NCBI GenBank assembly: GCA_020352555.1
Contig: CP070680.1
Span: 2,203,658-2,256,902 of the forward strand
Length of the DNA stretch: 53,245 bases
Source: Caldifarciminota bacterium
GTDB taxonomy: Bacteria; Hydrothermota; Tepidihabitantia; Tepidihabitantales; Tepidihabitantaceae
Direction: 5' to 3'
Below, piece after piece: positions 1-53,245 of the stretch. The position numbers and the translations under genes were made by a program. How positions within the stretch are numbered: the first letter of the stretch is position 1; each line of letters begins with the position of its first letter. The notes beneath the pieces are model-generated. The model was not told where the DNA came from. It was given only the letters and a program-made list of their open reading frames with translations, and searched no databases.

Positions 1-438
1 GTGATGGCATTCGCGGCCTGGGTCCCCAAGTTGCGCGGCAAGCACGCGCTCAGCTGCACGGTGGCGCTGAACGGTGACATGGAGCCAGGCAACAACCTCA
101 TCTCCGGCAGCGTGTACGTCGGACCCGGCACCGGCATGGCCGAGGGGCCGGACAGGCCGGCGGCGTTCGGACTGGACCGCGTGCGCCCGAGCCTGTTCTC
201 AGGCAACGTGATGCTGGCGTACTCGCTTCCCGGGCCCACCAAAGTATCGCTTGACATCTTCGATGCGAACGGCGCAAGGGTGCGCAGCCTAGTCAGGGCC
301 CAGGTCCCTGGCGGCAGGCACCAGGCTCTGTGGGACGGACAGGACCGGGCAGGTCAGGCAGTGCCGACCGGCCTCTACTTCTGCCGCCTGGTTGCCGGCG
401 ATAACACCGCAACCTCAGCGCTGATGAAGATCCGGTAG
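1..438 (+). CDS. C-terminal part of an exported protein with FlgD-Ig/Por-like sorting module
   Basis: The reading frame is open from the first base, so the gene very likely begins upstream of the window; the GTG at position 1 is probably internal. The last 75 or so residues form an Ig-like C-terminal module: a hydrophobic strand around LAYSLPGPTKVSLDIFD, then ARVRSL, an H-A-L-W-D-G core and the closing GLYFCRLVAG. This pattern is known from FlgD-Ig and type IX secretion (Por) C-terminal domains on extracellular proteins of FCB-type bacteria. The segment before it (about residues 1-55) looks like a beta-rich CARDB-type or adhesin repeat but is too short to assign. Likely cell surface or secreted; substrate unknown. 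Two other exported proteins in the window (499-1782 and 10671-12779) end in related modules. Confidence 0.75.
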   Translation: MMAFAAWVPKLRGKHALSCTVALNGDMEPGNNLISGSVYVGPGTGMAEGPDRPAAFGLDRVRPSLFSGNVMLAYSLPGPTKVSLDIFDANGARVRSLVRAQVPGGRHQALWDGQDRAGQAVPTGLYFCRLVAGDNTATSALMKIR

Positions 439-453
439 CGGGCAAACCCCGCT
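437..453. terminator. GC-rich stem-loop between convergent genes
   Basis: A perfect 6-bp stem AGCGGG/CCCGCT with loop CAAAC overlaps the stop codon of the upstream gene and lies between two convergent genes. No T tract follows on either strand, so intrinsic termination is only a possibility. Confidence 0.25.
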
Positions 454-498
454 GCCCTCCACCCGCCCGGCAGGTGCCCGGCTGCCGGTGTTCCGAGG

Positions 499-1782
499 CT
501 AGTCGACTACCAGCAAACGGACGACCGAGGACTCGACGATTCGGAAGTAGACGCCCGGTCGTGCGGCCAGAACCTCCCGGCCGGCCGCATCGAGGATATC
601 CGCGTCTTGCAGGAATGACCGGAACCGGGTTGCGTCGATCACAGTCGGTCCGGGCCTTCGGCTGGCGGGTTGTGGCTGGCCAAAGATGCCTGTTTCGGTC
701 TGCTCCCACCAGCTGATGTGGTTGCCGAAGTCCCCGGCGCAGAGCACGTCGACGTCATTGTCCCGGTCCACGTCCACGGCGTCGACCCCACAGGCACCAG
801 TGAAGCCGTCGGCAATCGTATGCCTGGTGAATCGCTGGGACCCGTCGTTCTCGAACCAAGCCAGGACGTTGCCAGTGGTCGACGCCGAGACCAGGTCGAC
901 ATCATTGTCGCGGTCGATGTCTGCCGGCCTGACCATGTGGGGACGGGCGAAACCGGTATCGACAACGCGCTTGGAGAAATTCTGGCTCCCGTCGTTCTCC
1001 CACCAGGCGACTTCATTGACGATGCAGGCGGTGGCGAGCAGGTCCAGGTCATCATCCCGGTCCAGATCCGCGGCCCAGGCCGAGCCGGGCCTGCCCCAGT
1101 TGTCGGTAATGACGTGCTCGACGAACTGCTGCGCACCGTTGTTCTCGAACCAGCAGAACTCGCCGGCCTGGGAAGCTGTGGCAACGATGTCACAGTCCTC
1201 GTCCTGGTCCAGGTCCACCGCGTGGACGCTGTTGGCATAGGGCCAGGTGTCCTTGATGATGTGCTCGACCCAGGAATCCGGGCCCTCGTTCTCGAACCAG
1301 CCCATCCGTCCGGGCTGGGCCTCGCACGCCGAAACCGCTACGTCGAGGTCGTCGTCGGAGTCGATGTCCGCGACGTGGACCCGGGCCGCGCCGTACCAGT
1401 AGCCGATGGTGTGGTCGGTGAAGTTCTGGGACCCATCGTTCTCGAACCATGCGAACCGACCCTCACCATCGATGGCTGCCACCACGTCTGTATCCTCGTC
1501 TCCGTCAAGGTCCCAGGGCAGTACCGAGAGCGGACCGGTGACCTCGGCCACGGTCTGGCGCACGAACTGCTGGTTGCCGGGGTTTTCCCACCACGAAATC
1601 ACGCCCGCGCCGTACGCGGCAGACACGATATCGATGTCCTGATCCCGGTCCATGTCCAGTGCGTATACGTTCCACGGCCGGGTGTAGTACACCTGGATTT
1701 GGTGCTCAGTAAACGAGACCTGAGCCGCGGCCAGGGACAGAGCGGCAGCGGTCAGGATGACTGCCCGGCAGTCCATGGCCAA
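499..1782 (-). CDS. Exported FG-GAP/VCBS-repeat protein
   Basis: The 427-residue protein starts with a signal peptide (basic start, hydrophobic stretch about residues 8-20, ending in an A-rich cleavage region). It then holds seven repeats of about 45 residues, each with a D-x-D-x-D-x-D calcium-loop core such as DMDRDQDID, DLDGDEDTD and DIDSDDDLD, followed by a W(W/F)EN strand. This is the FG-GAP/VCBS arrangement, which folds as a beta-propeller and binds calcium. The C-terminus (ILDAAGREVLAA..PGVYFR) is a shortened Por/FlgD-Ig-like sorting module. The expected location is the cell surface or outside; no catalytic site is visible. The gene converges on the one ending at 438. Confidence 0.85.
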   Translation of the reverse strand: MAMDCRAVILTAAALSLAAAQVSFTEHQIQVYYTRPWNVYALDMDRDQDIDIVSAAYGAGVISWWENPGNQQFVRQTVAEVTGPLSVLPWDLDGDEDTDVVAAIDGEGRFAWFENDGSQNFTDHTIGYWYGAARVHVADIDSDDDLDVAVSACEAQPGRMGWFENEGPDSWVEHIIKDTWPYANSVHAVDLDQDEDCDIVATASQAGEFCWFENNGAQQFVEHVITDNWGRPGSAWAADLDRDDDLDLLATACIVNEVAWWENDGSQNFSKRVVDTGFARPHMVRPADIDRDNDVDLVSASTTGNVLAWFENDGSQRFTRHTIADGFTGACGVDAVDVDRDNDVDVLCAGDFGNHISWWEQTETGIFGQPQPASRRPGPTVIDATRFRSFLQDADILDAAGREVLAARPGVYFRIVESSVVRLLVVD

Positions 1783-1823
1783 TCCTAGGCCTTCGACAGC
1801 CGGCGGTCAACAACCAGGATTCA

Positions 1824-2555
1824 CTACTCCTCCTGCCCTTCGGCCGACCAGAACACGATTCTCCACTTGCCCTCGGCGCCGCCCTCGGTGTACGGTATTT
1901 CGAGCTCGATATCCTCGCCCCTGGCCAGCTTGTCCAGCAGGACCGAGAACTGGACGCCTGAGCTCTCGACCTGGCCTTTGGCAAGGCCCGGATAGTCCCA
2001 GGAGAGCTCTGATCCTGAGACCGAATAGCCTTCCCGGTACATGAACCAGACCGTTGGCACGATCGGGGCGACCGGGATTTCGTCTTCGGATTCGAGCTCC
2101 TCGCTGTGCGCCATCTCCCAGGTCAGCAGCTGCAGGTACGGTTCGAAAGGCTCGGGGCCAGAGGTTATCTCGGGCTCGATCGCCTGGTTCGGGTCTTCCC
2201 AGGCTGGGGCGATGACGAATTTGTCGATGGTGCCTCTGCCGCTGACCTGCATGGCCGGGACCACTGCGCCCTCGACCTTGACCCCGCCCGGCATTTCGAC
2301 CTGCTTCTGGAACCAGCATTCGAACCCCTCGGCCTGGGACGGGCCGAACCTCACGTTCTCGAACCGGCCGGTCGCGGTGTAGCTCGAGAAACCGCCCTGC
2401 TCACCTTCTGGGCTGGTTTCACGGGTGTAGCTGAGCTGAATGGTGACTTCGTATTCGGGCGAGGAGACAAACACAGTCTTCTCGGCCAGCGCCGAGCCGG
2501 GTCCTGCCAGGACCAGCACGGCAATGAGGGCTGTCTTGAGACTCTGCTCGGACAT
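1824..2555 (-). CDS. Exported hypothetical protein
   Basis: I choose the ATG at 2555 because GGGAGGAACCG precedes it at ribosome-binding distance and because this start places a signal peptide at the N-terminus (KTALIAVLVLAGPGSALA, about residues 6-23). An in-frame start 24 codons upstream (2627) would bury the signal. The mature part is about 220 residues, acidic, rich in Glu, Pro and aromatic residues and predicted mostly beta. I recognise no family and no catalytic motif. It lies 41 bases upstream (in its own reading direction) of the FG-GAP protein gene on the same strand, so the two exported proteins may be co-transcribed. Confidence 0.7.
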   Translation of the reverse strand: MSEQSLKTALIAVLVLAGPGSALAEKTVFVSSPEYEVTIQLSYTRETSPEGEQGGFSSYTATGRFENVRFGPSQAEGFECWFQKQVEMPGGVKVEGAVVPAMQVSGRGTIDKFVIAPAWEDPNQAIEPEITSGPEPFEPYLQLLTWEMAHSEELESEDEIPVAPIVPTVWFMYREGYSVSGSELSWDYPGLAKGQVESSGVQFSVLLDKLARGEDIELEIPYTEGGAEGKWRIVFWSAEGQEE

Positions 2556-2664
2556 CGGTTCCTCCCGGATTGATGGTTTCGCGCCTGTGCGCAGCACAGC
2601 ATACCCCGGTCCTGCTGCTGCTGTCAATGCCCTTGTGCCGGGCGGAATCAGAACTGGAAGTGTC

Positions 2665-2693
2665 TTGATTGTCGGCCTTGTTTTGGTTACCCT
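2665..2693 (+). promoter_or_regulatory. Possible promoter of the CAT-anticodon tRNA
   Basis: TTGATT (2665-2670), 17 bases, then TACCCT (2688-2693), ending 8 bases before the mature tRNA. The -35 matches consensus at 4 of 6 and the -10 at 3 of 6; position is the main support. Confidence 0.3.
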
Positions 2694-2701
2694 TTGGCAG
2701 C

Positions 2702-2775
2702 GGGCCCGTAGCTCAGATGGTCAGAGCAGCTGACTCATAATCAGCGGGTCGTCCGTTCGATCCGGACCGGGCCCA
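2702..2775 (+). tRNA. tRNA with CAT anticodon (elongator Met, or Ile2)
   Basis: A complete 74-base cloverleaf: acceptor GGGCCCG (2702-2708) pairs with CGGGCCC (2768-2774) and the discriminator is A. The D arm is GCTC/GAGC, the anticodon stem GCTGA/TCAGC encloses loop CTCATAA with CAT at 2736-2738, and the T stem GTCCG/CGGAC encloses TTCGATC. No CCA is encoded. CAT may mean elongator methionine or the lysidine-modified isoleucine tRNA; the TA at positions 8-9 and the regular D loop argue against initiator tRNA. Met versus Ile2 cannot be settled by eye. Confidence 0.93.
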
Positions 2776-2892
2776 TTCTGAGTAAAATGCGGAAGCCCCA
2801 GAGAGGCCAAAGGGCGAATTCCGGTCACCGACCCTCTGTCCTCCGGTCTTCATGCCTGATCACTCCGTCTCCTGGTCGTTGGGTCACTTTCC

Positions 2893-3396
2893 ATGTCACT
2901 TGAACCCTCTGGTCCAGGTGCCCTGGAATCCTCTCCTCTCCCCAAGGTCTCTTGGTCAGTTTTCCGGGCAAGGGAGAACGTTGCCAAGACCGTATTGGTC
3001 GGCATCGCAATCGCTGTGTTCCTGACCTTCACACTCTGGTATTTCGGCATCCTGCTTGCCCTGGTGGCCCTGCTCGTCCTGTTCGTGGCGCTGCACACGT
3101 ATTTCCTGCCCATCCGCTATACTCTTGCCGAGGACGGCATCATTCTCGACAAGCGAATCTTCAGCCACACCTATCCCTGGGACCAGTTCAGGGCGTATTT
3201 CCGCACCTCGGGCGGTATAGTCATCAGCCCCTTCTCCCGCCGTACGTTTCTCGATAGCTTCCGCGGGGTGCACCTGCTTCTGCCCGAAGACCCAACCGAG
3301 ATTCTCACCTACCTCGGACACAGGTTCCCGGTCCGACAACCGAAGCCAGACCTGGACGGTCAAAACGGCAGTGACCGCAACCAGGGAACCGCTTAA
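2893..3396 (+). CDS. Small membrane protein with a PH-like/DUF5673-type cytoplasmic domain
   Basis: A 167-residue protein. Residues about 33-72 form one or two membrane segments (VLVGIAIAVFLTFTLWYFGI, then LLALVALLVLFVAL). The rest (YTLAEDGIILDKRIFSHTYPWDQF and onward) follows the pattern of bacterial PH-like domains (DUF304/DUF5673 group), in which a short membrane anchor is followed by a beta-sandwich starting with 'Y.l.e.GI.l......ypW..i..y'. Function unknown. The first 20 residues lie over a low-complexity stretch of repeated CTC/GGTC/CTCC words (about 2825-2945), so the true start could be later, for example near residue 20. A strong promoter starts 3 bases after its stop, so it is probably not part of the following operon. 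Confidence 0.6.
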   Translation: MSLEPSGPGALESSPLPKVSWSVFRARENVAKTVLVGIAIAVFLTFTLWYFGILLALVALLVLFVALHTYFLPIRYTLAEDGIILDKRIFSHTYPWDQFRAYFRTSGGIVISPFSRRTFLDSFRGVHLLLPEDPTEILTYLGHRFPVRQPKPDLDGQNGSDRNQGTA

Positions 3397-3399
3397 TCC

Positions 3400-3428
3400 T
3401 TGACAGTGTCGGCAAACATGCCTAATAT
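3400..3428 (+). promoter_or_regulatory. Near-consensus sigma70 promoter of the pyr operon
   Basis: TTGACA (3400-3405), exactly 17 bases, TAATAT (3423-3428). The -35 is perfect and the -10 has 5 of 6 matches. Transcription would start near 3435, about 29 bases before the ATG at 3464. The leader is too short for a transcription attenuator. Confidence 0.8.
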
Positions 3429-3463
3429 GAACCCCAGAAGAGAAACCGACCGCAGGAGCCTTA

Positions 3464-3706
3464 ATGAAGCGTAAACCACCGAAACAGCGACAGAAACGCG
3501 ACAAGCAGCCGCCCGTGCCCCAACCGAAGAAGAAGGAGCGGCCCCAGATCGCGCTCACAAAGAAGAACTACATCATCATGGGCATCGGGCTGGCCACCAT
3601 CATCGCCGGATTCATCACACTGTCAGGAGGGTCAATGACTCTGGCACCGCTGCTGCTCGTCGTCGGCTACTGCGTGTTGATTCCGATAGCGCTGCTGATC
3701 AAATAG
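3464..3706 (+). CDS. Small basic membrane protein leading the pyr operon (DUF3098-like)
   Basis: An 80-residue protein. AGGAG lies 5 bases before the ATG. The first 33 residues are very rich in Lys, Arg, Gln and Pro and should stay in the cytoplasm; two hydrophobic helices follow (YIIMGIGLATIIAGFITL and LAPLLLVVGYCVLIPIALLI). The layout resembles DUF3098-type small membrane proteins known from Bacteroidetes-like bacteria; function unknown. It is the first gene after the promoter at 3400-3428 and its stop is 7 bases from pyrR, so it is probably co-transcribed with the pyrimidine genes. No link to pyrimidine synthesis is visible in the protein. Confidence 0.75.
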   Translation: MKRKPPKQRQKRDKQPPVPQPKKKERPQIALTKKNYIIMGIGLATIIAGFITLSGGSMTLAPLLLVVGYCVLIPIALLIK

Positions 3707-3713
3707 CAGGCTC

Positions 3714-4244
3714 TTGAAGCAAATCATTGACGCCGCCGAGCTGAACCGACTCATCGACCGGCTCGCGGCCGATATCGCATCCCGCAACAAGAAGGAAAAG
3801 AACATCGCCCTGGTCGGAATCAAACGCCGGGGCGTGCCCCTGGCCGAGCGCCTGGCCGCCCGGCTGGTCAAGAAACGGGCGGGCGAGATCCCGGTCGGCG
3901 CGATCGACATCACCCTGTACCGTGACGACCTGCAGCTCGTGGCTGAGACACCGATTGTACGCGGCACCGAGATCGCATTCGACATCAACGGCCGGACCAT
4001 TCTGCTGGTCGACGACGTCATCTACACTGGCCGCACCACACGGGCTGCTCTGGCGTCCTTGCTCGACTTCGGCAGGCCGAAAGCCATTAGACTGGCGGTG
4101 CTGATCGACCGCGGCCGCCGTGAGCTGCCGATCCAGCCCGACTTCACGGGCAAGACCATCGAGACCAGACGGGACGACCTGGTCGACATCTGCCTCGAAG
4201 AGGAAGACGGCAAGGACGGTGTCTTCCTTACGCTGCGCAAGTGA
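3714..4244 (+). CDS. pyrR: PyrR, pyrimidine operon regulator / uracil phosphoribosyltransferase
   Basis: The 176-residue sequence matches PyrR over its whole usual length (about 180). The PRPP-binding loop is LLVDDVIYTGRTTRAAL (about residues 97-113), with the PyrR signatures ALVGIKRRG, DITLYRDDL and AVLIDRGRRELPIQ. Known members bind RNA in the presence of UMP and also convert uracil plus PRPP to UMP. The start is TTG at 3714, 7 bases after the preceding stop; GCAGG upstream is a weak ribosome-binding site, so coupling is likely. Its stop overlaps pyrB (TGATG). No PyrR-binding loop or attenuator is visible in the short operon leader or at the gene junctions, so the regulatory role here is uncertain. 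Confidence 0.95.
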   Translation: MKQIIDAAELNRLIDRLAADIASRNKKEKNIALVGIKRRGVPLAERLAARLVKKRAGEIPVGAIDITLYRDDLQLVAETPIVRGTEIAFDINGRTILLVDDVIYTGRTTRAALASLLDFGRPKAIRLAVLIDRGRRELPIQPDFTGKTIETRRDDLVDICLEEEDGKDGVFLTLRK

Positions 4245-5302
4245 TGCCCAGAGCCAGGACCAAGCCGAAGCGGAAACCTCGGAAAGCCGCAAAGCCTGGA
4301 GGCGGCAGGGCGAAGAGGGCCCCGGCACGGCGTCGGTCCAAACCCGAGCCCTACGTCCCCAGGCTCGCCAACCTGCTCGGCATCAGCCAGCTAGCACCGG
4401 CCGACATAACGGCGATCCTGGACCAGGCCGAAACCTTCATCGAAGTGCTCAAGCGGCCGATACCAGTCGTCCCGGCCCTGCGCGGCAAGACGGTCGTCAA
4501 CCTTTTCTTCGAGGCCTCTACCCGGACCTCGACCTCGTTCGCCCTGGCCGCCAGCCGGCTCTCGGCCCAGTGCGTCAACTTCTCGATCGGGTCGTCGTCG
4601 GTCAAGAAGGGCGAGACCCTGCTTGATACCGCTCGCACCATCGAGGCGATGCGAGTCGACGGAGTCATTATCCGCCATTCAATGCCGGGCGCCGCCCATT
4701 TTCTGAGCCGCCGAATCAAGTCGTTTGTGGTCAACGCCGGAGACGGCTGCCACGAGCACCCGACCCAGGCCCTGCTCGACGCGTTCACTCTCCGCCGAAG
4801 GCTGGGTACGCTGAAAGACAAACGGGTGCTGCTGGTCGGTGACATCGCCCACTCGCGGGTCGCCCGTTCCAACATCCTGTGTTTCTCAAAGCTCGGTGCC
4901 CGGGTCGCGGTCTGCGGCCCGCCGACCCTGATCCCGCCCCACATCGAGGAACTGGGCTGCGAGGTCTTCTACCGGCTGGACAGGGTGCTGTACGAAGTCG
5001 ACGTCGTCAATATGCTACGGGTCCAGACTGAGCGCATCAGCTCGAGCCTGTTCCCGTCGGTGCGCGAGTACCGGGCGCTCTACGGACTGACCGCCGAGCG
5101 GCTGAGTGAACTCAACACGTCGGTCGTCATCCTCCACCCCGGGCCGGTGAACTGGGGCGTGGAGATGGACTTCGAGGTCGCCGAGCTGCCCCAGGCGTTG
5201 ATTCTCAACCAGGTCACCAACGGGGTCGCGGTCCGCATGGCCGTACTCTACCTGCTTGCCGGCGGGCAGGTCGGCGATACGGATACAGCGGAGACGAAGT
5301 AG
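4244..5302 (+). CDS. pyrB: PyrB, aspartate carbamoyltransferase with basic N-terminal tail
   Basis: The enzyme joins carbamoyl phosphate and aspartate, the first committed step of pyrimidine synthesis. The carbamoyl-phosphate motif FFEASTRTSTSF is at about residues 88-99; GDGCHEHPTQALLD and VLLVGDIAHSRVARSN follow, and HPGPVNWGVE lies near the end. The ATG at 4244 overlaps the pyrR stop (TGATG) and is the natural start, giving 352 residues, about 40 more than usual catalytic chains. The surplus is an N-terminal tail with about 16 Lys/Arg in 33 residues, preceding the normal beginning near LANLLGISQL. No ATG, GTG or TTG that would remove the tail is apparent. No pyrI follows; pyrC is next, so this is probably a non-PyrI enzyme. 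Confidence 0.95.
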   Translation: MPRARTKPKRKPRKAAKPGGGRAKRAPARRRSKPEPYVPRLANLLGISQLAPADITAILDQAETFIEVLKRPIPVVPALRGKTVVNLFFEASTRTSTSFALAASRLSAQCVNFSIGSSSVKKGETLLDTARTIEAMRVDGVIIRHSMPGAAHFLSRRIKSFVVNAGDGCHEHPTQALLDAFTLRRRLGTLKDKRVLLVGDIAHSRVARSNILCFSKLGARVAVCGPPTLIPPHIEELGCEVFYRLDRVLYEVDVVNMLRVQTERISSSLFPSVREYRALYGLTAERLSELNTSVVILHPGPVNWGVEMDFEVAELPQALILNQVTNGVAVRMAVLYLLAGGQVGDTDTAETK

Positions 5303-6591
5303 TGGCCGATGATCGGATGCTGCTGGCCGGCGGGCGGGTCATCGACCCGGCGTCGGGTAAGGTCAGGCTGGTAGACATCCTAGTCGAGGACGGCCGCATC
5401 GCCAGGGTCGGCAAGGGCATCAGGGCCAGGGACGCCCAGCGCATCGACTGCAGAGGCAAGCACATCGCACCCGGGTTCATCGACATGCACTGCCACCTGC
5501 GCGAGCCAGGATACGAGGACGCCGAGACGATTCTGACTGGGACCCAGTCCGCACTGGTCGGCGGATTCACCCGTGTCTGCCCGATGCCAAACACCGACCC
5601 GCCGGTCGATTCCGAGGCGATGGTCAGGTTCCAGATCGAACGGGCTGAGCAGGCCGGATATGCAAGCGTTCACCCTGTCGGCTGCTGCACCCGCAACCGG
5701 GCCGGAAAGGAGCTGGCCGAGATCGGATCGATGCGGGAGGCTGGCGCGGTGGCGGTCTCTGACGACGGAGACTGGGTTTCCGACCCGCGCGTGATGCGTC
5801 GGGCGCTCGAGTACGCCAAGGCATTCGACATGCCGGTCATCAGCCACTGCGAGTACGACGGGCTGTCCGACGGTGTGTCGAACGAGGGCCTTGTCTCGAC
5901 CCGGCTCGGGCTCAGGGGCAAGCCCTGGCCGTCGGAGACTGCGGCCGCGGCCCGTGACATCATGCTGGCCGAGTTTGTCGGTGCCCGGGTCCACATCGCC
6001 CATGTCTCCTGTGCTGCGACTGTGGATCTGATACGGTGGGCCAAGCTGCGCAGGGTTCAGGTCACGGCCGAGGTCTGTCCTCACCATTTCACCCTGACCG
6101 ACGCGTCACTGGCAGGGTTCGACACCAACTTCAAGGTCAATCCGCCCTTGCGCACCGAGCCCGACCGGCTGGCGGTTGTCGAGGGCGTTGTCGACGGCAC
6201 TATCGACGTCATTGCCACCGACCACGCGCCCCACACCAGCATTGCCAAGGAGGTGGAGTTCGACAAGGCCCGGCCGGGCATCATCGGCTTCGAGACCGCG
6301 TTCAGCCTGGGCTACGAGCAATTCGTGCTCTCGGGCCTGATGTCCCCGGCCCGATACATCGAGAAGCTAACCCTGGCCCCGGCTCGAATCATGGGCCTGC
6401 GGACACCCAGCGTGGCAGAAGGTACAGAGGCAGAGCTCGTTATCCTCGACCTCAAGGCCCAATGGACGTTTTCAAGCGCCCAGATAATGTCCAAGTCCCA
6501 CAATACGCCGTTCCTCGAACGCACGATGCAGGGACTTGTGGTCGGCGGAGTGCTCGGCGAGGAGCACTTCTGGCTCCTGCATGCTGCCTAG
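5302..6591 (+). CDS. pyrC: PyrC, dihydroorotase (multifunctional-type, class I)
   Basis: The enzyme cyclises carbamoyl aspartate to dihydroorotate. The 429-residue length and motifs fit class I dihydroorotases: GFIDMHCHLREPG (about 58-70) with the metal-binding H-x-H, a conserved GGFTRVCPMPNT substrate loop, ISHCEYDGLSDG, VHIAHVSC, the ATDHAPH metal/catalytic motif, and the closing KSHNTPFLE. The GTG start at 5302 overlaps the pyrB stop by one base (TAGTG), which indicates translational coupling. It is the last recognisable gene of the operon; the carbamoyl-phosphate synthase and later pathway genes are not in this window. Confidence 0.95.
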   Translation: MADDRMLLAGGRVIDPASGKVRLVDILVEDGRIARVGKGIRARDAQRIDCRGKHIAPGFIDMHCHLREPGYEDAETILTGTQSALVGGFTRVCPMPNTDPPVDSEAMVRFQIERAEQAGYASVHPVGCCTRNRAGKELAEIGSMREAGAVAVSDDGDWVSDPRVMRRALEYAKAFDMPVISHCEYDGLSDGVSNEGLVSTRLGLRGKPWPSETAAAARDIMLAEFVGARVHIAHVSCAATVDLIRWAKLRRVQVTAEVCPHHFTLTDASLAGFDTNFKVNPPLRTEPDRLAVVEGVVDGTIDVIATDHAPHTSIAKEVEFDKARPGIIGFETAFSLGYEQFVLSGLMSPARYIEKLTLAPARIMGLRTPSVAEGTEAELVILDLKAQWTFSSAQIMSKSHNTPFLERTMQGLVVGGVLGEEHFWLLHAA

Positions 6592-6602
6592 ATGTTCAGT
6601 CG

Positions 6603-7225
6603 ACGCCTGACAGATTCAACGGCGACCCTAATACTGCTCCTGTGAGTTAGTTCCTCACGCTCGCTGTCCGAGCGCCTTCCAGGGCCAGCAAAGGGTTTTC
6701 CTGGGTCAAGCGTGCCCATGCCTCCGACCGTGCCGGGCAGTACGAAAACCAGCGCGGTTCGGCGCTGATTTCGGCAGCCCGACACGTCGCGGCGGTGAAT
6801 GAGTTTGAGCGGCAGTACGCCATCGACCCTGAGTGGGTATTTCTGCTCGGCCTGCGCCAGTCGGCCGACATCGCGCTATTCTCAGCGCTGAGATATCCCG
6901 AGTACTTCTCGGGCGCGGCTGCTCTCCGCGGCGCATTCGACACCGCCCTGCTCGCACCGCAGAGCTTCGTGGCCATCGAGCGACTCGATCTTTTCTTCGC
7001 CCTGCCCAGGTATACCAGCGATCAAAGCCAGCGCGCGCAACGGCGCTGGGAGACGCTCGAACCGTACCTGATGGACGTGAAGTTGACCGCCAGGCCAACA
7101 GCAGCGTCTGCACTGACGAGGCCTGCCGCGCCGTGCGGGAGTTCTTCGGACTCACCGCCATTGAAGAGGACGAGGAGGTCTGGTCGGAGGAACACAACTA
7201 CGACGCCGAGCTGATCGAGGCATAG
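6603..7225 (+). pseudogene. Decayed alpha/beta-hydrolase (esterase-like) gene
   Basis: Two frames together read like one degraded protein. The first (from about 6603, with an in-frame TAG at 6648-6650) contains GQYENQRGSALISAARHVAAVN and then PEWVFLLGLRQSADIALFSALRYPEYFSG. This corresponds to the nucleophile elbow of esterase/dienelactone-hydrolase folds, where G-x-S-x-G is expected; here it reads G-L-R-Q-S, so the serine nucleophile context is lost. Near 7075-7090 the coding signal moves to another frame, reading DEACRAVREFFGLTAIEEDEEVW to the stop at 7225. An internal stop, a frameshift and a lost catalytic motif make a functional product unlikely. The part after 6795 could still be translated as a short ORF. 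Confidence 0.55.
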
Positions 7226-7268
7226 CCCGCTCCCGCCCTACAACCGTTGTCCGCTACCGGGCCGCAGC

Positions 7269-7296
7269 TTGACTGACTTAGGGCAACGGCTAACAT
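7269..7296 (+). promoter_or_regulatory. Promoter, probably giving a leaderless mRNA
   Basis: TTGACT (7269-7274), 16 bases, TAACAT (7291-7296). The ATG at 7303 lies 6 bases after the -10 element, where transcription would begin, and no Shine-Dalgarno sequence is present. This geometry is that of leaderless transcripts. Confidence 0.55.
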
Positions 7297-7303
7297 GCCC
7301 TAA
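7278..7303. promoter_or_regulatory. Perfect 8-bp inverted repeat over the promoter (candidate operator)
   Basis: TTAGGGCA (7278-7285) and TGCCCTAA (7296-7303) are exact reverse complements 10 bases apart. They span the promoter spacer, the -10 element and the first base of the start codon. A dimeric repressor here would block transcription; the adjacent regulator-like protein is the first candidate. Confidence 0.5.
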
Positions 7304-8595
7304 TGCCGTCCGGATCCCTTGAAGATTACTCAGCCTTGCTTCTCGACCGGGGCCGGGACTCGGTCGACCCGCTGGAAGTCGAACGGCTGCGCCGGGTCCT
7401 GAAAGCCAAGGAACCGGGCTCAGACCTGCTTGAGCTCGACGACCAGCAGCTGCTCAGCCGGCTTGGTATCGCCAGCGAGGACCAAGACCGGCGGCTGACC
7501 ATCGCCGGGCTGCTGCTGGTCGGTCAGGAAGACATCATCCGTCGCACCTTGCCCGGCTATGAAGCTACCTACCTCCACATGCAGACCGACACCGACTACG
7601 ACCGCAGGATAGACTCGCGCCGGCCTCTGCTTGCCCTGCTCGAGCAGTTCACCGAGGCGGTCGAGCCGCACAACAAGCTGTTCACGCTCAAGCTCGGGAT
7701 GTTTCACTTCGAGATCCCCGAATTCCCGCAGGAGGTTTACCGCGAGGCGCTACTCAACGCGCTCACCCACCGCGACTATACCCGACCCGGCCCGGTATAC
7801 GTCCGGCACTTCCCGGACCGGCTCGAGGTGTCCAACCCGGGCGGGTTCTGCGGAGGGGTCAACGTCAACAACATTCTGGGCCACGAGCCGGTCTCTCGCA
7901 ACCGGCTGCTGGCCGAGATTCTACAGCGCATCCGGCTGGTCGAGCGCGCGGGCATGGGCGTCAAGCGCATGTACCACATCATGATCTCCTACGGTAAGGA
8001 ACCGCCGGCGTACGAGGCGGGAGAGGACTACATCCGTGTCATCCTGCGCAGCGGGCGGACCGAAGCCGGGCCCAGCGTGGACGAGCACTTCGCCCGGTTC
8101 GTGGCCAGCGAGCAGAAAGCCGGCCGCGAGCTAACACTCCACGACCTGCTGGTCCTCACATATCTGAAGCGCAACCGCGAAATCGACCTGACCGAGGCTG
8201 AACGCATCCTCCAGCGGGGCGAAGGCGAAACGCGTGAGGCCATCAATTCGATGACGGCCCGCAGCTTGCTCGAACCCTTTGGCCACAAGAAAGGCCGGGT
8301 CTACAGGTTGGGCAAGCGGGTCTATGCCCAGCTGCGCAAGAGCGTCGGGTACCAGATATTCCGCCGCGCCGAGGCCGCCTACGCCGAAGGCACAATCATG
8401 ACCTACCTCGAGGAAATGCCAAGGGACCGTGCATTCGTGACCAACGAGATCGTCCGGACCCTACTGCGGGTCAGCCCGACCCAGTCACACTACCTACTGC
8501 ACAACCTAGTCAAGAAAGGGAAGCTGTCGATGCGGGGACGCGGCCGCGGAACCCGCTATTACAAGGCCCGCCAGCTCTCACTACTCGACAACTGA
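7303..8595 (+). CDS. RecG-C/COG2865-type ATP-binding regulator lacking the AlbA/Schlafen N-domain
   Basis: The 430-residue protein carries the GHKL-like domain seen in 'ATP-dependent DNA helicase RecG C-terminal' regulators: EVYREALLNALTHRDY (about 146-161), VYVRHFPDRLEVSNPGGF and the strongly conserved SRNRLLAEILQRIRLVERAGMG. The C-terminal half (about 255-425) contains winged-helix-like segments (LTHDLLVLTYLKRN..; IVRTLLRVSPTQSHYLLHNLVKKGKL). Family members usually begin with an AlbA_2/Schlafen domain of about 120 residues; here the protein begins after it. The ATG at 7303 directly follows a promoter with an inverted repeat, suggesting autoregulation. Its exact target is unknown. Confidence 0.75.
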   Translation: MPSGSLEDYSALLLDRGRDSVDPLEVERLRRVLKAKEPGSDLLELDDQQLLSRLGIASEDQDRRLTIAGLLLVGQEDIIRRTLPGYEATYLHMQTDTDYDRRIDSRRPLLALLEQFTEAVEPHNKLFTLKLGMFHFEIPEFPQEVYREALLNALTHRDYTRPGPVYVRHFPDRLEVSNPGGFCGGVNVNNILGHEPVSRNRLLAEILQRIRLVERAGMGVKRMYHIMISYGKEPPAYEAGEDYIRVILRSGRTEAGPSVDEHFARFVASEQKAGRELTLHDLLVLTYLKRNREIDLTEAERILQRGEGETREAINSMTARSLLEPFGHKKGRVYRLGKRVYAQLRKSVGYQIFRRAEAAYAEGTIMTYLEEMPRDRAFVTNEIVRTLLRVSPTQSHYLLHNLVKKGKLSMRGRGRGTRYYKARQLSLLDN

Positions 8596-8597
8596 AG

Positions 8598-10174
8598 ACC
8601 GATAGCAGAACCGGTTGGGTCAGCCACTGGGTTCTGGGCGCGCTTGCATTGTGTGGAGCCGCCCTCATGCTGCTGGCAACGGCCAGGGGCATCGGCCTGA
8701 TGCCGGACAGCGCTGATTTCTTTTCCGCGGCAGAAAACCTGCTGTCTGGTAGCGGACTTGTGGTCAGCGGCGCGGGCGGGACCTCGCGCCCGTTGACCCT
8801 CTGGCCGCCACTCTACCCGTTCCTGCTCGCAGGCGGCGGCTTGGTCGGGCTGACGCTGATCGAAACCAGCCGCTGGCTCGCTGCACTGCTGTTCGCGGGC
8901 ACGATATTGTCGTCGGGCTGGCTGCCAGGTGGTATGCCGGTTCAACCGTCGCCGCGACGCTATCGGCAGCGCTGGTGCTCTGTTCCGCATCATTGCTTCA
9001 TGTCTTCTCCTGGGCCCAGACCGACGGATTGTTCATTATGCTGGCGCTGATCACCCTGTTGCTGATTGACCAGTACCGGAACTTCAGCCGGCGCAGCCTG
9101 CTGCTGTACGCAGCCCTTGCCTGCGGCATCGCCTGCCTGGCCCGCTACTCAGGGGTCGCCCTGGTCCTGACCGGAATCATCGTGTTGCTGTGGACCGGCC
9201 AGCGCTGGCGACGAAGGCTGGTTGACTCCGGTATCTTCACGGTGTTCGCTGTCGCCCCGCTCACAGTGTGGCTGGCACGCAACGCGGCTGTGGCAGGCTC
9301 AGCAACTACTCGTGACCTGGTGTTCCACACAATCCCCTACTGGAAATGGGTGACGGGACTCGACACGCTCGCGAGTTGGCTGGTGACATACCAGGCTCAT
9401 GTTGCGGTCAAATACGCGGTCGGCCTCGGAGCGCTGGTGGTCATCGTAGTCCTGGTCGTGCTACCTCGGGGAACTGGTTCGGTGAGGACTGGAATTGTGC
9501 CGGAGCGGACACCGCTCGCTCTGTCGATCTTCATCCCCTGCTACCTGATGACCGTGTTGGCGTCGATCACATTCATCGATGCGTTCATCCCGCTCGACAA
9601 CCGACTGCTGTCGCCCCTTCTCCCTGCTATCGTCATCGTTGTCCTCCAGTTGGGATGCCGAGTCCTGCAGAGCAGCAGCGGCAGACGTCAGGCGCGACTC
9701 GGCCTGTTGGTTCTTGTCGGCATCTGGCTCGTGCTGTGGACAACCCAGGCCGTCAGTTGGATGGTACGCCGCTCCAGAGACGGCGAATGGTATACCAGTG
9801 CCAAGTGGCAGGGGTCTGAAACCATGGCCGAGGTTCGCAGGCTGCATGCCGAGGCCGTGATCTACTCGAACGTTCCTGAGGCGATCTACTTGGTCGCCGG
9901 TCGGCCTGCGTCACCGATACCCGAAGTCGTCGACCACCACACCGGCATGGACAACCCGACCTACCGGGTGGAGATGGATTCTCTGCGTGCCGCGCTGGCT
10001 GGCGAGAATGCACTCGTTGCGTACTTCACGTCAGAAGAGGAGCGCCGCTGGTACATGCCCACCATGCGCGAACTCATGGCTGGCGCCGACCTGATGCCTT
10101 TCATCATCACAGCCGACGGAGCGATCTGCTACAGAATCCAGGGCCTGACCGGTAGTCGGTCCATTCTGCCCTAG
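8598..10174 (+). pseudogene. GT39-type membrane glycosyltransferase, frameshifted
   Basis: Two overlapping frames make up one polytopic protein of about 525 residues. The first (usable TTG at 8649, open back to about 8595) has a membrane helix, then the acidic motif PDSADFFSAAENLLSG and LTLWPPLYPFLLA, the family pattern of dolichyl-phosphate-mannose-mannosyltransferase-like (GT39/ArnT-like) enzymes. The second (in frame from about 8925 through 8975 to 10174) continues with many hydrophobic helices (LHVFSWAQTDGLFIMLALI..) and a soluble C-terminal part. The frames join near 8921-8930; a single missing G in CTGGCTGCCAGG would restore WLARWYAG. This is either a sequencing error or a true inactivating deletion. 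Intact family members transfer sugars from lipid-linked donors on the outer face of the inner membrane. Confidence 0.7.
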
Positions 10175-10180
10175 CCTGCA

Positions 10181-10264
10181 GTCCTGACTGCAAAGTCAGA
10201 CTACTCTGGACCGCAATCATCGGTCTTCGATCTGTAATCTCTAGTCCCCAATCCACAATCTCCC
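10181..10264. repeat. Low-complexity GGTCT/TAGTCC word tract downstream of the GT39 gene
   Basis: A tract of short related words (AGTCCT, GGTCTTCGATCTG, CTAGTCCCCAATCCACAATC) between the GT39 stop and the tRNA genes. It resembles the degenerate repeat family seen at 13200-13360 and 50660-51290 but is more diverged. No ORF or terminator is seen. Confidence 0.35.
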
Positions 10265-10345
10265 CGGCGTAGCCGGAGCCGCCCTCGGCTACGTCTGCAG
10301 CCATGTGATACACCACTGGTTCGAACGCGGTGGGTGACTGGAGCA

Positions 10346-10418
10346 TGGGCCGTGCAGGATTCGAACCTGCGGCCACCGGATTAAAAATCAGGTGCTCTAC
10401 CAACTGAGCTAACGGCCC
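10346..10418 (-). tRNA. tRNA-Lys (TTT)
   Basis: A 73-base cloverleaf on the minus strand: acceptor GGGCCGT/ACGGCCC with discriminator A, D arm GCTC/GAGC, anticodon loop TTTTTAA with TTT at positions 34-36, T arm GCAGG-TTCGAAT-CCTGC. CCA is not encoded. The anticodon stem CCTGA/TCCGG contains one T-C mismatch at 29-41. Confidence 0.93.
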
Positions 10419-10487
10419 GAGACAGCCGCCGCTGACAGCTGCCCGCCAGAAGCCTAACCGCAGATTGCCCGCGCCGCAAGGACGCAC

Positions 10488-10573
10488 TGCCGGGAGCCGG
10501 ACTCGAACCGGCACGGTCCCGGAGGACCCAGGGATTTTAAGTCCCTTGCGTCTGCCAATTTCGCCATCCCGGC
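10488..10573 (-). tRNA. tRNA-Leu (TAA)
   Basis: An 86-base class II tRNA on the minus strand: acceptor GCCGGGA/TCCCGGC with discriminator A, D loop with AAATTGGCAGA, anticodon stem AGGGA/TCCCT enclosing CTTAAAA with TAA at 10537-10539, a long variable arm pairing GGTCC with GGACC, and T arm GCCGG-TTCGAGT-CCGGC. It lies 69 bases upstream of tRNA-Lys on the same strand, so both are probably one transcript. Confidence 0.94.
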
Positions 10574-10670
10574 AGGTCAATACTAGCACAAACCAGGGGC
10601 AAGGTTAAGGGAAGCGTTGAGGTCTAGATGAGGAGATAGGGTGGACTGAATCCGTCGCTTGGCTTGTCGC

Positions 10671-12779
10671 CTAGCGCTGAAGGACCAGCTTGATTGTCTC
10701 TGAGAATCCGGGCACCTCAAGTCGGGCCACGTAGACCCCAGCAGGCACGCTTCGGCCCGCATCATCCCGGCAGTCCCAGGAGAACACAAGGGCCTTTTGC
10801 CTGCCCTGGAGCGCGTGGCTCATGACGGTTCTCCCAGCCACGTCGCGCAGGGTGAGCTTGCCGACCTTGCCTGCCGGGACGGCATATCGAGCTATGACGT
10901 ACCCGCGAGCCGCTGGGTTCGGTGCTATGGCGAGTTCCGGCAACTGCGTAACGCTCCGATGCTCGGGGTCGAGTTGTGGCTCTCTTACATGGGCTGAGTA
11001 CTGGACCGCCCCCAGGTTGGGCTTGTCTCCAGGGAAATAGCCCGGTTCCATGCCCGGTAGGGGGTCGTATGTCACGCCCCGAATCGTAAACGGCTGAGAC
11101 AGGTCAAGACCGTAGCGGTACGCAGGACTGGTGTCAGGCACAATCCAGTCCGGCTCTGGACCGAGCGGCCACACCTGATGATTAGTGTCGCCCTCCATCG
11201 TGTCGGCAGCCCAAATATTGTGTCGGTCCCGTCCTGCCCACGCATGATAACGATAGCCCCTGTAGAGTCCGCCAAGGAAGTTGTAGTCGAAGCCCATGAA
11301 GAGAGTGGGGACAGTATCATCTTCGGGCCTAGTGTCTCCAGCTAGTCTCTTGCCCGACATGATATTGTTGACAAGCTTCATTCGCCTGCACAGATCGACA
11401 CGCGGTGCAGCCCAGGCGTCCCCACCCGCGTAGCTGTTATGATAGAACCAGAAATCCGGTGGCTTGGTGTAGTCATTGCCGCCCTCGTGGAAGAAAAGGA
11501 ACCGACCCGCGCCAACAGCATTGTAGGTGCGATTGCTGTAAACCCAACCTGAACGATACGTATCTCCGGGGGCACCTATGCTGCCAAACCTGATGCAGGT
11601 GTTGCAGTGGGAAATTTCGTTGTTGTAGACATGAAGATTCTTGACACCCTTACCGAGGTACATCCCGCAACTAGAGAAGTCAGAAATCAGGTTGTCACGA
11701 ATGATGACATTGGATGCACCCAGCGTAATCCCAATGGCCCCTCGTCGGATTTCATTGTTAGAAATTTCGTTTCCCCCGCCACAAGAGGATAGCCGAATGC
11801 CTTGGTCACGCGAACTACCGTGACCTTCGAGGTACTTTCCGAGTGTATATGATGCGCAATTGTCAGCTGTAGCTTGACTACCCCATTCCCCGAAGTGGCC
11901 ATAGTCACCGTATCCGAGTGTGATGTAGTTGTGTCGGATGAGATTGTACGCAGAGTTGTTCTCAACACGGATTCGCGTATCCCCGTTCCGGATCACATTG
12001 TGCTGAATGATGTTGTAGCTGCTGTTGTCGAGCACTATGGGTTTCAGACAACCCTCTATCTTCAGGTGCTCAATCGTTATGTAGTCCGTGGAACTGAGCG
12101 AGAAGGCGGCAGTGGCATCCTCTGTTGACCGCAATGCACAGGTGTCTGGGTCATCGCCACCACGAAAGCGAATATAGGTTGTCTCACCGCCGAGAACTCC
12201 GAAGAGGACTCCAACATGATCCCAGAAACTCACCGTCCAAGGGTAACCAAGTGGAGCCCATGTCTTACTGGCTGGATAGGCAAGGATATTGAAGCCCTTG
12301 TCACAGTGGGCAGTTGATTCCCCTGCCATGCTCCACTTGTTGATCTTGAGGATCTGACCACCATTGTATAGCATGATCTTGGGGGCAAACCCAATCCGCT
12401 TGTAGACCCCGCTTCCGACCTCTGGGGCCGGTTCCCACAATGGCTCGACTGGTGCAGTGTTGTCAATGACTGCAAGCGGATTTCCCTCCGAGTCGACCTC
12501 TCCTCGCACGGTGATTGGGAAGCCGTCAGCACCACTTCGCGGAAAGATGACCTTTTCGTTGTAGGTTCCTGCCAAGACCATAACGAGGTCCCCGGGGCAG
12601 GCCCTGTTGACACCCGCCTGAATGGTGAGTAGCGGCAACTCGTAGGTTCCGGGGTTGGTGTCGTTCCCGCAAGGAGATATGTAGTAGACGTTCGGGTGAG
12701 ACTCACCAGCTGTGTGTCCTGGGTGTGCGATCAGAATGAGTGCAGTTGCTGCAAGGAATACCGCGATTCGCATGGTCAT
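10671..12779 (-). CDS. Exported right-handed beta-helix protein with FlgD-Ig/Por-like C-terminus
   Basis: The 702-residue protein has a signal peptide (residues about 1-24). The sequence VYYISPCGNDTNPGTYELPLLTIQAGVN is the start typical of pectate-lyase-like/DUF1565 beta-helix proteins, followed by coils of Asn-rich repeats (NIIQHNVIRNGD, NLIRHNYITLGYGD, NEISNNEIRRGAI, NVIIRDNLISD, LHVYNNEISH; about residues 265-410). The last 80 residues form the sorting module (LAIAPNPAARG..VIARYAVPAGKVGKLTLRDVAGR..VFSWDCRDDAGRSVPAGVYVARL). It is probably a surface polysaccharide-binding or -cleaving protein; no catalytic residues can be assigned. It lies next to the polysaccharide cluster but is separated from it by a 703-base gap, so co-transcription is doubtful. 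Confidence 0.88.
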   Translation of the reverse strand: MTMRIAVFLAATALILIAHPGHTAGESHPNVYYISPCGNDTNPGTYELPLLTIQAGVNRACPGDLVMVLAGTYNEKVIFPRSGADGFPITVRGEVDSEGNPLAVIDNTAPVEPLWEPAPEVGSGVYKRIGFAPKIMLYNGGQILKINKWSMAGESTAHCDKGFNILAYPASKTWAPLGYPWTVSFWDHVGVLFGVLGGETTYIRFRGGDDPDTCALRSTEDATAAFSLSSTDYITIEHLKIEGCLKPIVLDNSSYNIIQHNVIRNGDTRIRVENNSAYNLIRHNYITLGYGDYGHFGEWGSQATADNCASYTLGKYLEGHGSSRDQGIRLSSCGGGNEISNNEIRRGAIGITLGASNVIIRDNLISDFSSCGMYLGKGVKNLHVYNNEISHCNTCIRFGSIGAPGDTYRSGWVYSNRTYNAVGAGRFLFFHEGGNDYTKPPDFWFYHNSYAGGDAWAAPRVDLCRRMKLVNNIMSGKRLAGDTRPEDDTVPTLFMGFDYNFLGGLYRGYRYHAWAGRDRHNIWAADTMEGDTNHQVWPLGPEPDWIVPDTSPAYRYGLDLSQPFTIRGVTYDPLPGMEPGYFPGDKPNLGAVQYSAHVREPQLDPEHRSVTQLPELAIAPNPAARGYVIARYAVPAGKVGKLTLRDVAGRTVMSHALQGRQKALVFSWDCRDDAGRSVPAGVYVARLEVPGFSETIKLVLQR

Positions 12780-13482
12780 CCCCGCAGCGGCTCCGGATTG
12801 GCGTTCATTGTGCGGACTGAGTCAACTGCCCTGGCCCCAGGTGGCACCTTAGCCTGCTCATTGTTCTGGAGGTGTGACGACCGGATGACGCAACTGCCTT
12901 TCTTGCTGAGGAAAGCCTGACGGCCAGATTCCATCCATCATGTTAGTGCACGATACGTGCCACCCGTGAGCGCGTACGGTTTCGACGCAGGTCCTTCATT
13001 TTCAGGCACCAACGGCGAGACCTGCACTGCTGACGGAGCCGTGACGCAAGCCGCCTGCTTGCGTTCTCGTTGGCGCATGTCCTCAAACTAGGCGACTTGG
13101 GATGGTGCGACAAGGACAGGACATAGGTTCAGGCTGAGTAGAAGGCGGCCCAGGGCCGCGGATCGGGGACTGACGACAGAGAACGGAAGGAGGTCGTTTC
13201 TTCCCTAGTCCGTAGTCCTTGTGAAACATTTCAACACAACCCAGGCCCAACAGAATTTCTGTCCGCATCCCTAGTTCAGAGTTCCTTGCTCTTGCAGTTT
13301 CGTCTTCCTTCTCCTATGCCTCTACCTTTGCCTGCCCTAGTCCCTCAACTTTCACTCTGCCTACACCTGTCTTCTTGGCTTGGCTGCAAGCCGCCTTCGG
13401 ATCTGCGTGTGCCTATCCCCTGGTCCTCCCTGACTTCTGCGACGGACCGGTGCGCTTCAGGACGTCTGCAGGCACACGGCAC
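12780..13482. other. 703-base non-coding gap with degenerate repeats
   Basis: No convincing gene is seen. The first half is unremarkable. From about 13140 the DNA becomes low-complexity with words of the window's repeat family: CCCTAGTCCGTAGTCCTTG (13204-13222), TCCCTAGTTCAGAGTTCCTTG (near 13269-13289), then CTTCCTTCTCC, CCTGCCCTAGTCCCTCAAC. Frames that cross this stretch have no recognisable protein content. No clear terminator with a T tract is present. Confidence 0.5.
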
Positions 13483-14700
13483 TCACAGGCCCATCTCCTT
13501 CAGAATCCTCGCGTTCGTCTTCCTGACGTCGAATCTCTCTTCGGCAAGCCGACGACTCTCCCCGCCCATCCGGGTTATCAACTCCGGGTTGATGATGAAG
13601 TACTCCATGGCTTCAACCAGCGCGTCAACGTCCCGGACCGGTATCAGAAAGCCATTCCTGCCCGGTATGACGCGACCGGAGGTAGCGAACCTGCCTTTCT
13701 TCGAGCCCAGAGCCTCGCCGCTGCCCAGCCGCTGAATCGTCTCGCGGCATCCAGGAGCATCGGTGGTGACAATGGCTCGGCCCATGGCCATGGCTTGGAG
13801 AACCGAACACGGCATGCCTTCTCGGTAGGAAGGAAGGACGCAGACCGTTGTAGCTCTGAACCATGGCTTGATGTCAGCCGCTTCGCGTAACCATTCGACC
13901 ATGCCGGCCTCAACCCATGAGCGAACTTCTGTTTCCCTGACACTCCCGGGGTTGGCGTCTTGATCTCCCATCAGGACGAACCGGATATGTGGGTATTCCT
14001 GCCGTATCCTAGCAGCTGCTGTGACATACTCACGAAATCCCTTCGCCCTGAGCAGCCTACCGACCAACAGGAAGGTAAAGGGATCATTGAATAGTGGCGC
14101 GGCCTCATACTCCTGAGTATTGACACCGATGCCGCCGGGCAGAACGAGCGCCGAAGTCCTTCGCAGCAGGCCTCTTGTGGCGAGTTCTGCAGGGTCATCA
14201 GGATTTAGGAAGAATACGGCCCTGTTTAGAGGCAGGCTTAGACGATACAAGAGTAGAATGGCTGTCCTGATCAGGACCTTTCGGACACCATCCTTCTGCT
14301 CTTCCTGGGTGAAGTAGTACCCCAACCCCTCAATCATGCTGTATCGGTAGGGCACGCCTGCGAAGAAAGCGGCGATCGAACCGTAGATCACCAGCTTCGT
14401 CATGAAGCTCAGGCACGTGTCAACTCCCAGCTTCCTGAGCAGAATCGCCAACCGAATTACCACGAGCGAATCCTCGGCTGGATTGATACCTATCCTCTTC
14501 ATCTGGAATTCAACCGGCTCAGCGCCGAGTTCCACGACCCGCTTCCTGGTGCCGGCGGTGTAGGTGGGAGCTAGTACGCAAACTCGACAGCCCCGCTTCA
14601 CCATTGCCGCTATGAGGGGATAGCGGTACAGCCTGACTGCAGCATCGCTGTTGCAGAGGAGCGCTATGCTTCTAGCCACCACGTCCCAAGACCGACGCAA
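13483..14700 (-). CDS. GT4 glycosyltransferase, PglA-like
   Basis: A 405-residue GT-B enzyme. The N-domain (IALLCNSDAAVRLYRYPLI; LGVDTCLSFMTKLVIYGSIAAF; PYRYSMIEGLGYYF) and the C-domain (FLLVGRLLRAKGFREYV; RFVLMGDQDANPGS; VLPSYREGMPCSVLQAMAMG) follow the PglA pattern, a group that adds GalNAc-type sugars to undecaprenyl-diphospho-bacillosamine. Together with the PglE-like and PglC-like genes upstream this suggests the second sugar of the repeat. Residues about 323-346, between the conserved PGCRETI and GRNGFLIPV, are an extra Gly/Ser/Lys-rich stretch not usual in the family. The start is uncertain: TTG at 14700, or GTG codons at residues 7-8. It is the last gene of the minus-strand cluster. 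Confidence 0.85.
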   Translation of the reverse strand: MRRSWDVVARSIALLCNSDAAVRLYRYPLIAAMVKRGCRVCVLAPTYTAGTRKRVVELGAEPVEFQMKRIGINPAEDSLVVIRLAILLRKLGVDTCLSFMTKLVIYGSIAAFFAGVPYRYSMIEGLGYYFTQEEQKDGVRKVLIRTAILLLYRLSLPLNRAVFFLNPDDPAELATRGLLRRTSALVLPGGIGVNTQEYEAAPLFNDPFTFLLVGRLLRAKGFREYVTAAARIRQEYPHIRFVLMGDQDANPGSVRETEVRSWVEAGMVEWLREAADIKPWFRATTVCVLPSYREGMPCSVLQAMAMGRAIVTTDAPGCRETIQRLGSGEALGSKKGRFATSGRVIPGRNGFLIPVRDVDALVEAMEYFIINPELITRMGGESRRLAEERFDVRKTNARILKEMGL

Positions 14701-14772
14701 GTGCCAGATAGCTCCTGAAGGACAAGGCCAGCAGTGGCCGCATTCCGGACTACCGGCGCGTCCGGCCGGTCG

Positions 14773-16071
14773 CTAGCCGGCCCAGCATCGTCTCACCACT
14801 GCGCTGATTCGCTCGAGGTCCTCCTTGGTCAAAGCCGAGCCGCTGGGCAGGCACAGCCCGGTCTCGAACAACCGCTCTGAGACAGCTCCGCCGCAGACTC
14901 GACACCCCCGGAACACGGGCTGGAGATGCATGGGTTTCCAGAGCGGCCGAGCTTCGATATTCTCGGCCTCCAAGGCCTCAATCAGGGTCAAGACGAAGGT
15001 TGAGGTTGAGCCCGGAGACGAACTTGAGTCGTTTCTCTTTGTCCCAATCTTGCCCTTGGCCTCAGCTTCATCCTGCTCTATCGCAAGACACGTCAGCCAG
15101 CGCGTACTCCTGCCGTAAGGTGCCTCCGGCATGAACTTGACGCCTGGTAGGTCGCCGAGCGCCTGCTGATAGAACTCGAAGTTCCGCCTGCGGGCTCCCA
15201 CCCGCTCCTCCAGAACCTCAAGCTGTGCCCTGCCGATGGCGGCCAGGATGTTGCTTATTCGGTAGTTGAAGCCGATCTCGGAGTGCTGGTAGTGCGGAGC
15301 CGGGTCACGGGCCTGAGTGGCAAGGAAGCGGGCCTTGTCGACTATCGCCCTATCGTGCGACACCAGCATCCCTCCGCCGGATGTAGTGATGACCTTGTTG
15401 CCATTGAAGGAGAACACGCCGGCGGCCCCGAAGCTGCCGGCGGGCCGAGGACCGGTGACCGACGACCGGGAACTGCCGCGACCCGTCTTCCGTCCTCCGT
15501 CTCCCGTCTTCTCTGCTCCCCAATACGTAGCTCCCAGGGCTTCGGCTGCATCCTCGATCACGGGTACACCGAACTCGTCACATGCGGCAAGTATCGGGTC
15601 ATGGTCCGCGCTCTGGCCGTACAAGTCGACGACGATGACCGCCAGCGGCAGTTTGCCACGCTTGGCGCAGGCCTCGAGCTCTTCACGCAGGAGCCCGGGA
15701 TCCATGCACCATGACTGCCCATCGCAGTCTATGAACACCGGCGTCAGTCCCTCGTAGGCAATGGCATTCGCGGTCGCTGAGAAAGTGAAGCTCGAGCAGA
15801 AAACCGCCCCCCGCCGTCTATGGTCCTTGGTTCTCCGCCCTTCGGTCCTAGTCAGTACTCGGAGTGCAAGATGCAGCGCGGCCGTGCCGGAGGACAAAGC
15901 CACGGCATGCGGGATATCAATCAAATCGCAGAGCTCGCGCTCGAACGCGTCGACATGGGGGCCGAGCGGCGCAATCCAGTTCGACTCAAACGCCTGCCGA
16001 ACCAGGTCCATCTCTCGACCAGACATGTGAGGCGGCGACAGATAGATTCGTCGCTTCATCTCGTTCATCAT
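14773..16071 (-). CDS. DegT/DnrJ-family sugar aminotransferase, PglE-like, with three extra in-frame segments
   Basis: A PLP-dependent aminotransferase acting on nucleotide 4-keto sugars, as PglE does for UDP-bacillosamine. Matching segments are LSPPHMSGREMDLVRQAF, SNWIAPLGPHVDAFE, ALSSGTAALHLAL, VIVVDLYGQSADHDPIL, VIEDAAEALGATYWG, FSFNGNKVITTSGGGML (catalytic Lys about 226), ATQARDPAPHYQHSEIG and NIEARPLWKPMHLQPVF. The ATG at 16071 overlaps the upstream stop (ATGA). Three stretches break the family pattern: residues about 74-88, 186-213 and 333-361. All three are encoded by repeat-like DNA described separately. All keep the frame, and the conserved blocks on both sides are intact. Activity therefore depends on whether surface loops took the insertions. 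Confidence 0.88.
   Translation of the reverse strand: MMNEMKRRIYLSPPHMSGREMDLVRQAFESNWIAPLGPHVDAFERELCDLIDIPHAVALSSGTAALHLALRVLTRTEGRRTKDHRRRGAVFCSSFTFSATANAIAYEGLTPVFIDCDGQSWCMDPGLLREELEACAKRGKLPLAVIVVDLYGQSADHDPILAACDEFGVPVIEDAAEALGATYWGAEKTGDGGRKTGRGSSRSSVTGPRPAGSFGAAGVFSFNGNKVITTSGGGMLVSHDRAIVDKARFLATQARDPAPHYQHSEIGFNYRISNILAAIGRAQLEVLEERVGARRRNFEFYQQALGDLPGVKFMPEAPYGRSTRWLTCLAIEQDEAEAKGKIGTKRNDSSSSPGSTSTFVLTLIEALEAENIEARPLWKPMHLQPVFRGCRVCGGAVSERLFETGLCLPSGSALTKEDLERISAVVRRCWAG
14989..15075. repeat. Repeat-like insert 3 in the PglE-like gene (AAGGTTGAGGTTGAG type)
   Basis: Encodes about 29 residues absent from typical PglE proteins. It contains AAGGTTGAGGTTGAG at 14996-15010, identical to 52678-52692 and one base different from 52229-52243. 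The rest is made of related words (GGTCAAGACG, TTGCCCTTGGCC). Confidence 0.7.
15433..15516. repeat. Repeat-like insert 2 in the PglE-like gene (GACGGAGGACGGAAGACGG type)
   Basis: Encodes about 28 extra residues between ATYWG and SFGAAGVFSF. On the minus strand it reads AAGACGGGAGACGGAGGACG and then GAAGACGGGTC, a tandem of GACGG/GGACGG units like the intergenic repeats. Confidence 0.7.
15808..15852. repeat. Repeat-like insert 1 in the PglE-like gene (AACCAAGGACC type)
   Basis: Encodes TRTEGRRTKDHRRRG in place of the short GxGPGDE-type turn normally found before FCSSFTF. On the minus strand it contains ACTAGGACCGAAGGGCGG and AACCAAGGACC, close to the intergenic GGACCAAGGACGAAGG repeats at 50660-50690. 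Confidence 0.7.
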
Positions 16072-17168
16072 GGTCTGTCGCTCCCGGGCAGCAAGCGTGC
16101 CTGCCCCGGGTCCCTGTACGTTGGGAAGTAGCCGCTCGGCGGCATCCACCGTCGACCATTGGCCTTTTCCCATGTGGCCCGCCAGTCACACAACTTGCCG
16201 TAGCGTTTGGGGTCGTATACTCTCATGCCCACCTTAAAAGCAATCTCACCTTTTGGGGCAAACGAGAGCTTGTAGCGAAAAATGCCGTCGCGTGGTGTGT
16301 AACCCCCACCCAGCACGTACGCCTTCTTGCTCCTCTCCGTCCCCCACATGGCCACTTCGTGCTTCAGCAGGTCGTTTGGACGTAGCTCAAGGGCCTGCGC
16401 AGTGGTCCCCCCCAAGTAAGAGTAGAGATTGTGGGCCGAGATGAGCACAAGCTCCGACGACACGACCTCATCTTCCTTGGTGATGTGGAAGAAGGCGAAT
16501 TGACCCCGGAGTTCGGTCACGATATGCTCAAAGAACGCGCGCGGGAAATAGTACATGGCCTCGGCGTTGCGCCTTTCCAAGGTCGAATGGTAGACGAAGA
16601 GGAACTCGGACAGGCGATTCCCCTCGAGGTCGACTTCGAACCTGAGGCCAGACCGACGAGCCCGCTTGACGTTCTTGCGGACTTTGTGTTCGTAGTCCAT
16701 CCAAAGTGCGTCAGGAGTCAGGCCCAGCCGCCTCACGACGTTCGGGGCCCGATCTTCGGTGGTCCCGGCAAAGGGAATGATTGTCTCCGGGAATAGCGCC
16801 AACCGAGCGAAGCATGAGACGACGTGGGCAGCGGCAGTCCATGAGTCAAAGGCGGTCCAGAACTCAGCGGCGTCGGGCCTACCCCACACGAATGGCCCTC
16901 CGTAGCCATACGGGGTCGTCAGATCGCACCAAGTGCAGGGCGACTTGGCCCAAGGCTCCGCTGCCAGCGGGCGGAGAATCAGCGGGTACAAGATTCCGCC
17001 CTGTGGAGAATCCATGACGGCGCATAGCGGTGTGTCGCAGGGCCTCGCGAACAACTCAACGTAGGCTGGGTGTGCGAACACTTCGCGTTCAGGCCACGAA
17101 CGCCAGAGCGCCAGCCACTTGTCGCGCTGAGAAGCGATTCGCGAGTCGAGTGTGTGAAAGCCCGGCAT
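16068..17168 (-). CDS. FemAB/GNAT-like acyltransferase (BioF2-like)
   Basis: The 366-residue protein belongs to the FemAB-like GNAT group found in many exopolysaccharide clusters. The key block YEHKVRKNVKRARRSGLRFEVD (about residues 166-187) is followed by FLFVYHSTLERRNAEAMYYFPRAFFEHI, FAFFHITKEDEVVSSELVLIS and YLGGTTAQALELRPNDLLKHEVAMWG, the duplicated acyl-CoA N-acyltransferase fold. Family members transfer amino acids from tRNA or acyl groups to amino sugars or peptides; the donor here is unknown. Its stop overlaps the PglE-like start (ATGA), so coupled translation is likely and the product may modify the amino sugar that PglE makes. A second family member is at 22735-23715. Confidence 0.78.
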   Translation of the reverse strand: MPGFHTLDSRIASQRDKWLALWRSWPEREVFAHPAYVELFARPCDTPLCAVMDSPQGGILYPLILRPLAAEPWAKSPCTWCDLTTPYGYGGPFVWGRPDAAEFWTAFDSWTAAAHVVSCFARLALFPETIIPFAGTTEDRAPNVVRRLGLTPDALWMDYEHKVRKNVKRARRSGLRFEVDLEGNRLSEFLFVYHSTLERRNAEAMYYFPRAFFEHIVTELRGQFAFFHITKEDEVVSSELVLISAHNLYSYLGGTTAQALELRPNDLLKHEVAMWGTERSKKAYVLGGGYTPRDGIFRYKLSFAPKGEIAFKVGMRVYDPKRYGKLCDWRATWEKANGRRWMPPSGYFPTYRDPGQARLLPGSDRP

Positions 17169-17179
17169 GTGACGGCAAG

Positions 17180-18247
17180 TCAGATGAGCCTGATCATCTC
17201 AGCGACCCTTAGCATGTCTGCTCTGCTGTACCGCATGTCGCAATGTATGGACAGCATCCGGCGGCTGAAATCCACATTTTCCGGCGGAATTCCCGGCAGG
17301 GCCAATGACTCCAGTGGCCACAGAATCGTTGGATAGACCCGTGAAGCCATCAGGCACTCACGTACGTGATCACGGCGCTCGGCCGAATCAAACAGGACGA
17401 TGCCGGAGAATGGGCAGACGTCAACGGCATCCTGTGGCCGAAGAACCGTAGCCCAGGGAATTCCGCCAATGGCTGACAACAGCACTCGGTGATTCTCCCG
17501 CCTCCGCTCACGCCAAGTTCCTGTCGGGAACGTGCGCAGCAGCGCCCGAGTCCACTCCGTTATCCCAGACACATCGCCCGAAGCGATCCGACCCTCTCCG
17601 GATATCGCAAGTCGTCTGAAGAACTCCTTGTCGCCGAGAAGCCCCTCCAAGTAAAGCGCCTTCAGAGCCATTGCCGCCAGCTTCTCAAGCGAAGCGGCCC
17701 GCCGGTCGACAGTCAGGGCCGGTTCGGAGAACAGCGGATGGCCAACCGGCGACCATAGGACTGCTCCGTCCGGCACAGGCAGGGTTTTCCTCAACGAAGC
17801 AACGCACCAGTCAGCTTCGCTATTTATCGCCCAGACCGACCATGGATCGTGAGTGTGGTCCTCGATGATGGCGACCGTGTCAGGCAGGAGCCGGTCGTAG
17901 GATGGCATTCCCCTAAGGCCGAAGTAGTTGACCACCAGCAAAGCGTCACCGGGCAGGAACCGCGCGTTCCCGACGGTCAGAGGATTCTCGGGGTCATCCG
18001 TATAGGTTACCAGCACGATACCGGTTGACCGGAGCGACGCAACCACGTCTTGGCAGAAATAGCTCGGAATCCAGAGACGCCGCCAGCACCTCCTGGTCGA
18101 ACCATCAGCAAGCAGTCCCCGGAGGGCGTCGCGGGCCGTTCCGAAGAGCATGGCACCTCCGTCCCAAGGCGGAGCAGCTTCCGGCTCATTCGAGGCCGGC
18201 ATCCAGTGGAACTCGGAACCTTGCTCCCAGCGGCTGGGCCTGGTCAT
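17180..18247 (-). CDS. DegT-like PLP-fold protein
   Basis: The 355-residue protein shows a fold-type-I aminotransferase pattern without the standard DegT motifs. It has RRLWIPSYFCQDVV, VNYFGLRGMPSYDRLLP, IIEDHTHDPWSVWA (in the place of the EDAAQA motif) and ASLRKTLPVPDGA, whose Lys is the probable PLP-binding residue. Similar proteins occur in polysaccharide clusters next to FemAB-like acyltransferases; their reaction is not known to me. The ATG at 18247 overlaps the preceding stop (ATGA). The first residues lie over a small tract of the repeat family (about 18243-18270), which also encodes the tail of the upstream sugar transferase. Confidence 0.7.
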   Translation of the reverse strand: MTRPSRWEQGSEFHWMPASNEPEAAPPWDGGAMLFGTARDALRGLLADGSTRRCWRRLWIPSYFCQDVVASLRSTGIVLVTYTDDPENPLTVGNARFLPGDALLVVNYFGLRGMPSYDRLLPDTVAIIEDHTHDPWSVWAINSEADWCVASLRKTLPVPDGAVLWSPVGHPLFSEPALTVDRRAASLEKLAAMALKALYLEGLLGDKEFFRRLAISGEGRIASGDVSGITEWTRALLRTFPTGTWRERRRENHRVLLSAIGGIPWATVLRPQDAVDVCPFSGIVLFDSAERRDHVRECLMASRVYPTILWPLESLALPGIPPENVDFSRRMLSIHCDMRYSRADMLRVAEMIRLI

Positions 18248-18918
18248 TCCCGTCTTCGTTCTCCGCTCTGAGAAGCCCCGCCATGTCCCTCATGAACGCG
18301 GCCTTGGCTGCGCGACCCAAGGAACTCAGGGCCCGTGGCATAGCCCGGGGCGGTGACACCTCGACCTCGGAATACCTCAAATGGCGTACGCAGTACTATC
18401 CTCAAGTCAAGCCAGACCGAATTGTGATCGACATACCACACATCGAGCACGAACCTCTCTTCGTATGCCACAGCGGCGCGCCCCTTCACCTGTGCCCAGC
18501 CCGTAATCCCCGGCTTGACCTGATGCCGTCTCGCTTGCTCAGGTGTGTAGCGCTCAAGGTACTGCATCAGCAGCGGCCGGGGACCGACCAAGCTCATGTC
18601 GCCCTTCAGCACATTCCACAACTCCGGTAGCTCGTCGAGGCTGAGCCGGCGCAGAAACCGACCGAGCTTTGTTAGACGTTCTGCGTCCGACTCTGATCCG
18701 GACCGCATCGTGCGAAACTTGTAGATGACAAACGGTCTCCCGCCCAGACCTGGTCGCGTCTGCCTGAAGACAACTGGCCTCCCCATCGTCAAGCTCACAA
18801 GTACTCCGATCAAGGCCAGGAGCGGCAAGACCGCCAGCAGGCTGATTACAGAAAGGCAGAGGTCGAGCGCGCGTTTCAGCGGGTACACCGTCCCTCCAGA
18901 TGAACTCGTCAGCCCCAT
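18244..18918 (-). CDS. Initiating phosphoglycosyl transferase, PglC-like
   Basis: A 224-residue monotopic phosphoglycosyl transferase that should load the first sugar phosphate onto undecaprenyl phosphate at the inner membrane. One re-entrant hydrophobic helix lies near residues 15-42, then RQTRPGLGGRPFVIYKFRTMRSG, SLDELPELWNVLKGDMSLVGPRPLLMQYL (the DE catalytic pair and the PRP motif) and the closing KPGITGWAQVKGRAAVAYEERF..DVWYVD. The length matches the minimal PglC type rather than the long WbaP type. The start overlaps the previous stop (TGATG). With PglE-like and PglA-like genes downstream, diacetyl-bacillosamine-1-phosphate is a plausible substrate. The last 20 or so residues are unusual (SQGRVHEGHGGASQSGERRR) and partly repeat-encoded. 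Confidence 0.93.
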   Translation of the reverse strand: MGLTSSSGGTVYPLKRALDLCLSVISLLAVLPLLALIGVLVSLTMGRPVVFRQTRPGLGGRPFVIYKFRTMRSGSESDAERLTKLGRFLRRLSLDELPELWNVLKGDMSLVGPRPLLMQYLERYTPEQARRHQVKPGITGWAQVKGRAAVAYEERFVLDVWYVDHNSVWLDLRIVLRTPFEVFRGRGVTAPGYATGPEFLGSRSQGRVHEGHGGASQSGERRRE

Positions 18919-20225
18919 CAGTCCCGATCCCGTGACGGAAGTCTCGAATCAGGTGATGCCCGTCTGTCAAGGCGACCTGCAGCAACATCCTCGATATGGC
19001 TGACCATGCCGGCATAGACCTTTGCTGGGTCAAACGTGGTCTGGTAGAGAAGGCCAGCCTGTTTTCTCATGCGCCCGAGTCTCTCTCGGTCAATGACCAA
19101 GGATCGAATGGCCTCCGCCAGTCCCACATGGTCACCCTCAGCATAGGTGACACCGCACTGCCAGTCAGCGAGAAGGCAGGACAGGGCACCTCCGAGTCCA
19201 GAGACGATCGGCAGTCCGGCAGCGAGATACTCAGAGACCTTGTTGGGATAGCTTCTTGCGAAAGAGAACGTGTTTGTGTATGGCGCCAGCCCGACTGATG
19301 CCATGGATACCAAGGTCCACATGGCGGCGTGGTCCACCCAGCCCGGCATTATTACGTTGCCGCATAACATGGCTGCCTGTCGGTAGTACTCGAAGATGTC
19401 GCCGGTCCCGCAGAGCACGAACTTGCAGTTCGGGACTTGATGCTGGAGGATTCTGGCGGCTGCGATGATAGTATCGAGGTCCAGAAGTCGGCGTGTGCCC
19501 ATGATGCCCATGAAACAGGCTATGAAGTCGGACTCACGCAGACCGAGTGAACGCCAATGCCCCATTGCAAGTTCCTGGTCGACCGCAGAGGGCGGCTCCG
19601 CGTCGTTAGACAGCGGAAACCAGCGGTCTGTGGGACCTACCTCTCTACCCGCAAGTTCGAGCCCCCAGTCGACAAAATCTCTCGTTATCCCAAGAAGCCC
19701 TGTTGCCTGCGAGCAGGCCCGACGGGCCATTCTGAAATAGGGTGCGAGCGCTGCCTTCCCGAGCGGGACAGCGACAGAAGGGACCAGGTCCAGCATGACC
19801 TGGGGCCAGAGGTCGCGGATGTCTAGAAGCACCGGCACTGCGTTTCTCTTGCCGTATTTCGTTGCTTCATAGCATAGCTCGATTGTGGGCAGAGAACAGA
19901 CGACTATGTCAGGTTTGGGTTCAGCGTCAGCGTAGCGCCTGAACTTGCGCCCGATCAGCCAATGATCGACAATCCTCCTTAGGGAGACATTCCTTCCATA
20001 GGAGAGCCCGCGGAGCAACCGGTACGTAAGTAGAGGAGTGCCCTCTATACACTGGTCTCCGGCAACTTCGTACCTCTTCCTTGCGTGATCGAAGGTCGAG
20101 CTCCACCAGACAACAGAGTGTTCGGCAGCAGTCAGGTAACGGACCAGGATCCCCGTCCGGTGCTGGCGGTCGTGAGGATGGAACAACGGTAGAGACTCCC
20201 CGATCTTGACTAGCCAGACACGCAC
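18918..20225 (-). CDS. GT4 glycosyltransferase (WbuB-like group)
   Basis: A 435-residue GT-B enzyme. It has LVKIGESLPLFHP..HRTGILVRYLTAAEHSVVWWSSTFDHARK at the N-terminus, VPVLLDIRDLWPQVMLDLVP and LLGITRDFVDWGLELAGRE in the middle, and CFMGIMGTRRLLDLDTIIAAARIL, KFVLCGTGD, PNKVSEYLAAGLPIVSGLGG in the donor-binding half. The DIRDLWPQ block is typical of WbuB-like enzymes, which often add FucNAc or similar sugars; the actual sugar is unknown. The GTG start at 20225 has GGGGATGGG upstream. The stop overlaps the PglC-like gene, so it is probably produced together with the initiating enzyme. Confidence 0.87.
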   Translation of the reverse strand: MRVWLVKIGESLPLFHPHDRQHRTGILVRYLTAAEHSVVWWSSTFDHARKRYEVAGDQCIEGTPLLTYRLLRGLSYGRNVSLRRIVDHWLIGRKFRRYADAEPKPDIVVCSLPTIELCYEATKYGKRNAVPVLLDIRDLWPQVMLDLVPSVAVPLGKAALAPYFRMARRACSQATGLLGITRDFVDWGLELAGREVGPTDRWFPLSNDAEPPSAVDQELAMGHWRSLGLRESDFIACFMGIMGTRRLLDLDTIIAAARILQHQVPNCKFVLCGTGDIFEYYRQAAMLCGNVIMPGWVDHAAMWTLVSMASVGLAPYTNTFSFARSYPNKVSEYLAAGLPIVSGLGGALSCLLADWQCGVTYAEGDHVGLAEAIRSLVIDRERLGRMRKQAGLLYQTTFDPAKVYAGMVSHIEDVAAGRLDRRASPDSRLPSRDRD

Positions 20226-20377
20226 GATTGCCCATCCCCTTTCTGCTGACCAGCCAAGCCTCGTGCCATCATCGTCCTGAAGAGCAGCGCCCCTCCCTCA
20301 AGGCCGACGTCGGAAAGCGAGTCTAGGACCGACCGCGTCTGATCGAGTTCCGGTCCGTCCATGGAACTGAGGCCCAT
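20210..20377 (-). CDS. Possible small protein between WbqC-like and GT4 genes
   Basis: A 55-residue frame from an ATG two bases after the WbqC stop, running into the first bases of the next gene. The composition looks protein-like (LDQTRSVLDSLSDVGLEGGALLFRTMMA) but no family is recognised and no ribosome-binding site stands out. It may be a vestige of a longer gene. Confidence 0.22.
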   Translation of the reverse strand: MGLSSMDGPELDQTRSVLDSLSDVGLEGGALLFRTMMARGLAGQQKGDGQSCVSG

Positions 20378-20378
20378 G

Positions 20379-21095
20379 CTAGGGTTCGTAGTGCTCAACC
20401 GTCGACCGCCTCGCGGCTTCGTCTAGAACCCGGCGCGATTCCGGACCGCAGTTCAGAAGCAGGTCGATGGCGGCCAGGTTCGGGATGAACGGCTCCCCTT
20501 GCTGAGGATAGATCGGGTGACTCAGCTGCACAAAACGGTGGCCAAGGCCGAGACGTTGAAACTCCGCGACATCGACATATGACTTCCCGCCCCATCCCGA
20601 CACGTACGTATCGGCTCCGGACTTTCGGCACATGTCGATCAGCATGGCCGTCTTGTCACCGGCAATGTCGTGCTGGGAGCTGTACAGAATTTCCTTCTCG
20701 ATGCCAAAGCATTTCATCAGGTATAGGGTAATCGCGACATTGAGGTCCACAAGACGCCGCCATTGCTTCGCATAGACCCCCTCGAAGAAATCACGGTGGT
20801 CATCAAAGAACGGGGCACTGTGGTAGTTGAGAGAGATCGTCCGCCAGTGCTTCCGGGCCCAATGGATTGCGTCGTCTATGATGACATCGTCAGTTCTTTG
20901 GTAATACCTGCCCTTGGTCAGCACTGGGACAGTAAGTAGTATCCGTCCTGTCTTGCCCCGGACGTAGTTGCGGTTCTGAAATCCCTTCTTCTCGAATTGC
21001 ACATGGTCCACGAACATGAACTTGTCGCAAAGGGTCATCTTGAAGAACAAGCCAAGATAGGGCAAGTACGCAGGCTGGTGACCGGCTAGCTTCAA
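20379..21095 (-). CDS. WbqC-like family protein (first of two)
   Basis: Aligning with the second WbqC protein of this window (M-KLA-I-QPYFFPYLGYF versus L-KLA-H-QPAYLPYLGLF) puts the start at TTG 21095, which has GGAGG a few bases upstream; a GTG at 21131 would add 12 residues. The product of about 238 residues shows the family blocks FVDHVQFEKKGFQNRNYV, WARKHWRTISLNYHSAPFF, RLVDLNVAITLYLMKCFGI and YVSGWGGKSYVDVAEFQRLGL. WbqC proteins are frequent in O-antigen clusters; they are thought to act with aminotransferase or acyl-transfer enzymes on amino sugars, but the reaction is not established. Confidence 0.85.
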   Translation of the reverse strand: MKLAGHQPAYLPYLGLFFKMTLCDKFMFVDHVQFEKKGFQNRNYVRGKTGRILLTVPVLTKGRYYQRTDDVIIDDAIHWARKHWRTISLNYHSAPFFDDHRDFFEGVYAKQWRRLVDLNVAITLYLMKCFGIEKEILYSSQHDIAGDKTAMLIDMCRKSGADTYVSGWGGKSYVDVAEFQRLGLGHRFVQLSHPIYPQQGEPFIPNLAAIDLLLNCGPESRRVLDEAARRSTVEHYEP

Positions 21096-21132
21096 CTCTC
21101 CTCCGAAGGCATCGTGAACGAGCCAGCACACA

Positions 21133-21816
21133 TCACTCTGTGGACATTCGGGTGCCGGACTGCGACGATTCAGTGCTGCGGCCAGTTCTCAGTACGAGGC
21201 GCGCGACTTCAAAGCTCTCCGCGTACTCAGCTCCGATTTGCACGCCGCGCGTGCGCGCCAACGAACGGATAAACTCCTCGTCAACGTACTTTCGCCCCAA
21301 TTGTGAAACGTAGCACCGGACCGCACGCAGTTTTGCCTCGAGGTGCCGAGGTTCAAGAAAAACAAACGCATTGGTGCTGAAAGTCAAGTTGTTCCAGGGA
21401 ATTTCGTAGCCGAGCAGGGTCGTCTTTTTGAAAGCTCGGAATCCCTCCTGTGACACCACCTGGTGATCCTGGTGGGTGTCTGTCGAACACGGAAGGAGCA
21501 CCAGATCCGGCTCTATCCTCCGGTTCAGATCTACCAGCAGCTCCAGAATCTGCTGCCTGAATTCCGGAAAGCGCCGCACCGGGATTCGCTCAACAATGAG
21601 ATTGCGCTCGTCCAGACCAAGCTCACGCGTCGCCTTGGTTACCTCACGGGCGAGCGTCTCGCGCGGAAGCCCTGCCGGTACAGAATCCTCGGCTATGGAT
21701 AGTGCAGCGTAGTGCACCTCTGCACCTTCCTCAACAAGTCTGGCCATCGTTCCGCCGCAGCCGAACTCGCCGTCGTCGGTGTGGGGCGCAATCACCAACG
21801 GGCGTCGGTAGACCAT
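21133..21816 (-). CDS. PIG-L/LmbE-family deacetylase
   Basis: The start is ATG 21816 with AAGGAGGAGAT directly upstream, giving 227 residues. The zinc motif PHTDDGEFGCGG (about residues 11-22) and the distal HQDHQVV are both present, so the enzyme should hydrolyse an N-acyl group from an amino sugar (PIG-L/LmbE/BshB superfamily). Further family marks are GLDERNLIVERIPVRRFPEFRQQI and DLVLLPCSTDTHQDH. Its stop lies 37 bases before the WbqC start. The pairing of PIG-L deacetylase with WbqC and FemAB-like genes is common in surface glycan clusters and suggests removal of one acyl group and replacement with another. Confidence 0.88.
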   Translation of the reverse strand: MVYRRPLVIAPHTDDGEFGCGGTMARLVEEGAEVHYAALSIAEDSVPAGLPRETLAREVTKATRELGLDERNLIVERIPVRRFPEFRQQILELLVDLNRRIEPDLVLLPCSTDTHQDHQVVSQEGFRAFKKTTLLGYEIPWNNLTFSTNAFVFLEPRHLEAKLRAVRCYVSQLGRKYVDEEFIRSLARTRGVQIGAEYAESFEVARLVLRTGRSTESSQSGTRMSTE

Positions 21817-21900
21817 ATCTCCTCCTTTCACCCTATGCTCCGCCGGAGCCGTACTTTGCAGGGCGCACGTCACTGCACACCTTGAGATCGGCGGTGTTCA

Positions 21901-22734
21901 TCAGACAAAGCCTTCGTTTAGCTCCCGCAGAGCATCCCGGTATCCGCAAAGCTCATAGCATTCGTCCTTCAGATATCGGACAAGCCAGATGTACCACTCC
22001 TTGTAGTCTTGGTAGTAGTCACAGAAATACCCGTCATGAAAAAGGAGTGAGAAGTGGCTCACGCCGCGTGTGGCCGCATCGTTCAGGCGCCGGATCGTCG
22101 ACTCCCTCATCTGGCCAGGGGTACGGTTCTTCCACGGCCTGCCTACTCTGAAGACGTGTCCATCCATTAGTTGAACCGGGAATTCCCAGAAGTCGCCGGA
22201 GGACCAAGGGCCGGTATTGCTGAAAGTGGTCGAGCTGAACGAATACCCAGCGCTCTTGAGATTCAGCACGTCGCGCGCAGAGAGCAGGACTGATGACGGG
22301 GAGAAGCCGATGTTATGGATCCGGATGCCGAAGAGATCCTGTCCCGTCGCTTCCCGAAGTCCTGATAGTTCGGCGCGGACCTTGTCGGCCGACTCGTACT
22401 CGATCCCGTGCACGCCCACGTCGAAGCCCCGGCTCCGAATCCGCGAAACCCACTCCCTGGCACTTGTCAGGGTATAGCACAGCTTCCTGCCGTTCGCGGT
22501 GGCGACGAAGAATGTTGATGGAACACCATGTGCTTCGTCAAAGTCCATGAGTTCCTCAATGTGCTGCCATGAATCGGTCCAGAGGGACCGAAGAGCCAGC
22601 ATTAACTCGCGCCACTTCGTGTAGCCCAATACCCACTCGACCCCGAACCGGGCGACAAACTTCGGGATTATCAAATCCCGAACATGCTCCCAGGCGGTAA
22701 GATGATCCACGTCGTGAGAGATAATCACCTTCAT
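21901..22734 (-). CDS. Polysaccharide deacetylase-like (NodB-fold) protein
   Basis: A 277-residue protein. It begins with KVIISHDVDHLTAWEH, in which SHDVDH is the metal-binding D-D-H motif of the divergent polysaccharide deacetylase group. It continues with HGVPSTFFVATANG, VGVHGIEYESADKVRAEL (second His cluster), RIHNIGFSP and FSLLFHDGYFCDYYQDYKEW. Such enzymes remove N- or O-acetyl groups from glycans; several cluster-associated members are uncharacterised. The ATG follows the stop of the FemAB-like gene without a gap. No signal peptide is visible, so it would act in the cytoplasm, on a lipid-linked or nucleotide-linked substrate. Confidence 0.82.
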   Translation of the reverse strand: MKVIISHDVDHLTAWEHVRDLIIPKFVARFGVEWVLGYTKWRELMLALRSLWTDSWQHIEELMDFDEAHGVPSTFFVATANGRKLCYTLTSAREWVSRIRSRGFDVGVHGIEYESADKVRAELSGLREATGQDLFGIRIHNIGFSPSSVLLSARDVLNLKSAGYSFSSTTFSNTGPWSSGDFWEFPVQLMDGHVFRVGRPWKNRTPGQMRESTIRRLNDAATRGVSHFSLLFHDGYFCDYYQDYKEWYIWLVRYLKDECYELCGYRDALRELNEGFV

Positions 22735-23715
22735 CTAGAACAGCCTCCGCTTGGAAAGCTTCAAGGCCATCTCGAGCGGCAGCCAGGCTTTGCTCACGCG
22801 GAATCGCGGTGTCAGCCTGCCCCCGAACCCACGGAAGTACCTCTCGATTGCAGGTACTACCGAACCCTCGAAGTCGAAGGTCTGAAGGCCGATCTCTCGG
22901 GCGTGGCGAATGGACTCGAACATGGCCAAAGCACCTGCACCGTGGTGTTTGACTCTGGTATCATAACCCCCAAGCAGGTAGTACGCTGTCTCGGCACAGT
23001 GGACGACGAAGCTGCCGGCAATCGGTACGCCGCTCGATTGAACCACAAAGGCGTAGCTGTTGTCAGGTCGAGCGAAGGAGAAGAGAATCCTCTTGACGTA
23101 CTTGCTGTCCGCGTGCTTCCCCTGGCGGGCAAAGGTGGCTTCGACTAGTGAGGAGACAATCGAAAGAACCTCTGTTCGCTCAGCGCGCAGGCCATCCCTG
23201 CGCGCCTTGCCGATGTTGCGCCTTCGGGATTCTGACATTCCGGCGAGAATGGCCTCGTCCGTCTGGTCGAGCGGAAGCAGATAGGTGTAGTGAGGAGTCA
23301 CCTTGTAGTCGCGCCAGAGAAAAGGCAGGGAGTCGGTAACCCACCTCGCCAGCGGGACCGAGACCACGGCCGGATGGATGCTCTCGAGGCAGTCGGCAAT
23401 CGCGGTAAGCACCTGTCGAGACTCCTCGAGCATAGCCACAGGATGCTGGGCGCGGAACTCGAAGAACGGACCTATGTAAGGCGTCAGCGGAGGATTTCTC
23501 AGCACCGGCAGCCCCAGCTTCCTCTGTCGGAACAGGCAGAATCCGCCTCTCAGACTGCCGCCGGCATCGTAGATCCCGTAGCGAGTCAGTGCATCACCAA
23601 ACAGGTTCGTCCAAGCGGCAGAATCGAAGACAGTGCCATGATACTGCGCCAAATGATCGTACTGGGCGAGCTCGGAATCGCGAAGCACCTGAACCTCGAA
23701 TGCTCGCCTGGCCAT
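22735..23715 (-). CDS. FemAB/GNAT-like acyltransferase (second copy)
   Basis: The 326-residue protein shows the FemAB-like pattern: YHGTVFDSAAWTNLFG, LRNPPLTPYIGPFF, ESRRRNIGKARRDGLRAERTE (the conserved R-R-N-I-x-K-A helix, about residues 163-183), ATFARQGKHADSKYVKRILFSF, VPIAGSFVVHCAETAYYLLGGYD and HHGAGALAMFESIRHAREIGLQTFDFEGSVVPAIERYFRGFGG. The last block is a hallmark of cluster-associated GNAT proteins that act on sugar amines. It differs clearly from the copy at 16068-17168, so two distinct acylation steps are likely. It is followed without a gap by the deacetylase gene. Confidence 0.8.
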   Translation of the reverse strand: MARRAFEVQVLRDSELAQYDHLAQYHGTVFDSAAWTNLFGDALTRYGIYDAGGSLRGGFCLFRQRKLGLPVLRNPPLTPYIGPFFEFRAQHPVAMLEESRQVLTAIADCLESIHPAVVSVPLARWVTDSLPFLWRDYKVTPHYTYLLPLDQTDEAILAGMSESRRRNIGKARRDGLRAERTEVLSIVSSLVEATFARQGKHADSKYVKRILFSFARPDNSYAFVVQSSGVPIAGSFVVHCAETAYYLLGGYDTRVKHHGAGALAMFESIRHAREIGLQTFDFEGSVVPAIERYFRGFGGRLTPRFRVSKAWLPLEMALKLSKRRLF

Positions 23716-23882
23716 GTCGTCAGTGCGTATGTCCCTGACTCGGCTCTGACAATACTGACACCCAGCCCCTGCAACGGAATGCGCACCTGCAATTCCACTG
23801 CGGCCCTGGTGCGGCTAACTCTGGCACCCAGGGCAACTCCAACACAACCGTGTCACCGGTCCTGTAACGGTATAGAAGCCGG

Positions 23883-25016
23883 TCATTCATGCGAGCGTCG
23901 CGTGGTGCTAGTCGGGAACCCCTGAAGGAACGAGATGATAGTTTCGACCACAAAGTCCAACTGCTCCTTCGTCAACTCAGGATACATGGGCAGTGAGAGT
24001 ATCTCGTCCACAACTCGCTCTGTTGTTGGCAGTTCAACATCTGCAAATCCGGCGTTCGCGAATGCGGGCTGCCTGTGCAGCGGGACCGGGTAGTGGACGC
24101 CAGCGGAAATACCGCGGCCACGCAGATGCTCCAGCAGAGCGTCCCGCGCTCTTGTTCTGACCACGAAGAGGTGATAGACGGACTCCGCATGCTCTCGCTC
24201 CGCAGGAAGAGTCAGTAGTCCTCCCAGAAGGGTACGGTAGTTGTCAGCGCGTTCGCGCCGACGATGGTTCCACTCATCCAGTCTCCTTAATTTCACTCGG
24301 AGAACTGCAGCTTGAATCGTGTCCAGCCTCTCGCCGAAGCCAACCAGGTCGTGTTGGTACTTGCCACTGCGACCGTGGTCGCGCAGTTGACGCACCTTGG
24401 CTGCGAGCACCCGGTCGTTGGTGCTCACGGCCCCCGCGTCGCCCCACGCGCCGAGATTCTTCCCGGGGTAGAAGCTGAAGCATCCGACATGACCCAGTGT
24501 TCCGCACCTCCTCCCCTTGAACGTCGCGCCGTGGGCTTGAGCAGCATCTTCTACCAGCATCAGGCCGTGGCGGGATGCGATGCTGAACAGTGAATCCATG
24601 TCACAAGGCTGCCCGTACAGGTGCACAGGAACGATGGCCTTGGTCCTAGGTGTGATAGCCGCCTCAACTAGGTTCGAGTCTATCAGGTACGTGGACTCAT
24701 CAATGTCTACGAAGACCGGGCGGGCGCCCACATGCACAATCGCCTCTCCTGTGGCCGCGAACGTATGCGCGGCGGTGATTACCTCATCCCCTGGTCCTAT
24801 GCCACATGCGAGCAGCGCAAGGTGTAGGGCCGCGGTCCCGGAGGCCACACCGACGACCTCCGCGCACTCGAGGTACTTCGCGAACTCCTTCTCAAACAAA
24901 CCTATGTCGAGCCCGGACACGAAATCCGAACGGTCTCTGACCAGGCGTATCGCATCCTCGATCTCACGACCTACGGCCGGGTACTGGGCTTTGAGGTCCA
25001 CCAGAGGCACTCTCAC
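23883..25016 (-). CDS. DegT/DnrJ-family aminotransferase, WbpE/WlbC-like
   Basis: A 377-residue PLP enzyme. MRVPLVDLKAQYPAVGREIEDAI opens the protein, followed by SGTAALHLALLACGIGPGDEVITAAHTFAATGEAI, IVPVHLYGQPCDMDSL, LVEDAAQAHGATFKGRRCGTLGHVGCFSFYPGKNLGAWGDAGAV (catalytic Lys in PGKNLG) and HYPVPLHRQPAF. The opening and the FYPGKNLGA block are typical of WbpE/WlbC, which transaminates the 3-keto group of UDP-2-acetamido-glucuronate. The gene sits directly behind WbpB- and WbpD-like genes (ATGA overlap), the usual order of this pathway. The sequence is regular, unlike the PglE-like paralogue at 14773-16071. Confidence 0.92.
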   Translation of the reverse strand: MRVPLVDLKAQYPAVGREIEDAIRLVRDRSDFVSGLDIGLFEKEFAKYLECAEVVGVASGTAALHLALLACGIGPGDEVITAAHTFAATGEAIVHVGARPVFVDIDESTYLIDSNLVEAAITPRTKAIVPVHLYGQPCDMDSLFSIASRHGLMLVEDAAQAHGATFKGRRCGTLGHVGCFSFYPGKNLGAWGDAGAVSTNDRVLAAKVRQLRDHGRSGKYQHDLVGFGERLDTIQAAVLRVKLRRLDEWNHRRRERADNYRTLLGGLLTLPAEREHAESVYHLFVVRTRARDALLEHLRGRGISAGVHYPVPLHRQPAFANAGFADVELPTTERVVDEILSLPMYPELTKEQLDFVVETIISFLQGFPTSTTRRSHE

Positions 25017-25642
25017 GGGTATACAAGTCCCCCGTCCGCAAACCTGAGATCACCCACGTCGGCTATCCGCCTGGCAGGGTTTCCGACGACAACTGCATTC
25101 GGCGGGACGTCCTTCGACACAACAGATCCAGCGCCGACCAATGCCCCGCTGCCGATCTTGACGCCGGGCAGAATCGTCGCTCCAGCACCCACAGTCGCGC
25201 CCTCGCCCACCACCACGCCCTCGAGATGCTCCTTGCTGCGCTCAGACCCAGGGCAGCGGGTGTTGGTCAGGATCACCCCGGGTCCTACCCAGCATCCACG
25301 CTTCAGAATGCAGAACTCGGGGATGAATGCCCTAGTATGTATCCTCACGTCATCTTCGATAGTGGCATGGTGCTCTACGGCCGATATTGTCCCGACTGAC
25401 ACCCTGTCGCCGATGAGGTTGGACTCTCTGATGTTAACGTGGTTGCCGGTCTGAAAGTCGCGGCCGATCGAGTTGCCCGAGTATATGATTGTGTGACTCC
25501 GTATGGTGGCGTTGTCACCGATTGTCGTCTCAAGTCGACCCGTGCCTGCGATTGTGGGTGGTTCGCCGATTATGCAGAAATCACCGATGCTGATCTTGGT
25601 ACCGAGAGCGACGTTCGGATGGATTCTGTACGAGAGAGACAT
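25013..25642 (-). CDS. Hexapeptide-repeat N-acetyltransferase, WbpD/WlbB-like
   Basis: A 209-residue left-handed beta-helix acetyltransferase. Hexad repeats run through most of the chain (ISIGDFCIIGEPP.., TTIGDNATIRSHTIIYSGNSIGRDF, VVVGEGATVGAGATILPGVKIGSGALVGAGSVVSKDVPPNAVVVGNPARRI). The motif GPGVILTNTRCPGSE fits the WbpD/WlbB subgroup, which acetylates the 3-amino group of UDP-2-acetamido-3-amino-glucuronate with acetyl-CoA. It starts one base after the stop of the dehydrogenase gene and overlaps the aminotransferase start by ATGA. Confidence 0.9.
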   Translation of the reverse strand: MSLSYRIHPNVALGTKISIGDFCIIGEPPTIAGTGRLETTIGDNATIRSHTIIYSGNSIGRDFQTGNHVNIRESNLIGDRVSVGTISAVEHHATIEDDVRIHTRAFIPEFCILKRGCWVGPGVILTNTRCPGSERSKEHLEGVVVGEGATVGAGATILPGVKIGSGALVGAGSVVSKDVPPNAVVVGNPARRIADVGDLRFADGGLVYP

Positions 25643-25643
25643 A

Positions 25644-26741
25644 CTACTTGGTCTTCCGGCGTCCGCTCAAGGGAAGGTGCTCCCCAATTCGGAAGGTGTA
25701 ATCATCGCCAGTTAGGGGAATGGCCACTCTCCGAGCGGTGATGGCTGAGATGTAGGCTGCCTGCATTACCTCAATGGACTCCCTGCCCTGTGCGCTGTTC
25801 GTCGCTATCTGCTCCAGACCGTTCAGGACTCGGATGACATTGTCTATCACCTTGTCGTGATTCGACATCGACCCTCTGTATGTTCCGTAGTCGTTTGGCC
25901 CCGCACCTGTCTCAAGAACCGGGGTCTCACAGCCCTCTACGGACCAGTACTCCAGAAGGTTGAGATATTGGCCTCCCACCTTGATGGTACCGGTCGTACC
26001 CAGTGCTGTGAGTGCTCCCTCGAAATTCTCCTTGTGAGTGGCAGTGGTGTACTGGAGCACACCCTGTGCTCCGCTGCTGAATTCCAGGCTCACCATTCCC
26101 GTATCTTCAGTCTCAATGTAGGGATGTGCAAGGTTGTGCATCCGAGCGTCGACGGCTCGGACTGCGCCGCCAATCCACAACATCAGATCGAGGAAATGAG
26201 AGCACTGTGTCATGAGCGCACCTCCATCCAGTGCCATGGTGCCCCTCCAGTCATCCTCGATGTAGTACTCTCGCGTCCGGTTCCATAGAACGCTGCAGCC
26301 CATGAAGAGAATCCTACCCAACCGTCCGCTTCGGACGCACTCCTTCAGTGCTTTGACCGGAGGATTGAAGCGATTCTGCTTGACCAGGAAGAAACGCTTG
26401 CCGCTCGTTCTCTCGGCCCGGACCACTTGATCCGCATCACCAAGACAAATTGTCATCGGCTTCTCACACAGCACGTTCTTCCCGGCCATGAGTGCATCCA
26501 CGGACATCGAAGCGTGTAGCCCGCTGGGCGTGCATACGTTCACGACATCCAGTTCAGCATGGAGTGACTCCTCAAAGCTATTGAACCGGCGGCACTTGTA
26601 TGTCGTGGCGAACGACTCTGCCCGCTCAGGTACTATGTCGTAGACGCCAACCAGCATCGCGTCTCGGTTCCGGAGAATGTGTTCCGCATGACGCCTGCCG
26701 ATCTTGCCACACCCCAGTATCCCGAATCTTACCCTGGTCAT
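25644..26741 (-). CDS. Gfo/Idh/MocA-family dehydrogenase, WbpB/WlbA-like
   Basis: A 365-residue oxidoreductase. The Rossmann motif GILGCGKIGRRHAEHI is at residues 7-22; VVNVCTPSGLHASMSVDALMAGKNVLCEKPMTI (the EKP catalytic Lys) and KQNRFNPPVKALKECVRSGRLGRI follow, then DGGALMTQCSHFLDLMLWIGG with the catalytic His. The KQNR(F/Y)NP..L block is typical of WbpB/WlbA, the NAD-dependent oxidation of UDP-GlcNAcA at C3. The partners WbpD and WbpE follow directly. The UDP-GlcNAc 6-dehydrogenase (WbpA) needed upstream is not in this window. The ATG overlaps the stop of the double glycosyltransferase gene. Confidence 0.9.
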   Translation of the reverse strand: MTRVRFGILGCGKIGRRHAEHILRNRDAMLVGVYDIVPERAESFATTYKCRRFNSFEESLHAELDVVNVCTPSGLHASMSVDALMAGKNVLCEKPMTICLGDADQVVRAERTSGKRFFLVKQNRFNPPVKALKECVRSGRLGRILFMGCSVLWNRTREYYIEDDWRGTMALDGGALMTQCSHFLDLMLWIGGAVRAVDARMHNLAHPYIETEDTGMVSLEFSSGAQGVLQYTTATHKENFEGALTALGTTGTIKVGGQYLNLLEYWSVEGCETPVLETGAGPNDYGTYRGSMSNHDKVIDNVIRVLNGLEQIATNSAQGRESIEVMQAAYISAITARRVAIPLTGDDYTFRIGEHLPLSGRRKTK

Positions 26742-29275
26742 ATGCCCCTCGTATCCTGTGTTCGTGCCGGATCACAAGCACCGGGCTGGCTCATCTGACT
26801 GCGCAAGGTCCGCTGGAGACCGGTAACTTCGCATTCTCTCGGTGCTACGATTCCCTGCCCACGCCGAAACCGTCCTTCAATATCACAATAGGCCTTGAGA
26901 AGGCGTTCCTCCATTCTGCCCCAGTTCCACTTCTCTCTGACTGCTCTACGACCGTTCTCCCCCATCTGCCTGAGTCCCTCTTCGTCAGAGAGCATTTGGA
27001 TAACTCTCTCGGCAAGGGCCTCGGAACTTGTGGAGTCATACAGCAGACCGGCCTTCGATTCCTCCACGTAGGGTCGAATCGCCGGAAGGTCAGCTGACAG
27101 GACGGGTATCCCGCACACCATATACTCGAACAGCTTGATCGGCAATACCTGGGGATACTGGCCGACTGGAAGGAAGGGTATCAGGCCGATTCTCGCCACG
27201 CTGATGTAGTCGAAGACCGAGGTGTGGCTCACCCAAGGAACGTGGTCAATGCAGCCTGTCAGATCGAACTCGGTCCTCTGCTCGTTGACCTGGCTCAGGA
27301 GCGGCTCGCGCAACTCGCCGACCAGTAGAAGCATGATACGTGGATCATGACGCTTCAGCGTGCGCATCGCACCTATCATCTGGAACATGCCGCGTTCCTG
27401 CGATAGGGAGCCTTGGTAGAGGATGATCTTCCTGTCTTGGTACCGACGGAGTAACTCACGCTGTCGCTGTCGGTTGAAACCGATCTCTCCTTGCCGGACG
27501 TAGTTGAATATCGTGACAGCATTGCATCCCGCCTCCCGGAACCTGGCTGTCAGTGGGTCTACCACCGCGATCACCATGCTGCATCGCCGTGCAGCCAGCT
27601 CCTCAAAGATGGCGACAGAACGCTGGAGTGCGCTGCGTGCCAAGCGGGGCAGCCCGAGCAGCACGGCTGCCATGGGGTAGAATTCGTGAACATCATAAAC
27701 CAGTTCAGCCCCGATGAGCACTCTGACGAAAGGCAAGACAGCAGCCAGGTCGAAATCATGGAAGTGGCATATGTCCGTCCGCTGCCGTCGGAGTTGCTGG
27801 ACGGCCTCGCGCACCATCAGGGCCCGTCCGACCAGACCCTGACGCTCCTGAAGTGGCACGTAGCGAACATGGGGATGGAAACCAAACTCTTGTGCTTTCT
27901 CGCTTGGCGCTATCAGAGTGACCGTGTCGTAGCGCTTTGCCAGGCTGAGCACTTCCTTGTAGTAGATCCGGTCATCCTTGGCTGCGTGCCGTGTCGTAAC
28001 GACGCAGACCCTGAGCTTCTTCGTCGACACTCCCGAAGACCGGTTGCTTCTTGAGTTCGTCTCAGGAGCTGACGAACTAGAGCAGTGGGCACCTAGGGCT
28101 GGGGTGATCCCGGCCATCCTTGCACGGGAGGAGCCAACAATGTCTTCCAGCCAGTTTGTCACCGCTCTCGCCCGCAGATTGATGTCAAACTGCCTTGACT
28201 TTCTAAGGCAAGCCTCAGACATTCTCCTCCGTCTGGCCGGGTCATTCATCAGCGTGACAATGGCGTCCCGTATGGCCCGAACATCCATCGGGTCAACTCG
28301 GATCGCGACATCGTCATCTAAGATGTCGTCCATGTAGCGCCCGTTGGATGATATGATCGGCAAGCCACAAGCCATTGCCTCCAAGACCGAGTTGCACGAG
28401 CCCTCGACTTCCGTAGGCAGCACGAATGCATCTGCTGCGGACAGCGCAACCGAAACCTCCTCGTGGGGCAGAGTTCCTTTGAAGGCGACGGGGTCGCTGT
28501 CCGCCACTTTGACCGGACCGTGGCCGACCAGAAGCAGGGCGACTCCGGATAATCCTCTCACGGCCTCAAGCAAGCGCTTCAATCCCTTCTGCTCATAGAA
28601 GTGCCCGACAAATGCGATGACAAACAGCTCTTCGGCGATGCCGAACCGGGTGCGTGCCTCCGTGCGATTGCCCGGTATGAATTGAGACAGGTCAACTCCG
28701 TTGGGGAACACCCGTGTCTTGTCGCTGGGGATTGCGAGCTCCCTGACCAACCCATCTCTGACAACTGAGGAGACGGCAAGGAACCCGCCCGCGGGCCTGA
28801 AGTCCTGGACCGCTTTGTCGAACCCGAATGGCTGAACCGACCAGAACTCACCTTCACCAACCGACACGACTGAAGGCCGATTGATGCGGGACCCCAGATG
28901 TACGGCAGCGTGCCCGGCGCAATACAGAAAGTGACCGTAGACCAAGTCGGGTGACCAGTCAATCCGCTGCAATGTGCGGCGGACGCAGGCAGTGAAACTC
29001 CTCAGGGTCAACATGGCAGTATTGAACCCTGGCATTTGCCTCGCGGAGAAGGAAACGTAGCGGGGACGCAAGACCCGGACTGCTGGACCGCCGGCCTGCT
29101 CAAGGGCCTCTCTTGGTGCGAGCGGCCAGTTGCGGGGAGCCACAACACTCAACGGGGCGATGACAACACACTCCACGCCAGCGCGCGAGAGAGCCAGCAC
29201 GAACTGCCGCACGAAACCGCCCTCCATCTGTCGATTGGCTGAAGGGTAGTTCTGTGTGACGACCGCCAGCTTCAT
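26738..29275 (-). CDS. Fused double GT4 glycosyltransferase
   Basis: The ATG at 29275 (MKLAVVTQNYPSANRQMEGGF) is the natural start, giving 845 residues. The first GT4 domain (about 1-390) contains VYGHFLYCAGHAAVHLG, VFPNGVDLSQFIPG, FVIAFVGHFYEQKGLKRLLEA and LPTEVEGSCNSVLEAMACGLP. A Ser/Arg-rich linker of about 35 residues follows. The second domain (about 422-820) starts with a fresh N-domain (LRVCVVTTRHAAKDDRIYYKEVLSLAK) and includes ICHFHDFDLAAVLP, LVYDVHEFYPMAA, ILYQGSLSQERGMFQMIGAM and PIKLFEYMVCGIPVLSADLP. Both domains look complete with their E-x7-E type regions, so one polypeptide could add two sugars in succession. The reading frame is continuous, with no sign of a stop between domains. 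Confidence 0.87.
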   Translation of the reverse strand: MKLAVVTQNYPSANRQMEGGFVRQFVLALSRAGVECVVIAPLSVVAPRNWPLAPREALEQAGGPAVRVLRPRYVSFSARQMPGFNTAMLTLRSFTACVRRTLQRIDWSPDLVYGHFLYCAGHAAVHLGSRINRPSVVSVGEGEFWSVQPFGFDKAVQDFRPAGGFLAVSSVVRDGLVRELAIPSDKTRVFPNGVDLSQFIPGNRTEARTRFGIAEELFVIAFVGHFYEQKGLKRLLEAVRGLSGVALLLVGHGPVKVADSDPVAFKGTLPHEEVSVALSAADAFVLPTEVEGSCNSVLEAMACGLPIISSNGRYMDDILDDDVAIRVDPMDVRAIRDAIVTLMNDPARRRRMSEACLRKSRQFDINLRARAVTNWLEDIVGSSRARMAGITPALGAHCSSSSAPETNSRSNRSSGVSTKKLRVCVVTTRHAAKDDRIYYKEVLSLAKRYDTVTLIAPSEKAQEFGFHPHVRYVPLQERQGLVGRALMVREAVQQLRRQRTDICHFHDFDLAAVLPFVRVLIGAELVYDVHEFYPMAAVLLGLPRLARSALQRSVAIFEELAARRCSMVIAVVDPLTARFREAGCNAVTIFNYVRQGEIGFNRQRQRELLRRYQDRKIILYQGSLSQERGMFQMIGAMRTLKRHDPRIMLLLVGELREPLLSQVNEQRTEFDLTGCIDHVPWVSHTSVFDYISVARIGLIPFLPVGQYPQVLPIKLFEYMVCGIPVLSADLPAIRPYVEESKAGLLYDSTSSEALAERVIQMLSDEEGLRQMGENGRRAVREKWNWGRMEERLLKAYCDIEGRFRRGQGIVAPRECEVTGLQRTLRSQMSQPGACDPARTQDTRGI

Positions 29276-29312
29276 GTCAACACGTCTGTGCCATCGCAAT
29301 GCTCTTCATGAT

Positions 29313-30506
29313 CTACCCTGGCAGGACCTCAATCGGGGTCGCTAGACTCAACCCCCGCATGTTGGCCAAGGTCCTGACAACATGGGCGACCCGCAGATTC
29401 GAGCAGGCGTTCTGGTAGAAGAAGCCTGGTTCGAAGCGCCAATCCTCCCCCTCCAGTCGCCATCTCCCTGTGTGGGCATTGCGCTTGGTCGGGTCCTTGA
29501 TGGCACCAATCAAACATTGCAGTTCGTTCACCAGATAGCCGGGTTTCCCGTCGTCTCCTGCAGTCACAAGAACGTCCACAGCCATGCTGGTGAATCTTCC
29601 CTCGTCCGTGACCGACTTGGCAAAGTCAAGCAATCCCCTCGGAGGAGCAGCCCACCCAATCTCCCCAGAGCCGCTGGCGAAGTCGCCGACCCGGGTCTTC
29701 CGTCTGCAAAGGTAGTCGTCCCCGATTCTGACGATTCGCCACTCATGGTGATGGGGGACGTAGCTCTGGAACAGAACGCAGCCCCGCTGCCGGTCACGAC
29801 TATCCCATTCTCTTGGACGGATCCCCCGGCCGAATGCCCTCCGCACCATCCTACGGGCTGCGCGCCTGTTCCTCAGCACAAAAACACCATGCGCCGCAGC
29901 GCTGGTATCGGTCTTGCATACAAGAGGATACTCAGCTGCTTCGACGAACGCCAGCGCCCTCTCACGGTCGTAGAATACGTCGGTCCGAGGGTGCGAGACC
30001 TCGTGAGCCACCAGCCAGTCGCGCATCCGCCGCTTGCTCTCCCACAGCCAGAGCTCTGAATACGTAGGGTAGAGTGGGTACCCCATATCCTCGACAAGAA
30101 CTCGCAGCCGCTCGTCAAACATGTGGCGCAGGCTGCTCAACAGAGTCGACGGCGAGGCAAGAAACGCATCACACCCCGACTCGCGCACCAGCTCTACCCA
30201 GTTGCCTTGGCAGATGTCCACCAGCCGGTAAGCCACTCGCATCTCCTGGCAGGCCTTGACGTGGTGAGAGAAGTAGTAGGACGTGTCGGTTACGACGCCG
30301 ATGGTGAAGGGATACGGCGAGAGGTAGTCTGATCGAACGGGAATCGGCCCTCCGAAGAGCTCCTCGGCCTCGCGGCGGAACTGCTCTGACCTGAACGCTG
30401 CGTAGGGTATCGCGGACTTGACCGCACGCTTCAGCCACCTGGGCGCCAGTCTTCGTCCAAGCGCACTATGCAGAAGTCCGGAAGCGACCATCTTCTGTCC
30501 AGGCAT
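29313..30506 (-). CDS. ATP-grasp-type ligase
   Basis: A 397-residue protein. The N-terminal part has FTIGVVTDTSYYFSHHVKACQEMRVAYRLVDI, a pre-ATP-grasp domain. The ATP-grasp core follows: SKRRMRDWLVAHEVSHPRTDVF, AEYPLVCKTDTSAAAHGVFVLRNRRAA (nucleotide-binding Lys and small loop), VLFQSYVPHHHEWRIVRIGDDYL, and the metal site VDVLVTAGDDGKPGYLVNELQCLIG. Such ligases activate a carboxylate with ATP and join it to an amine, which fits amide formation on a uronic acid or amino acid. The ATG at 30506 (or 30491) immediately follows the asparagine-synthase-like gene. A second, different ATP-grasp protein is at 45084-46211. Confidence 0.78.
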   Translation of the reverse strand: MPGQKMVASGLLHSALGRRLAPRWLKRAVKSAIPYAAFRSEQFRREAEELFGGPIPVRSDYLSPYPFTIGVVTDTSYYFSHHVKACQEMRVAYRLVDICQGNWVELVRESGCDAFLASPSTLLSSLRHMFDERLRVLVEDMGYPLYPTYSELWLWESKRRMRDWLVAHEVSHPRTDVFYDRERALAFVEAAEYPLVCKTDTSAAAHGVFVLRNRRAARRMVRRAFGRGIRPREWDSRDRQRGCVLFQSYVPHHHEWRIVRIGDDYLCRRKTRVGDFASGSGEIGWAAPPRGLLDFAKSVTDEGRFTSMAVDVLVTAGDDGKPGYLVNELQCLIGAIKDPTKRNAHTGRWRLEGEDWRFEPGFFYQNACSNLRVAHVVRTLANMRGLSLATPIEVLPG

Positions 30507-32288
30507 CTAAGACCCTGTCACCCCGCCCGAGTCAAAGCCCAGGTGTTTGCGGAATGAATCCAAGAAGTGGGCGATGTAGTAGCATCTGCTACGATTGACG
30601 TCTTCTGAGAGCAACACATTCCAGTCTATCGGCAGGTTGATGCTTCTAAGGATCCGCAGCCCGTCCTGCACGCTGGACGGTGGTCTGCATATGCTATCTG
30701 GGTGCCGTTTGCGAACAGAACACATTGCCCTCTGCACGTGGGCACGAAGCCTTGGTCCCAGAGGAACCAGACTCTTGACTCGGTCGCTCAACCTGGTCCG
30801 CAACGGCATGTGCTCGAACGAATAGCCGTAGTATGAAGCAATGCCGGCGGCCCGGCTGTCCAGGGTCCGGATCATCTCCGCCTCGAGTTCGCCTCCGACC
30901 CCGATGTGCGGTGTCGCTTTCAGAGACTCTCTGGTCACAGACCAATCTGCGAACGGCATGAGTGCGAACGAGAGCTGATTCTCGGCGCAGAGCCTGGGAC
31001 CGGCGCTGTAGGGAAGCCAGACGTCCCGATACCATCGACGAGCGAGTTGACGGTCCAGTCTGTTCAGACTATCGACTCCCATGAGCCGGGCGTACTTCTG
31101 GCCGAGGCGGTCGGTCAGCGCTTCTGCTGACTTCTCGTCTCGAACAGCGGCCGTGCACCCAGGCCTCATTACGAAGAACTGCAACCACTGCCCGAAGTCG
31201 TACGAACCGGCGGACAAGTGCTCAGGATTGCGGTAGAGTTCGCCGCCGAGACCGTTGAACCCCAAGCGGGTCGGCCCCATTGCCTTGACGCGCAGAGCTC
31301 TTGTATGCACGTCATTGAAGGTTCCCATGGTCAGGTTGGTCCGGCCGTCCCAGTAGTAGAGAGCATCTTCCATGTTGGCCCTGAGTTCCTTGCCATCAAG
31401 ATGCTCCCAGGTCCGGACCGGAATGGGCGTCAGAAGAACCCCTGCATGTCTCGTTAGTTTCTCGGCAACGTCCTGTTCCTTGTCATGCCCGGGGCTGCGG
31501 TAGGTATACGTGAATACACCTAAACCTGCCTCTCTGGCGAGCAGGAGCAGCAAACGGCTGTCATAGCCTCCGGACACACCCATGCTCGTCCCTGTCTCCG
31601 CCGACAGCGCACGGATGCGCTCGAAGTACTCGCGGAGCACTGTCAGCTGCCGCTCTACGCATTCAGAAAGGCTCCTCGGACATAGCCCGTCGTCAGTAGT
31701 TGATGGACGGGCAACCTGGAAATCTGCTATTGGTGACCTGAATCTCCTCTGCTTCTCCTGCGTCAGCAGCACGATGTCTTCGAGGAGCGTGTCCGGGCCG
31801 ACAATGCTCCCGGTCAGCAGCTGCTCAAGCAATGCGTCTCGATTCACGGGGTGCGACGCACCGTCTGAGACAAGAACCGCTTGGAGGGAGCTTGAGACGA
31901 CAGCGCCGTCTGCGCTTGAGAAAACGTGATAGAGACCCGAAGGGTCGATTGCCATGGAGACCCGTGAGCCGTCGAAGAAGAGCAGGCAGTAGCAGCCAAC
32001 CAGTTCACTTCGATCGAAATTCCCTGATTCCCAGTCTCCAAGCAGTTCCCTCATGCCGTCGGCATACCCCAGCCCTTTGTAGACCGGGGTGCCGGCGCTG
32101 AAAAGCCTGCACCCCGACTCAGAGTCAAACCAGTTCTGAACAGGGTTCATCTGCTTCTGAAAGAGCAGAAGCCTGGCGTCACCGAGGAGAAACTCGGCCG
32201 GCTCTGAGAAACCCTTGTGGCGGAAGACAGCACGCGCCCGGGCCGTATCCTGTGACCCGGATTCCTTCACGAGCAGGAACGCACCCAT
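30507..32288 (-). CDS. Asparagine synthase-like amidotransferase without N-terminal cysteine
   Basis: A 593-residue protein. The synthetase domain carries the PP-loop MGVSGGYDSRLLLLLARE (about residues 238-255) that binds ATP; TYTYRSPGHDKEQDVAEKLTRHAG follows. The N-terminal region resembles the Ntn glutaminase domain (LVGCYCLLFFDGSRVSMAIDPSGLYHVFSS) but begins MGAFLLV, so the catalytic Cys-2 of AsnB is missing. The enzyme may use ammonia from another source or an amine as the nucleophile. Its start lies 2 bases from the preceding stop, and the ATP-grasp gene follows directly. Relatives in O-antigen clusters (for example WbpS) amidate uronic acids; here that role is inferred. Confidence 0.8.
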   Translation of the reverse strand: MGAFLLVKESGSQDTARARAVFRHKGFSEPAEFLLGDARLLLFQKQMNPVQNWFDSESGCRLFSAGTPVYKGLGYADGMRELLGDWESGNFDRSELVGCYCLLFFDGSRVSMAIDPSGLYHVFSSADGAVVSSSLQAVLVSDGASHPVNRDALLEQLLTGSIVGPDTLLEDIVLLTQEKQRRFRSPIADFQVARPSTTDDGLCPRSLSECVERQLTVLREYFERIRALSAETGTSMGVSGGYDSRLLLLLAREAGLGVFTYTYRSPGHDKEQDVAEKLTRHAGVLLTPIPVRTWEHLDGKELRANMEDALYYWDGRTNLTMGTFNDVHTRALRVKAMGPTRLGFNGLGGELYRNPEHLSAGSYDFGQWLQFFVMRPGCTAAVRDEKSAEALTDRLGQKYARLMGVDSLNRLDRQLARRWYRDVWLPYSAGPRLCAENQLSFALMPFADWSVTRESLKATPHIGVGGELEAEMIRTLDSRAAGIASYYGYSFEHMPLRTRLSDRVKSLVPLGPRLRAHVQRAMCSVRKRHPDSICRPPSSVQDGLRILRSINLPIDWNVLLSEDVNRSRCYYIAHFLDSFRKHLGFDSGGVTGS

Positions 32289-32290
32289 AT

Positions 32291-33652
32291 CTATGGGGAA
32301 AGGCGAGAGGTCCGACGCAGTACAGCCGGTGACGAGGTGGTCGTATCTCCGACCGCCCCGCCCTCGGCAGGAGTTACACTGCGCAGGTTTCGTTCCATCG
32401 CGCGCGTGTGTCCAACCATGACGCCGATCAGAAGAAGATGAACGGGATTCAAGAAATTGGGCGTACCCAGCCCAAGCAGTAGCAGGGTGATGATCATGGC
32501 CTGGTACAGGCCGACCGTGTAGCGGGACGTCGGGTCCGAACGCGCGTTCAATACTCGTCGCAGTCTGCGCCAGAGTACGAGATAGACCGAGAAGTAGAGC
32601 AAGAAGCCCACGACCCCGGTCGTTGCCAGCACTTCCATGAAGTCCGAGTGCGCATACGCCCGCATAGAGGAGCGGAGCGTGAAGTTGCCGAGTCCCACGC
32701 CATTGATGGGCGCATCCAGGAACATCGACCAGCCCTCTCGATAGAGCTCCAGGCGATCACGCGATGCACTGGGGTCGCTCAACACAGACTCGAACCTGCC
32801 GCCTACAGGTGCACGCTCCACAATAGACCGCCCGGCCATGAACAGCCCTGCGACCACCATGAGTAGAATCAGAGCTCTTCGGAACCTGGAGATCCTGGCC
32901 CTGCCATAGGCCATGGCCGCCCAAGCCAGTGCGAAGAAGCCGACGGACAGAATGCTCTTTCGCGAGCCCGAGAGCACAAGAATGGCACCAATGAGAGGCA
33001 GTACCAACAGAGGCCAGAGAGTGAGCTTCTGTTTGCCCCGATGCCACAGCAGATACGCCACGCCGAACACCGCATACAAACAAAGGAATCCAAGGAAGTT
33101 CTCGTTGCCTGCAAAAGATACGAGGCGCCGGACCGTGTCGCCGCTCAGAGCAGCGGCCAGTTCTCCGGTGCTGTGGGAGAACCACCCCAGGCCCAGCGGC
33201 ACCACCAAAAGGAACAGGAAGACGATTGTCGGCTTGCCTCGCCTGGCAACGTATACGGCAACAGCGAATAGGAGCGCCGCCTCCTGTGCCAGCAGTCGCA
33301 CGGAGTCCCGGACCGGACCCTGAGCTTCGGCGAGCAGGAGCCCGGTCAAAGCTCCCCAGCCAATGAAGGCAGCGAAAAGGAGCACTTCGGCCGGGAAACC
33401 ACCTCCTTGCTGCAGCCAGTACATGATCGCCAGCAGTGTCAGAAGTATGCCGAGCAGACGGTTCCATTGGGACAGCCAGGGATACAGGGTGTTGAGAAGG
33501 AAGCCTGCAATGAATAGCGCCAACACGACCTCGAACAGCCGCAGCAAAAAGCCAGTTCCAGCTCTCGGTGCCGAGGTATCACCCAGGCCCCTCGAGCTCA
33601 GACCAGGAACAGGCGGGACAGACTGAACCCGGGGCCGCATGGTCGGCCTCAT
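32291..33652 (-). CDS. O-antigen polymerase/ligase family membrane protein (Wzy_C)
   Basis: A 453-residue polytopic protein with about 11-12 membrane helices starting near residue 34. The Wzy_C segment is clear: LVLSGSRKSILSVGFFALAW, SASRDRLELYREGWSMFLDAPINGVGLGNFTLRSSMRAYAHSDFMEVLATTGVVGFLLYFSVYLVLW. The H-S/N-x-x-L/M-E motif in the large periplasmic loop is typical of WaaL-type ligases and Wzy polymerases. In a cluster that also carries a Wzm/Wzt exporter, a ligase or a second chain-joining activity is possible. The first 33 residues are Pro/Arg-rich; a later start is possible. Confidence 0.85.
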   Translation of the reverse strand: MRPTMRPRVQSVPPVPGLSSRGLGDTSAPRAGTGFLLRLFEVVLALFIAGFLLNTLYPWLSQWNRLLGILLTLLAIMYWLQQGGGFPAEVLLFAAFIGWGALTGLLLAEAQGPVRDSVRLLAQEAALLFAVAVYVARRGKPTIVFLFLLVVPLGLGWFSHSTGELAAALSGDTVRRLVSFAGNENFLGFLCLYAVFGVAYLLWHRGKQKLTLWPLLVLPLIGAILVLSGSRKSILSVGFFALAWAAMAYGRARISRFRRALILLMVVAGLFMAGRSIVERAPVGGRFESVLSDPSASRDRLELYREGWSMFLDAPINGVGLGNFTLRSSMRAYAHSDFMEVLATTGVVGFLLYFSVYLVLWRRLRRVLNARSDPTSRYTVGLYQAMIITLLLLGLGTPNFLNPVHLLLIGVMVGHTRAMERNLRSVTPAEGGAVGDTTTSSPAVLRRTSRLSP

Positions 33653-33712
33653 GCCAAAACCTGCCCTGGCATCTTCACAGTGTACCGCCTTGAGATGCAG
33701 TCAATGCCAGGC

Positions 33713-34936
33713 TCATCGAGGTGGGCTCTCCATGACCTGCAGGTAGAAGTCCTTGAGCCGTTTGCAGTAGTTTTCGAAGTTGAAGAGCCGCGAGCGGACC
33801 CGCGCCGCGGCACCCATTTGCGCACGTAGCGAGAGTTCGGAAACGAGCCGATTCACTGCCCGTGTCACCGCATCGACGTCCTCCAACGGAACCAGAAAGC
33901 CGGTCTCTCCGTCCACGACCACAGCGTCGGTAATGCCCGGTAGGTTCGTAGCCACTGCGGGCAGCCCGGCCGCCGCTGCCTCGATGAGTACGTTACCCAG
34001 ACCCTCGCCGCGCGTCGGGAATACGAAGACATCGGCGGCACTGTAGTAGCCCACCATCTCGTGCTTGTCGCGCACCATGCCGGCCCAGATGACCCGGTCA
34101 GAGACGTGAGCTTCCAGCAGCCTGCGTCGCTGGCTGTCAACATACGAAGCGTCGAAACCGCCGCCTGCGTCGCCCCTGCTGCATGGCCCCACCCACACAA
34201 GCCACGTGAGCGGGCGGGCCTTGGCAACCCGGATGTAGCTCTCGATCATGATGTCAAGACCCTTGCGCCGGATGGCGGCGCCAATAGATAGAAGAACAGG
34301 ATCTTCCGCAGGTATCTGGTAACGGGCCCTGACCGCAGCCCGGAGGCTCAAGTCCCTCCCTGACTCCAGCCCGGGGATTGCCAGGAAGTTCGGAAGGGCA
34401 ATCGCCCTGGAGACCCCATGGTTCCTGCAGTCCTCGGCCAACGCTGGTGACAGGGCGACGACTCCATCGAAACGACGATAGAGATTCAGCCACAACTTGC
34501 CCCGTCGCGCGGCAATCTGGCCGGGGTTGTCGGATCCAAACAGACTTGTGGTGTAGACAACCTTCTTGCCGAGTCGGTGAAGAACGAGCGGACTGAGTAT
34601 TTCTCCCCACGACAGGCTGTGAAGGTGTGCGATGTCGAAGTCCCCTCTTCGTGACACAACCGTCGCATGCAGGCGGGCTGCGTCCCAGGAAAGACCCAGG
34701 CGACCCGGGTACCTGGCACTGGACCAGAGACGGGCCGGTTCTGGAAGCCGGTAGTCGAGGGTCCCGCTGTTCATGTTCACCGGCTTCACATCCGTCCCCC
34801 ACAGGTCCAGCGTCACATCCTGATCCTGCCAGCCGCTCAGCAGCGAATAGAGGTAATGAGTTTGCCCTCCGAAGTTGCGCCCGAAGATGCCGGGCACCAT
34901 GTGGACGACTCGAACCTGCCTGTCGTGGCGAGTCAT
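33713..34936 (-). CDS. GT4 glycosyltransferase (tandem paralogue A)
   Basis: A 407-residue GT-B enzyme, closely similar throughout to the neighbouring gene at 35189-36454 (for example GKKVVYTTSLFGSDNP, LPNFLAIPGLESGRDLSLRAAVRARYQIP, LLSIGAAIRRKGLDIMIESYIRVAK, RVIWAGMVRDKHEMVGYYSAADVFVFPTRGEGLGNVLIEAAAAGLPAVATNLPGITDAVVVDGETGFLVPLEDVDAV in its paralogue-matched form). The LIEAAAAGLP..E-x-x-x-x-x-x-E block is the donor phosphate site of GT4. The ATG at 34936 overlaps the stop of an 84-codon frame (ATGA). The two copies probably arose by tandem duplication and may add sugars in the same linkage type. Confidence 0.9.
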   Translation of the reverse strand: MTRHDRQVRVVHMVPGIFGRNFGGQTHYLYSLLSGWQDQDVTLDLWGTDVKPVNMNSGTLDYRLPEPARLWSSARYPGRLGLSWDAARLHATVVSRRGDFDIAHLHSLSWGEILSPLVLHRLGKKVVYTTSLFGSDNPGQIAARRGKLWLNLYRRFDGVVALSPALAEDCRNHGVSRAIALPNFLAIPGLESGRDLSLRAAVRARYQIPAEDPVLLSIGAAIRRKGLDIMIESYIRVAKARPLTWLVWVGPCSRGDAGGGFDASYVDSQRRRLLEAHVSDRVIWAGMVRDKHEMVGYYSAADVFVFPTRGEGLGNVLIEAAAAGLPAVATNLPGITDAVVVDGETGFLVPLEDVDAVTRAVNRLVSELSLRAQMGAAARVRSRLFNFENYCKRLKDFYLQVMESPPR

Positions 34937-35187
34937 TCCGTCATTCCATGGCCCAAGGGCCGGTCCGGGCTACGGAGTACCCGGCCACGCCCCGTGACGT
35001 CGACCCAGAAGCGGCCCGTACAGGCTGATGGACCAAGGCGGTCGTTGTCGGTCTCATGCCGGGAGCCACTCGCTGCCTTCTCGGTGCCCAGACCACCAAG
35101 TACACTCGCCGCAGTCGTCCCAGACAGAAGTACGCCCCGTTTCTTCAGCAGTCTGTCCGAAGCTCGGTTCACGCGCAATAGCCGCAC
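34933..35187 (-). CDS. Possible 84-residue protein between the tandem GT4 genes
   Basis: The frame starts with GTG two bases after the stop of the upstream GT4 and ends in an ATGA overlap with the next one, exactly as operon genes do here. The beginning (RLLRVNRASDRLLKKRGVLLSGTTAASVLGGLG) recalls the region after the HTH of ECF-type sigma proteins ('RV.RALdkLr..l.krGv.ls..al...la'), but the rest is not recognisable. It may be a real short protein or the tail of a deleted gene. Evidence is limited to fit and faint similarity. Confidence 0.3.
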   Translation of the reverse strand: MRLLRVNRASDRLLKKRGVLLSGTTAASVLGGLGTEKAASGSRHETDNDRLGPSACTGRFWVDVTGRGRVLRSPDRPLGHGMTE

Positions 35188-35188
35188 C

Positions 35189-36454
35189 TCAGTTGAGTTG
35201 AGCCTTCGAAACCTGCAGGTAGAAATCCTTGAGACGACGGCAGTAGCTCTCGAAGTTGAAGAGACGAGAGCGGGATCGGGCTGAAGAACTCATCCTTGCG
35301 AGAAGCGACGGCTCGGAGACTATCCGCTCCACCGCCTTGGCCACGGCGCCGGCGTTCTCGGGTGGGACGAGGAAGCCGGTCTCCCCGTCCACGACGACAA
35401 CATCGGTGATGCCGGGCAGATTCGTCGCCACGGATGGCAGGCCTGCGGCCGCCGCCTCGATGAGGACATTGCCCAGACCTTCGGCTCTGGTCGGAAGAAC
35501 GAAGACATCGGCGGCGTTGTAGTAGCCGGCCATTTCGCGCCTGTCCGGAACCATGCCGGCCCAGATGACTCTGTCCGAAAGCCGGGCTCCCTCCAGTCTG
35601 TCTCGCTGCGTGTCCACGTACGACTCATCGAAGCCTTCTCCAGCCTCAGTCTTGGTGCAAGGGCCCACCAGCACAAGCCACGTCCGAGGGTGGTCCCGAG
35701 CAACCCGGATGTAGCTCTCGACGAGAACGTCGAGACCCTTTCGGCGGATGGCGGCGCCAATGAACAGCAGAACATGGTCTTCCGTAGGAATCCTGTGGCG
35801 GGCCCTTATCTCTTCCCGCAGGCCTGGATCCCTTCCGGCTCCGAGCCCGGGAATTGCCAGGAAGTTCGCAAGGACCCTGACATTCTCGACTCCATGGTTC
35901 CGGCAGTCCTCGGCAATGGCTGGGGACACGGCGATAATCCCGTCGAACTGACGTAGCAGACTGAGCGCGGCCGTTCCTCCTCTGCTCTTGACAATAGCGC
36001 TTGGGTTGTTTGCCGCGGGGTGGTCGGATGCCATCAAGCTCATCGTGAAGACCACCTTCTTCCCGAGTCGGTGAAGAACCAGCGGACTAACGAGCTCGCT
36101 CCACCACAGGCTGTGAAAGTGCACGATGTCGAAGTCCGTTCGCCGCGACGCCAAGGTCACCAGTTGACGAGTCGCAGCCAGCAGTCGGCCCAGGCGACCC
36201 GGCTCTGTTGGGTCGGCCCAGAGATCATTGTCGTGCTCAAGTTGATATTCAAGACTGCCACTGCCCATGTTGGCAGGCCTCACGTCCGTCCCCCAAAGGT
36301 CCAGCGCAACCTCCGGATCCCTCCAGCCGCTGAGCAGTGAATAGAGGCGGTGGGTGATGCCACTGAAGCGGCGCCCGAACGTCTCAGGCACGACATTCAC
36401 CACTCGAATCTGCCCATTGCCATTGCTAGTCCCTGTTCCGTTAATGCACTCCAT
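35189..36454 (-). CDS. GT4 glycosyltransferase (tandem paralogue B)
   Basis: The start is ATG 36454 with GGAGGTAGAT directly upstream, giving 421 residues; a longer frame reaches back into the asparagine-synthase gene but has no support. The protein parallels the copy at 33713-34936 over its whole length (IRVVNVVPETFGRRFSGITHRLYSLLSGWRDPEV at the start; DVFVLPTRAEGLGNVLIEAAAAGLPSVATNLPGITDVVVVDGETGFLVPPEN near the end; RLFNFESYCRRLKDFYLQV at the C-terminus). An N-terminal Asn/Gly-rich addition (NGTGTSNGNGQ) sets it apart. The sugar added is unknown. Confidence 0.9.
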   Translation of the reverse strand: MECINGTGTSNGNGQIRVVNVVPETFGRRFSGITHRLYSLLSGWRDPEVALDLWGTDVRPANMGSGSLEYQLEHDNDLWADPTEPGRLGRLLAATRQLVTLASRRTDFDIVHFHSLWWSELVSPLVLHRLGKKVVFTMSLMASDHPAANNPSAIVKSRGGTAALSLLRQFDGIIAVSPAIAEDCRNHGVENVRVLANFLAIPGLGAGRDPGLREEIRARHRIPTEDHVLLFIGAAIRRKGLDVLVESYIRVARDHPRTWLVLVGPCTKTEAGEGFDESYVDTQRDRLEGARLSDRVIWAGMVPDRREMAGYYNAADVFVLPTRAEGLGNVLIEAAAAGLPSVATNLPGITDVVVVDGETGFLVPPENAGAVAKAVERIVSEPSLLARMSSSARSRSRLFNFESYCRRLKDFYLQVSKAQLN

Positions 36455-36468
36455 ATCTACCTCCAAGC

Positions 36469-38442
36469 CTACCTCGACGGAACGGCCTGGTGGCCGATCC
36501 GACCCCTTTTGCTGCAACATGACACAGGACTGTGCTGTGCATTGGAGAATCCCTCTGACCTTGCGGACTGGTGCAGTAGCTGTTCCCGTCCGCCTGCCTT
36601 CGCGCGCTGGGTCAGCCAGAGGCTCAGCAGAGTCATAGCGTAGATGCGGTGGCTCAGCGCCGGTCCGCCCCGTAGGAAACGGCGAACAACGGCGCTCGCC
36701 CAGGTAGAGCGGGACTCGCCTGTCAGAGACCAAGCCGCCGTCTTCACGTCTTCCCTGAGCTTGGCTGTTCTGATCGCGCGAAGAAGAACGTCCACCCTGG
36801 AATTGAAACTCCCCTTTGGCTTCTCGAGAATTCGCCCGGGCAGGTGGCGGGACATGTATTCCCGAAGAACTATCTTGTGCGATTGCCGGGTGAAGCAGAG
36901 ACCCTCAGGGAGAGTTGAGAAGAAGGACGCCAGCCGCGAGTCACAGAATGGGAAGCCCGCCGTGACGTTGAAGTACTTGGCTGGCTGCGCCAACTTGGGG
37001 AACGTCGTCTCCGACGCCCATATTCGATCAAGTGCTTGTGCATTGAAGGTGTTGGGGTGCAGACTGCTGCTGGACTTGCCAAGTCGCCCCATCTCGGTGT
37101 GTGCGAGGTTCGCGTCGATGCCCAATGACTTCAGAAGTTCCCTCTCCGACCACCCGTTCCAGGAAACGAAAAGCTCACGAGGCGGCTTTCTGAATCTGGC
37201 GACTTGCCTCCGCAACCTTCTCGGCAGGAAACTGCAAGCGGCTGATGGAAGCTGGAGCGCGAAGTAACGAAGCAGCGGCAGCGACAGGTAGAGCCGTTCG
37301 AATCGGCTCAGGGTGTATCCCATGTACGCCTCGGGGCCAGAGCCTTCGAGGACGGTATCGATGTCGGACGGCAGGTTCTTCAACGCCAAGTAGGTAGGCA
37401 GCCCTGCCGGGTCCCCCAAGGGTTGGCCATGTACGAGTACGAACTCATCGAGGGCATCGAGGTAGTCGCTCTGGGAGAACTTGAGTACGAGATGCTCGAT
37501 GCCCAGGTGCCGGGCGACCACGGCCGCGTCTTCGCTCTCGTCAATCGAGGAGTCTTCGAATCCCACGGTTACTGCCAGATACCTGCGGGGGTCTATCTTC
37601 GACGCGGCAACGCATATGCTGGATGAGTCCTTCCCGCCGCTCAGGAGAATCGCAGTCCGCCCTGTCGGCGCGGTGCGCGCTTCCACCGCCTCTGCCAGCA
37701 GCCTGTCGAACGTACCAACCGCCTCGGTCAAGCTGTTCTCGGACTCAGGCACGTGCCTTTCCTGCCAGAAAGGAACAGGCACTCGCGAGTGCATTGATAC
37801 CGAGCGGTCGTGCACTTCGCTTACCTCGATGGCCCTTCCGACCGGCACGCTCTTGACGCCCGCGTATGCAGTGCGGGGTGAGGGGACGTATAGGTAGTGA
37901 AGGAACTGCGCCAGCGCAGCAGCATCCGGCTGCCGGTTGGGGTTCAGATGCCCCAGCGCTGATAGATGTGTTGCGAAACATACGGTCTGCCCCTGCCGTT
38001 CGTAGTAGAGAGCTTGGGTGCCAAAGGGGTCACGAGCCAGCACGACTGTGCGGTTCAGGTTGTCGCACACAACTGCAGCCCAGTTTCCGTTGCAGCCGGC
38101 CAGTGAATCCACCCCGCCCTCAGCGTAGGCGCTCTCGAAGCAGGCTCTGGCCCTCAGAAGAGGGTCCTGTGACGTGAAGGAGTAGCCGCGAGGGGGGCAG
38201 ACCTTGCCGAACACAAATGCATGCGCGCGCCGCGATCCGCCAGCCGACTCCAGTCGAGCATCCGGCTCGGGCAGCCTCTCGCTCTCGCGGTAGAACAGCC
38301 TGCAGGCCACGGTGGGCAATCTCCAGGTTACGGACCTCACGGCGCCTGATGGACCGCTGGCAAAGGCGCGGCTCATCGAGTCCAGAGTGCGCAGGTCCTG
38401 GTCCGCATCATGCGCAAACGCCACTCCGCAGAGGCCGATCAT
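36469..38442 (-). CDS. Asparagine synthase-like amidotransferase (glutamine-type, longer copy)
   Basis: The 657-residue protein is the fuller of two AsnB-like enzymes. The N-terminal Ntn domain begins MIGLCGVAFAHD, with Cys at position 5 and not position 2. The glutaminase-like region continues with GCNGNWAAVVCDNLNRTVVLARDPFGTQALYY. The synthetase half has the PP-loop AILLSGGKDSSSICVAASK (about residues 263-281), VTVGFEDSSIDESEDAAVVARHLGIEHLVL and FPFCDSRLASFFSTLPEGLCF..HKIVLREYMSRHLP. Such proteins in glycan clusters probably amidate sugar uronic acids or couple amines. The last 30 residues (after SLWLTQRAK) are not conserved-looking. Confidence 0.85.
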   Translation of the reverse strand: MIGLCGVAFAHDADQDLRTLDSMSRAFASGPSGAVRSVTWRLPTVACRLFYRESERLPEPDARLESAGGSRRAHAFVFGKVCPPRGYSFTSQDPLLRARACFESAYAEGGVDSLAGCNGNWAAVVCDNLNRTVVLARDPFGTQALYYERQGQTVCFATHLSALGHLNPNRQPDAAALAQFLHYLYVPSPRTAYAGVKSVPVGRAIEVSEVHDRSVSMHSRVPVPFWQERHVPESENSLTEAVGTFDRLLAEAVEARTAPTGRTAILLSGGKDSSSICVAASKIDPRRYLAVTVGFEDSSIDESEDAAVVARHLGIEHLVLKFSQSDYLDALDEFVLVHGQPLGDPAGLPTYLALKNLPSDIDTVLEGSGPEAYMGYTLSRFERLYLSLPLLRYFALQLPSAACSFLPRRLRRQVARFRKPPRELFVSWNGWSERELLKSLGIDANLAHTEMGRLGKSSSSLHPNTFNAQALDRIWASETTFPKLAQPAKYFNVTAGFPFCDSRLASFFSTLPEGLCFTRQSHKIVLREYMSRHLPGRILEKPKGSFNSRVDVLLRAIRTAKLREDVKTAAWSLTGESRSTWASAVVRRFLRGGPALSHRIYAMTLLSLWLTQRAKAGGREQLLHQSARSEGFSNAQHSPVSCCSKRGRIGHQAVPSR

Positions 38443-38494
38443 GCTCGCCGCACCTCCAGCAAGATGGACTGCAACACCAACTCGCCCATCGACA

Positions 38495-39580
38495 CTACCT
38501 GCCTAGTCCCGCGAGATCCAATGCTGCATCCCTTGTAGCCTTGAGCCGCGCCGGCCACCCCGGGGGGAGCATTGTCAGCAGCATCATGCGCCACCAGGAG
38601 CGTGCGTACCTCTTTGTGCCGCGGCAACTCCGCAGCAGCCGACGGGCATATCGCGGATTCCCCTCCATGACGTTGAGGGATGCAACCTGGATCTGGCTGA
38701 GTGCGATTAACTCGAATACGTCCAAGCGATGCGCTGCAGGCACGGCGCCGGTATCAAGGTAGTTCCTGATAGCGTTGACGAAGCCGTGCTGCTTGAGCGT
38801 CCTGTTACGAACGAGCGCTCGGTTTTCGGCATCCTTGTGATAGACCGCCCCGACCCGAGAGCTGTAGCCTATCGGATACCTCAGCGCAATCCGGAACCAC
38901 ATCTGAGCGTCCTCACCGACTGCCACACCGGCGGGGAACAGACCCACTTCATCGAAGACGTGCTTCGGCACGGCGACTGCCGATGACCAGACAGGGTTGG
39001 TGGTCGCAGAACGGAAGTAGTTGGGGATGATACCCTCCCATGGAAATGCGGGAATGCCGGGGGAGACGTGAACCCAACGTCTACCATCTGTCGCCACGAC
39101 CTCAAATGTCTGAGCATAAGCCCCGCACCCGGGGTATTTCGCTGCCAGGCGTGCGATCGTAGCCAGATGCTCAGGCAGCCATTCATCATCTGCGTCCAGG
39201 AATGCTATCAGGTCGCCTCGGGCCTCGGAAATGCCTCTGTTCCGCGCGACGCTTACGCCCTGGTTCTCCTGTCTAATCAGCCTGACTCCTCTGTTGGTGT
39301 ATCTGACAGCAATGTCACCGCTCCCATCAGTGGAGCCATCATCTACCACGATGACCTCAACGGGCTGCTCGCTCTGCGCCAGGACTGAATCCAGGGCCCG
39401 GGCTATGTGGGATGCCTTGTTGTAGAGCGGGATGACCACTGAGATGCTCGCTCCACCTACTGGCTCTCTCCCGGCAAGGCCTTGAGTCGAGTTCTTCGCC
39501 TCCATGCGCGGTTCTACGCCCGATTCGGCTGCAGGGCGACTCGGCCCGTCATGTGCTGTGACCTGCTCGGCATCAGCCAT
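38495..39580 (-). CDS. GT2 glycosyltransferase
   Basis: The ATG at 39580 lies 8 bases after the previous stop and is preferred over a longer frame to 39682. The 361-residue protein has the GT-A fold opening at about residue 45: ISVVIPLYNKASHIARALDSVLAQSEQPVEVIVVDDGSTDGSGDIA, then GVSVARNRGISEARGDLIAFLDADDEWLPEHL (metal-binding D-A-D-D). The C-terminal region (VWSSAVAVPKHVFDEVGLFPAGVAVGEDAQMWFRIALRYP) carries the catalytic-base type G-E-D motif. The first 40 residues are low-complexity and probably disordered. Confidence 0.88.
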   Translation of the reverse strand: MADAEQVTAHDGPSRPAAESGVEPRMEAKNSTQGLAGREPVGGASISVVIPLYNKASHIARALDSVLAQSEQPVEVIVVDDGSTDGSGDIAVRYTNRGVRLIRQENQGVSVARNRGISEARGDLIAFLDADDEWLPEHLATIARLAAKYPGCGAYAQTFEVVATDGRRWVHVSPGIPAFPWEGIIPNYFRSATTNPVWSSAVAVPKHVFDEVGLFPAGVAVGEDAQMWFRIALRYPIGYSSRVGAVYHKDAENRALVRNRTLKQHGFVNAIRNYLDTGAVPAAHRLDVFELIALSQIQVASLNVMEGNPRYARRLLRSCRGTKRYARSWWRMMLLTMLPPGWPARLKATRDAALDLAGLGR

Positions 39581-39588
39581 GGTAAGAC

Positions 39589-40719
39589 TCAGTTTCTCCC
39601 TTCGTCCTGCAGCGCCCGAGCCGTCGCCGTGCTGTGGTAGCGCTTTATCAGGTTGCGCATGGCCCGTGGCGCAACCGCCCACAGACGGACGGCAAATCGG
39701 TTGGCCGCAGCGATTGGGACCTTGAGCAGTATCGCCGGAATCCGGCTGTTGGGAATCAGGCTGCTGGCTCTCATCACTCTGAGAAGCCGGAGCAGGGCGG
39801 GCACGTCCCAGCAGTGACTGATTGCGTCAGCCATGTTGCGCTCACCACGCCTGATCCGCCAATCCAGTCTGCCGCGCGGCGAGTCGCCAAGGTCCTTCCC
39901 TAGAAGGTGCGGCAGCGAGTATCGGAACAGCAGCTCATCGTATCTCTGGAGAAGCTCGGACTTGGACCGGTACACCCCCCTGGCCTGAATCCTGTATGCG
40001 CCCATGAACTCCTGCAGACAGCAGCCCTTCCCCTGCATCAGAGTCATCAGCAGAAGCGGATTGTCGCCGGCCGGCAGACTCCTGAACACGTCCAAGTTGC
40101 GCTGCAGCACAGACAGCAGAACGCTCAGTCGTGCTACGCAGGAGCCAAGGTGAACCGGGACTCCACCCATGGCACGTTCTGCCCCGAATACCTCGGGACA
40201 GTCCTCACACGTGAAGAGCTGCGGGTCCAGCAGATTGCCGCGGGTATCTACATTTCTGACCCAGTGTCCGCAGACTGCGAAGTCCGAGTTCCGCTCGAGA
40301 AAATCAACCTGCTTCTGGAGCTTCATGGAGTCGGTCCAGTAGTCATCGCCCTCGAGCATCGCCACGTACTTGCCGCGGCAGGCCTTCAGGGTCGCGATGA
40401 AATTGTTCATCCCATGCAGACCCATATTCCGCTCGTGCAGCAGGGGGCGAATCCTGCCCGGGTACTTCCTCGAGTAGTCCGCTACAATGCCCCGGGTGCC
40501 GTCTGTCGAGCAGTCCTCGCCAATGATGACCTCATAGTCGAAAGCTGTCTCTTGCATCAACACGCTCTCTATGGCCTGGGCGACGTATCGCTCATGGTTG
40601 TAGGTGATCATTGCGACGCTGACAAACGGCTGTGTGTGAGCCCCGGCGCTGTCGCCGGCATCCACGTTGGTTGTCGGGTCCGGTCCCAAGGTTGGTGGAG
40701 AATGCGGTTGGCTTGTCAT
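39589..40719 (-). CDS. GT2 glycosyltransferase (paralogue of the gene at 42813)
   Basis: A GT-A enzyme of about 376 residues. SVAMITYNHERYVAQAIESVLMQETAFDYEVIIGEDCSTDGTRGIV opens the domain (about residue 34), followed by CRGKYVAMLEGDDYWTDSMKLQKQVDFLERNSDFAVCGHWVRNVD with the E-G-D-D metal motif. The same blocks are seen in the gene at 42813-43823, so the two are paralogues with family-wide colinearity up to the last 100 residues. The start is ATG 40719 or GTG 40746; the latter would overlap the WbqC gene by 20 bases. Confidence 0.87.
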   Translation of the reverse strand: MTSQPHSPPTLGPDPTTNVDAGDSAGAHTQPFVSVAMITYNHERYVAQAIESVLMQETAFDYEVIIGEDCSTDGTRGIVADYSRKYPGRIRPLLHERNMGLHGMNNFIATLKACRGKYVAMLEGDDYWTDSMKLQKQVDFLERNSDFAVCGHWVRNVDTRGNLLDPQLFTCEDCPEVFGAERAMGGVPVHLGSCVARLSVLLSVLQRNLDVFRSLPAGDNPLLLMTLMQGKGCCLQEFMGAYRIQARGVYRSKSELLQRYDELLFRYSLPHLLGKDLGDSPRGRLDWRIRRGERNMADAISHCWDVPALLRLLRVMRASSLIPNSRIPAILLKVPIAAANRFAVRLWAVAPRAMRNLIKRYHSTATARALQDEGRN

Positions 40720-40726
40720 CGTAGAG

Positions 40727-41494
40727 TCAGTGCAGTTCTCCTTCACAGCCAGGCATCATCCCGTCTGAAGGCCCTTCGAAGTGACTCTGGCATTCCGCAG
40801 AAGCCTCCAGATACTGGAGAACCGCAGAGGACGACTTCCACATCAGGACGTCGACAATCGACAACGCAGGCTCGAAATCATACCCATCACACCGGTATGT
40901 CATGTTCTCGAACCTCTGGATCGTCAGCTTGATGCCGGCCTTCTCGAACCCGGCCTTGTCGAATAGTGCCTCTCCCCCAGGCGGGTTGACGTACTCACTC
41001 GCCCCGAGTGCCTCTGAGATACGCAGCGCCCAATCGCCCGGGCCTGCAACCGGACCCAGGCTGAGGTTCATGTCTGAGAAGAACTCGTACCGAAACGGTA
41101 TCCGGAGATGCCGGCATATCTTGTCCAGTATGGCGATGTTCAGCCGAGCGAGTGAAGGCTCGTCGTTGTCAAGGCAATCCCGAACCAGGTCGGCAGTCGC
41201 TTCGTAGTAGTGAGCTCTCTTTCGGTAATGCACCAGTTGACCGCACACCCGGTCACGCCAGTCCCTTCCTTCCTTGACGAAGATGTCCGCTATCGGTGTG
41301 TTCCGATGGTGCTTCCGAAGCGGAGCAGCAATGTACTGCCAGCCGGTATTGGGGTGCAGAATCCGGTTCCGGTTCACCCATCCGTGCCTGATGTACTGCG
41401 CCGTATCGAACACAATCCACCGGTCGGTCCTGTGTATCAAGTCGAAGTACCCCAGGTACGGGAAGAAGTAAGGCTGCATGATGGCCAGTTTCAT
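40727..41494 (-). CDS. WbqC-like family protein (second copy)
   Basis: The ATG at 41494 overlaps the stop of the VioA-like aminotransferase gene (ATGA), giving 255 residues that begin KLAIMQPYFFPYLGYFDLIHRTDRWIVFDTAQYIRHGWVNRNRIL. The family blocks (YIAAPLRKHHRNTPIADI, HYRKRAHYYEATADLVRDCL, YVNPPGGEALFDKAGFEKAGIKL) are all present. Direct coupling to a 4-keto-sugar aminotransferase supports the idea that WbqC proteins work on the amino sugar that enzyme makes, for example in acyl transfer; this is not established. The copy at 20379-21095 is clearly diverged. Confidence 0.9.
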   Translation of the reverse strand: MKLAIMQPYFFPYLGYFDLIHRTDRWIVFDTAQYIRHGWVNRNRILHPNTGWQYIAAPLRKHHRNTPIADIFVKEGRDWRDRVCGQLVHYRKRAHYYEATADLVRDCLDNDEPSLARLNIAILDKICRHLRIPFRYEFFSDMNLSLGPVAGPGDWALRISEALGASEYVNPPGGEALFDKAGFEKAGIKLTIQRFENMTYRCDGYDFEPALSIVDVLMWKSSSAVLQYLEASAECQSHFEGPSDGMMPGCEGELH

Positions 41495-42693
41495 GCACGT
41501 GTACCTGCACGAGCCCGGATCTCGCCGACATAGAGACAGATTCTCTCCACCGTCTCTGCCGATATCCCGCTGTAGGTCGGCAGCGTCAGTATCCTCTCTG
41601 CCACTCGCCTTGCCACTGTCAGCGGGTCCCGCGTCTGGACATTCTGGTAGCACGCGAAATCCGGCACCAGCGGATAGAAGTACCTGCGGGCGTGCACATT
41701 GAGCTTCCTCAACTCCTCGTACAGCCTGTCCCGGCTCATGCCGAAATCTGCTTCATCCACCTCAACCGGCACGTACCCGTAGTTGTAGCGGATCTCTGGC
41801 GGCAGAGGCGGCGGGATGCGGATGCCCGGCACGTCGGCGAGACGCTCCCGGTAGATCGCCTCGATCGCCTGGCCCTTGGAAGTCAGTTCGCCGATGTGCC
41901 TCAGCACCAGTGTGCCCATCAGCGCCTGCATCTCCATCATTTTCGCGTTGGTGCCCGGCATCACTACCTCGACTTCATTTCTGAATCCGAAGTTCCTCAG
42001 GTAGTCGAACGTCTGCTTGAGCCCGGCGTCGCGGAAGACAAGCATCCCGCCTTCCATCGAGTGGTAAAGCTTGGTCGCATGGAAGCTGAACATGCTCATG
42101 TCGCCGTAGTGGGCGATGGACTTGCCGCCGACTTCCACACCGAACGCGTGCGCGGCGTCATAGATGAGCGTCAGTTTGTGCCGCCGCGCTATATCTGCCA
42201 GTTCTTTCACCCTGCAGGGATAGCCGAACACGTGGACGGCGAGAATCGCGGAAGTCCAGGGAGTAATCGCCGCCTCGACCTTCTCAGGGTCGAGGGTGAA
42301 GTAGTCCGGTTCAATGTCCACGAATACCGGCCTGATTTTGCACCAGAACAACGCGTGGGTGGTGGCGACAAAGGTGAACGGCGTAGTAATCACCTCGCCT
42401 GATATCCCCATCCCCTGGAGGCCGAGTTGCAGAGCCAGAGTCCCATTGTTGAACAGACAGACGTTGTCCGTCCCGAAGTGCCTGCCAAGCAGGCTGGCAT
42501 AGCGCTTAAGAACCGGGCCGTTGTTCGTCAGCCAGTGGTTGCCCCACATCTCCTTCAGCCCGTCGACAAACTCATCAAACGGAGGCAGATAGGGACGGGT
42601 AACGTATACCGGTTCGTCAAAACGCTCCAGGTCGATACGTTCGGTTTGCAGCCTGTCAGCCGGCGAGGACCCTGTATTGGTGCGCTTCAGCAC
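41491..42693 (-). CDS. DegT/DnrJ-family aminotransferase, VioA-like
   Basis: A 400-residue PLP enzyme. The segment VTRPYLPPFDEFVDGLKEMWGNHWLTNNGPVLKRYASLLG opens as in VioA (dTDP-4-amino-4,6-dideoxyglucose forming). The blocks LFNNGTLALQLGLQGMGISGEVITTPFTFVATTHALFW, LAVHVFGYPCRVKELADIA, IYDAAHAFGV and SMFSFHATKLYHSMEGGML (catalytic Lys in ATKLYH) are diagnostic. The expected product is a dTDP-4-amino-4,6-dideoxy sugar, which WbqC- or FemAB-type neighbours could acylate. dTDP-glucose synthesis genes are not in the window. Confidence 0.9.
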   Translation of the reverse strand: MLKRTNTGSSPADRLQTERIDLERFDEPVYVTRPYLPPFDEFVDGLKEMWGNHWLTNNGPVLKRYASLLGRHFGTDNVCLFNNGTLALQLGLQGMGISGEVITTPFTFVATTHALFWCKIRPVFVDIEPDYFTLDPEKVEAAITPWTSAILAVHVFGYPCRVKELADIARRHKLTLIYDAAHAFGVEVGGKSIAHYGDMSMFSFHATKLYHSMEGGMLVFRDAGLKQTFDYLRNFGFRNEVEVVMPGTNAKMMEMQALMGTLVLRHIGELTSKGQAIEAIYRERLADVPGIRIPPPLPPEIRYNYGYVPVEVDEADFGMSRDRLYEELRKLNVHARRYFYPLVPDFACYQNVQTRDPLTVARRVAERILTLPTYSGISAETVERICLYVGEIRARAGTRA

Positions 42694-42812
42694 AGCAGCA
42701 ACTCCAGTCTGGCAAGGACCAATGACATGGCGGACTCATGGGTGATGCGCCTCGCGACAGCCGAGGGCAGCTCAAGTTTGCAGACGGATGAGATCCACGG
42801 CAGCCGCATGAT

Positions 42813-43823
42813 TCAACGCAGCCCTATTCTGCGCAGGGTCCGGCCGCCGAGGACCCTGGGGTATGTCGCGGCGTCCAGGGCAGTCCGACGCGCGGCCAGA
42901 CCCAGCACTGCCCTGATCCGCCCGCGTGGAACCAGTTCATTGTCCTTCATCATTCGATACAACTTGAATGCGGCAAGGGGACCTGAGCCATGGACAACAG
43001 CCCAGGCTACCCTCTCTTCGCCCCTCCTGATCTGATTCGCGACCGCGGTGCGGTAATCGGCACCGACCTCGCCGTTGAGCAACGTCGGTAGCGAGTAGAA
43101 GTACTGGAGCAACGCAAACCGCCTGTTCAGCTCCGAACGCGGCGACCAGTAGCCGCCGGAGTGAAAGCGCCACACGCCCATTGTCTCGTGAAAGCAGAAG
43201 CCCTTCCCCTGTGCCAGGAGCAGAAGGAGCAGCGGCTCGTCGTGTGCCGGCAACTTGAGTACCAGGTCCATCTTCTGCTGCGGGATGGACCGCAGCGCAC
43301 TGGTCCGGAATACCCAGGAATTCATGTGGGTTGGCGTGCCCTGGACAGCATGCTCTACCCCGAACTCCTCCGGACACTTCTCACCGGTGAAGACCTGCCT
43401 CTCAAGGGGTTTGCCCGAACCATCCACGTTCTTGACCCAATGGCCGCTGACCGTGAACTCCGGATTCTCCTCCAGAAAGTCCACCTGTTTCTGTAGCTTG
43501 TGGGGGTCGGTCCAGTAGTCGTCGCCCTCGCAGAGCGCGATGTATTTGCCCCGGGCAGCCGACCGGATCCGGAAGGCGTTCTGCGACACCCCGACGTTCG
43601 CATCCGATGCTATCACCCTGACGAGCTGCGGGAACCGCCCGGCGTAGTCCTGCACGATCTGGGGCGTTCCGTCCGTCGAGCAGTCATCACCGATGATGAT
43701 CTCGATGGGGAAGCTGACCTTCTGCATCAGGAACGACTCCATCGCCTGGGCCAGGTACTTCTCGTGGTTATACGTTGCGCAGCATATGCTGACCAACGGT
43801 GCGTCGACCCGGTCGTTCTTCAC
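42813..43823 (-). CDS. GT2 glycosyltransferase
   Basis: The start is GTG 43823 with GAGGA about 7 bases upstream; a longer frame back to 43907 overlaps the GT4 gene and adds nothing recognisable. The 336-residue protein begins the GT-A fold at once: VSICCATYNHEKYLAQAMESFLMQKVSFPIEIIIGDDCSTDGTPQIV, then ARGKYIALCEGDDYWTDPHKLQKQVDFLEENPEFTVSGHWVKNVDGSG. The E-G-D-D motif binds the metal-nucleotide. It is paralogous to 39589-40719. A gap of about 120 bases to the aminotransferase gene holds nothing evident. Confidence 0.88.
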   Translation of the reverse strand: MKNDRVDAPLVSICCATYNHEKYLAQAMESFLMQKVSFPIEIIIGDDCSTDGTPQIVQDYAGRFPQLVRVIASDANVGVSQNAFRIRSAARGKYIALCEGDDYWTDPHKLQKQVDFLEENPEFTVSGHWVKNVDGSGKPLERQVFTGEKCPEEFGVEHAVQGTPTHMNSWVFRTSALRSIPQQKMDLVLKLPAHDEPLLLLLLAQGKGFCFHETMGVWRFHSGGYWSPRSELNRRFALLQYFYSLPTLLNGEVGADYRTAVANQIRRGEERVAWAVVHGSGPLAAFKLYRMMKDNELVPRGRIRAVLGLAARRTALDAATYPRVLGGRTLRRIGLR

Positions 43824-43851
43824 GATTCCATCCTCGGGAAGCAACCGCCGG

Positions 43852-45087
43852 TCATGCGTTGACCGCCTCGAGCAAGAAGGTCTCAATCTTGTCCACGTAC
43901 GGCCCAAGCAGGTGCCGGGTCATAATCGCAGTGCGGGCATTGTAGGTGATACTGCGGTAGGTATCCGGATGCGCGATGAGCTCACTTATCAGGCGGACGG
44001 CGGCCTCGAGATCGCCCTCTGGGACAAGATAGCCTGTCTCCCGGTCCTGGATTATCTCGGCAGAACCTTCGTTACCGTATGAGATGACGGCACATCCACT
44101 GGCCATTGCTTCCAGGGGCACGCGGGACAGGCCGGACTTGTGGAGGCTGGGGAAAAAGCATATGTCAGCTTGCTGATAGATCGAGGGCAGCTGTCCGTAG
44201 CCGACCATGGAAGGCAGCACCTGCACGTGCTCCGCCAACTGCAGATCCTTGATTTCCTTCTCGAGTGCGTGCAGATAGGACGGGTCCCAGACGTGCCCGG
44301 AAAGAACCAGTCGTGCATCTATGTCTCTCTGGTGCAATGCCGCGAGGAGGCGAACGGCCTCGCGCTGGTTCTTGGCTGCTTCGAATCTTCCGGGGAGGGC
44401 AATGCTCGGAGGATGCCTGACCGCGGCTCTGGGGGTGAATGCGAACATCTCAGTATCCAGACCAGAATATATGACCGCACTGCCATCTATGGGCATGCCC
44501 TCTGCCTTCGCATTCTGGCGGCCCCATTCGCTGTTGAAGTAGCCCCGCATGTTCGCGGGCCACGACCACTTCTTTTTGAGGGCACTGCCACTGACCGCGC
44601 AGCAGGAGGCAATCAGAGTTGGCTTCAGCAGGGCCTTCAACTTCGAGATGGGCTTGCCTTCAGCGAAGGGATACCAGTAGCCATGGTTGTTGTATGAAAG
44701 AGACATACCGATTGTGCCCTCGTCGTATACTACTGGAATGCCGCATTCCGCGAGATATGGAATCAGGGTCTTGGAAAGGTCACAGATGTGCAGGAGATAG
44801 ACGAAATCCGGACGATACCAGTCAACCTTCCTCTTGACGAACGTGACGTCCTTGATCTCATCCAGAATTCTCTTCTTCCGACCCGCGGGTTCATCCCACC
44901 TCGAGAGCTTTCTGAAGACATCCTTCTCCGGTGTCAGCGGATCCTTCTCGCCGCGGGGACGTTTCGTCGTGACCACCGCGATGTCGTGGCCGCGCTCTAG
45001 CAGCCGGTCCAGAAGCTCCTTCGCACGAAGACCGAATCCACCAAAATGGTAGGGTGGATAGCAGTCCGTGATGGCGAGTATCCTCAT
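43852..45087 (-). CDS. GT4 glycosyltransferase
   Basis: A 411-residue GT-B enzyme. RILAITDCYPPYHFGGFGLRAKELLDRLLERGHDIAVVTTKRPRGEKDPLTPEKDVFRKL starts it; VDWYRPDFVYLLHICDLSKTLIPYL and AVIYSGLDTEMF lie in the middle; IALPGRFEAAKNQREAVRLLAAL, YGQLPSIYQQADICFFPSLHKSGLSRVPLEAMASGCAVISYGNEGSAEII make up the donor side with the E-x7-E region. The donor sugar is unknown. It starts in an ATGA overlap with the ATP-grasp gene, so the two are translationally coupled. Confidence 0.9.
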   Translation of the reverse strand: MRILAITDCYPPYHFGGFGLRAKELLDRLLERGHDIAVVTTKRPRGEKDPLTPEKDVFRKLSRWDEPAGRKKRILDEIKDVTFVKRKVDWYRPDFVYLLHICDLSKTLIPYLAECGIPVVYDEGTIGMSLSYNNHGYWYPFAEGKPISKLKALLKPTLIASCCAVSGSALKKKWSWPANMRGYFNSEWGRQNAKAEGMPIDGSAVIYSGLDTEMFAFTPRAAVRHPPSIALPGRFEAAKNQREAVRLLAALHQRDIDARLVLSGHVWDPSYLHALEKEIKDLQLAEHVQVLPSMVGYGQLPSIYQQADICFFPSLHKSGLSRVPLEAMASGCAVISYGNEGSAEIIQDRETGYLVPEGDLEAAVRLISELIAHPDTYRSITYNARTAIMTRHLLGPYVDKIETFLLEAVNA

Positions 45088-46211
45088 CGGCCAAGCGCCG
45101 CGTGTGCGCCCCCGTTGGACTCCAAACCTGGCTTGCCGTCGTCGGCAGGAGCGACTCTTGAGTCAAGCCGACGGAGAAAGTCTTCCACCTGGGCCTCCTC
45201 TGGCCACTTCCGCCCTGGTATCCATGCGAGGACGCCGCGATCCGGCGAGCCATCCAGTCGCCAGTGCCCAGGGCAAAACTGGACTGACCAACTGGGATAG
45301 GTGTAGCTGATTTCGACGACTACCGGCGTCGTTCCCTTGTAGAGTCCGTCAATTGCGCAGCTTTGACAGGCCAGGGATCGGGCGGTCAGAAATGCCAGGC
45401 GCACGAAGCGCTCGTCGATCAGCTTCGGGTCGAAATCCGACACTCCGCTGCCACTCGCGCGGAAGTCTCCAGGACGGTTCTGTCGACGAGACGCGAAGGC
45501 GCGATTTCCTATCACTGTCACGCGCGTGTCAGAATCGTTGCCGGGCAGAAACTCCTGGAACAACACATAGCCGCTCTGCAGTTCATAGCCGTCGTCCCAG
45601 GGCGGCAGCGGCGTTCCGTGGTGAAGAACACTGGCGACGGCTCTGATCCGCCGCCTCCAGGGCAGAGCACGGAACTGCCCTTCGTCCAAGGTGGCCAATC
45701 TGCGCCTGAACAAACGGTCGATCCAAACGTGCGCCTCGGAGGGGTCACGCACCAACCGCACGTTGGCGGAGCTGCAGCCGGTGGCCAATTTGAGAACCAT
45801 AGGATAGGATGCGTTCGTCGCCCACTCTTTGGCTGCGTCCCGCTGAAACCAGATCCAGGTCTCTGGTATGGGTATTCTCTTGGCCTTCAGGAGATACGTC
45901 TGAGCTATCTTGTCATCGTAGTACCAACATGTATTCTGGTCCGGGTACGTGGCCAGTCCCATCTGCAACTCAACAACCGGCAGCAGACGCCGCGCGATGC
46001 GTGACATGCCTCCGAAGTGTCCCCAGCGCCACATGAGCCCGTCACACCCCTGTAGCTGTTCGAGAATATCGGACCTTCGCACGTCCACCCATCGCACTTC
46101 GTGTCCAGCCGCCTGCAGCAGCGTAGACCAGCGAGGCGAAGAGGCGTCGCACAACTCCGGGGTACCGGGGTCAGTATAGTCGGACGGATGAATAGCGATC
46201 GTGTATCGCAT
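45084..46211 (-). CDS. ATP-grasp-type ligase (RimK-like group)
   Basis: A 375-residue protein. The N-terminal part (TIAIHPSDYTDPGTPELCDASSPRW..LLQAAGHEVRWVDVRRSDILEQLQGCDGLMWRWGHFGGM) precedes an ATP-grasp core: PDQNTCWYYDDKIAQTYLLKAKRIPIPETW, YPMVLKLATGCSSANVRLVRDPSEA (Lys plus flexible loop), VLFQEFLPGNDSDTRVTVIGNRAFASRRQNRPGDFRASGSG and AIDGLYKGTTPVVVEISYTYP as the Mg site. Similar cluster genes are annotated only as ATP-grasp proteins; carboxylate-amine ligation is the expected chemistry. It is different from the ATP-grasp protein at 29313-30506. Confidence 0.78.
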   Translation of the reverse strand: MRYTIAIHPSDYTDPGTPELCDASSPRWSTLLQAAGHEVRWVDVRRSDILEQLQGCDGLMWRWGHFGGMSRIARRLLPVVELQMGLATYPDQNTCWYYDDKIAQTYLLKAKRIPIPETWIWFQRDAAKEWATNASYPMVLKLATGCSSANVRLVRDPSEAHVWIDRLFRRRLATLDEGQFRALPWRRRIRAVASVLHHGTPLPPWDDGYELQSGYVLFQEFLPGNDSDTRVTVIGNRAFASRRQNRPGDFRASGSGVSDFDPKLIDERFVRLAFLTARSLACQSCAIDGLYKGTTPVVVEISYTYPSWSVQFCPGHWRLDGSPDRGVLAWIPGRKWPEEAQVEDFLRRLDSRVAPADDGKPGLESNGGAHAALGR

Positions 46212-46214
46212 CGA

Positions 46215-47363
46215 CTACCAGCCCAGCGAACGGAGACCTATACCAAGGGCTCGTCGCAACCTCAGAAGGTGGCGTCCCAAAGGAGATTGAACATGTACAT
46301 CGCGGATCGGCTCGGAGCCATAGAAGTACTCGATCTTCCCTTTCGACAGTCGTGCTCTGAGTACTGGTTCCGTGTTGCACTGCAACGCCTGTCGGTGCAG
46401 TTCGGAGTATCGCATCAGGCGACTGTTGGACCTATCCAAGTCCGCCTCTAGGCAATCTCGCGCGATCGGGCGGGGGACATAGTCCTGCCCGAAGACGAGG
46501 GGGTGAATCGCTTCCAGCTCCAATCGGCCTTCAGGGCGATTCGGGCTAACTCGGAACTGAATGGCCAGCGACTCCCGGTTTGCGGGCGACTGCTCCTGCC
46601 TCCCTCGCTGATGAGAGCCATCGGCCAGCACTCGTAAGGTATCGATTGGACCGAACAGGAAGTTCCCCAGTCCATAGAATATCCAGCGACCCTGGTAGCG
46701 TTCATAGCTCTGGATTACATGGGCATGACAACCGACGACAGCATCGGCCCCCCATTCAGCCGCTCGGTGTGCAAGTCGTATTTGATCCGGAACAGGATCA
46801 TGGCTGTGCTCCACTCCCCAATGAAGATACACCAGCAAGGCATCGGCCTCAGAGCGCGCATCGGTTATGCTCGTTCTGAGGAGGTCCAGGCTGAGCGGCG
46901 CAACTCCTGACGAAGTGTAGGTTGCCAGGTTCTCACCGTTGGTTGTAGGACAAGCCAGCGATATGATTGCCATCCGGACCCCGTTCTGCTCCACGACGGC
47001 AGGCCTAAGTGCGGCCTCGAGGCTAGCGCCATACCCAACCGTCATGACACCCGCATCCGCTAGGCAGTCGACAGTATCTTGAGCGCCCGCTTCTCCATAG
47101 TCGGAAACGTGGTTGTTTCCCACCACGGCAACCTGCATTCGCTTCAGCGCACCCACACATCCTGGAGACGCTCGCAACGTTGCCCATTTGTTGGGTTTCG
47201 GTTGCCCACCCGCAGTCAGCGCGAATTCGACATTGGCCACGACCACTGAATCGTCGCCTGCCAACGAGTCGATCCCTGCCCAGAGGTCGTAGCCGGATGT
47301 CCCAAGCACGAGCTTCTCGGGTTCGCCGCTCAGGCATAGGTCGCCACAGACGATGACCTTCAT
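46215..47363 (-). CDS. CapA-like metallophosphatase-fold protein
   Basis: A 382-residue protein of the PGA_cap/CapA family. It begins KVIVCGDLCLSGEPEKL (metal-binding D near residue 8) and continues with VVVANVEFALTAGG (N-x-E), AVVGNNHVSDYGEAGAQDTVDCLADAGVMTVGYG (GNNH), LLVYLHWGVEHSHDPVPDQIRLAHRAAEWGADAVVGCHAHVIQSYERYQGRWIFYGLGNFLFG (H-W-G and G-C-H-x-H). All metal ligands of the calcineurin-like fold are present. CapA is required for poly-gamma-glutamate capsule synthesis, a process involving peptide-like polymers; in this cluster it is the one gene clearly linked to amide polymers. The start overlaps the CgeB-like gene by ATGA. Confidence 0.9.
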   Translation of the reverse strand: MKVIVCGDLCLSGEPEKLVLGTSGYDLWAGIDSLAGDDSVVVANVEFALTAGGQPKPNKWATLRASPGCVGALKRMQVAVVGNNHVSDYGEAGAQDTVDCLADAGVMTVGYGASLEAALRPAVVEQNGVRMAIISLACPTTNGENLATYTSSGVAPLSLDLLRTSITDARSEADALLVYLHWGVEHSHDPVPDQIRLAHRAAEWGADAVVGCHAHVIQSYERYQGRWIFYGLGNFLFGPIDTLRVLADGSHQRGRQEQSPANRESLAIQFRVSPNRPEGRLELEAIHPLVFGQDYVPRPIARDCLEADLDRSNSRLMRYSELHRQALQCNTEPVLRARLSKGKIEYFYGSEPIRDVHVQSPLGRHLLRLRRALGIGLRSLGW

Positions 47364-48412
47364 CCTTGAACAGAAGCTCCGCGTCGGCTGCCCCGAAGCA
47401 CACCCTCAATCTGCTCGATTAGCGGCACCGCCGTATGTCGGTAGGTCAGTGAATTCAGCACAATCCGACGTCCGTTCTCGGCTATACGTCTTCGTTCCTC
47501 GACGTGCCTGAGGTAGTAATCGACCTTCTCAACCATCTCATCCAGCGACCTGTAGATGACGATGGACTCTCCATCCTTGAGTGCGGTACTCTCAAGGTCT
47601 TTGCGCCACTCGGTAATCACAAAGCCGCCACACGCCAGCACTTCAGGTACCCGCTGGCTGAAGGCGTTGATCTGCTTTTCGTCGATTTCAATATTCAGAA
47701 CAATCTTCGCTGCATTGTAGATCTTCGTCTTCTTCAATCCATAGACCGGTTCGCTGCGAAAACACCGCGTCAATCCTGGCACTTTGGTCCACTCATTGCT
47801 GCCCCATATGCGCAGGTCCCAACGGGTCAGTCGGCACAGTGCAGTTGCGCGGTTGGCGCTGGCACCACCGATGAACGCTACCTCGGCGCCGAAATCGCAC
47901 TGGTCGTGGTGAGACAACGGCACGGGCAGGTGTTCCTCAGGGTCCGCTGCACTTCGCAGAAGAAGAACAGTCAAGCGCTTACCACAGCGTGCACCTTGCA
48001 GGACTGGCATCATGTAACTGTCATGTACAATTACGAAATCCGCTTCTCGGATAGTGGCAGTCGTGGCACCCTCGATCAGGTGGTTGTACCCCAGGATGAA
48101 GCCCACGAGGCCGCCGCTCCCTCTGCGCAACCTTCGCACGCCTTCTGGTGAGGCGAGCGTGCCACCTGTAAGCACGATGTCCGGTCGATAGTCAGCACAT
48201 GCCTTCTCGACGGTCCTCTCCCAAGAGACCCGCCGCCACTCTCCATCGTCCGGCGCGAGTGCGTCCCACAGCCGGGTTTGCACGTGGTTGTCGAATTCCA
48301 AGTCAAATGGGAAGAGCCGAACCTCATGTCCCTCCCGCTCCCAGACTTTGGACATCAACAAGGGATAGTCGGTCGTGGCCTCGTCCAACGGGCAAACGAA
48401 AAAGACCCTCAT
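47360..48412 (-). CDS. CgeB-like glycosyltransferase (Glyco_trans_1_2 type)
   Basis: The start is ATG 48412, overlapping the previous stop (ATGA); an upstream extension to 48580 is not supported. The 350-residue protein begins RVFFVCPLDEATTDYPLLMSKVWEREGHEVRLFPFDL. It carries the CgeB/DUF3880 blocks DFVIVHDSYMMPVLQ, FGAEVAFIGGASANRATAL, WDLRIWGSNEW and the closing KIVLNIEIDEKQINAFSQRVPEVLACGGFVITEWRKDLES..DGESIVIYRSLDEMVEKVDYYLRHVEERRRIAENGR. This is a GT-B donor half used in spore coat and surface polysaccharide synthesis. The sugar is unknown. Confidence 0.86.
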   Translation of the reverse strand: MRVFFVCPLDEATTDYPLLMSKVWEREGHEVRLFPFDLEFDNHVQTRLWDALAPDDGEWRRVSWERTVEKACADYRPDIVLTGGTLASPEGVRRLRRGSGGLVGFILGYNHLIEGATTATIREADFVIVHDSYMMPVLQGARCGKRLTVLLLRSAADPEEHLPVPLSHHDQCDFGAEVAFIGGASANRATALCRLTRWDLRIWGSNEWTKVPGLTRCFRSEPVYGLKKTKIYNAAKIVLNIEIDEKQINAFSQRVPEVLACGGFVITEWRKDLESTALKDGESIVIYRSLDEMVEKVDYYLRHVEERRRIAENGRRIVLNSLTYRHTAVPLIEQIEGVLRGSRRGASVQG

Positions 48413-48849
48413 CTTCTCGCCCACAATCCCAGAAGTCGAAGGATGATTCCGGCCAATCTCAGTCGCCGTATGATTCGGACCGCGAGAGAGATACGTCTGC
48501 ACAGGGTGTAGTAATGCATCAGTCGCGTCGCTGGCAAAACGTCGATCTTGCGATGACGCAGACCGTAGAGCATAACCCACCTGTCCTGCGCAGAGCGCAG
48601 CCTACGAAAGAGTTCGACGCCACCAGGTTGCTCGCGCAAGAAATCGTCCATGTAGGGCAACACGAGAAGATCGAAGTCCAGAGCGCAGACTTCAGGTGAG
48701 ATCGTCAACTCGGCGCTCTTGAACGCTGCGCCAATTTCACCAGCAACCTGGCGATTGGCCCACTCCAGCTGATGTTGAAGAAGCACAACCTTCCCAGGTT
48801 CTGGCACCTTTGCCCTGTCCAGGGTCACATACCTGAGGTACCGGCTCAA
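48409..48849 (-). CDS. Hypothetical protein upstream of the CgeB-like gene
   Basis: A 146-residue frame from TTG 48849 with GGAGCGGGAG upstream; an in-frame stop lies just before, so it does not extend further. The middle reads AFKSAELTISPEVCALDFDLLVLPYMDDFLREQPGGVELFRRLRSAQDRWVMLYGLRHRKIDVLP, which has a Rossmann-like 'FDLLVLPY' strand; the C-terminus is Arg/Leu-rich and amphipathic. No family is recognised; it could be a split N-domain of a CgeB-like protein. The ATGA overlap with the next gene supports real translation. Confidence 0.55.
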   Translation of the reverse strand: MSRYLRYVTLDRAKVPEPGKVVLLQHQLEWANRQVAGEIGAAFKSAELTISPEVCALDFDLLVLPYMDDFLREQPGGVELFRRLRSAQDRWVMLYGLRHRKIDVLPATRLMHYYTLCRRISLAVRIIRRLRLAGIILRLLGLWARR

Positions 48850-48867
48850 GGCTCCCGCTCCTGAGTG

Positions 48868-49260
48868 TCAGACTCCCCACCGGGGTCTTCGTTCTGCATA
48901 TGGCGTTCGTCTGTTGATGTGTCGCTCAGCCTCTACTCCAGCCTCTTGCCGAGCGGTCTTGGGTTCACCGGTTAGCAGTCGTCGGCGCGCTTCAGATCCC
49001 GGCCCGATCTGCTGAGTGTCAGTCGCCTCGAGGACTCGCCTTTCTGCGGTACTGATTGGCGCAGCGTTCCTCAAAGTAGCAGGCACCTCAGCTTGAGCAA
49101 CGCTGTCTGCCGCATCGGCGTTTCCGGTTCGGGCAAACTCGACAGCACCTAGCTCAGACCTGACTGCAGAAGGGGCAGCCGGAAGCCACCTGAACATCAA
49201 GACTATGTCGCGGGCACGGAATGCCTCGGCAGTCAAAGCAGAAATGGAGATCGGGCTCAC
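48868..49260 (-). CDS. Doubtful ORF downstream of wzt
   Basis: A 130-residue frame whose GTG (49260) abuts the wzt stop. The composition is rich in Ala, Arg, Glu and Thr, without recognisable motif or hydrophobic core apart from EAFRARDIVLMFRWLP near the start. It fills a 407-base gap between wzt and the next gene. Either it is a short unknown gene or a decayed one; no ribosome-binding site is evident. Confidence 0.3.
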   Translation of the reverse strand: MSPISISALTAEAFRARDIVLMFRWLPAAPSAVRSELGAVEFARTGNADAADSVAQAEVPATLRNAAPISTAERRVLEATDTQQIGPGSEARRRLLTGEPKTARQEAGVEAERHINRRTPYAERRPRWGV

Positions 49261-50663
49261 TGCGTGGATCGCTCGACACCTGCCGTTTGTTCCGCCGATG
49301 TCAAAGGCGCGGAATCAGTCGGCAGGTGCGGTTGTTGAAGACATTCTGCCGGCGGCCGTTCACTGGTCACGTTCACGGTCTCACTATTAGGTCCGTTCCA
49401 TATGTGATGATGGAAGAACACGCCGTGATACGCCCTGAAAGGCGAGCCGGTCCGGCAGAAGTCGCTGGGATAGACTCCGAATTCCGCGATGCGCTCAATC
49501 AGGTCGCAACGTGCAGCATTCGAGACCCTAACAACACTTCCGTCTATTGAGTACTGACCCTCCAAAAGCAGCAGTCCCGGAATATGAAGCACCAATCGGT
49601 TCATACCCGTCTTGAGTAGAGGTTCAAATCCGCCTTCTCGGGAATTGAAGGACGTAACCTTCCGCCCAAGCGAATCTTTGACCTGCAATCCCACGAATAC
49701 GGAAATCGAGGAGCGCGCCTCCAAGTCTATGTGGATAAACACTTCCTCACCGGTCAGGAATTCGTTTACCTCCGAGCCACCGCACTCTCGGGCGATTCGG
49801 CATCCGACGAAACGGACCTCTCCAGATCCAGTGCGGTCCGAACGGTCTGATAGCGATTTTCGAGTGGCGCGCTTGCGCTGTCCGAGATATGCCTCTACGG
49901 CGCTGGAAGAGTCCGAGTCCATGCGCAGTTGACCTTTATCCAACCAGATGGTCCGATGACAAAGAGTCGTCACGGCGCCAAGATTGTGGCTAACGAATAG
50001 CACGGTTCGCCCTCCCCTGGCCACGTCTCCCATCTTCCCGATGCACTTTCTCTGGAATGCAGCATCTCCCACGGCGAGTACCTCGTCCACCAGCAGGATT
50101 TCCGGGTCCAGGTGAGCTGCGACCGCAAAGGCCAAGCGGACGTACATCCCGCTGGAGTAGCGCTTGACCGGTGTGTCGATGAACTGCTCGACCTCAGAGA
50201 AGGCCACGACCTCGTCGAACTTCCGGTCAATCTCCGGTTTCTTCATACCTAGGATGGCGCCGTTCAGATAGGTATTCTCGCGGCCGGTCAGGTCAGGATG
50301 AAAGCCTGTGCCGACCTCGAGCAGGCTGGCAACTCGGCCCTTGGCTTTGATGCAGCCGCTGGTGGGTGCGGTTATCTGGGAGATGATCTTGAGCAAGGTA
50401 CTCTTGCCCGCGCCGTTGGACCCGATTACTCCCAGCACCTCGCCCTGCTTGACTGTGAAACTCACATCACTCAGCGCCCAGATTGTCTCACCATCACGGT
50501 TGCCATGGTCCTTCTGACCGATTTTGAGTAAAGGATTCGGCTTGCCCCTGGCCTTGGCCCACCAGACCTTCAGGTCGTCAACGAGCCTGCCCGTGCCGAT
50601 CTGGCCCAGGCGGTAAGCTTTGGACAAATGTTCGACGGATATCACTGTCTCGGCCATTGTCAC
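49257..50663 (-). CDS. wzt: Wzt, ABC transporter ATPase with C-terminal O-antigen-binding domain
   Basis: A 468-residue ATPase that, with Wzm, exports undecaprenyl-linked glycan across the inner membrane. Walker A is GSNGAGKST (about 81-89), the Wzt H-loop/extended region SLLEVGTGFHPDLTGRENTYLNGAILGM follows, the signature is YSSGM (169-173), Walker B is ILLVDE (189-194) and the His switch is in FVSHN. Residues about 270-430 form the beta-sandwich Wzt_C domain (VNEFLTGEEVFIHIDLEARSSISVFVGLQVKDSLG) that recognises the modified glycan end; a nonconserved tail of about 40 residues follows. The start is ATG 50663 or 50657. AAGGACC units of the upstream repeat tract lie at ribosome-binding distance. 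Confidence 0.95.
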   Translation of the reverse strand: MTMAETVISVEHLSKAYRLGQIGTGRLVDDLKVWWAKARGKPNPLLKIGQKDHGNRDGETIWALSDVSFTVKQGEVLGVIGSNGAGKSTLLKIISQITAPTSGCIKAKGRVASLLEVGTGFHPDLTGRENTYLNGAILGMKKPEIDRKFDEVVAFSEVEQFIDTPVKRYSSGMYVRLAFAVAAHLDPEILLVDEVLAVGDAAFQRKCIGKMGDVARGGRTVLFVSHNLGAVTTLCHRTIWLDKGQLRMDSDSSSAVEAYLGQRKRATRKSLSDRSDRTGSGEVRFVGCRIARECGGSEVNEFLTGEEVFIHIDLEARSSISVFVGLQVKDSLGRKVTSFNSREGGFEPLLKTGMNRLVLHIPGLLLLEGQYSIDGSVVRVSNAARCDLIERIAEFGVYPSDFCRTGSPFRAYHGVFFHHHIWNGPNSETVNVTSERPPAECLQQPHLPTDSAPLTSAEQTAGVERSTQ

Positions 50664-50803
50664 CTGGTCCTTGGTCCTTCGTCCTTGGTCAGAACGTCCA
50701 TCGTCGCCTAGTCCTTCGTCAAAGTACCCTTGGTCCCTTGTCGCCTGGCCGGTCGCAGCGGACTGTCCTTCGTCGCTTTGTCCTTCGTCGAGGACAAGAG
50801 GTA
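50656..50803. repeat. Degenerate CCTTNGTCC repeat tract downstream of the four-helix-bundle gene
   Basis: The plus strand reads as repeated GTCCTTGGTCCTTCGTCCTTGGTC words (50667-50691), then CCTAGTCCTTCGTC, CCCTTGGTCCCTTGTCGCC and GTCCTTCGTCGCTTTGTCCTTCGTC (to about 50797). The 17-base unit GTCCTTCGTCCTTGGTC at 50675-50691 matches 51165-51181 with one difference, so the gene between is flanked by direct repeats. The tract codes the last 30 or so residues of the four-helix-bundle protein. Confidence 0.8.
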
Positions 50804-51148
50804 CTTGATGAAGCCGCCGATCTTGGCGTGGACCCTCTCCGCCTGTTCGAAGACCTCCCGAAACTGCTGTTCTGAGATGTACTTCTGATCGAGGGCGACG
50901 TAGAGCTCGCTCTGCACTTCGGTGCAGGAACGTTGCGCATATCGAAGGAAGCGAGTGAACTCGGTGTCACTGCCGCTGTCAAACCCCTCGGCGATGTTAT
51001 GCATAGCCGACCCGGCTGCCCGTTGTATCTGGTCGCGAAGGCCGAAATCTCTGCTGAAGTCCCGTCCAGCGGTGCACGCGTAGACCTGCCTCGTCAGTTG
51101 TCTCGCAAGCTGCCAAGACTCGATATCCTCGAAGCGCTCAATGGTCAT
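50708..51148 (-). CDS. Four-helix-bundle protein (23S rRNA intervening-sequence type, S23)
   Basis: A 146-residue protein of the S23/TIGR02436 four-helix-bundle family. It shows FEDIESWQLARQLTRQVYACT, FGLRDQIQRAAGSAMHNIAEGFDSGSDTEFTRFLRYAQRSCTEVQSELYVALDQKYIS and FREVFEQAERVHAKIGGFIKYLLSS; the RAA.S...NIAEGF block is diagnostic. The family is common near 23S rRNA intervening sequences, in diversity-generating elements and as isolated genes; its role is unclear. The gene interrupts an otherwise normal wzm-wzt pair and has repeat tracts on both sides. Its tail (residues about 115-146, STKDKATKDS..GTKGTLTKD) is repeat-encoded. An AAGGACT unit from the upstream tract lies at ribosome-binding distance from ATG 51148. 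Confidence 0.9.
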   Translation of the reverse strand: MTIERFEDIESWQLARQLTRQVYACTAGRDFSRDFGLRDQIQRAAGSAMHNIAEGFDSGSDTEFTRFLRYAQRSCTEVQSELYVALDQKYISEQQFREVFEQAERVHAKIGGFIKYLLSSTKDKATKDSPLRPARRQGTKGTLTKD

Positions 51149-51150
51149 CG

Positions 51151-51290
51151 ATCAGCAGTCCTTAGTCCTTCGTCCTTAGTCAAGCGGCCCGCCGTCGATC
51201 CTGCCTCAGTCATCTCGTCCTTGGTCACCTCGTCCCTATTCGACAAAGGACGAAGGACGAAGCGACAAGATGACATGAAGACTGACGTTT
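51151..51290. repeat. Degenerate repeat tract with inverted arms, between the four-helix-bundle gene and wzm
   Basis: The plus strand has AGTCCTTAGTCCTTCGTCC (51157-51175) and further units at 51207-51240. Near the wzm end the orientation switches: AAAGGACGAAGGACGAAGCG (51245-51264). CCTTCGTCCTT (51167-51177) and AAGGACGAAGG (51246-51256) are exact reverse complements and could form an 11-bp hairpin with a 68-base loop. No gene is present. Confidence 0.75.
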
Positions 51291-52175
51291 TCATACCGTA
51301 TCCATAAACGTTGCTTCGACGCGGTTGAAGATGACTGCGCCGAGCGCCACTAGGACAACCATGAACCCGAAGCTGTAGGCGAGCCCGCCAATGCTGATCG
51401 AGCCGGCGCCCAAGAAGGCATGGCGAAAGGCCTCGATGACCGAGGTCATCGGATTCACCCTGAGTAGAGGCTGGAACCGGGCCGGGATGGCCGATACCGG
51501 GTAGACGACCGCAGTGGCGTACATCAGTAGCTGGACTCCGAACTGGACCAGGAAACGCAGGTCCCGGTACTTGGTGGTCATAGCCGAGACGATGATGCCG
51601 AAGCCAAGACCAAGCCCGGCCATCATCAGGACGAACAGCGGAGTGGCCAGAATCCACCAGTTGGGCTGGAGATTCGCCCCGCGAATTGCGAAGTAGCCCA
51701 TGAAGGCAAGGAAGAACACAAACTGTATCGCGAAGGCAATGAGCCGTGATATAAGGACCGACACCGGGACCGCAAGGCGCGGGAAGTAGACCTTGCCGAA
51801 CAGCGGCGCGTTCAGGACGAAAGTGTCGGATGTCCTGGTCAGGCACTCGGCAAAGTAGGTCCAGATGACCGTGCCTGACATGTAGAACAGGAACTGAGGC
51901 AGACCGTCGGTGGAAAGCTTGGCAATCCTGCCGAACACGATGGTGAATGTGATGGTCGTAAGCAGGGGCTGGATCAGATACCAGAGCGGGCCCAGGATGG
52001 TCTGCTTGTAGACCGACACAAAATCGCGGCGGACAAAGAGCATGACCAGGTCGCGGTAGCGCCAGAGCTCGCCGAGCTTCAGGTCAAACCAGCGGCGGTG
52101 AGGGCGGATGATGAGGGACCAGGTGTCGGCCGCGACAGCGGCCACCACGTCCTTAGTCCCTTCGTCCTTGGTCAT
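51291..52175 (-). CDS. wzm: Wzm, ABC-2-type polysaccharide export permease
   Basis: A 294-residue permease with six membrane helices, preceded by an amphipathic N-terminal region (LKLGELWRYRDLVMLFVRRDFVSVYKQTILGPLWYLIQPLL). The family marks RRDFVSVYKQTILGPLWYLIQP, VYFPRLAVPVSVLISRLIAF and KYRDLRFLVQFGVQLLMYATAVVYPVSAIP..FQPLLRVNPMTSVIEAFRHAFLG are all present. It should form the channel for the Wzt ATPase. The ATG at 52175 gives a repeat-encoded start MTKDEGTKD; a GTG at residue 10 (52148), preceded by AAGGAC, is an alternative. It is the first gene of the minus-strand cluster. Confidence 0.95.
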   Translation of the reverse strand: MTKDEGTKDVVAAVAADTWSLIIRPHRRWFDLKLGELWRYRDLVMLFVRRDFVSVYKQTILGPLWYLIQPLLTTITFTIVFGRIAKLSTDGLPQFLFYMSGTVIWTYFAECLTRTSDTFVLNAPLFGKVYFPRLAVPVSVLISRLIAFAIQFVFFLAFMGYFAIRGANLQPNWWILATPLFVLMMAGLGLGFGIIVSAMTTKYRDLRFLVQFGVQLLMYATAVVYPVSAIPARFQPLLRVNPMTSVIEAFRHAFLGAGSISIGGLAYSFGFMVVLVALGAVIFNRVEATFMDTV

Positions 52176-52440
52176 ATTCCTTAGTCCCTAGTCGTCTCGT
52201 CTTTGGTCGGCAAGGACAGGTCGAGACCAAGGTTGAGGTTAAGATAGGAGAAGATGTCGAATCGTCCATGGTCACTTAGTCCCCACGTCCCTAGTTCGTA
52301 GTTTTTGTTCATGGTCGAGGAAAGGGAACGGGAGGCGGACAGAGGTTGTCGACCGGAGATTGCCACGGCTGCCTCGCAATGACCTACGGTCATCTTGACC
52401 TTGGCCTTTGCCTTGACCTGCTGCTTTGCCTCTTCAAGAA
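52150..52440. repeat. Repeat-rich region upstream of wzm
   Basis: Both repeat types occur: CCTTAGTCCCTTCGTCCTTGG (about 52151-52171), CCTTAGTCCCTAGTCGTCTCG and, further on, CAAGGACAGGTCGAGACC (52211-52228), AAGGTTGAGGTTAAG (52229-52243), AGTCCCCACGTCCCTAGTTCG (52279-52299) and GACCTTGGCCTTTGCCTTGACC (52398-52419). Frames through the region give Lys/Glu/Thr-rich peptides without recognisable content. No clear promoter for the cluster stands out. Confidence 0.7.
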
Positions 52441-52654
52441 AAAGCCCTACGCATGCCGGGCCTTGGACTGCACCCGGCAGTCCATGCCTTCGGCAACGTA
52501 GAACACTGCCGCTTCCACCCGGCCGTTGCACAAATCTTTCGTACCGCATCGCTCGTAAATCACCTCATTTCCAAGGATTACACCAACGTAACCCACTCCA
52601 ACGCCAGGGGTGCGTTTGGCCGACACACAGTATAGCTGGCAGGGGGTAAGTGTC
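52441..52654. other. Non-coding or decayed segment between repeat tracts
   Basis: Short frames here (for example the minus-strand GNEVIYERCGTKDLCNGRVEAAVFYVAEG near 52490-52580) look protein-like locally but are unframed and lack a recognisable family. This could be a gene remnant. Confidence 0.3.
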
Positions 52655-52830
52655 AAGAACCAGAACAGGTTAAGGCAAAGGTTGAGGTTGAGATGGATGA
52701 GACACCAGCACAGAAGACCGAGGACCGGGAACCAGCTACCGCCTGAAGCGGCATGTGGCCACGGGCTCTCGCCGGATCAGGTCTTCTCGACCTTGACCTG
52801 AATCTCAACCTTGCGCCGTAGGAGCACTGG
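52655..52830. repeat. Repeat tract next to the transposase remnant
   Basis: Contains AGGTTAAGGCAAAGGTTGAGGTTGAGATGG-type words (52668-52697), including AAGGTTGAGGTTGAG at 52678-52692, then AGAAGACCGAGGACCGGGAACC (about 52712-52733) and CGACCTTGACCTGAATCTCAACC (about 52788-52810), the last in opposite orientation. Confidence 0.65.
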
Positions 52831-52886
52831 GAGCTACACTCCCGGGGCAGTCCGGTGTTGCTCAGAGCGCGCGGTGACGGTGAAAT

Positions 52887-53245
52887 CAGAAGTGCCTTCA
52901 GGACATCTTGCTGGCGCTGGTGGGCAAGAAGGACCGGGCGGCACTGCGGCAGGCGCTACGGAAGGTGTTTGACGCTGCGAGTCTGGTGCAAGCGCAGGCC
53001 CGGCTGGCAGAGGTTGGCTGCCGAGTGGCGGGCGCGGTATCCACAGGTGGCGGACAAGCTGGAGGAGGAGACCGAGGATACGCCGGCGTTCTTCCACTTT
53101 CCGAGCAGCCACTGGCTCAGGATCAGGACGACCAACATGCTGGAGCGCTACAACGGCGAGGTCAGACGTCGGACGAAAGTGATCCGGGTGTTTCCGAACA
53201 TGGCGTCCTGTCTGCGGCTGGTGACAGCGCACGCGATGGAACAGG
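52887..53245 (+). mobile_element. IS256-family (mutator-type) transposase remnant, partial and frameshifted
   Basis: The first frame (52887 to about 53010) reads QKCLQDILLALVGKKDRAALRQALRKVFDAASLVQAQARLAE. After a frameshift near 53010-53014 the next frame reads AAEWRARYPQVADKLEEETEDTPAFFHFPSSHWLRIRTTNMLERYNGEVRRRTKVIRVFPNMASCLRLVTAHAMEQ. These match the C-terminal half of mutator-type transposases, including the RTTN-LER-N-E-RRRT block that carries the catalytic Glu. The N-terminal half with the first two acidic catalytic residues is missing (an in-frame stop precedes residue 1), and the gene continues past the end of the window. No terminal inverted repeat is visible. Confidence 0.85.

Follow-up and report, generated by a model that had tools for sequence, protein, structure and literature searches.

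Identification of P0001

An AsnB-like gene that has kept its PP-loop and encodes no N-terminal cysteine raises the question of whether its product still forms amides and, if so, where the amine comes from and to what it is joined. Such a gene was found in the 53,245-nucleotide stretch of DNA analysed here (the window), which belongs to a single-contig genome of 3.26 Mb, together with a second gene of the same family.

30507..32288, minus strand: P0001, AsnB-superfamily protein of 593 amino acids with a degenerate N-terminal Ntn domain lacking Cys, PP-loop SGGYDS and PFAD at residues 445-448
36469..38442, minus strand: P0002, second AsnB-family protein with Cys at position 5, PF00733 at 1e-37, glutamine-site residues apparently absent

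The 593-residue reading frame begins with MGAFLLV and contains SGGYDS at residues 239-244, both as described in an earlier note on this DNA. An alternative start that would place Cys at position 2 was ruled out, as the 156 open codons 5' of the ATG contain no ATG, GTG or TTG and only two CTG codons. The four orthologs begin alike, the starts of the five proteins (P0001 included) being MGAF, MGAF, VGLF (from GTG), MGAF and MGSF, so the claim that the catalytic cysteine is missing holds. An AGGAGG motif lies a short way 5' of the ATG of the most distant ortholog.

These four orthologs were found in other WOR-3 genomes with 70, 61, 58 and 28 % identity to P0001. The first three come from three genomes of the same family as the window genome, and the last from one genome of another family (G083). 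Cys is absent and SxGxDS is retained in all five proteins, the PP-loop of the most distant one being SSGFDS. Positions S239, G241, D243, S244, D314, E350 and P445-F446-D448 are invariant in the five orthologs over the range of 28-70 % identity. A search of the 147 WOR-3 genomes with P0001 gave five strong matches and twelve weak ones (E 9.2e-7 to 9.6e-4). A wider scan of genome contigs found three P0001-type loci, all in candidate division WOR-3 and apparently identical with three of those above, with strict peptide patterns that may underestimate the range beyond this division. No relatives were confirmed in viral contigs and none were found in plasmids.

The glutamine site in P0001 and P0002

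The glutamine site of P0001 and its three closest orthologs (four of the five orthologs) was compared with nine Cys-bearing control rows in two alignments. The residues considered were the Arg, Asn, Glu and Asp listed in PMC3885529, with Asn and Glu taken from the NGEIYN motif and Asp from (T)D(A/T)E. In all four rows the Cys is lost, Asn is replaced by A, T or V, Glu by T, and Asp by M or V or by a gap; one glutamine-site Arg and the whole PP-loop are retained. The nine controls contain Cys, Asn and Asp without exception, Glu in seven (Ala in two) and Arg in five (Leu in four). Glu and Arg are therefore weak markers of a glutaminase, being replaced in 2/9 and 4/9 of the Cys-bearing controls. 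By these alignments, P0001 has lost the glutaminase site, and its PP-loop is intact. The lysine of the RxKxGF segment of AsnB is catalytic; the segment of P0001 that apparently matches it reads SxYGxSF, and this lysine may be missing.

As a control, the best GATase_7 matches in the 147 WOR-3 genomes were examined at 30 loci, a selection by glutaminase-domain score that favours intact sites, and Cys was found right behind the start in 28 of them (26 ATG-Cys and two GTG-Cys), with an MSGIC start in the other two. AsnB-like WOR-3 proteins selected by weak similarity to P0001 mostly lack Cys-2, so the loss of Cys is not unique to P0001. Nine other AsnB-like WOR-3 proteins without Cys-2 (L025, L026, L031, L032, L034, L076, L077, L079 and L080) lie on separate tree branches from P0001, and the seven of them that were scanned belong to the AsnB family by Pfam. 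Two of the nine (L025 and L026) differ from P0001 in having a Cys at position 5. Their identity to P0001 is 15-19 % (L025, L026, L031, L032 and L034) and 13-14 % (L076 and L079).

P0002 begins with MIGLC, which agrees with the Cys-5 reported previously, and it is the only Asn_synthase match by Pfam at E <= 1e-3 in the whole genome. Its Cys is preceded by CTC and not by a start codon, and the glutamine-site Asn, Glu and Asp are absent in the two alignments, in a region that is weakly aligned. The contrast implied earlier between one dead and one live glutaminase is thus unsupported. For the same reasons both proteins are unlikely to be standard glutaminases, and the sequence of P0002 does not support a role as the glutamine-using counterpart of P0001.

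Superfamily placement and phylogeny

No Pfam family matched P0001 at E <= 1e-3, nor did any NCBIfam family, TIGR03108 included; the best weak Pfam match was QueC, another PP-loop family. When the five orthologs were scanned, only one of them matched Asn_synthase, with an E value of 0.28. Direct sequence searches of solved structures gave chance-level matches only for P0001 in phmmer (best E 0.35), and QueC at 0.32 for the five-ortholog profile. The same profile matched a set of five AsnB-like WOR-3 proteins at 99 % and E 2.5e-18 over residues 86-484, which includes parts of both domains; in this set GATase_7 was found in all five proteins and Asn_synthase in four at E <= 0.01. Against a set that includes canonical AsnB the E value was 1.5e-7 over residues 94-286, and against a single canonical AsnB the match was 3 % only.

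A structure model of P0001 built with canonical AsnB rows had moderate confidence (pLDDT 62.7, pTM 0.70). The model from the four orthologs alone was unusable (pLDDT 35), so the fold match depends on the choice of canonical rows. Foldseek returned twelve chains at E <= 0.001, every one a carbapenam or beta-lactam synthetase. The twelve best VIA entries (Z 12.5-15.1, the next entry having Z 7.9) are two-domain enzymes of the AsnB superfamily, namely TsnB9, carbapenam synthetase, beta-lactam synthetase and asparagine synthetases. The highest Z of 15.1 belongs to the TsnB9 hydroxyamidotransferase (7YLZ), which by its entry title is an AsnB relative using an amine other than ammonia; it shares 10 % identity with P0001 and acts in another pathway. 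By profile and by this moderate-confidence model, P0001 belongs to the AsnB superfamily as a two-domain (Ntn and PP-loop) protein, a family member missed by Pfam although its PP-loop is retained. The relationship to beta-lactam synthetase-like enzymes suggested in the earlier note stands in so far as the superfamily, the intact PP-loop, the lost glutaminase site and the nearest solved folds (carbapenam and beta-lactam synthetase among them) are concerned; what falls away is P0002 as the glutamine-using contrast.

A tree of 34 rows was built from 16 of the 30 Cys-type loci (14 were omitted for size), one more Cys-type row from L076 and other AsnB-like rows. The five orthologs form one clade with SH-aLRT values of 99 and 100. 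In the first tree, a strong branch sets apart all 17 Cys-type rows (two of which begin MSGIC) together with P0002 and a row from L030, both without Cys-2. The tree was rebuilt after removal of four long-branch rows. A topology that groups the orthologs with the rows having Cys was not rejected (p-AU 0.379), the placements of the ortholog attachment having p-AU values of 0.379 and 0.331.

The N-terminal Cys is lost in beta-lactam synthetase, carbapenam synthetase and the lasso-peptide cyclases. P0001 is thus a variant and not a new category, since Cys-less relatives of AsnB are already known. All three of these enzyme groups are reported to belong to the AsnB family (PMC13060819).

Conserved gene order with an ATP-grasp gene

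P0001 lies between two closely spaced genes.

29313..30506, minus strand: P0003, ATP-grasp ligase-like protein, start codon right behind the P0001 stop, GARS_A at 24.7 bits, under the cut-off of 27
32291..33652, minus strand: Wzy/O-antigen ligase-like membrane protein, PF04932 at 2.3e-15, ending 2 bases before the P0001 start

The order Wzy, AsnB-like and ATP-grasp occurs in all five ortholog loci, with gaps of 0-10 bases in the window and in the G083 locus (L035). The latter also contains an SGGSDS protein of 556 amino acids adjoining the Wzy gene (12008-13675), which starts MKFFTYFS and has no Pfam match at E <= 0.01. P0003 itself has no Pfam match above cut-off. Its relatives were found in 21 of the 147 WOR-3 genomes at E <= 1e-3 and are strong (E < 1e-20) in twelve. 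In the stretches read from nine of these twelve, an AsnB-like gene without Cys-2 lies within about 2.4 kb, five being of the window type and four of another subfamily. Members of the latter start MPGI or MSGI, lie 1 to 2.4 kb from the ATP-grasp gene in four genomes and have an altered PP-loop, TGGFDG or TGGFDS.

L076, 11012-12859: AsnB-like protein of the altered-PP-loop subfamily near the ATP-grasp family
L077, 12527-14374: the same
L079, 11141-12976: the same
L080, 1922-3763: the same

No AsnB-like gene was found near the ATP-grasp gene in the stretches read from G006, G011 (where the contig ends just past the gene) and G031. G053 has, in addition, a canonical AsnB with its Cys at a distance of 2.2 kb from the ATP-grasp gene. 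A second kind of ATP-grasp gene, RimK-type and beside PGA_cap, occurs elsewhere in the window (45084-46211 and 46215-47363), with a related pair in L081 from another WOR-3 genome (37 and 35 %).

A relative of P0003 on an E. coli plasmid (31 % over 75 %) adjoins carboxyethyl-ornithine synthase, with a nucleotide-sugar dehydrogenase in the same locus. DNA relatives of this plasmid gene were found in 5 of 5,426 E. coli genomes. In three of the five, and judging by its label in a fourth, the adjoining gene encodes a carboxyethyl-ornithine synthase or an 'alanine dehydrogenase'. The identity of this neighbour suggests, from gene order, that the ATP-grasp family acts on amino-acid-like substrates. 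On plasmid and chromosomal islands of E. coli (L042 14977-17053, L082 and L083 11953-14078), the ATP-grasp-like gene pair lies among insertion sequences.

The surrounding polysaccharide cluster

Genes of sugar and polysaccharide metabolism continue on the same strand beyond P0003.

26738..29299, minus strand: double GT4 glycosyltransferase, downstream of the ATP-grasp gene, relatives in L009, L010 and L011
25644..26741, minus strand: Gfo/Idh dehydrogenase, WlbA/WbpB-like, best PDB match 3q2i at 8e-65, listed as dehydrogenase/oxidoreductase
25013..25642, minus strand: hexapeptide acetyltransferase, WbpD-like by position only, best PDB match QdtC
23883..25016, minus strand: DegT aminotransferase, WbpE-like, with WbpE (3nyu, 3.5e-83) fifth among its PDB matches
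22735..23715, minus strand: FemAB/GNAT-type aminoacyltransferase-like protein, taken as VimA-like from its role, PF13480 at 2.3e-14, PF02388 at 2.4e-10, TIGR03019 at 8e-6 and far under its cut-off
21901..22734, minus strand: polysaccharide deacetylase-like protein, taken as VimE-like from its role, PF01522 at 8.6e-4, under its cut-off

The structures 3q2i and 3q2k we take to be WlbA. Relatives of the FemAB protein at 73-74 % are present in G002 and G017, and at E <= 1e-5 relatives occur in three of the twelve ATP-grasp genomes. Those of the deacetylase-like protein are found in L010, L011 and L035, the last of which exceeds the PF01522 cut-off. Both FemAB/GNAT and deacetylase genes were observed in the loci of G000, G002, G017, G083 and G053, a count in which some members are under the Pfam cut-off, the families are generic, the likeness to VimA and VimE is by role alone, G058 was scanned for FemAB only and the G008 contig ends. 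Two genes of the WbqC family (20379-21131 and 40727-41653) are also located in the cluster.

In P. gingivalis, type IX secretion cargo is reported to be joined to a linking sugar that is made by Wbp- and Vim-type genes and receives its glucuronamide, a uronamide, from the AsnB-type WbpS (PMC7468200, PMC13086638). The full Wbp pathway as a shared substrate route is weakened by the distribution of the WbpB-like gene, which at E <= 1e-30 was found in only one of the twelve ATP-grasp genomes, the window's own. A di-N-acetyl uronic acid is therefore unlikely to be the shared substrate. At least 144 sorting tails were matched in G000, where 150 of 265 candidates were scored, along with 30 matches to C25 peptidase. 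As the tail was found in 147 of 147 WOR-3 genomes, however, type IX secretion was rejected as a partner that could set this cassette apart. A link between the P0001 cassette and type IX secretion is thus put forward as a hypothesis only. Just beyond the glycan cluster the window encodes a beta-helix protein with a type IX sorting tail (10671-12779).

Proposed function of P0001

We propose, with a probability of roughly 55 %, that P0001 is a glutamine-independent ligase which adenylates its substrate, forms amides on a surface glycan and is paired with the ATP-grasp ligase. Its activity, the adenylation chemistry, the glycan substrate and the division of labour are what we infer. P0001 would adenylate a carboxyl of a surface-glycan precursor, either C6 of a uronic acid or an amino-acid-like substituent, and would couple it to an amine that is not derived from glutamine. 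P0003 would act on the same glycan residue, with one enzyme forming the sugar amide and the other building or extending the amine partner. The work might also be split differently, with P0003 making the sugar amide and P0001 acting on another carboxyl. The nearby Wzy, ATP-grasp, FemAB, deacetylase-like and glycosyltransferase genes suggest, from their order, a surface-glycan product whose amine is supplied by a separate molecule, and speak less for a lactam. Uronic acid-amino acid amides, including N-epsilon-(1-carboxyethyl)lysine, are described as glycan parts (PMC10609480).

P0003 could make the sugar amide because a TupA-like ATP-grasp domain does so in the C. jejuni capsule, where Cj1438C is reported to join serinol-phosphate or ethanolamine-phosphate to glucuronic acid through an amide at its C6 carboxyl (PMC11800379). 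This C-terminal amidoligase of Cj1438 shares ATP-dependent amide formation and a capsule cluster with what is proposed for P0003 and P0001. However, it works without an AsnB, and TupA was absent from the Pfam matches of P0003 at E <= 1e-3; the likeness of the two is one of description. By analogy, the C. jejuni ligase shows that an ATP-grasp enzyme can make the sugar amide without an AsnB, which speaks against our preferred reading.

Another parallel is WbpS and the XrtA/PEP-CTERM AsnB (TIGR03108; P. gingivalis PGN_1234), which share with P0001 the AsnB superfamily and a probable surface-glycan pathway and have deacetylase (VimE) and GNAT-type (VimA) partners, whose counterparts beside P0001 are putative. 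P0001 differs from WbpS in having no N-terminal Cys, a lost glutamine pocket and an ATP-grasp neighbour. If only the glutaminase half had been lost, P0001 could take ammonia, either free or supplied by a further protein, and make a plain uronamide in the way that WbpS makes one with glutamine as donor. AsnB-type enzymes are reported to accept ammonia (PMC13060819), the P. gingivalis linking sugar owes its glucuronamide to WbpS (PMC7468200), and the window holds WbpB-, WbpD- and WbpE-like genes as well as the FemAB and deacetylase-like genes. This explanation nevertheless appears unlikely. The glutamine site has lost its Cys, Asn and Asp in all four rows compared, none of the 11 other ATP-grasp genomes gave a match to the window's WbpB-like gene at E <= 1e-30, and P0001 matches no NCBIfam family at E <= 1e-3.

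Somewhat less probable again is that P0001 has no catalytic activity, or serves as a scaffold, and aids an ATP-grasp enzyme that makes the amide by itself. P0001 has diverged very fast, to the point of having no Pfam match at E <= 1e-3, its RxKxGF-like segment is altered, and the PP-loop varies, being SSGFDS in G083 and, in the second subfamily linked to ATP-grasp, TGGFDG or TGGFDS; in C. jejuni the ATP-grasp domain is reported to suffice (PMC11800379). Against this, S239, G241, D243, S244 and E350 are invariant over the five orthologs at 28-70 % identity.

The closing of an internal amide or lactam, as in beta-lactam and carbapenam synthetases (1JGT, 1Q15), where an amine within the substrate is the nucleophile, is the least likely explanation: those enzymes share with P0001 the two-domain AsnB fold, the retained PP-loop and the lost Cys and make up 12/12 of its Foldseek chains at E <= 0.001, but in VIA their Z differs by no more than about 2.5 from that of TsnB9 and the asparagine synthetases, and the neighbourhood of P0001 is a polysaccharide cluster. 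In the region of the Tyr-Glu catalytic dyad of these synthetases, the alignment of P0001 is of low reliability.

Returning to the glutamine-independent ligase, we consider its conserved pairing with the ATP-grasp gene to be the aspect most worth following; the compact pair provides two genes to express and assay. Our literature search returned nothing that unites ATP-grasp, O-antigen, amide, uronic acid and amino acid, and nothing on type IX secretion in WOR-3. More speculatively, a two-ligase module consisting of a glutaminase-dead AsnB and an ATP-grasp enzyme might attach aminoacyl or peptidyl groups to a surface sugar by an amide bond, the sugar being conceivably the type IX cargo-linking sugar in WOR-3; we regard this wider idea as doubtful. 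Routes to type IX linking sugars are described as only partly known, and in Prevotella the pathway that transfers alanine is stated to be unknown, with several pathways perhaps existing (PMC11969387). The relevance of P0001 lies here and in the amide linkage of amino acids to surface sugars: if the idea is true, the two-ligase module would supply linking sugars that bear amino acids without recourse to a glutamine-dependent AsnB.
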